A DNA stretch of 22,414 nt from a virus. The notes under the pieces are model-generated. The model saw only the letters and a list, made by a program, of their open reading frames with translations, was not told where the DNA came from and ran no database searches. Location of the stretch: IMG/VR virus record IMGVR_UViG_3300028277_000535, positions 1 through 22,414 of that record, one strand, 5' to 3'. Both the position numbers and the translations under genes were made by a program. Of the stretch, positions 1 through 22,414 are shown piece after piece (position 1 is the stretch's first letter; the number at the start of each line of letters is the position of its first letter).

Positions 1-118
1 TTTCATCCACATCAATCATCTGTATTGAGTATCCTTCATTTTTAATTTCCGTCATTACGGGTTTGAATGCTTTACACGGACCACACCATGTGGCTGTGAA
101 ATATTTTGCTGTTTTCAT
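1..118 (-). CDS. Thioredoxin-like protein (N-terminal part, cut by window edge)
   Basis: This is the N-terminal 39 residues of a thioredoxin-fold protein that runs off the window. Translation from the ATG at 118 begins MKTAKYFTATWCGPCKAFKP, which has the classic WCGPC redox motif after a short beta strand. It then continues with residues that fit helix 1 and strand 2 of thioredoxin (the Ile-Asp-Val-Asp segment). The start codon overlaps the stop of the upstream DUF1599 gene in a TAATG junction, so the two are probably translationally coupled. In T4-type phages small thioredoxins or glutaredoxins usually serve ribonucleotide reductase as electron donors; that role here is inference. The motif is unambiguous, but total length and C-terminus are not visible. 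Confidence 0.85.
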   Translation of the reverse strand, partial: MKTAKYFTATWCGPCKAFKPVMTEIKNEGYSIQMIDVDE

Positions 119-522
119 TATTTACCCCATTTTCCATTTTTTACGATTGTTGCCATAATACCATAGTTTGAAACATCAAGAAATGCATCTTCTAATGGTT
201 CATCTTTAACTGCATTTTCTCGATTGTTCATCAATAAAGTTTTAACTCTCTGCAATTTATCATTCATTCTGAACCATAAACCTGTAAGTGATAGTTTCAC
301 TTCTTCTTTAGTTTGTAATTGCGTTCCAACTGAAATGTTACCTGGACCATAATCGTGTTGTTTGTGTAAGAACAATATGTATTGTTCCCTTTGTAATCTT
401 TTAAATTCTTTGGTCATTTGTGGCCACTCTTGTTCCATTAGTGTTACAATGTCGCCGTGGTTGCCTGTTAAATAAGAATTTACTTCTTTTTTTGTACTTG
501 ATTCTTTTATTGCCTTTGGCAT
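118..522 (-). CDS. DUF1599 / nucleotide-modification-associated domain 1 (Nmad1) protein
   Basis: This 134-aa protein resembles the DUF1599 family (nucleotide modification associated domain 1). The signature pieces are in order: KQHDYGPGN near residues 54-62, an amphipathic RMNDKLQRVKTLL helix at 85-97, and VKDEPLEDAFLDVSNYGIMA at 105-124. The last matches the family pattern of a Glu-Asp pair followed by an LDxxNY helix. The family is predicted from context to act on modified nucleotides, and its fold resembles all-alpha NTP pyrophosphatases; the substrate is unknown. The ATG at 522 is preceded by a strong AAGGAG ribosome site. It lies upstream of thioredoxin and downstream of ClpP and a DNA methylase, which suits a DNA-metabolism block. 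Family assignment is good; function is inferred. Confidence 0.7.
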   Translation of the reverse strand: MPKAIKESSTKKEVNSYLTGNHGDIVTLMEQEWPQMTKEFKRLQREQYILFLHKQHDYGPGNISVGTQLQTKEEVKLSLTGLWFRMNDKLQRVKTLLMNNRENAVKDEPLEDAFLDVSNYGIMATIVKNGKWGK

Positions 523-540
523 ATTATCTCCTTATCTCAT

Positions 541-576
541 ACTTGATCTTACGACATATTTTCGTAAAAGTCAAGT
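541..576 (-). other. Two-part inverted repeat (RNA hairpin) at the end of the ClpP gene
   Basis: An imperfect palindrome lies between and partly within genes. Outer arms ACTTGA (541-546) and TCAAGT (571-576) are complementary, and inner arms TTACGA (549-554) and TCGTAA (562-567) are complementary. They are separated by a small internal loop and a 7-nt apical loop. In the transcript it covers the TGA stop of the ClpP gene and ends 19 nt before the DUF1599 start. No T-run follows on the minus strand, so it is not a typical intrinsic terminator. It may be an RNA stability or processing element. It is the clearest hairpin I noticed between genes in the window. Confidence 0.45.
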
Positions 577-1179
577 GATTTCGTCCACAATACCATATTC
601 TAAACATTCTTCCGAAGTCAAATATGTATCTTGTTTGGAAACATCTTCCCAAAACTCTTGGGATTTATTTGTTACATCACCTAAAATACGATTTATGTTT
701 GTTTGTAATTTTTTCAAATGGTCAGCTCCCTTTAACACATCAGAAGTTTTACCCATTTCAAATGCTGAACCCTCATGAACCATAACCGTTGAATTTTCTG
801 TCATTGTTCTTTTACCAGTTCCACACGCCAATATCACGGCCGCTGCGGACATACAGGCCCCAATACAATGAGTATTTACTTTGACTGGTAAGGAATTAAA
901 GTAGTCAATAGTTCCTAACATAGCATAAACATCACCACCATAAGACGAAATAACTAAATTTACATCTTTCTTCCCATCATCATATTGGATAAAATTATCA
1001 AATCGTGTCATAACTGAATATAATTGATCTGCATCTATCTCGTAAGTTAGATACATAGTATTACTACCTAAGTTAATACCCCACTCTAATTGTTTGAATA
1101 ACATTTGTGTTTTCTTATCCAATCCTTGCATATCCGCATAATGTACTTTCAATAACTTTTCCACTTCACGTTCTAGCAT
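571..1179 (-). CDS. clpP: ClpP-like ATP-dependent protease subunit (copy B)
   Basis: A 202-aa ClpP/crotonase-fold serine protease, the usual length for ClpP. The SSYGGDVYAML strand-turn (78-88) is the ClpP substrate-binding GG loop. The catalytic triad reads Ser111 (in GACMSAAA), His135 (in VMVHEGS) and Asp184 (in SKQDTYLT). The C-terminus has the standard SEECLEYGIVDEI ending, so the enzyme looks active. Phage ClpP-like proteins may act as prohead proteases or combine with host Clp ATPases; which applies is unknown. The ATG at 1179 has an AGGAGA ribosome site and follows the methylase stop by a few bases. A second ClpP with its own complete triad lies at 21388-21996. Confidence 0.9.
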   Translation of the reverse strand: MLEREVEKLLKVHYADMQGLDKKTQMLFKQLEWGINLGSNTMYLTYEIDADQLYSVMTRFDNFIQYDDGKKDVNLVISSYGGDVYAMLGTIDYFNSLPVKVNTHCIGACMSAAAVILACGTGKRTMTENSTVMVHEGSAFEMGKTSDVLKGADHLKKLQTNINRILGDVTNKSQEFWEDVSKQDTYLTSEECLEYGIVDEIT

Positions 1180-1187
1180 ACTTTCTC

Positions 1188-2273
1188 CTATTTTTTAAAG
1201 ACGAATACTGGTTCGTATTTATAACCAGCACCCATCACACTTGATAAGGTTAATTGTAAGGTATCCTCTTGGATAAACCCCAACTCTTTTGAAATCTTTA
1301 CTGTTTGTTCTTCTATAAATTTATACTTGGGTGTATTTGCGATATTGTATAACATATAACCACCTTTTTTTAATCCGTAATAACAATTCTCTATGGTCTT
1401 TCTTAAAAAACCATTTACCCATTCATCACCTGATGGGAATTTAATATAACTTTGTGTGGACTCATCGGAATACTTTTCCGTGTCGAAATAAGGTGGTGAA
1501 GTAAAACATAAATCAAGAGATGATTTGTTTGGAATGAAATCCTCACTTCCTTGTTTATATATATCAACTTTTTTCTTAATATAACTAAATTCTTTGCTAA
1601 TTTGCAATAATCCATCATAAGTTCTTGTTGATGGTTCAGTTCCTATGTAGTGTTTAGTATTTTTTGCAGATAAAAATCCAAGTAACCTACCTCCCCAACC
1701 ACTTGATGGATCCCATATTACTCCATCACCACCATATTTTTCATAAATTAGTTTTGCTGCCGTTGGTCGGAAGTTACTTACAGATTGAGTTCCACTATAA
1801 ATCTTAATGGATTGTCTCAATCGGTTTTCATGAAATACATTTCTCTCACCATTTGGATCCTCACCCTTATAGTGTTTCTGTTCCCATTTCCAACACTTAC
1901 GAATCGTAGATTTAAACATATCATCATCGTGAAATATATCCATAGGTGATTTTTTAGCACTACCACATATAATTTCCCAAAAATGTGGAAAGTAAGTCCA
2001 TGCCAATCTCAATCCGTGCATAGTTTGGACTATCTGATTATCTTTGAATATTGTATCAACATCAAACTTTTTGAGTTTCCTCATGTGTTCGTGTTTTTCA
2101 TCTTCACGAATTTTGTAGTGGGGGAATCCATGTCGTCTATAGTAATCGAATATGACTTCTACACCATATTCTCTATCTACTACATCTATTGAATTTGTAA
2201 CCCTTTCAAACTCTAAGTCCTTTTCATCTATATCAATGAGTTTACCGAGAGTTTCATAATTTACTCTTGTCAT
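1188..2273 (-). CDS. DNA methyltransferase (N4-cytosine/N6-adenine type, TSPPY motif)
   Basis: This 361-aa protein is an amino-methyltransferase of the DNA methylase N-4/N-6 class. SAM-binding motif I is present as WDPSSGWGGRLLGFL (187-201), and catalytic motif IV is TSPPY (258-262). Motif I precedes motif IV. An SNFRP element at 166-170 sits before motif I, as in many phage-borne members. The N-terminal ~160 residues are rich in Trp, His and charged residues and probably serve target recognition. No restriction partner is visible, so it is most likely an orphan modification enzyme protecting phage DNA. The start overlaps the upstream clamp-loader stop by one base (TAATG). The call is secure at family level; base specificity (m4C or m6A) cannot be read from sequence. 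Confidence 0.85.
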   Translation of the reverse strand: MTRVNYETLGKLIDIDEKDLEFERVTNSIDVVDREYGVEVIFDYYRRHGFPHYKIREDEKHEHMRKLKKFDVDTIFKDNQIVQTMHGLRLAWTYFPHFWEIICGSAKKSPMDIFHDDDMFKSTIRKCWKWEQKHYKGEDPNGERNVFHENRLRQSIKIYSGTQSVSNFRPTAAKLIYEKYGGDGVIWDPSSGWGGRLLGFLSAKNTKHYIGTEPSTRTYDGLLQISKEFSYIKKKVDIYKQGSEDFIPNKSSLDLCFTSPPYFDTEKYSDESTQSYIKFPSGDEWVNGFLRKTIENCYYGLKKGGYMLYNIANTPKYKFIEEQTVKISKELGFIQEDTLQLTLSSVMGAGYKYEPVFVFKK

Positions 2274-2731
2274 TAGGGCAGGTTTAGTTTTTTAATTTCC
2301 TTTGTATCTGATCCATACTTTTGTAATATGGTTTTGAGATTTGCCTTGTTTTGTTCGGTTGAGTAGAATACGTCCAAGTATTCTCTTGCCTCTGATAAAC
2401 TTGATTCGTAATGTTTTGCAACTATTTCTACTACCCATTTTTCATATTTCATATTCTTTTTTCCTTTAACATATCGTAACCACTCTTTCTTCTTTGGAAG
2501 AACGTTACTATATAATTTATATAAATCTTTTGGTTTTAATTTATATTTTTGAAATTCATTAGCAACCTCGACATACTCCATCTTCATAGATATAAATCTA
2601 TGTATCATATAGTTAGACCATTGTTTTTTCTCTGTTTCGTTTAGAGAATCCCAATAACCTTTTGTTTGATGTTGTGTAATATGAGTGATGTGATCAAATA
2701 AAGATTTATTACCAGACTTTTTCTTTTTCAT
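2273..2731 (-). CDS. 62: T4 gp62-like sliding-clamp loader small subunit
   Basis: This 152-aa lysine-rich protein resembles the clamp-loader small subunit (gp62) of T4-type phages. From recall of the family, the diagnostic stretches are FDHITHIT near 12-19, WDSLNETEKKQWSNYMIHRF at 27-46, YKLYSNVLPKKKEWLRYVKG at 71-90, and KWVVEIVAKHYESSLSEAREYL at 98-119. The family works with gp44 ATPase to load the gp45 clamp for phage DNA replication. It is the best lineage marker in the window. Its start shares an ATGA with the sulfotransferase stop, which is unexpected because clamp-loader genes normally neighbour gp44, regA and the polymerase. Those genes are not in this window. Confidence 0.7.
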   Translation of the reverse strand: MKKKKSGNKSLFDHITHITQHQTKGYWDSLNETEKKQWSNYMIHRFISMKMEYVEVANEFQKYKLKPKDLYKLYSNVLPKKKEWLRYVKGKKNMKYEKWVVEIVAKHYESSLSEAREYLDVFYSTEQNKANLKTILQKYGSDTKEIKKLNLP

Positions 2732-3456
2732 ATTAATAAGTAGTCTTTTAATTTCTCAAGTTCGGAAAAATTTGCTATGTTTTGATAAGTTTGGTCGGTT
2801 TTATAACATTGACGTGGTTCTATAAATTCTGCTCTTATACTATCAATCTCATTTTCAGTTTTTTCAACATTAAGAAACTTCACCAATGAAAAATAATTTT
2901 GTCTATGTCTGTCTGTATAAATATTTCTATCAAATAAATCCTCATAAGAAAATACTTTTATATCTTCTCTATCATTAACCTGTTCTAACATAAATAAAGT
3001 TTCATTGTATATTCTATCCATCCAAGACTTTACTTCATCATAATCAAGTTTATCAAATTTATAATCTCTTTTATATTGTTTGTGCACACCAACTGATCCT
3101 ATCCAATGACCCGTTTGAATTGCTAACATTTCAGAAATAACCTTTTCAAATATATTTTTACGATATGTCAATATTTTCAATACTGGATAATCTAAAAATT
3201 TATCAACAACATCAAGATAACCAGGCTCATCCCAATTCAATTTCATACCTGTATTGGACTGAAATATCTCATCAAGACAATTACTGATGTTTGAATTGAG
3301 ATAAAATTCATCATTAGAAAATGATAAACCAAATGTTTTCCATATATTAGGTGGTGAGTCCATCCAAACCATTTTAGTTCTTGTTAAATGATGTAATGAA
3401 TTCATTAAATTATTTGAACCACTTCGTTTTCCATTTAACATTATAAATTTATTCAT
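2728..3456 (-). CDS. Sulfotransferase-family protein
   Basis: A 242-aa protein with the outline of a PAPS-dependent sulfotransferase. Near the N-terminus NGKRSGSNNLMNSL (8-21) matches the 5'-phosphosulfate-binding loop (RSGSxxL). LTYRKNIFEKVIS (96-108) matches the 3'-phosphate-binding motif, with Arg99 and Ser108 as expected. A later VFSYEDLF segment fits the conserved strand and acidic loop of the family. It lacks the full C-terminal GxxGxWK-like region of classic cytosolic enzymes, so the acceptor is unknown. It overlaps the GNAT upstream by 8 nt and the gp62 gene downstream by 4 nt, which places it in one transcription unit with them. It is distinct from the glutaredoxin-fused sulfotransferase at 12487-13635. 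Confidence 0.7.
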   Translation of the reverse strand: MNKFIMLNGKRSGSNNLMNSLHHLTRTKMVWMDSPPNIWKTFGLSFSNDEFYLNSNISNCLDEIFQSNTGMKLNWDEPGYLDVVDKFLDYPVLKILTYRKNIFEKVISEMLAIQTGHWIGSVGVHKQYKRDYKFDKLDYDEVKSWMDRIYNETLFMLEQVNDREDIKVFSYEDLFDRNIYTDRHRQNYFSLVKFLNVEKTENEIDSIRAEFIEPRQCYKTDQTYQNIANFSELEKLKDYLLI

Positions 3457-3877
3457 TCACATAACCACATCTTAAAAATAACCTTTGACTAACATCATTC
3501 CACTCATCAACGTGTGACCATACTGAATCTAAACCTCTTAGTTTAGCTGCGGTATGTATATAATTAATTAAACCCTTTCCATATCCCCAATTCCTATGAT
3601 CCTTATGAACATAAAGATTCAATCCCTCTTGTGTTTCATAATTCAACCAAAACCAACCTTTAAGTTCACCATCTTGTTGTAACACGGACATTAACCAACC
3701 ATCTTCTAACCTTTGTTTTGCATCTTCCACACTCCACATTTTATTCCAATTCATTTCTTCTTGAAAAATATCTATTGCTAATTGAAGTTTATCTTCGTTT
3801 ACCTTCTTCCAATGTGTTATTTCATATGAACTCGGAGTAAATCTATAATCGTTCAAAGATTTACGATATATCATCAT
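3449..3877 (-). CDS. GNAT-family N-acetyltransferase (copy B)
   Basis: A 142-aa GNAT-fold protein. Motif A is clear as LYVHKDHRNWGYGKGLI (88-104), which carries the acetyl-CoA-binding RxxGxG loop, and the C-terminal RLFLRCGY fits motif B. It is a close paralogue of the protein at 15263-15691. Residues 31-100 of the two align without gaps, with about 40 of 70 identities by hand count, including the shared MWSxEDAKQRLxDGW block at 47-61. That block is likely the acceptor-binding part, so the two probably act on similar substrates. The ATG at 3877 overlaps the stop of the tandem dioxygenase gene as ATGA. The acceptor is unknown. Confidence 0.8.
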   Translation of the reverse strand: MMIYRKSLNDYRFTPSSYEITHWKKVNEDKLQLAIDIFQEEMNWNKMWSVEDAKQRLEDGWLMSVLQQDGELKGWFWLNYETQEGLNLYVHKDHRNWGYGKGLINYIHTAAKLRGLDSVWSHVDEWNDVSQRLFLRCGYVNE

Positions 3878-5100
3878 AAAAAATTATCTATTGATAATTC
3901 ATTTTTCTGTGATCCAGCCTCAAAACCAAGATTTGGTCGTTTATCAAATTCAAAATCTGAATATTTACCATTTTTTCTAACGTAATGAATAAATAATTGG
4001 TAACATTCGTTTCCCTCAAATGGTTCTCTCCAATGATTCATTTTAGTTCCCTCGTAAAAACAAACATCTCCCAATTCTAATATAAGATTTGCAGATTCTT
4101 CCTTCTCAGCAGAATCTTGCCAAGATGTTGACTCTGTACCATATTTTTCATAATCATATTTTTGCATATAAATTGGCCAAGGTTTATCCGTAAATATCGG
4201 AATAGTAGCACTAAACTCACAAGATGGTCTGTCTGTATGTGGTTTTAACCAATCCATACGATTGTAAAGTCTAAAAAAAGTATAACAAGGATATAATTCT
4301 TCTCCGGCCACACTTTCTGCAACTGGTTGTAGCATTTTTAAAATTGAATCTCCAATGTAAGTACCATACGCAGTAAAAGTACCTGGTACCTGACCATTAT
4401 CTAATTCCAACTCATCATTTTCTATTTTTAAATCAAAATATTGTTTTGTAAGTGTTAATAAATCCTTAGATAGAAAGTTGTTGACAACCTGATATCCATC
4501 TCTTTGTAATTTATTAACAGGTTTCAATCGTTTCTTTAATACAAAATTCACTGCCAAACTAATTCTATCGTTATTTTTTTTATTTAAATCAACAGAATGT
4601 TTCAACCATGCCGGAAAAATAACCAACTCACCATCTTCTGGTTTAATACTATAATCAGGATTTTCCATTTCATAATGATGAACGAATTCTCTATTAAATA
4701 AAACCTTATCATCACTTCTTTTAAGAATTAAATCACCACACTCTTCGTGAGTTTTTACATAATAAACTAATGAATAATCTGCTCCTGGATGAGTATGGTG
4801 AGTATTCAATACCCCCTCATGGTTAATATTGAACCACCAATTATCTACATAAACTTCTTCACCGTTAGTTATATTTTTTTGAATAATATCACAAAAGGAG
4901 TCTAATAAATCATTCATATATTTTGGAATTTTACTCTGTTTTGAGGAATGCCAACCACCAACATTAGACCTAATCACACCAGTCGGATGATCTGATTTCA
5001 ACGAATATGCATAGTTTTTTATTTTTTCATTGTCAACCTCTATTTTACCTGTCCAAATATCGGTTTCAAATATATTCTGTTTTTTCATCTTATAACTCAT
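3874..5100 (-). CDS. Tandem 2OG-Fe(II) oxygenase (two fused dioxygenase domains)
   Basis: At 408 aa this is about twice the length of one phage dioxygenase and shows two complete cupin-like units. The N-terminal unit (about 6-190) resembles the TIGR02466 family: THHTHPGADYSLVYYV (100-115), then ELVIFPAWLKHSV with His168 and RISLAVNF with Arg179. The C-terminal unit (about 200-390) has HTD at 288-290, the metal His356 in TKMNHWREP, and a YQLFIHYVRKNG end strand. Both sets of iron and 2-oxoglutarate ligands seem intact, so both domains may hydroxylate. The ATG at 5100 overlaps the upstream unknown gene by 11 nt; Met5 (5088) is an alternative start. The substrate is unknown; neighbouring sulfotransferase and GNAT genes suggest modification of a surface polymer or peptide. 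Confidence 0.8.
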   Translation of the reverse strand: MSYKMKKQNIFETDIWTGKIEVDNEKIKNYAYSLKSDHPTGVIRSNVGGWHSSKQSKIPKYMNDLLDSFCDIIQKNITNGEEVYVDNWWFNINHEGVLNTHHTHPGADYSLVYYVKTHEECGDLILKRSDDKVLFNREFVHHYEMENPDYSIKPEDGELVIFPAWLKHSVDLNKKNNDRISLAVNFVLKKRLKPVNKLQRDGYQVVNNFLSKDLLTLTKQYFDLKIENDELELDNGQVPGTFTAYGTYIGDSILKMLQPVAESVAGEELYPCYTFFRLYNRMDWLKPHTDRPSCEFSATIPIFTDKPWPIYMQKYDYEKYGTESTSWQDSAEKEESANLILELGDVCFYEGTKMNHWREPFEGNECYQLFIHYVRKNGKYSDFEFDKRPNLGFEAGSQKNELSIDNFL

Positions 5101-5512
5101 TTTCTTTATACAACTTTAACTTATCTAAATAATACTCAGAGTCTATTAAGTCATATTCATAATCTATATACTTTTTTAACTCCGTATCAAATTTATTATC
5201 TTTATCTTTAATTGTAACAAAACAATAAATCCTTCCTATCTTCCTATATACTCTCTTACCGGATAGCATTTCAAACAATTCTAACAATTCATCCTTATAT
5301 GAGCAAAAGTCTGTACCCCAGGATGTTCTATTCTGATTATCCTCACATAAATGAATTACTTTAATATCATTATACTCAATAATAATATTTTTAATAAAAA
5401 TTGGTAATTCGTATATAATAATATTTGAAGATATGTCTTTATCAATTAATTGTTTATCTGTTATAATAACCTTACAAAGTGGAAGTACAGTTGTTCTCAA
5501 TATTAACTCCAT
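5090..5512 (-). CDS. Hypothetical protein, overlapping downstream partner of 5472-5900
   Basis: A 140-aa protein I do not recognise. It has a hydrophobic strand-rich N-terminal half (Ile-rich, residues 15-55), a middle CEDNQNRTSWGTDFC segment with two Cys, and a charged, Tyr/Lys/Asp-rich C-terminal third. It has no signal peptide or membrane helix. The ATG at 5512 lies 41 nt inside the upstream gene. A TTG at 5500 in the same frame has a better-placed GGAG ribosome site six bases ahead and is a credible alternative start. Its position directly after the 892-aa Hint protein and the 142-aa unknown suggests a link to them, but nothing in the sequence gives a function. Confidence 0.55.
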   Translation of the reverse strand: MELILRTTVLPLCKVIITDKQLIDKDISSNIIIYELPIFIKNIIIEYNDIKVIHLCEDNQNRTSWGTDFCSYKDELLELFEMLSGKRVYRKIGRIYCFVTIKDKDNKFDTELKKYIDYEYDLIDSEYYLDKLKLYKENEL

Positions 5513-5900
5513 CTACAAAAAATCTCGTATAATAAACACCACCAGTACTACCATGATCCAATCCACTATAACTGCCAGTTATATTTGAATCTGGATTATT
5601 GATTACTTCCGAGTTTTCGATTTGAACCCTGTGAAAATCAGTAAACCATGATGCAGAAATATTTACATCTTCACAAACTCTGGTTAATAAAGAACCTGTT
5701 ATATGTATTTGATTGTACTCTGGTATTGAACTCCAATTCCAACTTGCACTTTCAACTAAACCCCAAACTATAATTTTATCATCATATTCATCTATTTCAC
5801 TCTGATTGTCTGTAATCCAATCATAATCTTCTGGATCTAATGAACCAGATATCACATCAACATTGGTTTGTACTGCAAATCTAATACTATAATAACTCAT
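5472..5900 (-). CDS. Hypothetical acidic protein following the 892-aa Hint protein
   Basis: A 142-aa protein I do not recognise. It is acidic in the first half (a run of Asp/Glu around residues 20-42) and rich in Ser, Asn, Trp and Tyr afterwards. It has alternating hydrophobic residues that suggest a beta-sandwich, for example IHITGSLLTRV and RVQIENSEVI. It ends in NNCTSTL. Its ATG overlaps the stop of the 892-aa protein in a TAATG junction, so it is co-translated with it. Possible roles include a chaperone or a binding partner for the LamG-like C-terminal domain encoded just upstream, or another small virion beta-protein. These are guesses from position only. Confidence 0.55.
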   Translation of the reverse strand: MSYYSIRFAVQTNVDVISGSLDPEDYDWITDNQSEIDEYDDKIIVWGLVESASWNWSSIPEYNQIHITGSLLTRVCEDVNISASWFTDFHRVQIENSEVINNPDSNITGSYSGLDHGSTGGVYYTRFFVDGVNIENNCTSTL

Positions 5901-8578
5901 TAAATTGTCCAGAAGAAATCGGGGTTTTGGGCTCCTGGAGTCATTCTGTTATAATACTTTAAAATACCTTCTGCCAATTCATTCTGATTTCCGGAGGGTT
6001 GTGCTTTACCTATAAATAAAGCTTCTGAAAAGACGCCTCCGAGGGTGTTTACGGTAGTGGTGCCAGTGGTAGATTTACCAAAAACACTCCAATAATTACT
6101 ACCTGCTCTTGGTTGGGTTATTGGGGAGGGCTCATATTGAGTCTGTCCAAACGCAGTGCCTCCTGGATTTGAAAAATTCCTGAAATTCCACCGTGTTGGG
6201 GTAGATGGAGCATTATATCTAACTCCTGTAATAATAAAAGCCGGCATAGGAATGTGCTTGGGGCCGGTTTCTTGATAAGTTGGTGATGGAGAGAAATCAA
6301 CTTGTGGTGGTGAAACAGCAGCCCAAGGTGGTTTGGAATAATACATTTTCCCTTGTGTAGGTTGAGAAAAATTATCCCTCACTGCAATATCCCAATCACT
6401 TCCAGGCTGACAGCTCCACAAACGGCCGTAGTTATTCGATTGACGAGCCGTATAGGCCCATGTCATTATAGTAGTAAATGAACTTGGACCAAAAAACCCA
6501 TAAGTACCAGTATGATATGGATTCGTGGGTTGTTTTGAAAAAACAAAACCTTTTGAACCAGGCATATTGATGCCTTTCATGGGATTTGTATTCCTGGAAA
6601 CGGGACTTCCACCTCCATCGGCATATTCTGCACTGTGCACTGCATACGATCCAGGTTGGACTATTGCATCTATATCTCCACGAGAGGTTAAATCATAAAT
6701 AGTATTAGAAGGACTTGGAAAACTTGAAGGATGACTCACATCCCAATGCCCATATATATCTAATTCACTACCAAATGATGGTGGAATAGGCCAATTTGAT
6801 GGACCATTATGAACGTGTAATCTATTCATAAAGTAATTCGGGTTGGGAGTATCCATTGGTTTCATTTCATAAATATCCCAATGTGATCTCTTACCCACTA
6901 CTTCTCTCATACTCACAACTACTGATGATACCATTTCACCATAAAGTACATCGGTTACTTTCATATCAGGTCTTTTGGGTGTAATACACTGCATACCAGG
7001 CATCAATTGCATGGCTTCCTGATGTTTAATTTCCATTGTTAAATCTGGTCTATATGAAGCCCAACCGAAAAATTTCTCTTTTGGTGCTCTTACTTTCATT
7101 CCTTCACGAGATGCTGCATATATAACTTTAAGTGGTTTTTCAAATAAAAATTCTGCTGTCCAAATATGTCCACCTGTATTAAAAGTAATCTCAACAACTC
7201 TACTTGGCATTTTTTCATCTTCAACTTTACCCATTACACCGGCTACAATTTTTTGTTCTTCATCACTCCAACTCATAGCTACCTGGCCGACCTTTGGTGA
7301 AAAAATCAAATCATCCAATCCTGAAATATTGTTACTTGATTGTGCTTTTACAAAAAATCCATTAACACTCATAACATTTTCTGTAGTTCGAATCATTTTT
7401 CCTTTAACAACACCTTTTACAAATTCAATTTGTTTAATTTCAAATTCTTCCATATTATCACGAAGAATTTTATCACCAACTTCCAAAAACCTTACAGGAA
7501 TATATTGAGAAAGGTGGCCTGCTTTTACAACATTAGTAGAATATGTGAATTTATATTCGTTGTTTATTAAAACATAATTTTTATTGATGTAAGAATCGAA
7601 TTCATCTATTTTAGTTATTTTACCACCTAATTTTAGATTATCTCTCCGTTCTAACAAATATGAATGTTTTTTAGAACCATCTGCTAATTCTACTTCATCT
7701 TTAAGCATACAGTTTGTAGGATCAATTTTATAAAATAACTTTTCATCACCCTTATCTTCGTGTTCCCAATACTTACAATATAAGTTGGGTGTTAAATCAT
7801 AAAATTGTTTTTTAAATATTATTCCATAGGATTTTACTTCTGTCTTTAATCCTGTATCTATATCTATACCGGCATCAATGAAATCTTCACAATAATCAAA
7901 ATCTTTTAAATGTGTAATAAAAGCTTTTTTAGTTTTAAATTTACGAATCTCAACACCTTGCTTTCTATCAACATTACTTTTCTTAAAAACATACCATTTA
8001 TTTTTTTCGAAACCATCGTTATTTTCAATAGTCTGATATTCTGGAGTCGGATAAACATTTAAATGTTGAATTAATTTTTTAGTTTTTAATTTATTCTCCG
8101 CAATTCGATCTATTTCACATTCTCTATTCCAACCCACTCTTAATATGAAATCTTCTTGACTATTATACTCAAACCCATCCCAAATATCATCTTGGTTAGA
8201 ACTATAATGTATATCAAATTTAATGTCTTTTTTACTTAATTCTTTACTTAATTTATCACGAAACGGATGTGAAGGAGTAATTGACTTCCATTTAGATTCA
8301 CATAAAAGAACAAGAGTTTTGTACTTCCAATGAGAACATAAATTTACAAGTGCACCAAAATCAAACCATTCAATCAAATCTTCATCTAATGCTGTATTTG
8401 TATTAATTTCTGTTACGTAACCAACATAATCTTTTGGTAATAAATCAACTGTATATAATACTGCTTCATTTTTCTTCAAACCTCTAACTTCATTGGCAAA
8501 GTAATTACCTAAAGCATTGGCACTCGAACCCAACATCATTTTATAGCTTAACTTATCAAATAAATTTGTATTTTCCAT
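5900..8578 (-). CDS. ATP-grasp-like / double Hint (intein-like) / LamG-like fusion protein
   Basis: An 892-aa multidomain protein. Residues 1-285 share an ATP-grasp-like pattern with two other proteins here: TEINTN at 56-61, FILRVGW at 144-150, WYVFKK at 195-200 followed by a QGVEI loop, and YCEDFI at 229-234. A Hint region runs from Cys290 (CMLKDEVELADGS) to His590-Asn591 (LHVHN). It contains an internal domain boundary near 410-417, where VNGFFVKA replaces a VHN end and NISGLDDLIFSP restarts the pattern, so it is probably two tandem Hint modules. Residues 592-892 resemble a LamG/concanavalin-like jellyroll: HPSSFPSPSNTIYDLTS at 616-632 and a final FSEALFIGKAQ strand. The residue after Asn591 is Gly, so C-terminal cleavage is likelier than splicing. 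The ribosome site is GGAG, 11 nt before ATG. Confidence 0.75.
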   Translation of the reverse strand: MENTNLFDKLSYKMMLGSSANALGNYFANEVRGLKKNEAVLYTVDLLPKDYVGYVTEINTNTALDEDLIEWFDFGALVNLCSHWKYKTLVLLCESKWKSITPSHPFRDKLSKELSKKDIKFDIHYSSNQDDIWDGFEYNSQEDFILRVGWNRECEIDRIAENKLKTKKLIQHLNVYPTPEYQTIENNDGFEKNKWYVFKKSNVDRKQGVEIRKFKTKKAFITHLKDFDYCEDFIDAGIDIDTGLKTEVKSYGIIFKKQFYDLTPNLYCKYWEHEDKGDEKLFYKIDPTNCMLKDEVELADGSKKHSYLLERRDNLKLGGKITKIDEFDSYINKNYVLINNEYKFTYSTNVVKAGHLSQYIPVRFLEVGDKILRDNMEEFEIKQIEFVKGVVKGKMIRTTENVMSVNGFFVKAQSSNNISGLDDLIFSPKVGQVAMSWSDEEQKIVAGVMGKVEDEKMPSRVVEITFNTGGHIWTAEFLFEKPLKVIYAASREGMKVRAPKEKFFGWASYRPDLTMEIKHQEAMQLMPGMQCITPKRPDMKVTDVLYGEMVSSVVVSMREVVGKRSHWDIYEMKPMDTPNPNYFMNRLHVHNGPSNWPIPPSFGSELDIYGHWDVSHPSSFPSPSNTIYDLTSRGDIDAIVQPGSYAVHSAEYADGGGSPVSRNTNPMKGINMPGSKGFVFSKQPTNPYHTGTYGFFGPSSFTTIMTWAYTARQSNNYGRLWSCQPGSDWDIAVRDNFSQPTQGKMYYSKPPWAAVSPPQVDFSPSPTYQETGPKHIPMPAFIITGVRYNAPSTPTRWNFRNFSNPGGTAFGQTQYEPSPITQPRAGSNYWSVFGKSTTGTTTVNTLGGVFSEALFIGKAQPSGNQNELAEGILKYYNRMTPGAQNPDFFWTI

Positions 8579-8584
8579 ATCTAT
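8565..8584. repeat. 20-nt direct repeat, copy 1 (covers the start codon of the 892-aa gene)
   Basis: The 20-base sequence TTTGTATTTTCCATATCTAT occurs here and again exactly at 8621-8640. On the minus strand it encodes the start of the 892-aa protein (the ATG at 8578 and residues Met-Glu-Asn-Thr). The two copies are 56 bases apart and flank the short intergenic region. Confidence 0.9.
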
Positions 8585-8620
8585 TTTATCTCCATATCCG
8601 AATTACTGTACAACAATAAC

Positions 8621-8640
8621 TTTGTATTTTCCATATCTAT
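8621..8640. repeat. 20-nt direct repeat, copy 2 (upstream decoy start)
   Basis: Second exact copy of the 8565-8584 repeat. On the minus strand it opens a 17-codon reading frame beginning at 8634 (MENTKLLLYSNSDMEIK, then TAG) that mimics the first residues of the 892-aa protein and stops just before its real ATG. It may be a leader peptide or the remains of a small duplication. No other gene occupies 8579-8657. Confidence 0.85.
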
Positions 8641-8657
8641 AAATAGGTTATTTATTA

Positions 8658-9275
8658 TTATTTGTATGGTTTTCCGTGTAACCACAATACAACAGAATTT
8701 CGAATTCCCTTTGTAACAGGTTCTACACTATGCATCATAAAAGATGGAAAAAATATTATTGTACCGGCCTTTAATTTAGGTGTATCTTTATCTGGTCCAG
8801 GTTGTCCCTGGAAAACCAATTCTCCACCTTCATAACCATCATTAACAAGTAATACTCCTGAGATTTTTCTATATGACATAGGTCCATCACCACCAACATC
8901 CATATGAGAGTCATATTTACCTTTTACTTTACCATCATAGGTAAGATATATTGCTGGCTCAAACATACCTGTCATTTCAAAATTCCAATTAAAATTAAAA
9001 TTTGCTTGCATACATAAAGATTCAAATTTAGAATATAACCATGCAAAATCTTCTATTTGTGGTATAGCTCTTTGTTTGGCAATTCTTTCAGAATATTCGT
9101 CTGATGAGCCAAACATACTATCTCCGTGTGTTAACGCTTCTTCTTCGGGGAAAGTTTCTACTTGTTTTCTTAATCTTCTCAACTCTACATCCCCAAATGC
9201 TCCTTCAAAAATACAAGGTGCATACATTGGAACTGGTATCGATTTTATAGTTTGTAAATGTAAATTAGTATTCAT
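8658..9275 (-). CDS. 2OG-Fe(II) oxygenase, PKHD-type hydroxylase-like
   Basis: A 205-aa dioxygenase of the PKHD/prolyl-4-hydroxylase superfamily. The iron ligands are His124 and Asp126 (YDSHMDVGG) and His182 (FMMHSVEPV). Arg192 (GIRNSVVLWLHG) sits where the 2-oxoglutarate carboxylate is bound. GGELVFQG (150-157) and AGTIIFFPSF (170-179) are typical strands. Such enzymes are common in aquatic T4-like phages, usually with unknown substrates. The ATG at 9275 has a strong AAGGAGT ribosome site. It precedes the 892-aa Hint/LamG gene, so that protein or its glycan could be the target; this is inference. Confidence 0.85.
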   Translation of the reverse strand: MNTNLHLQTIKSIPVPMYAPCIFEGAFGDVELRRLRKQVETFPEEEALTHGDSMFGSSDEYSERIAKQRAIPQIEDFAWLYSKFESLCMQANFNFNWNFEMTGMFEPAIYLTYDGKVKGKYDSHMDVGGDGPMSYRKISGVLLVNDGYEGGELVFQGQPGPDKDTPKLKAGTIIFFPSFMMHSVEPVTKGIRNSVVLWLHGKPYK

Positions 9276-9291
9276 TTTTGTTACTCCTTAA

Positions 9292-9789
9292 TTAATTTTT
9301 AAACTTTGATACTTCAACTGTCGGCTTATTTTTCCCAGTATCAATTTTTTTCATTTTTTTACTTTTTTTAAAACTTATTTTTAATTTAATCGTTTTTAAC
9401 TCTTGAGTTCCATCATAAAAAATATCAACATTGTTCGGATATATTATAACCGAATCATGTACGACATCACCATTCATAACAATTTGACTATTTGAAAGAT
9501 CCGAAAACTCTGTTTCATAATTAAAAGCAATATTACCATCAGACCCACCCTTGATTAGAGACATTTGACAATTACTATCTTCTTCACCAACTCTATAATA
9601 AATATATTGATGTGCATGTTCACTAAAATACTGAGTTAAATGTTCTTCTAATAACTCTTCAAAATCTATTTCATCTTCTTTGGACCTTTCATCCGTCATT
9701 ATTAAATCTATAAAAAGCCCATTATTGCCAGAAAAATACACTACTGGTCCTAAATCCGTAATATATTGAAACATTATTGAATTATTCAT
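9292..9789 (-). CDS. Hypothetical protein with acidic middle and basic tail
   Basis: A 165-aa protein I do not recognise. The first 30 residues form hydrophobic strands (FQYITDLGPVVYFSG). Residues 32-52 are strongly acidic (EDEIDFEELLEEH), the middle is a mix of polar strands, and the last 30 residues are basic (ISFKKSKKMKKIDTGKN). It has no signal peptide or transmembrane helix. The ATG at 9789 carries a strong AAGGAGAAG ribosome site within a leader nearly identical to that of the beta-barrel gene at 12457, so the two may be expressed alike. It could be a small structural or nucleic-acid-binding protein. No function can be assigned. Confidence 0.55.
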   Translation of the reverse strand: MNNSIMFQYITDLGPVVYFSGNNGLFIDLIMTDERSKEDEIDFEELLEEHLTQYFSEHAHQYIYYRVGEEDSNCQMSLIKGGSDGNIAFNYETEFSDLSNSQIVMNGDVVHDSVIIYPNNVDIFYDGTQELKTIKLKISFKKSKKMKKIDTGKNKPTVEVSKFKN

Positions 9790-9940
9790 TATAACTTCTC
9801 CTTATATATATATCATGTAATATTATATTTTCTACATCACTACACAAAACTATAACTCTCATTTTTTCTTTAGAATCTACGTCTTTGTAATATTTTTCCC
9901 AATCACTCTTCTTCATAAATTCTTCAAATAAAGTTTTCAT
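9782..9940 (-). CDS. Small ORF, 52 aa, unknown function
   Basis: A 52-codon frame fills what would otherwise be the 134-base gap 9790-9923. It starts at the ATG at 9940, five bases after a good AAAGGAA ribosome site, and begins MKTLFEEFMKKSDWEKYYKD. It ends at the TAA at 9782-9784. The protein is highly charged, with a probable N-terminal amphipathic helix, then a short hydrophobic strand (RVIVLCSD) and a basic end (IYIRRSYNE). It overlaps the lipoate-ligase-like gene by 17 nt and the next gene by 8 nt, the tight spacing typical of this window. I see no family match. The ribosome site and packing make it a probable real gene. Confidence 0.55.
   Translation of the reverse strand: MKTLFEEFMKKSDWEKYYKDVDSKEKMRVIVLCSDVENIILHDIYIRRSYNE
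9787..9816 (-). promoter_or_regulatory. Duplicated translation leader, copy 1
   Basis: The 30 bases upstream of and including the ATG at 9789 match the leader of the gene at 12457. From the ATG backwards, 19 bases are identical (CATTATAACTTCTCCTTAT on the plus strand), followed by the same alternating AT run ending TATCAT. It includes the ribosome site AAGGAGAAG. An AT-alternating block next to a strong ribosome site may also be a promoter, but I cannot show that. Confidence 0.5.
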
Positions 9941-10712
9941 TATTTCCTTTTAACAACCATTCTCCATCTTCTAATCTTTTCTTTCCTCTACTAATAAGTA
10001 GTTGCATTTCTCCGTCAGATAGATTATTTTTTTCTAATGTTCCACCGAGTTTCTTCATCAAAATCTTCAAAAATTCATCATTAAATTTTATCGGATCAAT
10101 AGTTGAATCAACTTCCCACAAACCACCAACCACATCACTAACATTTCCGCTATCAGATTCAAATGATGGTGTTTTAAGTACATTATTAATATCCAATTCT
10201 TTAACTTTAGTTGCTAATTTAGAATCAAACTGATAAGTTATACTTCCAACAGTTACATGACAATCATTTATAACCTCATAACTACAACCGAAGAATTTTT
10301 TTTGTTTATTCCCTATTTTAAAAAATATATCATTACGACCATTCCAAAAAGTTTCAATTCCAAATTTAAAACAACATTCTCGTACCGCTTGTAAGAATAA
10401 TGGTTTTACATCACGAGAAAAATATAAAATAAAATTAAAACAATTAGGACCTTCTATCCAATATGCCAATTTATCATCATCTATGTTATCTGGATCTTCG
10501 TAAACTCTTACTATCGGATATTCTATTTCTCCATTAAAAAATGATGAAATATCTAATTTGCTATTTCCAAAAAAAGCTACAATATGTTTTTTTGATGAAA
10601 ATTTTATAACTATAGGACAATTTATATCAATTAAATTTCCATACTCCCAAACTGAACTATATATGTCGGGAGTAAGACTTCCTAAATTTAAATATTTAAT
10701 CTCATTGGTCAT
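9924..10712 (-). CDS. Lipoate-protein ligase A-like (BPL/LplA fold) protein
   Basis: A 262-aa protein whose middle resembles lipoate-protein ligase A. The parallels are a RVYEDPDN segment at 69-76 where LplA has its RRxxGG loop, then NFILYFSRDV strands and NGRNDIFF at 124-131. These are followed by KQKKFFGCSYE at 136-146 (the catalytic-type lysine in KxxG) and a TVGSITYQFD strand at 154-163, with DSKLATKVKE as the following helix. The RRxxGG loop and the HGT-like motif are altered, so it is a divergent or inactive relative, and other ligases of the fold are possible. The C-terminal 75 residues contain a basic helix ending in GEWLLKGN. It overlaps the EamA exporter gene by 11 nt. Why a phage would carry it is unknown. 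Confidence 0.5.
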   Translation of the reverse strand: MTNEIKYLNLGSLTPDIYSSVWEYGNLIDINCPIVIKFSSKKHIVAFFGNSKLDISSFFNGEIEYPIVRVYEDPDNIDDDKLAYWIEGPNCFNFILYFSRDVKPLFLQAVRECCFKFGIETFWNGRNDIFFKIGNKQKKFFGCSYEVINDCHVTVGSITYQFDSKLATKVKELDINNVLKTPSFESDSGNVSDVVGGLWEVDSTIDPIKFNDEFLKILMKKLGGTLEKNNLSDGEMQLLISRGKKRLEDGEWLLKGNNENFI

Positions 10713-11613
10713 ACGCGGTCTGTTTTTCTTTATAAATCAAGAAGATACCGCCTGAAAGTAATCCCAAACCTAATAGTTGATATACTGATGGTGCCGTGTC
10801 TAAAAAGAAATAGGCGATTATTACTGCAAAGAATGAACCAAAACAAAGTTCACCAACTCCTGCGTTACTGGCTCCAATGTATTTAATTGCTGTCCAATAA
10901 CATAAGTATGCAATATAACTGGCCACTATAGCAATATAGAGAATTGCCAATAGATTATGAGTGGTTAGTTGTGAAATTGTAGTTGCTGGTGATTGTAATA
11001 ATGAAGTATAAACAAACACTTGTAGAAAATCGTAGAACACGATAGTAAGTGGTTTATATTTCTTCATTATAGATTGTCCTACTAACAAATATCCAACCCA
11101 TGCTGCAACTGCCACTACACATAACAATACACCAGATGTAGTCAATGCTTCAGTTGAAAATGTGGGCAGAAATTCAATTGCAAACAATGAACCAACCGTA
11201 CCCAACCCTACTGCTATTTTTCTCTTAGTACTGAACTTCTCTCCGTATAAATACACCGCGACGAGTGCCAATACAAATGGATAAAAGTAAAAAATACCAT
11301 AGATGACTGGAATATTAGGATCCAGATATTCCCAACCGAACCAATATGTAATCAAATGGACGGCAAGAAATGCACCATTGGTCAAAAATCGTTTTATATC
11401 TTGTTTTTCCACAAGAAACAGATTTTCACCAGTTCTATATTTTTGAAATAAGATGGTTACACCAAACAAAATAGTTGCTATCAAGAACCTTGTAGATAAC
11501 AAAGTAACTGGACCGGCACCTTCTGCAAAGATATAACTACCTGTAACTTCAAGACTTGACCATGCAAGAATTGAACCGAATAATATCATTATTCCTTTTG
11601 TAAAATTATTCAT
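10702..11613 (-). CDS. EamA/DMT-family transporter
   Basis: A 303-aa integral membrane protein with about ten hydrophobic helices, the standard size for drug/metabolite transporters. Two EamA repeats are visible: one from about residue 5 to 140 (GIMILFGSILAWSSLEVTGS at the start, YPFVLALVAVYLYGEKFS before the first repeat ends), and a second from about 155 to 295 (LLCVVAVAAWVGYLLVGQSI to LLGLGLLSGGIFLIYK). Family members export amino acids, nucleobases or sugars across the inner membrane. Its base composition is slightly less AT-rich than neighbouring hypotheticals, hinting at acquisition from a host. It overlaps the beta-barrel gene by 8 nt and the lipoate-ligase-like gene by 11 nt, so the three are likely co-translated. 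Confidence 0.85.
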   Translation of the reverse strand: MNNFTKGIMILFGSILAWSSLEVTGSYIFAEGAGPVTLLSTRFLIATILFGVTILFQKYRTGENLFLVEKQDIKRFLTNGAFLAVHLITYWFGWEYLDPNIPVIYGIFYFYPFVLALVAVYLYGEKFSTKRKIAVGLGTVGSLFAIEFLPTFSTEALTTSGVLLCVVAVAAWVGYLLVGQSIMKKYKPLTIVFYDFLQVFVYTSLLQSPATTISQLTTHNLLAILYIAIVASYIAYLCYWTAIKYIGASNAGVGELCFGSFFAVIIAYFFLDTAPSVYQLLGLGLLSGGIFLIYKEKQTAYDQ

Positions 11614-12457
11614 TTTTACTATCCCCTAACTTTAAAATACCGAGGTCGGCATTTATTTTAAATAACAAATCACCTTCATTACCAAACTCTACAGATAAGA
11701 AACTACCAGGATAATCTCCATCAAAAGTCCACATAACCCCATAAAGTGGTTTTGCTTCTTTATCAGGAAAACTCTCATATCCAGCGAGTAGATTGAACCC
11801 ATAAAGTCCAGGTTTAATGACTGCTCGGGCGAAATAATACTCATCACTCAAACTATACTCGGCGATATATTCTATCTTATCATTTAATCCACTAACATCA
11901 ATGGATTGTCTTTCTTGATTATCAACTGAAAGTGCTACGAATTGATTTGCTATTTCATATGATACACGAGCGGAAGCGTAATCACTCCATCTATTGTTTA
12001 GATTATCACCGAAATAAGTTTCAAGATAACCTTTTTCACCAAGTGCACCATATACACTAACACCTCGACCAAGAACTAATTCACCGACATCCCAACTGGT
12101 CTGATAAGTAAACATATCTCTACGAGTTAAATCGAGATAAGGTAAATTAGAACCAAACGGAACTAATTGTTGTCCAAATCCAATATTGAACTTACCACCA
12201 TTGGCGACACTATATGGTTTATAAAAGAGTTCTTCAATATAGATTTTCTCATCGTTCCAAGTGGGTCCCCAAAAAAAGGTTGCAAACCATTTTGAGTCAT
12301 CACTTTTTACATAAGAAAATAATATTGGTTTACTCCAAGAAACCGTATCTCCAACTTCGGCATATCCAATAACCGAATTTTTGACTGTGATTGATGATTG
12401 GGCTGATAACATTGAAACCATTCCAAGTATCATCAATAACCTTACTATTTTATGCAT
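11606..12457 (-). CDS. Outer-membrane beta-barrel (porin-like) protein with signal peptide
   Basis: A 283-aa protein that begins with a clear signal peptide: basic MHKIVR, hydrophobic LLMILGMVSML, and a likely cut after Ala19 in MLSA|QSS. The rest alternates polar and hydrophobic residues in strands of 8-12 with aromatic girdles, for example WFATFFWGPTW, FNIGFGQQLVPFG and VSVYGALGEKGYLETYFGD. These resemble phosphate-selective or other outer-membrane porins of Gram-negative bacteria, where a GFGQQxxPFG-like turn is common. About 10-14 strands seem possible. The C-terminus (LGILKLGDSKNE) lacks the usual terminal aromatic of barrel proteins, perhaps because the frame now overlaps the exporter gene. 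A secreted porin-like protein is rare on a phage genome. The specific substrate is unknown. Confidence 0.65.
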   Translation of the reverse strand: MHKIVRLLMILGMVSMLSAQSSITVKNSVIGYAEVGDTVSWSKPILFSYVKSDDSKWFATFFWGPTWNDEKIYIEELFYKPYSVANGGKFNIGFGQQLVPFGSNLPYLDLTRRDMFTYQTSWDVGELVLGRGVSVYGALGEKGYLETYFGDNLNNRWSDYASARVSYEIANQFVALSVDNQERQSIDVSGLNDKIEYIAEYSLSDEYYFARAVIKPGLYGFNLLAGYESFPDKEAKPLYGVMWTFDGDYPGSFLSVEFGNEGDLLFKINADLGILKLGDSKNE

Positions 12458-12490
12458 TATAACTTCTCCTTATTATTATATATATATCAT
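12455..12490 (-). promoter_or_regulatory. Duplicated translation leader, copy 2
   Basis: The leader of the beta-barrel gene. It repeats the 9787-9816 element: identical for 19 bases from the start codon, then a 6-base insertion (TATTAT), then the same alternating AT run and TATCAT. The ribosome site AAGGAGAAG is optimally spaced. It also covers the last codons of the upstream glutaredoxin-sulfotransferase gene. Confidence 0.5.
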
Positions 12491-13635
12491 ATTTCATATC
12501 CAAATTCCAACATTTCTTTGTGAAACTTTTTTTCAATTCTCTTTCGTTGTTTTTTAGTGAGAATGTCTTTCCAATTTTGGTGTTTAAAATATTTTTTACT
12601 CATTGGATAACTGGCCTCTTTATTCATTTTTGCCATCTTACTAAATGATGTACTTTCAATACACTTTTTAATTTTATCTTCATCATATGTACCACATCCC
12701 ACATCATCAGTTAAAAATTTAATAATTTTAGAAAAATATTTAAAACTATCTTGTAATAAATCTTCATATCTAACAACTATTCCAGGATAACCATCCTTTT
12801 CTCCTTGTTCTTTCCAAGACATATAATTTTTATACCAATTTAATCTAAATTCTGGAAAATCATCTTCCTCGGTTATATTCATACCATCAGTTGCTATATG
12901 GTCTATAGCATTATCAATACTAACTTCCATATATCTAGCATAAGAAATAACCACATCTCTTGGATCCCTAATTATATTAATATAACCAGCAGTTTTTGCA
13001 GCATCTATAAATAAATTACCATTAAGAGTGCCATTCTTATTATGAGTTGCAATAAACTCAAAATTTAAATCAGGATCACCATGAGTCCACTCCATTTGTT
13101 GTTGGGCTCGTTGCCAATATTCTACAATTCTTTCTTTTTTTTCAGCAATCTTTGATCTATATTTTCCAAAAAAAAGTCCAGTCAAAAAATGTGGCATTTT
13201 TTGTAATAACTCATAGGAAAACTCTCCACCTTCTGTAAAATAATAAGCTCCTAAAAAACTTCTCGTCCAGTCAGTCCCACTTCGAGGATGAGTTGCAATC
13301 CATAGAATTTTATTATTATTTATCAGTTTTTTTTTTAAATCGGGCTTGATATCGACTACTGTTTCTTGTTTCCACAATCCATGTTTTTTCAATGATTCAA
13401 TAATTAAAAATGAATTTTTATTATCAAATCCAATAAAAAAATCATCTCCTATTTCTACTATTGGAACTGCAAATGAATGAGTTTTTTTAAATATCCTCCG
13501 TCTTTCTTCTCTATTCGTAACCACATCAATTTCTTCGTATTCCAAAGATTGATTAGAAAATAATTGTTTAGCCATGTTGCAGGCTGGACAATTTTTTATT
13601 TTTGATGATGTAAATAACTTTATTTTTGTAACCAT
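12487..13635 (-). CDS. Glutaredoxin-sulfotransferase fusion protein
   Basis: A 382-aa two-domain protein. Residues 1-87 form a glutaredoxin-like domain with a CPAC active site (Cys16, Cys19) and the cis-proline loop in FAVPIVEIGD (55-64). Residues 108-382 form a canonical PAPS-dependent sulfotransferase. ATHPRSGTDWTRSFL (114-128) is the phosphosulfate loop, and IIRDPRDVVISYARY (221-235) is the 3'-phosphate motif. VVRYEDLL (287-294) follows, and the C-terminal FKHQNWKDILTKKQRKRIEK is the expected conserved end. All key residues look intact. The fusion could give redox gating, or use reductant released with sulfonate metabolism; both are speculation. The ATG at 13635 has an AAGGAAA ribosome site 20 bases after the Hint gene, suggesting co-expression with it. 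Confidence 0.85.
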   Translation of the reverse strand: MVTKIKLFTSSKIKNCPACNMAKQLFSNQSLEYEEIDVVTNREERRRIFKKTHSFAVPIVEIGDDFFIGFDNKNSFLIIESLKKHGLWKQETVVDIKPDLKKKLINNNKILWIATHPRSGTDWTRSFLGAYYFTEGGEFSYELLQKMPHFLTGLFFGKYRSKIAEKKERIVEYWQRAQQQMEWTHGDPDLNFEFIATHNKNGTLNGNLFIDAAKTAGYINIIRDPRDVVISYARYMEVSIDNAIDHIATDGMNITEEDDFPEFRLNWYKNYMSWKEQGEKDGYPGIVVRYEDLLQDSFKYFSKIIKFLTDDVGCGTYDEDKIKKCIESTSFSKMAKMNKEASYPMSKKYFKHQNWKDILTKKQRKRIEKKFHKEMLEFGYEI

Positions 13636-13655
13636 TTTTTTCCTTATAAATTAAT

Positions 13656-15266
13656 TTACCCACATAAACCCTTTGCTTGCCACCATGAAGTGCTGGTGCA
13701 CCCGTTTACTGTCCCCTTAGAGGTGGTATATGTCGGCGTATGGCCCCCATTCCCGCCGTGAAGTGAATAATAATCACAGCGCGGACTTGTATTGGGATAT
13801 GAGACTTCAGCATAAGTGGGATAACTTACCCATGTGATCCAGAGGCTACCGTTACACGCCGCATTATGTAGTATCACTCCATTCGCATAATAATAATCCT
13901 GGGGTTCAACATTAATTTCACTAATAGGAAACACCTGTGTTGAAGATGAAACAACCGAAATACTTGTTATTTCTAATTCTTGACCATCTTCGTCTGCCAA
14001 ATAATCTCCAATAGATAATTCTATTGATGGTTTAAATTTCCAAGTATTTTCGCTTCCACTTGTAAAAAGATTTGTAAATGTACCAAATTTCTTATCACCA
14101 TTTATTACGGTATATGAATCTGTGAATAAATCGGGCCATACATCAATAACCTCAACATTTGATTGGGATGGTATTGATAAACTTGAAGTTTCCCAAAGTT
14201 TCCAGAAATAATGACCACACTTGTTAGCGTACCCATCCGATTCATCGGGTAACCCACTAATATTACGAATTTTTAAGAACGACCCCGTAACTACATTTTC
14301 TATATTTGTATAACTGTTATCTGACATCAATACCTGACTTCCCGATATGGCACCCTTTCGTGTAATAGTAGTTGTCGTATAAGAACCCGAATCACCTGAT
14401 AAAATATAATGAGGTAAATGAGTTTGAAAAACATTCACATCCGCTGTAATTGGATTCCGTGGTTGTAAAAAAATATTTTCTTGTGGAGTCAACATCATAA
14501 TACCCCTCACCTCAGAATAATAAGCCCCATTATAATTCAAATCGGGTAGGATAAACTCCTCACAATAAGATTGAGAAAGTAAATAATTTTTATTATCATC
14601 CGTTATATCATAAAACTGAAAAGAATTCATAAGTAAAGTTTGATAATCTACTGTGGGGTCTTTAATAAGTACATCTGGAACACCAACACCATTAGAAAAT
14701 CCATCAGGTAAATCTGCCATTTTTCTTGGCATCAAAGATTCAATTCCAGATGAAGATGCGAAATTCCTAAATTCTCTTTTATCCGATGCTAAATAATCAA
14801 TAGGACTTGCAGAATCAAATCCAAATCGTAACACAAAAGTAGTATTAGGAACATCAAAATCTGGTACCGGAGTAGGATAGGAGGGCTGAACATAAATACT
14901 TGATGTAAACCCATCTATGTCCAAACTGGCTGTTATATCACCTACCAGCTCCAAAGGTGGCATAACAGTTCCTTCTTCATTTCGTGTAACCAAAACTATA
15001 GTGTCATAATTATTTGCTTTCCACCAAGTAACTGCACTATCTAAAAAATTAGTTTCAGGTGGAGTTTGAATATTCGTGTTAAGTTCTAATAACTTTAATG
15101 ATCCACTTGAAGGGACCCAATCATATCCGGCAATTACTCCATGATTATTACCCTTTCCTGTCCAATATTCAGGATTACTTCCTGTCAAAAAGGGGGCAGC
15201 AGCTTGCAAAGACTGAGTTGCAATAGAACTACTATAATTATTAAAATTAAAATAATTTAATTTCAT
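13656..15266 (-). CDS. ATP-grasp-like / Hint (intein-like) protein with Cys-containing tail
   Basis: A 536-aa protein. Residues 1-300 share the ATP-grasp-like pattern of the 892- and 284-aa proteins: LLELNTN at 59-65, NNYDTIVLV at 85-93, FVLRFGF at 144-150, GVPDVLIKD at 195-203 and YCEEFI at 234-239. A Hint domain follows (about 305-468). It starts AISGSQVLMSDNS with Ala306 where Cys is normal and ends in YYANGVILHN with the catalytic pair His467-Asn468. The next residue is Ala469. The usual block-B His is replaced by Asn399. This predicts C-terminal cleavage by Asn cyclisation but no splicing, freeing a 68-residue peptide with four Cys (471, 497, 523, 535) that is rich in Tyr, Trp, Ser and Gly. 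The start has a strong GGAGG site and an ATGA overlap with the GNAT gene. Confidence 0.75.
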   Translation of the reverse strand: MKLNYFNFNNYSSSIATQSLQAAAPFLTGSNPEYWTGKGNNHGVIAGYDWVPSSGSLKLLELNTNIQTPPETNFLDSAVTWWKANNYDTIVLVTRNEEGTVMPPLELVGDITASLDIDGFTSSIYVQPSYPTPVPDFDVPNTTFVLRFGFDSASPIDYLASDKREFRNFASSSGIESLMPRKMADLPDGFSNGVGVPDVLIKDPTVDYQTLLMNSFQFYDITDDNKNYLLSQSYCEEFILPDLNYNGAYYSEVRGIMMLTPQENIFLQPRNPITADVNVFQTHLPHYILSGDSGSYTTTTITRKGAISGSQVLMSDNSYTNIENVVTGSFLKIRNISGLPDESDGYANKCGHYFWKLWETSSLSIPSQSNVEVIDVWPDLFTDSYTVINGDKKFGTFTNLFTSGSENTWKFKPSIELSIGDYLADEDGQELEITSISVVSSSTQVFPISEINVEPQDYYYANGVILHNAACNGSLWITWVSYPTYAEVSYPNTSPRCDYYSLHGGNGGHTPTYTTSKGTVNGCTSTSWWQAKGLCG

Positions 15267-15691
15267 TTACTTTCCTCCCAATTACATTTTTTAAATACAT
15301 TTATGCTTTTTATATTCCACACATCTATCTTACTATAAATATCAATTCTCTCTTTATTTACCAAATTTGTAATTGAATATATTAATTGCCCTCCATATCC
15401 CGTATTTCTATAATCTTTATGCACATATAAATTACAAAGTTCATTTTCTAATATATTAAACCAAACCCATCCCACAATTTTATTATCTATTTCTAAAATA
15501 TTAAAATACCATCCATCTTTTAATCGTTGTTTTGCATCTTCCATCGACCACATATCTTTCCAATTCAATTCTACTTCGAATTCATCTATAGCCCATTTTA
15601 ATTTTTCTTCATCTAAGTCAAAAACTTGATTTATTTCTGGTATAATTTCAACTTCTTTATAATTTATTAAATCTGGTTTAAATTTAATCAT
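15263..15691 (-). CDS. GNAT-family N-acetyltransferase (copy A)
   Basis: A 142-aa GNAT protein. LYVHKDYRNTGYGGQLI (88-104) carries the acetyl-CoA loop, and the FKKCNW end fits motif B. It is the paralogue of 3449-3877, aligned without gaps over residues 31-100 with about 57% identity by hand count. The ATG at 15691 directly follows a TAA (15692-15694) that closes the remnant of the SET-domain frame. It has no good ribosome site, so it looks built for reinitiation after translation of the intact upstream gene. Its own stop overlaps the 536-aa Hint gene as ATGA. The pairing of a GNAT with a Hint gene suggests the Hint product could be an acceptor; unproven. Confidence 0.8.
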   Translation of the reverse strand: MIKFKPDLINYKEVEIIPEINQVFDLDEEKLKWAIDEFEVELNWKDMWSMEDAKQRLKDGWYFNILEIDNKIVGWVWFNILENELCNLYVHKDYRNTGYGGQLIYSITNLVNKERIDIYSKIDVWNIKSINVFKKCNWEESK

Positions 15692-15763
15692 TTATTCATC
15701 AATATCCAATCCATTAGGATACCACTGTAAAAGTTCTTCGTCCTTTTTTATATCTTTAGTGGA
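15692..15763 (-). pseudogene. Detached C-terminal remnant of the SET-domain gene
   Basis: The 72 bases between the SET-domain stop and the GNAT start continue the SET frame without a shift. After TAA (15764-15766) they encode STKDIKKDEELLQWYPNGLD and four more residues (IDIDE minus one overlap), then TAA. The DI..(G/D)EEL...Y pattern is the canonical closing motif of SET domains, so the stop at 15764-15766 is a nonsense codon inside what was one gene of about 133 codons. Alternatives are a sequencing or assembly error, or stop readthrough. Confidence 0.75.
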
Positions 15764-16093
15764 TTACAAAACAAAAATTTTATAATTAATATGTTTTTTA
15801 AATTTCCAATAAACACTTCTATCCTCTAATTTAATTGCACTATTATACAATGCTGCATATCCAAATACCACACAATGTTGCTCTTTCGGTTGACCATTTG
15901 GTAATTCTCCATCCTCACAGAAAAACATATATTTTTGAAATTCATCATCCTCAAAATATCCTTCCACTACACGATAATGACATTCTTCCAATAATTCTCC
16001 CTTTTTTATATCCTCTTTTGCAAAAACACCATATCCTTGTAGGGGAGATTTTCTAACTTCTAATTTCGGATTATGATAAAGTTTATCTTTCAT
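15764..16093 (-). CDS. SET-domain protein, truncated by an in-frame stop
   Basis: A 109-aa frame with the N-terminal part of a SET (lysine-methyltransferase-type) domain. SPLQGYGVFAKEDIKKGELL (residues 16-35) is the GxGvfA...I..GE hallmark. FGYAALYN (77-84) is the start of the cofactor-binding segment. The His and Ser of the NHS motif are missing or shifted (YNSAIKLEDRSVYW), so activity is doubtful even apart from the stop. The frame ends at KIFVL before the DIxxxEEL motif, which is encoded directly downstream. Short SET proteins occur in phages and bacteria and methylate lysines on proteins. As it stands the product is incomplete and probably non-functional. The ribosome site is weak. Confidence 0.7.
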   Translation of the reverse strand: MKDKLYHNPKLEVRKSPLQGYGVFAKEDIKKGELLEECHYRVVEGYFEDDEFQKYMFFCEDGELPNGQPKEQHCVVFGYAALYNSAIKLEDRSVYWKFKKHINYKIFVL

Positions 16094-16112
16094 TTATCAA
16101 ACTTCTTTGTCA

Positions 16113-16412
16113 TTATCCCATCAAATCTGGTCGTGAAAGTGCATCTTCTTTTGGTTTATTTACTTCTTCCAAACCAAGTCCAGCTCCATCTATAAACATC
16201 TTCGGAACTTTCCCACAATTACCACAACTATAAACTTGAACTGGTACAAGTGCTTCTTGTCCTGTTGGTGACATAATTGGTGAAATCCTTTTAATTACGT
16301 GTGCTGTAATGAAAAGGTAATTCCCACAATCATCACATTTTATAGTCTCTGCCTTTTTCAAATCCACTTGAACTTCTGTTTGTGGTTGTTGAGGTGCTTT
16401 TCTTTTAGCCAT
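16113..16412 (-). CDS. Zinc-ribbon phage protein
   Basis: A 99-aa protein with a treble-clef/zinc-ribbon cysteine pattern: Cys26-x2-Cys29 (IKCDDCGN) and Cys63-x2-Cys66 (YSCGNCGKVP), 33 residues apart. Between them is an SPTGQEALVPVQV segment that I recall from small conserved proteins of aquatic T4-like phages. The first 20 residues are basic and Gln/Pro-rich. The last third is acidic and flexible. Function is unknown; zinc ribbons of this size often bind nucleic acid or stabilise virion proteins. The ATG at 16412 has an AAAGGAG site and overlaps the kinase gene by 8 nt. It is one of few island genes that look like phage core rather than cargo. Confidence 0.75.
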   Translation of the reverse strand: MAKRKAPQQPQTEVQVDLKKAETIKCDDCGNYLFITAHVIKRISPIMSPTGQEALVPVQVYSCGNCGKVPKMFIDGAGLGLEEVNKPKEDALSRPDLMG

Positions 16413-17199
16413 TTTCTAACTCCTTTAATGTAACTGTTGCAACACCGTGTTTTTGTACTACTCGTGTTGTACATTTTTGTGCAAATTCTATTGCACTTTC
16501 TATATTATTTGTATCTAAATAACCACGAACTAATCCAGCGATGAATGTATCTCCTGCTCCACTCACATCTTTAACAGGAACTTCTTCTACTGAAAAATCT
16601 CTTTCATTATATCTACATCCTTTACTACCTAATGTAACAATAAGTTTTTCCTTGAATCCATCATCTGACAGTAATTCATGATTCTTCTTATATTCTAATT
16701 CGTTTATCTTGATAAAATCTGCATCTCTTATCCACTCACCAAGTTTCTTTTTAGTGTCTACAAATACATTTTTATTATATTTACAAATATGTTCTATATC
16801 ACTTTCTTCTAAAAACCCTTTACAATAATCTGAAATAATAATTGCATCAATCTTATTTATAGTACCCGTCAAACTATAAGATGTAAATTTATTATTCAGT
16901 ATACCTTGTAATTTTTTTATTTTTATTCTATCACAATAATCGTGTTCATCAACCCTTAATACCATTTGACCTGAACGATTTTCTACATATCTTTTCTTTG
17001 TAATGCTATTTACATTAGTTATGGTATAAATAGTCATACCTAATGACTCAACATTATTTGCAACATTTTTTGCCATACCATCATTTGATTCTGTATGTGA
17101 TGGAACAAGTACTGGTACTGGTGCCTCAGGACTAATTCTTTCTATATCACCATAGACAAATACATCTTGACAACTATCTCCTATAACTAATACATTCAT
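16405..17199 (-). CDS. PfkB-family sugar kinase, HldE/RfaE N-terminal-domain-like, shortened
   Basis: A 264-aa ribokinase-fold kinase. GDSCQDVFVYGDIERISPEA (7-26) is the signature of the heptose-7-phosphate kinase domain of HldE/RfaE. VSGAGDTFIAGLVRGY (212-227) holds the catalytic Asp217 and anion hole. IDAIIISDYCKG at 117-128 and FVDTKKKL at 146-153 follow the family. It is about 50 residues shorter than usual: the stretch between TITN (59-62) and ITKKRYV (66-72) is almost absent, which removes much of the lid that closes over the sugar, and the GGAxNVA loop reads NDGMAKNVA. Sugar specificity may therefore differ. With two GT25 genes next door it probably supplies or modifies a sugar for glycan decoration. 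Confidence 0.75.
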   Translation of the reverse strand: MNVLVIGDSCQDVFVYGDIERISPEAPVPVLVPSHTESNDGMAKNVANNVESLGMTIYTITNVNSITKKRYVENRSGQMVLRVDEHDYCDRIKIKKLQGILNNKFTSYSLTGTINKIDAIIISDYCKGFLEESDIEHICKYNKNVFVDTKKKLGEWIRDADFIKINELEYKKNHELLSDDGFKEKLIVTLGSKGCRYNERDFSVEEVPVKDVSGAGDTFIAGLVRGYLDTNNIESAIEFAQKCTTRVVQKHGVATVTLKELENG

Positions 17200-17888
17200 T
17201 TTATTTTTTCCTTATCATAATAAAAATTCTTATTGGCTGGTGGAATTGTATTAGAATCACCATTGTCTATTTGATATGCCAATCGTTGATTTGTAATATA
17301 AGCATTTAATAATCCCTTTCTGACTACTCGATGTGTCATATCAGAATCAACTGCTATTTTAGGGTATTTTAGATGTTCTAAAAATACTTTACAGGCCTTT
17401 TTATTAACCATAAAACATTGATTTCCAGGTTTGTATTCATATATAGAATAAAAATCATTTATTTTTTCTTTAATGACCAAATCTTCTGTGAGATAACCAA
17501 AATGAATCATATCCCAATCCTTTGGAATGTGTTTTATACATTCATTAAATTTTTCTTCAAAGTCATCTATAAAAACACAATCATCTTCAATTATAAGTAT
17601 ATTACCATAATCTTTATTTATATTTTTTTTATATATTTCAAGAAAGGTTTTATGTAAACCAACTAACCCAGGTGTCAATGATTTACCCAATTTAAATCCT
17701 GATCTTTTAGTCTCATAAAGTTCACCTAATAACTTTTCCTTTTTATAATTTATTTTTTTACCATCTATTGCAGGAAATCTTTCTGTTTTAGATAATAACG
17801 GAATTTTACTTAATTGATGTTCTATTTTTTTTCGTCTATCTTGACGATAATCTAAATTTATATAATAAGATTTATGAAATATATTCAT
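17196..17888 (-). CDS. Glycosyltransferase family 25 protein (copy B)
   Basis: A GT25-type glycosyltransferase (LPS biosynthesis family). Counting from the TTG at 17906, the hallmarks are YYINLDYRQDRR (14-25), FPAIDG (44-49), LTPGLVGLHKTFLEIY (77-92) and ILIIEDDCVF (103-112) with the acidic EDD metal motif. I prefer the ATG at 17888 (codon 7 of the longer frame) because the earlier codon is TTG inside the upstream gene and GAGG lies 12 bases ahead of the ATG. The product would be 230 aa. The family transfers galactose, glucose or heptose to lipo-oligosaccharide, or hydroxylysine sugars in collagen-like proteins. It sits beside a heptose-kinase-like gene and the ATP-grasp-like protein. Confidence 0.8.
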   Translation of the reverse strand: MNIFHKSYYINLDYRQDRRKKIEHQLSKIPLLSKTERFPAIDGKKINYKKEKLLGELYETKRSGFKLGKSLTPGLVGLHKTFLEIYKKNINKDYGNILIIEDDCVFIDDFEEKFNECIKHIPKDWDMIHFGYLTEDLVIKEKINDFYSIYEYKPGNQCFMVNKKACKVFLEHLKYPKIAVDSDMTHRVVRKGLLNAYITNQRLAYQIDNGDSNTIPPANKNFYYDKEKIK

Positions 17889-18726
17889 ACTCTTTTGAAT
17901 CCTCAAAATAACTTTTATACCTTGATTGTAACGATAAATCTAATCTATTTTCTATTTCAGTTTTAGTACTTAAATATTTATATTCTGGTGTAATAGTTGG
18001 TTGTAAATTCTCATAATCAGTTATATCAATAGATATATTTTTTCCACATAAATGATAAGTATTCAAATAATAATCTGATACTATATAATCTTCACAATAC
18101 TCGTCCACAAAAGCATCTTGATAATCTTCCTTGTCAAAAAGATAAATACCCTTTCCCGAATCAAGTTCGGTATCTTTCATAACAAAATCTGGTACACCAT
18201 TACCCTTTTCAGTTACATCCTCTAATCTTAATATTTGTTTTGGAAAATTAAGTTTATCTCCCAAATATTGTCTTACCCATCTTTTATTTGTAGATAAATG
18301 TTCAATAAATGCAAACTCACGATTAAATGTTTGTTGAAAATTGAAAATTGATGGATCATCAGAAAAATCCATATAAACAAAATCTCCGACATCTTCGTTC
18401 ACCGTTTCTATTTTTATCTCCTTTTCCATTAAATTATATAAACTTCTATCACACCCTACGTTCCAAAACACAAGTTTACTATAATTGTTATTTACTAAAA
18501 AATCTTGTAAAATGCTCAAATCAAGTTGAGTTTTAGAAGTTACGGTTGCGGCCGTATCTATTTCTAAAAAATACAATTTGCCATCCTTTGGTATTAAAGA
18601 AGTCTTAACTAAAATAAAATGATTAGACAACTCCATATATTCTTTCATATCTGATGAAATCGATTCGTGAAAAATATCAGATTGTTTTTTAATTATCGGA
18701 ATATAAATATTTAAATCAAAGTTCAT
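17872..18726 (-). CDS. Stand-alone ATP-grasp-like protein, relative of the two Hint proteins
   Basis: A protein of 284 aa from the ATG at 18726. An in-frame GTG at 18744 would add 6 residues, but only the ATG has a usable GGAG site. Residue numbers here are from the GTG. It matches the N-terminal part of the 536- and 892-aa Hint proteins: LIPKDGKLYFLEIDTA (50-65), NNNYSKLVFW (85-94), HLSTNKRWVRQYL (149-161), GVPDFVMKDTELDSGKGIYL (183-202) and YCEDYI (216-221). The Lys190 plus a glycine loop, followed by an acidic YCED hinge, fits an ATP-grasp nucleotide site, though I claim this from pattern only. It overlaps the two flanking GT25 genes, suggesting a joint role. Possible activity: ligation of an amino acid or peptide to a glycan or protein. 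Confidence 0.7.
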   Translation of the reverse strand: MNFDLNIYIPIIKKQSDIFHESISSDMKEYMELSNHFILVKTSLIPKDGKLYFLEIDTAATVTSKTQLDLSILQDFLVNNNYSKLVFWNVGCDRSLYNLMEKEIKIETVNEDVGDFVYMDFSDDPSIFNFQQTFNREFAFIEHLSTNKRWVRQYLGDKLNFPKQILRLEDVTEKGNGVPDFVMKDTELDSGKGIYLFDKEDYQDAFVDEYCEDYIVSDYYLNTYHLCGKNISIDITDYENLQPTITPEYKYLSTKTEIENRLDLSLQSRYKSYFEDSKEYEYIS

Positions 18727-19468
18727 CCCAAGCCCCATCTCCACATTGAAATGATTTATCCTTATACCAAGATTGTAATTCTGTTCTCTTTTGTATGAGA
18801 GAAAATGTTATCATTGATCTTGAACAAAAAGGATAAACATCTGCTATATCAATATTTTTTCTATTAATGTGTAAGTCAGCAGGAACGATGCCCTGCTCAC
18901 TTGATTTTTGTATTAGTTTAGTTGCTGCAGTTGGTGTTATAGTGTAACAATGTGCTCCAAGTAAACAATATTCCCTACAATAACACTCTTCACCCTTCTC
19001 AACTGTACAATCACACCACCTCTTATACAAACCTTTTCTATTCCTTTTTTTATGTATCAACTCGAAATCAAAATCATCTTGTTTATAATCCTTTTCCCAA
19101 GAAGGTTTCCCATAATTTATCACTCCATCAAAATCATAGTCTTTAAATTCATTGGTAAAAATTGCATCATGTTCTAAAACCATAATTTTTTGGTCTAATT
19201 TCACACAATGATTCCAAAGGTGAAAGTGACTAAAAAAACATCCGAGTATAGATTCTTTGTAACCTATATTCGTCCAAAGACGGTTTTCATCGATAAAATT
19301 AAACTTATATTTTTTATTCAATTTTAGAGAATCGTCTCTATGTATACCTTCCCACAATTCAACATCTATTTTTCCAATATTTTTTGCTGAATCAATTGTC
19401 TTTAATGCAGATTCATAACTAAGTTTATTTGATGAAATATGAATTACATATTTTTTAAAATCCGACAT
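18716..19468 (-). CDS. Glycosyltransferase family 25-like protein (copy A)
   Basis: A 250-aa GT25-like glycosyltransferase, more divergent than the copy at 17196. ESILGCFFSHFHLWNHC (72-88) corresponds to the GxxxSH...W helix of the family and KIMVLEHDAIF (94-104) to the acidic metal strand, with EHD in place of EDD. LLGAHCYTITPTAATKLI (169-186) matches the tyrosine-containing strand and helix. A cluster of six cysteines (152, 154, 162, 164, 168, 174) is unusual and could bind zinc or be disulfide-bonded. It overlaps the methyltransferase upstream by 14 nt and the ATP-grasp-like gene downstream. The donor and acceptor are unknown; LPS or phage glycoprotein decoration is a reasonable inference. 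Confidence 0.75.
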   Translation of the reverse strand: MSDFKKYVIHISSNKLSYESALKTIDSAKNIGKIDVELWEGIHRDDSLKLNKKYKFNFIDENRLWTNIGYKESILGCFFSHFHLWNHCVKLDQKIMVLEHDAIFTNEFKDYDFDGVINYGKPSWEKDYKQDDFDFELIHKKRNRKGLYKRWCDCTVEKGEECYCREYCLLGAHCYTITPTAATKLIQKSSEQGIVPADLHINRKNIDIADVYPFCSRSMITFSLIQKRTELQSWYKDKSFQCGDGAWDEL

Positions 19469-20030
19469 TTTTAATCCAACTTGAATCTACGAAACACTTA
19501 TCAGGTTCACCAACTAACTCGTTTACAACATCACATACGTCTTGAAATTCCTTATTATAATCATGACCACCGATTAGTCGTAGTGCCTTTAATTTTGGTA
19601 AATATAATTCTATATCTTTAAATACATCTTCATAATAATGACTACCATCAATATAAACAAAATCAAATGATTTATCTTTGAATTTATCAACTACATTATA
19701 ACTAAAATCTTGATGTAATGTAATATTATCAAAAAACCTTGTATTCATATTAAACTCCTGTTTAACTTCCTCCCAGTTATTTCCTAATAAATCATTAGCC
19801 TCCTCTTGTCCTTGAAATGGATCAATACAATGTATCTCTTTAAACATACCAGAAGAAGCAAATAAACAAGTTGACTCTCCCATATAACTACCAATCTCAA
19901 TCATCTTTAAGTCACTTCTTCCTTTAAAAAAATCGTCTAACCAAATTATCATTTCTGATAGCCCTAAAAATAAATCATTACTCATATTGGATTTCCATTC
20001 ATCCAAAGGGTTAAATCTTAGAGTATTCAT
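19455..20030 (-). CDS. Class I SAM-dependent methyltransferase (Methyltransf_24-like)
   Basis: A 191-aa methyltransferase. KMIEIGSYMGESTCLF (42-57) is the SAM-binding motif I, HCIDPF (67-72) the acidic strand 2, and FVYIDGSHYYEDVFKDIEL (124-142) the motif IV/metal region typical of the Methyltransf_24 group. GGHDYN (154-159) is also typical. Members methylate sugars or small molecules linked to glycosyltransferase clusters. It is followed by two GT25 genes and preceded by a radical SAM gene, with a 20-nt overlap to the latter, so it likely belongs to the same glycan-modifying set. The ribosome site GGAG lies 12 bases before the ATG at 20030. Confidence 0.85.
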   Translation of the reverse strand: MNTLRFNPLDEWKSNMSNDLFLGLSEMIIWLDDFFKGRSDLKMIEIGSYMGESTCLFASSGMFKEIHCIDPFQGQEEANDLLGNNWEEVKQEFNMNTRFFDNITLHQDFSYNVVDKFKDKSFDFVYIDGSHYYEDVFKDIELYLPKLKALRLIGGHDYNKEFQDVCDVVNELVGEPDKCFVDSSWIKNVGF

Positions 20031-20790
20031 TAATTAAATCTACTCCTCTATAAAAGTTTTTTCTATCCATTGGTAAGTTATTTGAATCCCATTTCATTTG
20101 TAACGGTGGAAATGGACAATCATTGCAATGACTAAGTGGTATATTACTTTCAATAAAATCTATAACTTTTTGTCTATCATCCCACTTACACATATCCTTT
20201 TTTTCACTATAAGTTGTTGTACATCTAAACAAATATTCTTTTGTTATAACTCTACAATCGTCTTTTTGATAACACCTTTCCCAATTCAACTCCTTAGAAT
20301 ATTCTAAATTAGATTGTTTCTGTCCATATATATCAAAAGTGTTTTGCCACCAAAATTCTATTTTTACATTAGACTTTAAATAATCATATAAATATGAATT
20401 CTTTACTATATTTGACAAATCTTCTTCAAATGGATATACTGAAATTACCAATTTATCCAATTTCATTAATGATCTCACAACAACTGGTGTAAAATTTAAT
20501 CCATTAGTTATAAGTGTTAATTTATTAATTAAATTTGTATTTTTTAAATAATCAATTATCTCATCCAAATTTTTATGAAGTGTAGGTTCACCACCCAATA
20601 TCTTTAATTCATCTAATCGTAAATCTAATCTTTTTAGATTTTCCATTACTATCTTTACATCACTTAACTCGTACCTTGTATTGGTTACACGGCCATCTTG
20701 TAAATAATCTAAAACAACACATCCACTGCAATGTAAATTACAAGTATCTATTATATGTAAATCAAAACTACCTAATAATAAATTGCTCAT
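20011..20790 (-). CDS. Radical SAM protein with Cys-rich C-terminus
   Basis: A radical SAM enzyme. From the ATG at 20790 it is 259 aa and starts MSNLLLGSFDLHIIDTCNLH. The TCNLHCSGC motif supplies the [4Fe-4S] ligands Cys17, Cys21 and Cys24, and ILGGEPTLHKN is the GGEP SAM motif. LTLITNGL and LVISVYP are the next barrel strands. The C-terminal part has several Cys (CYQKDDC, FRCTTTY, MCKW, CNDCPF) that suggest an auxiliary cluster as in SPASM or twitch domains. I prefer this start to an upstream ATG at 20841 because it has AAGGATT eight bases ahead and keeps the overlap with the PhyH gene to 23 nt. The substrate may be a peptide or a sugar. Confidence 0.8.
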   Translation of the reverse strand: MSNLLLGSFDLHIIDTCNLHCSGCVVLDYLQDGRVTNTRYELSDVKIVMENLKRLDLRLDELKILGGEPTLHKNLDEIIDYLKNTNLINKLTLITNGLNFTPVVVRSLMKLDKLVISVYPFEEDLSNIVKNSYLYDYLKSNVKIEFWWQNTFDIYGQKQSNLEYSKELNWERCYQKDDCRVITKEYLFRCTTTYSEKKDMCKWDDRQKVIDFIESNIPLSHCNDCPFPPLQMKWDSNNLPMDRKNFYRGVDLINEYSKI

Positions 20791-21388
20791 GATAAAATCC
20801 TTGTTGAAATCCTTTACCAATTGATTTATTAGTATAAACACAAATATATGATCTTCTCGAATAATCAGAATTGTTATTTTCTGAACTATGTAAAGTGTTG
20901 CCTTCTATTAAAAGAATATCACCTATCTTTGGATATAAAGTTATCCACCTTTCATCAAAGACTTTTATTGCACCATTCTCATCTGTATAATCATCAAGTA
21001 TCAACATACAATTAATCGTAACCAATTCTTTATCATTAGGAAATGGACCATACTGATTATCATAATGTGGTTCAAACTTCATATCTTCATGTGGAAGTTT
21101 TACAACTATCTGGTCATTGAATAAATAAGGTTCAGGAATGTAATCTGTAATAACATCATACATAAATTTAGAAGTATAGACATTAAACAACTTATAATTC
21201 TCATCATCGGTACAAATTGATGCCATAGATGCCATATCTAATCCTTTCCAATAAATACCAGAACCTACTTCCTTGTCCTTCCCAATCTGTGGGACAAGTC
21301 TTTCCTTTACTATCATGGTGTAGGATTGTAAATAGTCTATAACATCACTTGGTATTTTGTTTTCCAGTATATCATAACCATTATTCAT
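20768..21388 (-). CDS. Phytanoyl-CoA dioxygenase (PhyH)-like 2OG-Fe(II) oxygenase
   Basis: A 206-aa dioxygenase of the PhyH type. The iron ligands are His108 and Asp110 (FEPHYDNQYGP) and His167 (GNTLHSSE). Arg178 or Arg179 (SRRSYICVY) binds 2-oxoglutarate. LILDDYTDENGAIKVF (129-144) and KIGDILLIEGN (154-164) are the family strands. PhyH-like proteins hydroxylate lipids, amino acids or small-molecule intermediates, and several occur in aquatic phages. The ATG at 21388 overlaps the ClpP stop in a TAATG junction and has a GAGGT site. It opens the accessory island and is of a different subfamily from the two other oxygenase genes in the window. Confidence 0.8.
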   Translation of the reverse strand: MNNGYDILENKIPSDVIDYLQSYTMIVKERLVPQIGKDKEVGSGIYWKGLDMASMASICTDDENYKLFNVYTSKFMYDVITDYIPEPYLFNDQIVVKLPHEDMKFEPHYDNQYGPFPNDKELVTINCMLILDDYTDENGAIKVFDERWITLYPKIGDILLIEGNTLHSSENNNSDYSRRSYICVYTNKSIGKGFQQGFYHEQFIIR

Positions 21389-21996
21389 TAAATTACCTCA
21401 TCAATTAATCCATACTCTAAACATTGTTTAGCATCCCACAGTAAATCGTGTTTTAATATTTCATCAAGTTTCTTCATTGGAACTTTAGTATATTTCTTAT
21501 ACACATCTTTAATGGTTTTCATCATTAAATCAAGATTCTGTTTCTCATCCTCAAAGTTAGCGTATGTTCCCCAAAAGTTACTACTTAACTGATGAATCAA
21601 CATATAAGAATTTCTACTCATAAATCTATAATTACCAACTACTGACAAAAATGTAGCCGCACTTGCTGCAAATCCATCTACATAAGTATGAATTGGAACT
21701 TTACATCTCAACATAGTATCCATAGATGAAATACCGGCAGTGATTGAACCACCACCTGAATTTATCAATATTTTAAGTACAGGTGGATCTATATCTAAAG
21801 TATTTGCTAATGTCAAACTTTTAGATTCTATCTCACCTATCTTTTTATTTAATTCTACTGCACTTTCTCTGTTTACATTAGAATAATAATAAATCTTATT
21901 TTCGTGAACTGATATGTGCTTTTCTGGTTTACCACCATTTGGTTGTGCATCTTTTGTAACAGGTGGTTTCTTTTCACCCCAATATTTTTCGTTCAT
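21388..21996 (-). CDS. clpP: ClpP-like ATP-dependent protease subunit (copy A)
   Basis: A 202-aa ClpP-fold protease. NSGGGSITAGISSMDTM (79-95) is the glycine-rich substrate loop. The triad is Ser112 (DGFAASAATFLS), His135 (MLIHQLSSNFWGTY) and Asp184 (ILKHDLLWDAKQ), and the ending LEYGLIDEVI is standard. The first 30 residues are an extra polar, Lys/Pro-rich segment. Compared with the other ClpP of this window, length and triad spacing are the same, but outside the motifs they share little, so they are old paralogues or separate acquisitions. They could form a mixed two-ring protease, or one could serve as prohead protease. It shares an ATGA with the upstream small gene. Confidence 0.9.
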   Translation of the reverse strand: MNEKYWGEKKPPVTKDAQPNGGKPEKHISVHENKIYYYSNVNRESAVELNKKIGEIESKSLTLANTLDIDPPVLKILINSGGGSITAGISSMDTMLRCKVPIHTYVDGFAASAATFLSVVGNYRFMSRNSYMLIHQLSSNFWGTYANFEDEKQNLDLMMKTIKDVYKKYTKVPMKKLDEILKHDLLWDAKQCLEYGLIDEVI

Positions 21997-22205
21997 GATG
22001 CCTCTACTACGTCAACTATCTTAGATTCCTTTGCAACTTTTACTTCGAAGAAAAATGCTGAATCTTTTAGAAATTCAGTTACTTTTGCTTCTGCTACTGA
22101 TACTGAATCACACTCTATTAAATAGTTGCGTCGGACTTTCTTTTCCTTAACTCCATTTTTAGTATCGATTTCCTCAGTAAATACAACCTGTGTTTCGTAA
22201 TACAT
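21993..22205 (-). CDS. Small phage protein, DUF4494-like
   Basis: A 70-aa protein beginning MYYETQVVFTEEID. The layout is a WYE/YYE-type strand, a charged loop (KNGVKEKKVRRNY), LIECDSVSVAEAKVTEFL and a last FFFEVKVAKESKIVDV strand. It resembles DUF4494, a small family I associate with Bacteroidota genomes and their phages, where a YLV.A.S..EAE core is typical. The match is by eye and short, so it is tentative. The function of that family is not known to me. The ATG at 22205 has an AAGGAG site. Its stop overlaps the ClpP start. Confidence 0.55.
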   Translation of the reverse strand: MYYETQVVFTEEIDTKNGVKEKKVRRNYLIECDSVSVAEAKVTEFLKDSAFFFEVKVAKESKIVDVVEAS

Positions 22206-22215
22206 TACTACTCCT

Positions 22216-22410
22216 TTATTTTATTATTTGTAATATTTCTATTATCATTGCCATTGCATTGATTTCTTTATCAACTACTTGGGCATCACTTAATTCATAT
22301 TTTGCTATAACCAAGATACAGGCAGCGATATGTCCTTTACCATAACTATCAACTTCATCATATAGAAGTCGAAATAAATCTGCAAAATCTGTAACCTTTG
22401 CATCTGCCAT
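22216..22410 (-). CDS. Hypothetical protein, possibly continuing past the window edge
   Basis: A 64-codon frame from the ATG at 22410, four bases from the end of the window, starting MADAKVTDFADLFRLLYDEV. The codon before it is TTG in the same frame, so the real start may lie outside. The visible part is alpha-helical and slightly acidic, with a DSYGKGHIAACILVIAKYEL segment and a hydrophobic end (MAMIIEILQII). I do not recognise it. It precedes the DUF4494-like gene by ten bases and probably belongs to the same transcript as the ClpP gene. Confidence 0.5.
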   Translation of the reverse strand: MADAKVTDFADLFRLLYDEVDSYGKGHIAACILVIAKYELSDAQVVDKEINAMAMIIEILQIIK

Positions 22411-22414
22411 CAAC

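Follow-up and report, generated by a model that had tools for sequence, protein, structure and literature searches.

What is the role of three related phage proteins, two of which carry Hint domains? The window, a 22,414-nucleotide stretch of viral DNA (IMG/VR record IMGVR_UViG_3300028277_000535), encodes P0001 (5900–8578), P0002 (13656–15266) and P0003 (17872–18726); all three open reading frames, picked out earlier by a sequence-only reading, are present on the minus strand. For P0003, an ATG start at 18726 is favoured and a longer GTG start (to 18744) is less likely. That reading had claimed an ordered series of shared motifs, and sequence comparison agrees: P0003 matches P0002 over 267 aa (BLASTP E = 1e-9), P0001 matches P0002 (E = 2e-4), P0003 matches P0001 directly at E = 0.07 only, and one family profile joins all three. 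The proteins thus have a common N-terminal domain (BLASTP and family profile), with motifs in the same order near residues 45–63, 147, 163, 200 and 231–236. P0003 is a stand-alone permuted ATP-grasp-like protein with altered metal ligands, flanked, as had been noticed, by two glycosyltransferases (both GT25). P0002 consists of a permuted ATP-grasp domain (residues 1–285), a Hint/BIL domain (about 301–468) and a C-terminal passenger (469–536), and P0001 of a permuted ATP-grasp domain, one or more Hint-like regions and a 301-aa passenger. The window also holds a fourth family member absent from the earlier reading, a relic at 9785–9949 (minus strand) that corresponds to the C-terminal end of a short form (HMM of short forms, E = 2.6e-12).

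Members of the family were found in about 25 marine phage contigs, with at least seven architectures and Hint fusions in the majority. Such fusions occur in every subfamily with a full ATP-grasp domain, P0003 excepted, and the expected recurrence of homologues joined to Hint domains is thus borne out. The carriers are marine phages related to T4; Gp23 and sheath marker families were absent from the contigs, and because the Gp23 model matched no control genome the absence of Gp23 is uninformative. A tblastn search with P0001, P0002 and P0003 against the phage collection gave no matches, and no annotated phage carries the family; PDB sequence searches, with P0003 and with 8 aligned rows as queries, were uninformative. 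When genome contigs were scanned twice by pattern, no cellular homologues turned up, which is weak evidence because such scans need conserved peptides.

What is the shared domain? We find that it is a circularly permuted ATP-grasp of the glutathione synthetase, glutathionylspermidine synthetase (GspS) and YgiC kind; of the earlier reading, both the ATP-grasp and the Hint assignments stand, and the first is refined by the permutation. The AF2 model of P0002 has a pLDDT mostly of 75–94 over residues 11–200, lower beyond, and is modest overall (mean pLDDT 64.6, pTM 0.54). Searched with Foldseek, it matched eukaryotic glutathione synthetase (1.5e-5), GspS (3.4e-4) and YgiC (9.2e-4); its ATP-grasp matches were all permuted, with no unpermuted one recognised among the 50 matches listed. 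Global superposition was poor (TM 0.22–0.30, rmsd 8–14 Å), and a model built from a P0003 query with 8 sequences reached a pLDDT of 33. Sub-threshold profile matches linked P0001 residues 158–240 to Ddl_archaea (E = 8.4e-4) and P0003 residues 144–240 to the PRK14571 D-Ala-D-Ala ligase model (E = 0.0036). Residues 144–240 align to Ddl 92–185, and family columns 44–77 to its C-terminal end (E = 0.0044, against 0.76 for the reversed control). Thus, the pieces of Ddl are matched in swapped order, which argues for a permuted domain order; a tandem-duplicated profile aligned the short E-x-N piece to Ddl and gave no single continuous permuted alignment. ATP-grasp models of Pfam, PHROG and NCBIfam all scored below curated cut-offs. 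GSP_synth (PF03738) had no match at E≤10, CP_ATPgrasp (PF04174) had none in the window even at E = 10, and PF14403 was not among the Pfam scan matches. Since hhalign against GSP_synth (ygiC/gss, two sequences) did no better than the reversed control, the link to glutathione synthetase and GspS rests on fold and residue spacing.

The motif that the sequence-only reading called EINT is the Mg-binding E-x-N, normally found at the C-terminus, and the D-x11-E-x-N spacing is identical to that of E. coli GspS (D318/E330/N332), with both lysines present. The ATP-grasp domain of P0002 (14412–15266, minus strand) has D49, E61, N63, R147, K163, K202 and E236, and that of P0001 (7712–8578, minus strand) has D45, E57, N59, R147, K163, K199 and E231. 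The D, E, N and two K are kept in all full-length Hint-fused members; the equivalent of GspS Arg316 is absent two residues before the Asp (G47 in P0002, T43 in P0001). Both ATP-grasp and Hint domains are under purifying selection. In P0003 the metal ligands are altered (D to S, N to D, R to Q) and both lysines and the glutamate are kept, a change absent from the earlier reading; P0003 is also under purifying selection (dN/dS 0.27). Lys-less short forms are without the two phosphate-binding lysines. From these residues, P0003 has probably lost catalysis, and we propose that, like the short forms, it is a paralogue that has changed or has no catalytic activity.

The Hint domains claimed for two of the proteins were recovered by several routes. 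In P0002 (13863–14366, minus strand) the fold matches the bacterial intein-like domain 2lwy (Foldseek E = 7.6e-7) and the sequence matches PHROG 38766, a virion structural family (0.0012); L006, a relative of P0002, matches intein_Cterm above cut-off. Hint domain 1 of P0001 (7343–7711, minus strand), which starts with NCMLKDEVELADGS, matches the family Hint in a profile-profile comparison (E = 1e-6). A second Hint-like stretch of P0001 (6806–7342, minus strand), ending in VHN|G, is tentative, as its profile match is weak (E = 0.0074, at a probability of 5%).

Can these domains cleave? The P0002 domain has neither Cys1 (GAISGSQV) nor the block-B His (TFTN) and ends in LHN|A. Hint 1 of P0001 has the Cys, is without a terminal His-Asn, and its block-B His was not recognised. 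The N-terminal nucleophile is missing from most Hint domains of the family, and a C-terminal His-Asn without a +1 nucleophile is found in P0001, P0002, L048 and L060. Because P0001, P0002 and two other subfamilies keep His-Asn, C-terminal cleavage is predicted for them; it cannot be general, since the terminal His-Asn is missing in several members (the L036 group, L059 and L061). Most of the Hint domains look able, from their residues, to cleave at the C-terminal side only. In ordinary inteins, cleavage without Cys1 is off-pathway and can be slow. Could they simply be mobile inteins inserted in unrelated genes, the shared motifs being due to chance? Inteins do exist in these phages, as in the L037 clamp loader, which appears intein-bearing with an HNH-like ORF adjacent. 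However, the Hint parts lack terminal nucleophiles and are placed at domain ends, outside the conserved domain; no homing endonuclease was recognised in the proteins of the window, and the N-terminal homology is significant. The profile and fold results refute this explanation in the main, and we give it next to no credence.

What do the Hint domains carry? The P0002 passenger (13656–13862, minus strand; 68 aa, four Cys conserved in relatives) is the GC-richest 204-bp stretch of the window (GC 0.515); in P0001 the 301-aa passenger (5900–6805, minus strand) has a GC content of about 0.42, compared with 0.27 in the ATP-grasp part. Between P0002 and L005, dS is 1.49 in the passenger and 0.08 in the ligase domain, and between P0001 and L009 it is 1.0 in the passenger versus 0.2. 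Thus, the sequence after His-Asn is a GC-rich cassette exchanged between phages at the Hint boundary: the C-terminal domains reported earlier are present in P0001 and P0002, as exchanged modules. Diversification of the P0002 passenger by a retroelement was unsupported, as passengers differ along their whole length, indels occur and synonymous divergence is high. A constant carrier, a Hint domain and a swapped cassette of foreign composition recall bacterial polymorphic toxins, in which a variable C-terminal effector is set free. Yet neither passenger matches any toxin family, no immunity gene was recognised and there is no secretion domain, and we regard an effector of this type as very unlikely.

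Further clues came from a motif, GATATTTATW, found upstream of Hint-fused members and of some baseplate-locus genes. It occurs as GATATTTATA (15334–15343, minus strand) 68–77 bp upstream of P0002, within the GNAT gene, and as TATTTATA (8638–8645, minus strand) about 60 bp upstream of P0001. The motif precedes 13 of 28 family genes compared with 2 of 370 others, and three genes of the baseplate/tail locus. This distribution suggests that Hint-fused members are likely expressed late in infection. The motif corresponds to the T4 late promoter in reverse complement, and its role is therefore uncertain; the sense promoter, TATAAATA, is not enriched upstream (0/28). The sharing with a baseplate-type locus would also fit virion (tail or baseplate) proteins, with Hint or S74 parts for tail-fibre maturation, the ATP-grasp as a reused scaffold or virion-carried enzyme, and the passenger as a variable tip. 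Passenger exchange, the resemblance of the P0002 Hint to PHROG 38766 and the Ser/Thr content of P0002, the highest among window proteins, point the same way, as does L060, a family member whose C-terminus is a tail-fibre chaperone domain of the Peptidase_S74 type (Pfam 6.5e-4, below cut-off; tblastn against annotated S74 structural proteins, 2e-6). However, P0001 has an ordinary composition, the metal and ATP residues conserved in all full-length Hint-fused members would be superfluous in a dead scaffold, and the family genes sit among metabolic genes, outside structural operons. A virion role is therefore improbable in our view.

The metabolic neighbourhood has a pattern of its own. Directly upstream of P0002 lies a GNAT acetyltransferase (15263–15691, minus strand; Pfam Acetyltransf_1, 4e-13), whose cluster, c1, is found near most family members, and the window further encodes a glutaredoxin-sulfotransferase, an EamA transporter and 2OG oxygenases. 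Five contigs share a module of PIG-L deacetylase, ATP-grasp/Hint protein, radical SAM protein, c1 protein, MFS transporter and 2OG oxygenase. Such partners (GNAT, 2OG oxygenase, radical SAM, sulfotransferase, PIG-L, transporter), the conservation of this module and the extensive loss of Hint nucleophiles would suit an ordinary auxiliary enzyme of a peptide or cell-surface tailoring pathway, its Hint domain vestigial or merely structural. But purifying selection acts on the Hint part (dN/dS 0.10–0.24), which keeps His-Asn in several subfamilies, marks the passenger-exchange boundary and recurs in all full-ATP-grasp subfamilies but that of P0003. We see the tailoring enzyme as a minority possibility, to be taken seriously.

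About half of our confidence goes to a self-cleaving carrier, in which P0001 and P0002 combine a permuted ATP-grasp domain of amide-ligase type, a Hint/BIL domain and an exchangeable passenger. How might such a carrier work? After synthesis of the protein, probably at a late stage of infection, the Hint domain would cyclise its last Asn and cut His-Asn|Ala in P0002 or His-Asn|Gly in P0001, freeing a passenger with a new N-terminal amine. The ATP-grasp domain would bind Mg-ATP through its D/E/N and two-Lys set, turn a carboxylate into an acyl-phosphate and couple this to an amine, candidate substrates being the passenger, a neighbour's product or a component of host or virion; phages swap passengers at the Hint boundary. 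More speculatively, and rather unlikely as a whole, this may be a late-expressed modular conjugation device, a ligase on a self-cleaving carrier that attaches its own released passenger (or the carrier) to a component of the virion or of the host surface.

One chain thus pairs a bond-forming enzyme with a bond-cutting domain, and cassette exchange takes place at or close to the position where cleavage is predicted. Should the fusion be active, it would amount to a self-releasing ligase of natural origin, of use in protein engineering, and the family gives a name and marker residues to many unannotated marine phage genes. Each part is known already; the combination of ATP-grasp, Hint and passenger is unreported in the literature and databases searched, and the ATP-grasp/Hint fusion is absent from that literature and from annotated phages, in keeping with the earlier reading, which knew of no such family. 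GspS/YgiC (GSP_synth, PF03738) and eukaryotic glutathione synthetase resemble it in permuted order, in D-x11-E-x-N followed by two Lys and as the best ATP-grasp fold matches, but have 380–480 aa compared with about 270; unlike GspS/YgiC, the family has no sequence-model match and no Arg316 equivalent, is Hint-fused and is phage-only among the genomes searched. CP_ATPgrasp (PF04174) and PF14403, the permuted ATP-grasp of bacterial peptide-type ligases, share the permutation, whereas the window family matches neither model; Ddl, matched sub-threshold by P0001 (8e-4) and P0003 (0.0036), is itself not permuted. The BILs known so far are mostly found beside secreted bacterial proteins, not ATP-grasp ligases. 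P0002 resembles BIL type A in fold (2lwy) and in its terminal His-Asn followed by a non-nucleophile, which is part of the definition of that type (PMC4031507), but Cys1 and the block-B His are missing. Polymorphic toxins with a Hint pre-toxin (e.g., Maf) also have a constant carrier, a Hint domain and a variable C-terminal passenger, whereas the carrier here is a ligase fold, the passenger has no toxin match and no immunity gene was seen. Phage tail proteins that end in a Hint or Peptidase_S74 domain differ in that the N-terminus here is an ATP-grasp and the window copies have no tail domain, whereas L060, with a Hint followed by an S74-like domain, resembles them.

Three open frames lie on the minus strand of the window, at 5900–8578 (P0001, 892 aa as translated), 13656–15266 (P0002, 536 aa) and 17872–18726 (P0003, 284 aa). 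The sequence-only reading had grouped these proteins by shared N-terminal motifs, and the grouping holds: pairwise BLASTP gave E=1e-9 for P0003/P0002, 2e-4 for P0001/P0002 and 0.07 for P0003/P0001, and profiles from relatives, in which the window proteins are themselves rows, retrieved all three at very low E-values. On these sequence comparisons, the common N-terminal domain is not a product of chance.

What is this domain? Normal ATP-grasp domains close with a Mg-binding E-x-N. Ahead of any structural result, we proposed from the sequence that the EINT motif (E(I/L)(N/D)T(N/A)) around residue 60 is this element, which would make the domain order circularly permuted. Residues 158–240 of P0001 (8.4e-4) and 144–240 of P0003 (0.0036) match NCBIfam D-Ala-D-Ala ligase (Ddl) models, both below the curated cut-offs, and correspond to Ddl positions 92–185. 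Family columns 44–77, by contrast, align with the C-terminal end of a Ddl profile built from six sequences (score 28.9, E=0.0044, against 11.9 for the reversed control). An AF2 model of P0002 (24 sequences) has pLDDT mostly 75–94 in a block at residues 11–200 and 51–79 at 201–270. The ATP-grasps recognised among its PDB matches listed by Foldseek were permuted enzymes: the glutathione synthetases of plant (1.5e-5) and yeast (2.1e-5), GspS (3.4e-4) and YgiC (9.2e-4), with TM-scores low (0.22–0.30) because the match covers just part of each chain. The suspected ATP-grasp likeness stood up to model building. No Pfam or PHROG model scanned names the domain. We consider a permuted ATP-grasp fold very likely.

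Single-protein scans of IMG/VR returned only close copies. A profile search of fetched contigs added a more distant one, a 528-aa open frame on the contig that carries the relative L002 (read as L036:5298–6857). Aligning the P0002 type with the L036 type and searching again gave 20 loci, including L048–L061. Hint-fused types are among them, so the predicted recurrence beside Hint domains was observed. The architectures comprise at least the P0002 type (ATP-grasp, Hint, small Cys-containing passenger), the P0001 type (ATP-grasp, Hint-like region, passenger of ~300 aa), that of L036/L047/L053/L055/L057, that of L048–L051 (two Hints, VHNK end), L059:9403–10785, L060/L061 (S74-like domain at the end of L060), stand-alone P0003 and a short form of ~195 aa (L058, L059:5941, L006:3448, L055:236). 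MORN-like repeats follow a short-form domain at L056 1487–2896, and very long repeat proteins at L038 17785–20000 look similar. In 50,697 annotated phage records no tblastn query tried matched through its ATP-grasp part, the matches being to Hint or S74 segments. Nor did either of two pattern scans over genome contigs turn up a cellular relative.

Hint domains had been read in two of the three proteins, and their identity is now practically certain. P0002 matches BIL domains by fold (2lwy, 7.6e-7); Hint 1 of P0001 begins at Cys290. The P0002 Hint (residues ~301–468) starts GAISGSQV without Cys1, has TFTN without His in block B, and ends LHN|A; a second, weak Hint-like stretch in P0001 ends VHN|G. 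Published definitions have type A BILs ending in His-Asn with no +1 nucleophile (PMC4031507). With Cys1 and the block-B His missing, the remaining reaction would be C-terminal cleavage by Asn cyclisation, which we hold to be somewhat probable. In the L036 group, L059 and L061, judged from sequence, not even this cleavage should be expected because the terminal His-Asn is missing. A rival reading sees an auxiliary enzyme whose Hint part is vestigial; the lost residues speak for it, the kept His-Asn end of P0002 against it. The member at L048 5992–7749 has two Hints in succession; the second ends in VHNK, with Cys1 and TxxH intact, and is a full BIL by sequence (2lwy, 1.6e-18).

P0002 and its relative L005 are 95% identical over the ATP-grasp part, 86% over the Hint and 42% after His-Asn; for P0001 and L009 the values are 88%, 94% and 58%. 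Because synonymous divergence jumps there too (0.08 to 1.49, and 0.20–0.28 to 1.0, respectively), these alignments point to recombination, not fast mutation, as what replaced the passengers, at or close to the predicted cut site. The P0002 passenger is the GC-richest 204 bp of the window (0.515; mean 0.308), and that of P0001 has GC ~0.42. Four Cys are kept in all three complete P0002-type passengers. Such exchange also speaks for a less likely rival reading, an analogue of polymorphic effectors.

Of 28 family genes, 13 have GATATTTAT within ~110 bp upstream, as against 2 of 370 other genes (Fisher 4e-15, although the phages, being related, are not independent samples). It or its core TATTTATW precedes every Hint-fused type, but not every member (L006 is without), and neither precedes P0003 or the short form. 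Since GATATTTAT is the T4 late promoter in reverse complement, a late-promoter role is only a guess, and we give late expression an even chance. The core is also present ahead of three genes of a locus that includes a baseplate wedge gene, which speaks for a further, less likely rival, a virion protein.

Replication genes of the T4 type (DNA polymerase, clamp, clamp loader, DnaB-like helicase, RNR, UvsX) are present on related contigs. The family itself occupies a variable region, among tailoring-type genes. Five contigs keep the order PIG-L deacetylase, ATP-grasp/Hint, radical SAM, c1-cluster protein, MFS transporter, 2OG oxygenase; c1, joined by BLAST linkage, mixes GNAT proteins with tRNA-synthetase-like/GNAT fusions. 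The window encodes GNAT, glutaredoxin-sulfotransferase, an EamA transporter, 2OG oxygenases, a GT25 pair and radical SAM. A protein that clusters with the GNAT proteins and has a class II aminoacyl-tRNA-synthetase-like domain occurs at L047 2362–3771 (Pfam tRNA-synt_2b, 1.2e-8), L055 913–2292 and L053 3406–4875; the domain presumably resembles amino acid:carrier protein ligases. The lipoate-ligase-like protein (weak, 0.0038), the EamA transporter and the barrel-like protein with a signal peptide at window 9924–12457 recur as a group in six contigs. A short-form relic at 9785–9949 (minus strand), ending RVIVLCSDVENIIL and overlapping the end of the 9924–10712 gene, is the mark of a past deletion or recombination. 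L043 801–1160 joins P0002-type residues 1–47 to the end of the equivalent of that gene, either a real deletion in the variable region or an assembly chimera. An intein apparently interrupts the clamp-loader gene (..ETLTHNCDF..) beside an HNH-endonuclease-like ORF (L037 12286–13885; L039 2401–4000), and the window has two ClpP-like protease genes (574–1179, Pfam 5e-32; 21391–21996, BLAST clustering).

The best-supported reading of the Hint-fused proteins is a permuted ATP-grasp ligase on a self-cleaving carrier: the ligase would ride on a chain whose Hint cuts at its C-terminal side, with a swappable passenger. No paper in the open-access journal literature searched combined 'ATP-grasp' with 'Hint domain' or with 'bacterial intein-like', and on that scope the fusion is provisionally new.

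Would the enzyme be active? We take the catalytic residues of E. coli Gss to be R316, D318, E330, N332, K498 and K533, and the fetched sequence has R, D, E, N, K and K there. At the positions of D, E, N and R147, P0003 carries S, E, D and Q; it retains the Glu as well as the two Lys. In the short forms D, E, N and R are all present, but the first Lys and the segment bearing the second are absent. From these residues both are probably non-catalytic, and both are under purifying selection (dN/dS 0.27 and 0.10, respectively). D, E, N, K and K are kept in all full-length Hint-fused members, as is E236, but for Q in L060/L061. P0001 (D45, E57, N59, K163, K199) and P0002 (D49, E61, N63, K163, K202) are likely to be catalytically competent. 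Arg316 of E. coli Gss has no family counterpart two residues upstream of the Asp. The D-x11-E-x-N spacing of P0002 is the same as in that enzyme.

Follow-up and report, generated by a model that had tools for sequence, protein, structure and literature searches.

Results

A conserved gene for a modular phage protein

Within the window, by which we mean the whole stretch of 22,414 nucleotides analyzed here, an 892-codon open reading frame (P0001) occupies positions 5900-8578 of the minus strand; the plus strand of the same span is full of stop codons. Residues are numbered as in its translation, in which the landmarks of the first-pass annotation lie where that annotation had placed them (Cys290, VNGFFVKA at 405-412, NISGLDDLIFSP from 417 and LHVHN at 587-591). 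Relatives of this protein and of a 536-aa protein from the same window (P0002) were gathered by scanning viral contigs. The 892-aa family comprises 22 ORFs, the window's own and 21 others, which form 15 groups at 97% identity. Some are near-duplicates, 5 are truncated at their 3' end and 2 at their 5' end, with one of these truncated at both, and the ORFs found latest (e.g. L081, L097, L099 and L101) were left out of the family counts. Every complete member is 884-911 aa long, and the 892-aa ORF is a conserved gene. Mean identity to the window's protein among 11 distant relatives was highest for residues 456-593 (60%), followed by residues 1-284 (39%), 285-412 (29%) and 641-892 (20%). These data, together with the domain assignments discussed below, support a modular protein made up of an ATP-grasp-like N-terminal domain, a first Hint domain (Hint1), a second Hint-like module (module 2) and a variable jellyroll.

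Searches beyond the family returned little. No second match to the 892-aa protein was present in the virus record at E 0.001, and we found no Pfam or PHROG family covering it. A tblastn search with P0001 against 50,697 phage records gave no relative, while queries with P0002 or the L024 protein gave nothing useful. Sequence searches of the PDB, for which the queries were P0001, profiles of the whole family and of module 2, and an L043 fragment, were equally unproductive. Finally, we scanned 84,980 cellular genomes using the module 2 alignment; the 105 pattern matches obtained were all unrelated.

The gene has constant neighbors. Directly upstream, and always linked to it, is a gene for a 2OG-Fe(II) oxygenase (8658..9275, minus strand; PF13640): a gene of 205-217 aa lies immediately upstream in 15 of 15 loci, and PF13640 exceeded the Pfam cut-off in the window's upstream neighbor as well as in all 8 other upstream neighbors scanned. 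Locus comparison likewise places a gene for a 142-aa protein directly downstream (5472..5900, minus strand), with a neighbor of 142-170 aa at this position in each of the 14 loci not cut by a contig end. It is possible that the linked oxygenase modifies the 892-aa protein, which we read below as an adhesin. We recognized no tail genes among the close neighbors.

Several other genes in the window deserve mention. A second 2OG-Fe(II) oxygenase gene lies downstream at 3874-5100, and two genes encode ClpP-like proteases (571-1179, PHROGs head maturation protease, E 3e-36; 21388-21996, Pfam Clp protease, E 3e-28). A single ORF at 12487-13635 fuses a glutaredoxin to a sulfotransferase. On a related contig (L003:636-2920), an intein divides a T4 gp44-like clamp-loader gene in two, and a homing-endonuclease-like ORF (1318-2211) sits between the two parts, a layout that we take to be the fractured-gene split-intein arrangement; an uninterrupted copy of the clamp-loader gene is found on a related 120-kb contig (L061:16210-17142).

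The N-terminal domain weakly resembles ATP-grasp proteins

Residues 1-284 (7727..8578, minus strand) bear a weak resemblance to ATP-grasp domains. NCBIfam Ddl_archaea matched residues 158-240 at E 8e-4, and did so in 5 of 14 members with a score far under the family cut-off; Pfam ATP-grasp_3 appeared in 2 of the 14 and reached E 0.22 at best. Fold lists for the full-length model were occupied by jellyroll matches, none of them informative on this domain. Ten residues are invariant in the family alignment (E57, N59, N61, K163, K199, D204, K206, G208, E231 and E247), and profile comparison indicates that the N-terminal domains of the 892-aa and 536-aa proteins are homologous (E 1e-10). The domain recurs in a stand-alone 290-aa protein (window positions 17872-18744), in the 536-aa protein (13656-15266) and in further paralogs, as well as in L014 and L056. 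Its EINTN motif lies on the N-terminal side, which would suggest a circular permutation.

Hint1 is predicted to be a complete fold lacking its catalytic ends

Hint1 (residues 289-412; 7343..7714, minus strand) was analyzed using an AlphaFold2 model of residues 284-604 built from 17 sequences. Ten-residue pLDDT means over residues 284-413 ranged from 62 to 93, and were mostly at least 80. This part of the model (model residues 1-131) matched the bacterial intein-like (BIL) domain 6y75_B with a Z score of 15.6 (2.1 Å over 127 residues). Further matches obtained with VIA-align were Hedgehog 1at0 (Z 15.2), BIL 2lwy (Z 15.1) and gp41-1 6riz (Z 15.0), and all 50 matches listed were Hint-fold proteins, comprising inteins, BILs and Hedgehog. 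Mini-inteins superposed end to end on residues 289-412 at 2.0-2.2 Å, the last strand included. In most rows of the alignment, intein residue 1 fell on model residue 6, corresponding to Asn289, and the last intein residue on model residue 129, corresponding to Ala412. The aligned model ranges were 6..129 on 1..440 of 2in8, 4..129 on -1..125 of 6riz and 1..131 on -4..145 of 6y75_B, while a single row, 4kl5_A, was shifted by one at its start.

We then compared these positions across the family alignment. Residue 289 is Asn in all 21 relatives covering the site, and residue 290 is Leu in 11 of the 21, Cys in 3, Phe in 3, Ile in 2 and Val in 2. Near the other end (n=22), residue 411 is Gln in 13, Ser in 5, Lys in 3 and Asn in 1, and residue 412, which takes the place of the terminal Asn, is Ala in 17, Ser in 4 and Thr in 1. 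Since Asn289 stands at position 1 and Ala412 at the terminal-Asn place, Hint1 is, on the predicted model, a complete Hint fold that is catalytically dead. Cys290 (7709..7711, minus strand), which the first-pass annotation took to be the nucleophile, therefore sits at Hint position 2 and is not conserved. That annotation had also noted that VNGFFVKA stands where a VHN end was expected, and the structural alignment bears this out by placing Ala412 at the terminal-Asn position. The resemblance it noted between this half and the Hint of the 536-aa protein was likewise recovered by profile comparison (E 4e-5, probability 70).

Module 2 retains a Hint-type end

Module 2 (residues 417-591; 6806..7330, minus strand) contributes most of residues 456-593, the best conserved part of the protein. 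It opens with a block-A-like start (xISG/xVxG), in which residue 417, a position set by the motif and not by structure, is Phe in 18, Asn in 3 and Tyr in 1 (n=22); none of these is a nucleophile. It closes with SHWDIY and NYFMN..xVHNGP, the listed columns of which are invariant in 20 of 20 sequences, including HWD, block F Asp568, N581..N585, H590 and N591. A Hint-like pattern without Cys, running from 417 to LHVHN, had been proposed for this region, and it holds across the family. The residue following the terminal Asn is Gly592 in all 20. Ends of this type serve in C-terminal cleavage through Asn cyclization. Y582, F583, M584, N585 and P593, which need not be catalytic, are as invariant as the HN pair, and the VHN motif could thus be structural.

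A loose Hint-end pattern was run against six-frame translations of the fetched loci, which amount to 1.5 million residues from 101 distinct and overlapping sources. Outside the 892-aa and 536-aa families, it matched only one chance frame of 52 residues. Judged from the sequence, the Hint-type end motif is not a chance match. In the AlphaFold2 model, module 2 has strands in Hint-like order at a pLDDT of ~30-65, with the last 40 residues poorly modelled. No similarity between Hint1 and module 2 emerged from profile comparison, whether or not predicted secondary structure was included; sequence searches matched module 2 to no family of Hints or inteins, and PF14890 was absent from the window. We infer from its start and end motifs that module 2 may be Hint-folded. 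Thus, of the tandem Hints proposed earlier, the first stands as a confidently predicted complete fold and is followed by a module with a Hint-type end, but the second of the two folds sought in a structure prediction of residues 285-600 was modelled at low pLDDT.

With respect to known classes, neither module carries Cys, Ser or Thr at position 1, and Gly592 at +1 is not a nucleophile, which sets both apart from active class 1 inteins. Class 3 inteins are characterized by a block F Cys (the WCT motif), according to the pertinent passages of PMC7664689 and PMC7765530; block F of module 2 reads HWDIY, with Asp568 in 20 of 20 sequences and no Cys, and we rejected this class. Module 2 does share with A-type BILs a His-Asn C-terminal end (20 of 20) and a hypervariable region alongside. 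We considered Cys531, conserved in 20 of 20, as a hidden nucleophile but put it aside because it stands 60 residues ahead of the module end; AXH domains presumably carry a Cys at a like place.

AXH (PF08517) was the one Pfam family that module 2 matched repeatedly. In the window the match comprises two weak, colinear pieces spanning residues 440-534 (6977..7261, minus strand), with AXH 33-79 on residues 440-483 (E 7) and AXH 85-114 on residues 505-534 (E 0.008). The match appeared in 11 of 14 family members searched as whole proteins, at E 0.007 or worse, and in 5 of 5 module 2 fragments, at E 2.8e-4 to 0.03, with a best score of 21.8 bits against a gathering cut-off of 33. A control search also gave weak AXH matches in 3 of the 14 prokaryote genomes searched, all of them under the cut-off, and such scores therefore do arise by chance. 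In Foldseek, AXH chains of ataxin-1 and HBP1 ranked directly behind the Hints (E 0.064-0.25); these rows do not give the model residues covered, and the placement of the chains on module 2 therefore follows from the sequence matches. In the open-licence PMC literature, our searches gave no paper that connects AXH to Hint domains or inteins, nor any that treats Hint modules of phage adhesins.

A variable jellyroll follows the HN

As the first-pass annotation had proposed, a jellyroll follows the Hint region. Structure searches with the predicted model assign residues ~600-892 (5903..6781, minus strand) to a ConA/LamG-type jellyroll, with Z scores of 13.6-15.4 over 190-234 residues among the 50 matches listed. 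The full-length model has a mean pLDDT of 51.6, and the C-terminal domain reaches only ~25-65. The first Foldseek row for this model was a cyanophage tailspike, and the BFVD matches were phage virion lectin-like proteins. The jellyroll fold is shared with the cyanopodophage Pan3 tailspike 9vyh (Z 14.7) and with the S-PM2 virion structural protein Q5GQW3, a BFVD match. We propose that the domain may bind a surface glycan or receptor. A virion location for the 892-aa protein is suggested by the lectin fold only.

Divergence rises across the HN. Between P0001 and L002, amino-acid identity fell from 0.97 (residues 416-591) to 0.52 (641-892), and differences at four-fold sites rose over the same step from 12/60 to 25/58 (P 0.0096). 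Two further pairs displayed a smaller drop in identity (0.96 to 0.83 and 0.87 to 0.69). The synonymous jump was absent from L040/L044 and L037/L043 of the 892-aa family (P 0.82 and 0.87); the pairs L003/L005, L024/L025 and L044/L046 have diverged too little to be informative, and P0002/L005 offers too few sites.

The 536-aa relative (13656..15266, minus strand) has the same N-terminal domain, a single Hint ending in YYYANGVILHN and a hypervariable 67-aa tail. By sequence, the C-terminal half of its Hint matched the BILs 6tmm/6y75 in a search with the family profile (E 0.0013), and the family also matched a PHROG of virion structural proteins, phrog_38766 (E 5e-4 with L003). Its block A reads GAISG/GAMTG, which by our reading lacks a position-1 nucleophile. 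The break in divergence sits at the HN in this family as well. Identity between P0002 and L003 fell from 0.86 to 0.42 across it, and four-fold differences in three pairs rose from 8/60, 8/60 and 6/66 before the HN to 7/11, 12/17 and 7/10 after it (0.09-0.13 to 0.64-0.71; P 0.001, 1e-5 and 7e-5, with the pairs drawn from three sequences and not independent). The tail (window positions 13656-13859, minus strand), where synonymous divergence jumps, also has a Cys/Trp pattern, which to us recalls small carbohydrate-binding modules.

Discussion

The findings discussed above support two Hint-like modules joined to an adhesin. We hypothesize, at a probability of about 0.5, that module 2 cleaves C-terminally only, at Asn591-Gly592, and so releases the jellyroll. 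After folding, His590 together with block F Asp568 would activate Asn591, which would cyclize and cut the bond to Gly592 (His590-Asn591-Gly592; 6803..6811, minus strand; conserved in 20 of 20). The product would be a 301-residue jellyroll of ~33 kDa, freed or held non-covalently. Since Hint1, module 2 and the Hint of the 536-aa protein all lack a position-1 nucleophile, and +1 is Gly instead of Cys, Ser or Thr, neither N-terminal cleavage nor splicing would be expected. Hint1 would act as a structural spacer. The HN is kept in module 2 and in the Hint of the 536-aa protein, both of which directly precede a variable C-terminal domain, and is lost in the internal Hint1, a distribution that fits release-only processing. 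We put our estimate at even odds because the non-catalytic residues beside the HN are equally invariant.

That same invariance favors the chief rival, in which neither module cleaves and both are degenerate Hint/AXH-type β domains that lie between adhesin and N-terminal domain and serve solely as rigid spacers and protein-protein interfaces, with the HN a fossil or a structural Asn-Gly-Pro turn. Hint1 clearly fits this description, and AXH is a non-catalytic interaction domain in animals. Nevertheless, two differently built modules keep the HN right before a C-terminal domain while the internal one does not, and we regard a purely scaffolding role as a serious but somewhat less than probable explanation.

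A related question is whether module 2 links the Hint and AXH folds. Its Hint-type start and HN end would then enclose an AXH-like core, the AXH of ataxin-1 and HBP1 would descend from the Hint superfamily with phages keeping the intermediate, and the phage form would still free the adhesin by Asn cyclization alone. We consider this tentative and rather unlikely. Module 2 is like the AXH domains of ataxin-1 and HBP1 in the colinear match of residues 440-534, but differs in that the score falls under the Pfam cut-off; to our knowledge, AXH is known from animals and lacks a Hint end. It is quite improbable that module 2 is instead an AXH-like domain without Hint ancestry, whose Hint-like tail is a coincidence. 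AXH was matched in every module 2 fragment and its chains come next after the Hints in Foldseek, but the end motif is specific, the module start reads like block A, the score falls short of the cut-off, and the PDB sequence searches returned no AXH chain.

The first-pass annotation had viewed the two Hints as one processing unit, with Cys290 of Hint1 and Asn591 of module 2 forming a single site. Both residues are present in P0001 and L002, and L020 has the Cys and is cut off before the Asn; however, Cys290 occupies position 2 rather than 1, and 18 of the 21 relatives covering the site have L, I, V or F in its place, leaving this composite active site unsupported and highly improbable. The case that the annotation had named as fatal to its proposal is one Hint fold carrying an ordinary insertion, with block A at 290 and blocks F/G at 560-591. 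In its favor, the entire region contains just one HN end of the Hint type, but it is ruled out, unless the predicted model is wrong, because Hint1 is complete by itself from end to end.

Among known systems, A-type BIL Hint domains (Amitai 2003; Dassa 2004; via PMC7765530 and PMC7664689) are among the closest to the arrangement that we favor, in which module 2 cleaves only at Asn591-Gly592. As reviewed in PMC7765530, they have an HN end, Asn-driven C-terminal cleavage without ligation and hypervariable surroundings, and engineered C-cleaving inteins likewise perform release-only processing. The phage protein is similar in its HN end, its non-nucleophilic +1 residue and its adjacent hypervariable region, and among the matches listed the fold of Hint1 comes closest to that of BIL 6y75, with 2lwy not far behind. 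It differs in having two modules, neither with a position-1 nucleophile and the first without both catalytic ends, and in that its activity is putative. The C-terminal Hint of Hedgehog (1at0) resembles Hint1 in fold and similarly joins a processing domain to a surface-acting one. Hedgehog undergoes N-terminal cleavage by a position-1 Cys, whereas the phage protein lacks a position-1 nucleophile and its attached domain is C-terminal.

In the dead Hint1, a processing fold appears to have turned scaffold. Of these results, the AXH lead would most repay a specialist's attention; were the link true, it would provide an origin for the AXH domain of ataxin-1. Should module 2 prove to cleave, these phages would use a nucleophile-free, release-only Hint to separate a rapidly changing binding tip from its conserved base, and such a Hint would represent both an unusual route of adhesin maturation and a natural C-cleaving tag.

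What the first reader, a model, noticed from the sequence alone, without database searches (positions are those of the whole stretch)
13656..15266. Hint domain with Ala in place of Cys1 that should only cleave at its C-terminus, freeing a four-Cys peptide
The Hint region of the 536-aa protein starts with AISGSQVLM (Ala306) and lacks the block-B His, yet keeps the His467-Asn468 end followed by Ala469. Known Hint chemistry predicts loss of N-S shift and splicing but retention of Asn cyclisation. The freed 68-residue tail has four Cys and many Tyr, Trp, Ser and Gly. Genes next to it encode a GNAT and a glutaredoxin-sulfotransferase, possible modifiers of the tail (Tyr sulfation, disulfide handling).
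Basis: partly seen in the sequence, partly recalled or inferred. Interest (0 to 1): 0.75.

Follow-up and report, generated by a model that had tools for sequence, protein, structure and literature searches.

The report
Phage Hint protein with swapped tails
A marine phage gene encodes a protein whose built-in, intein-like self-cutting domain has kept only the residues needed to cut off its own tail, and the tail behind the predicted cut has been swapped between related phages, which suggests (but does not prove) that the protein delivers an exchangeable small peptide.

Summary
The Hint domain is real (minus strand, aa 305-468): a phage-Hint profile scores it 59 bits against at most 5.9 for 240 shuffled decoys, and an AlphaFold model matches bacterial intein-like (BIL) domains at Z 17. 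The Cys1 position is most likely Gly305, not Ala306; block-B His is Asn399. His467-Asn468 followed by Ala/Val is kept in 4 of 4 relatives reaching it. Remote relatives L147-L149 also lack Cys1 and block-B His; two keep His-Asn, one has Tyr-Asn. All 17 other readable phage Hints with non-nucleophilic +1 keep both. "C-terminal cleavage only" thus fits the family, but cleavage is untested, and block-B His loss lowers C-cleavage in class 2 inteins (PMC4031507).

New: nucleotide divergence jumps within about three codons of the scissile Asn (LRT 143-177; 10 controls 2.7-37), so the four-Cys tail is a recombined cassette. Remote relatives carry other tails (S74 chaperone; 12-mer plus canonical Hint). 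Of the neighbours only glutaredoxin is constant (3 of 3). Best reading: a BIL-like carrier releasing an exchangeable payload.

The parts
13656..15266 (-). 536-aa gene: N-terminal domain + Hint + 68-aa tail (stop codon 13656-13658)
   Evidence: 81-87% identical relatives in 3 other contigs
14367..15266 (-). aa 1-300: N-terminal domain shared with two other window genes; weak fold match to eukaryotic-type glutathione synthetases (ATP-grasp)
   Evidence: HMM of the family; Foldseek PDB rows 37, 39, 43 (E 2e-4 to 5e-4); alignment A6 invariants E, T, K
13863..14354 (-). aa 305-468: Hint domain, BIL-like; Gly305 in the Cys1 position, N399 in place of block-B His, D457 at block F, H467-N468 at the end
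13863..13868 (-). His467-Asn468, predicted Asn-cyclisation and cleavage site
   Evidence: sequence; conserved 4 of 4; also L148 and L149
13659..13862 (-). aa 469-536: exchangeable tail with four conserved Cys (471, 497, 523, 535)
   Evidence: 42-53% aa identity against 86% in Hint; saturated synonymous sites; change-point 471.0-472.3 in window-L004
15263..15691 (-). GNAT acetyltransferase, next gene upstream
   Evidence: PF00583; also L003, absent in L004
12487..13635 (-). glutaredoxin-sulfotransferase, next gene downstream
   Evidence: PF00462, PF00685; L004 keeps the glutaredoxin half only
5900..8578 (-). 892-aa paralogue: same N-terminal domain + diverged Hint-like region (Cys290 ... VHN591|GPSNW) + variable C-terminal 300 aa
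   Evidence: N-terminal HMM; Hint profile 12.2 bits (L013 14.1) against decoy maximum 5.9; L013 80% identical
17872..18744 (-). 290-aa stand-alone copy of the N-terminal domain, no Hint

Best explanation
The 536-aa protein is a phage-encoded, BIL-like carrier. Its Hint domain has lost the N-terminal half of the chemistry (no Cys/Ser at position 1, no block-B His) and kept the C-terminal half (His467-Asn468). It most likely cuts itself once: Asn468 cyclises, the Asn468-Ala469 bond breaks, and a 68-residue peptide with four Cys is released while the N-terminal domain stays joined to the spent Hint. The payload is exchanged between phages by recombination just behind the cut site, as in C-terminal swapping of polymorphic toxins. 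Shown here: Hint fold (predicted), missing and kept residues, their conservation, the recombination border. Inferred: that cleavage happens, that the released peptide is functional, and that neighbouring glutaredoxin and transferases act on it.
For: Hint fold and profile. Joint loss of Cys1 and block-B His in the 536 clade and in L147, L148 and L149 Hint1, while a terminal Asn is kept in all four and His-Asn in three. By contrast all 17 other readable phage Hints with non-nucleophilic +1 keep both Cys1 and a block-B His (23 such rows among the 119, 5 of them cut off by the locus end, 1 belonging to the 536 clade). Purifying selection on the Hint (dN/dS about 0.2-0.3) and on the tail (dN 0.5-0.6 with saturated dS). 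Divergence border: best change at residue 472 in window-L004 (2-lnL interval 471.0-472.3), interval 465.7-472.3 in window-L003, 466.0-473.0 in L003-L004; whole-gene LRT 176.5 and 142.7 against 2.7-37.4 in 10 control gene comparisons from the same loci. Remote relatives carry unrelated modules behind the same His-Asn: S74-type chaperone in L148, 12-mer plus canonical Hint in L149.
Against: No cleavage has been observed. Block-B His loss drastically reduces C-terminal cleavage in class 2 inteins (PMC4031507). Block F carries Asp457 where inteins mostly have His. In the 892-aa paralogue the variable part starts about 50 residues behind its His-Asn, not at it. The clade L136/L139/L141/L143/L146 has Glu-Asn or Ser-Asn, once followed by Pro, with a tail of about 60 aa. 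L147, L148 and L149 may share one ancestral loss with the 536 clade, so they need not be independent events. His-Asn conservation among relatives of 81-87% identity is weak evidence by itself. The AlphaFold tail is unstructured (pLDDT below 50).
Confidence: 0.5

Rival explanations
1. The Hint is a worn-out, inert scaffold. The protein stays whole and its variable tail is a tip or adhesin (for example on the virion or cell surface) that varies like other phage receptor-binding tips.
For: Several members have lost His-Asn or Cys1 in different combinations; L148 ends in an S74-type chaperone domain otherwise found on tail fibres (Pfam E 6.5e-4, just under its cut-off; phrog_6121 'virion structural protein' 3.2e-12); Hints close in sequence (L053, L124) sit in proteins amid baseplate/tail-like genes (by eye, L053 only); Yoloswag gp103, a collagen-like 'virion structural protein', carries one.
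Against: Hint under purifying selection with the end motif intact in the 536 clade; the swap border lies at the predicted cut, not at a loop or stalk; no structural gene recognised next to the 536 gene in the window.
Confidence: 0.28
2. The protein is a peptide-modification precursor: N-terminal glutathione-synthetase/ATP-grasp-like domain, Hint and core peptide together with tailoring enzymes nearby form a RiPP-like phage pathway.
For: Neighbours across the family: radical SAM, 2OG oxygenases, sulfotransferases, GNATs, a Trp halogenase three genes upstream in L148 (PF04820, 1.1e-97), an MFS or EamA transporter; a radical SAM gene follows directly in 5 of 5 members of the Cys-keeping clade by inspection (Pfam run on one).
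Against: Such enzymes are common in this part of marine T4-like genomes in general (recalled) and no background rate was computed; neighbours change from locus to locus; the ATP-grasp match is weak.
Confidence: 0.15
3. The Hint still acts at its N-terminal side or splices by an unusual route (class 2 or class 3).
For: Class 2 inteins also lack Cys1 and still splice (PMC4031507; PMC7664689); the family profile A6 has the class 2 KlbA intein 2jmz as its top PDB row, E 0.0017.
Against: +1 is Ala or Val, so no class 2 nucleophile; no Cys in block F, so no class 3; block-B His, required in class 2, is absent (sequence).
Confidence: 0.05

Closest known systems
Type A bacterial intein-like (BIL) domains (incl. 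C. thermocellum BIL; Tetrahymena BUBL BIL2)
   Same: Best structural matches (Z 17.0 and 16.9); terminal His-Asn, non-nucleophilic +1, sit between independent domains
   Different: Type A BILs are proposed to form a thioester at their N-terminus (PMC4031507); here position 1 is Gly/Ala and block-B His is Asn, so only the Asn step can remain
HINT domains of polymorphic toxins (e.g. MafB, PT-HINT)
   Same: Conserved carrier, Hint, then an exchangeable C-terminal payload; autoproteolysis of a HINT domain reported for MafB (PMC9263626, passage read)
   Different: Phage gene, no immunity gene recognised next to it, no secretion domain recognised, small four-Cys tail without known toxin match; Pfam PT-HINT not hit by the window protein
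Phage virion proteins with C-terminal Hint (Erwinia phage Yoloswag gp103 / phrog_38766; L053, L124, L069, L113)
   Same: Homologous Hint domain (phrog_38766 E 1.2e-4 to 6.4e-3; profile)
   Different: They keep Cys1 and block-B His, and end 2-35 residues behind His-Asn
Class 2 inteins (M. jannaschii KlbA)
   Same: No Cys/Ser at position 1
   Different: Class 2 need Cys+1 and block-B His and have Ser before Asn (PMC4031507); here Ala+1, no block-B His, His before Asn

Membership tests
Hint (hedgehog/intein) superfamily | Hint fold | tested here: met
   Predicted model, pLDDT mostly 70-92 over the domain (41-60 in two short stretches); VIA Z up to 17.0, Foldseek E 5e-9
Type A BIL | Terminal His-Asn and non-nucleophilic +1 | tested here: met
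   HN468|A/V, 4 of 4
Type A BIL | N-terminal Cys/Ser for the thioester | tested here: not met
   G305-A306 in 5 of 5 loci reaching it
Type A BIL | Cleavage or ligation activity | not testable with these tools
   needs expression
Class 1 intein | Cys/Ser at 1, Cys/Ser/Thr at +1 | tested here: not met
   Gly/Ala at 1; Ala/Val at +1
Class 2 intein | Ala1 with Cys+1 and block-B His | tested here: not met
   no Cys at +1, N399 instead of His
Class 3 intein | Cys in block F (WCT motif) | tested here: not met
   block F reads ...ISEINVEPQDYYYANG..., no Cys
Polymorphic toxin with HINT | Conserved front, swapped C-terminal module | tested here: met
   change-point behind Asn468
Polymorphic toxin with HINT | Toxin domain and immunity gene | tested here: inconclusive
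   no Pfam, PHROG or convincing PDB match for the tail; neighbours are GNAT and Grx-ST
Eukaryotic-type glutathione synthetase / ATP-grasp | ATP-grasp fold of the N-terminal domain | tested here: inconclusive
   Foldseek rows at E 2e-4 to 1.3e-3 but TM 0.18-0.28 and rmsd 11-16; no Pfam hit
RiPP precursor | Core peptide modified by cluster enzymes | not tested
   only neighbourhood

The most novel reading that the evidence does not exclude
Uncultured marine T4-like phages use a dedicated family (glutathione-synthetase-like domain + Hint) as carriers for exchangeable peptides. In the 536 clade a C-only Hint frees a four-Cys peptide. In L149 a Cys1-less Hint (HN463|) is followed by 12 residues and then a canonical Cys1 Hint (C476 ... 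HN-K), so the first would free the N-terminus of the 12-mer and the second would make a thioester at its C-terminus. Aminolysis, as proposed for type A BILs, would then close the 12-mer into a ring: a natural counterpart of the laboratory intein cyclisation scheme. Nearby halogenase, sulfotransferase, radical SAM and oxygenase genes would be the tailoring enzymes.
Probability: 0.12. Interest if true: 0.88.

Novelty: new variant of a known kind. Interest (0 to 1): 0.6.

Why it matters
If cleavage is confirmed, this would be a Hint domain that evolution has pared down to C-terminal cleavage, used by phages to deliver interchangeable peptides. It would be a self-contained release module and a testable candidate substrate for phage-encoded transferases, oxygenases and halogenases. 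No member with the N-terminal domain was found in 50,697 phage records (without a match; searches matched only the second Hint of L149 and the S74 tail of L148) or, at the sensitivity of one pattern scan, in 84,980 bacterial and archaeal genomes (46 pattern matches, none a relative).

Tried and rejected
The first AlphaFold job with four close relatives gave a useless model (pLDDT 25); a 31-row alignment of window and locus proteins worked for the N-terminal and Hint parts. Pfam, PHROG and PDB sequence searches for the tail alone found nothing convincing (best PDB row E 0.053); the last viral scan with the tail found only the two known loci (20 pattern matches, 2 relatives). The idea that the 892-aa C-terminus is a LamG/concanavalin-like lectin came from reading the sequence and got no profile support, so it is not claimed. 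A host search through the porin-like gene found nothing. A glutathione-synthetase/ATP-grasp identity for the N-terminal domain is only weakly supported (the sequence profile A6 hit Hint structures, not ATP-grasp). The Hint assignment of the L136 clade is uncertain: L141 scores 14.3 bits, L139 7.9, L143 7.9, L146 7.1, L136 5.2, against a best decoy of 5.9. Splicing (class 1, 2, 3) was rejected on residues. Literature searches listed no paper on this family; the three terms 'ATP-grasp', 'Hint domain', 'phage' together are in 0 of the 5.39 million held papers. The link of the 536 clade to L012 (first 47 aa joined to another gene's end) may be a deletion or a mis-assembly and was not resolved. No background rate for tailoring enzymes near the gene was computed.

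Papers: PMC4031507, PMC7664689, PMC3556154, PMC5259590, PMC9263626, PMC10452541 and PMC9200820 were seen as passages returned by term look-ups only; all others only as search listings. That intein-based peptide cyclisation in the laboratory and 'fractured genes' with split inteins exist is recalled, not looked up; so are the intein block names applied to the window protein, the 'T4-like' label of these phages and the remark that tailoring-type genes are common in them.

Full report
What was checked. The ORF 13656-15266 lies on the minus strand and encodes 536 aa. It lies in a 22.4-kb record classed as virus. Genes around it include two ClpP-like proteins (by eye), a radical SAM protein, two GT25 glycosyltransferases, three 2OG-oxygenase genes, two GNATs, a Grx-sulfotransferase, a SET-like protein and an EamA transporter.

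Is there a Hint domain? Pfam gives nothing on the window protein. PHROG 38766 matches at E 6e-3 to 1e-4; I infer from length and name that Erwinia phage Yoloswag gp103, whose C-terminus reads as a canonical Hint, belongs to it. A PDB profile search hits Tetrahymena BIL2 at E 9e-4 over residues 420-469. A second AlphaFold job on a 31-row alignment gave pLDDT mostly 70-92 in the domain (overall 68.5), and the top matches are BIL domains: 6y75 Z 17.0, 2lwy Z 16.9, with splicing inteins and hedgehog following. The fold model used Hint rows in its alignment, so the two lines are not fully independent.

Which catalytic residues are present? Position 1 is most likely Gly305 (ungapped C-x4-T against G305-A-I-S-G-S310; VIA rows starting at intein residue 1 start at model residue 305), with Ala306 as the alternative (2lwy; gapped alignment). 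Block-B Thr is kept (T396) and His is replaced by Asn399. Block F carries Asp457 in place of the usual His, as do L053, L124, Yoloswag, L147, L148 and L149 (read). The end is His467-Asn468 followed by Ala469 (Val in L003 and L005).

Is it conserved? Close relatives are in three further contigs that cover the Hint end (L003 86%, L004 81%, L005 87%) and one that reaches residue 327 (L006). Gly-Ala is kept in 5 of 5 and His-Asn in 4 of 4, counting the window. A scan with an alignment that included a remote relative (L136) gave 17 loci from 345 pattern matches. Members with the same N-terminal domain show: L148, no Cys1 or block-B His, His-Asn, then Lys and an S74-type chaperone; L149, no Cys1 (Gly), no block-B His, His-Asn, Tyr, and after 12 residues a canonical Hint that passes the Pfam Hint_2 cut-off and ends in His-Asn-Lys; L147, no Cys1, Tyr-Asn and a three-residue end; L136, L139, L141, L143 and L146, a Cys one residue off the canonical spacing, no block-B His, Glu-Asn or Ser-Asn; L142, L144 and L145, N-terminal domain only (L142 with MORN repeats). 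In the window itself the 892-aa protein has Cys290, no block-B His and VHN591|GPSNW, and the 290-aa ORF has no Hint. By comparison, of 23 viral Hints with a non-nucleophilic +1 listed, 17 show both Cys1 and a block-B His, 5 are cut off by the end of the locus, and 1 belongs to the 536 clade. So loss of both N-terminal residues with retention of the Asn end is, in this sample, peculiar to this family. Whether they were lost once or several times is open. The Hint assignment is firm for the 536 clade, fair for L149 Hint1, L147, L148, L141 and the 892 pair (10.6-16.8 bits, above all 240 decoys) and weak for L136, L139, L143 and L146 (5.2-7.9 bits).

Between relatives the N-terminal part and the Hint differ at 7-11% of nucleotides and the tail at 45-49%. 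Synonymous divergence goes from dS 0.09-0.37 to about 1.5 or saturation. The likelihood change-point lies at residue 472 for window-L004 (2-lnL interval 471.0-472.3), with intervals of 465.7-472.3 and 466.0-473.0 for the other pairs (all codon positions, residues 301 onward). Third positions alone give wider intervals (457.7-483.7, 470.7-473.7, 459.7-473.7). Whole-gene LRTs are 176.5 (change at 469.3) and 142.7 (472.0); 10 comparisons of six other shared genes give 2.7 to 37.4. The gene downstream is similar again. The tail is therefore a recombined cassette whose border sits at the predicted cut. It is still coding under constraint: dN is about 0.5-0.6 with saturated dS, and 25 columns including the four Cys (and Asn468 itself) are invariant in 3 of 3 complete tails. 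In the 892-aa paralogue divergence rises only about 50 residues behind its His-Asn, which does not fit the same rule.

Mechanism. Established chemistry (PMC4031507, PMC7664689, passages): without a position-1 nucleophile there is no N-S shift; without a +1 nucleophile there is no branched intermediate; Asn cyclisation can occur ahead of the other steps. BILs of type A are proposed to do the N-terminal thioester step and the Asn step; here only the second can remain. Against ready cleavage stands the report that block-B His and Asp F:4 mutations in class 2 inteins drastically lower C-terminal cleavage too, while His at F:13 and G:6 is dispensable in some inteins (PMC4031507). I put cleavage of this protein at about one in two.

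Partners. Glutaredoxin is the next gene in 3 of 3 complete loci (window, L003, L004). The sulfotransferase half is present in 2 of 3; L004 has instead a Sulfotransfer_2 gene directly upstream. The GNAT is in window and L003 (2 of 3), and also in front of the truncated copies in L010 and L012. In remote loci direct or near neighbours include 2OG oxygenases (L147, L149), a Trp halogenase three genes upstream in L148, and radical SAM directly behind the gene in the five Cys-keeping members. These genes are common in such phages (recalled), so the link to the tail is a hypothesis.

Verdict. A real variant of the BIL/Hint kind, for which the literature searches made here listed no description, embedded in a phage protein family with exchangeable tails. 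The cassette border is the strongest new support. Function of the payload remains unknown; my preferred guess is a small released effector or ligand, with an intact adhesin as the main rival.

Noticed in passing
L149:9128-11047: Tandem Hints: a Cys1-less Hint ending HN463, the 12-mer YMGAGRWFPYTT, then a canonical Hint from C476 to HN-K at the end; layout suited to peptide cyclisation.
   Followed up: partly
window 5900-8578 (-); L013:6720-9419: 892-aa paralogue with a diverged, enlarged Hint-like region that is nearly identical between the two phages (aa 401-600) and a strongly diverging C-terminal 250 aa.
   Followed up: partly
L148:5332-6594: Phage-borne tryptophan halogenase (PF04820, 1.1e-97) three genes upstream of the Hint-S74 gene.
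   Followed up: no
L007:633-2917 (also L010, L011, L093): Clamp-loader gene broken into two ORFs, each carrying half of an intein-like Hint (block A half and THN|C half), with an endonuclease-like ORF between: looks like a fractured gene with a split intein.
   Followed up: no
L012:801-1163: First 47 aa of the 536-type gene joined in frame to the end of the LplA-like gene; deletion of the module between or mis-assembly.
   Followed up: no
window 11606-12457 (-): Porin-like protein (by eye) with a signal-like start ending in SAQ next to an EamA transporter, present in several of these phages; no relative found in the bacterial genome scan.
   Followed up: partly
L141:11608-14516 and equivalents in L136, L139, L143, L146: Constant run behind the Cys-keeping Hint gene: radical SAM, a QueC-like ORF (by eye, no Pfam hit), an MFS permease; a PIG-L deacetylase in front.
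   Followed up: no
L145:13403-14788: 461-aa ORF with a similar LYEFNTN motif, no Pfam or PHROG hit; perhaps another relative of the N-terminal domain.
   Followed up: no
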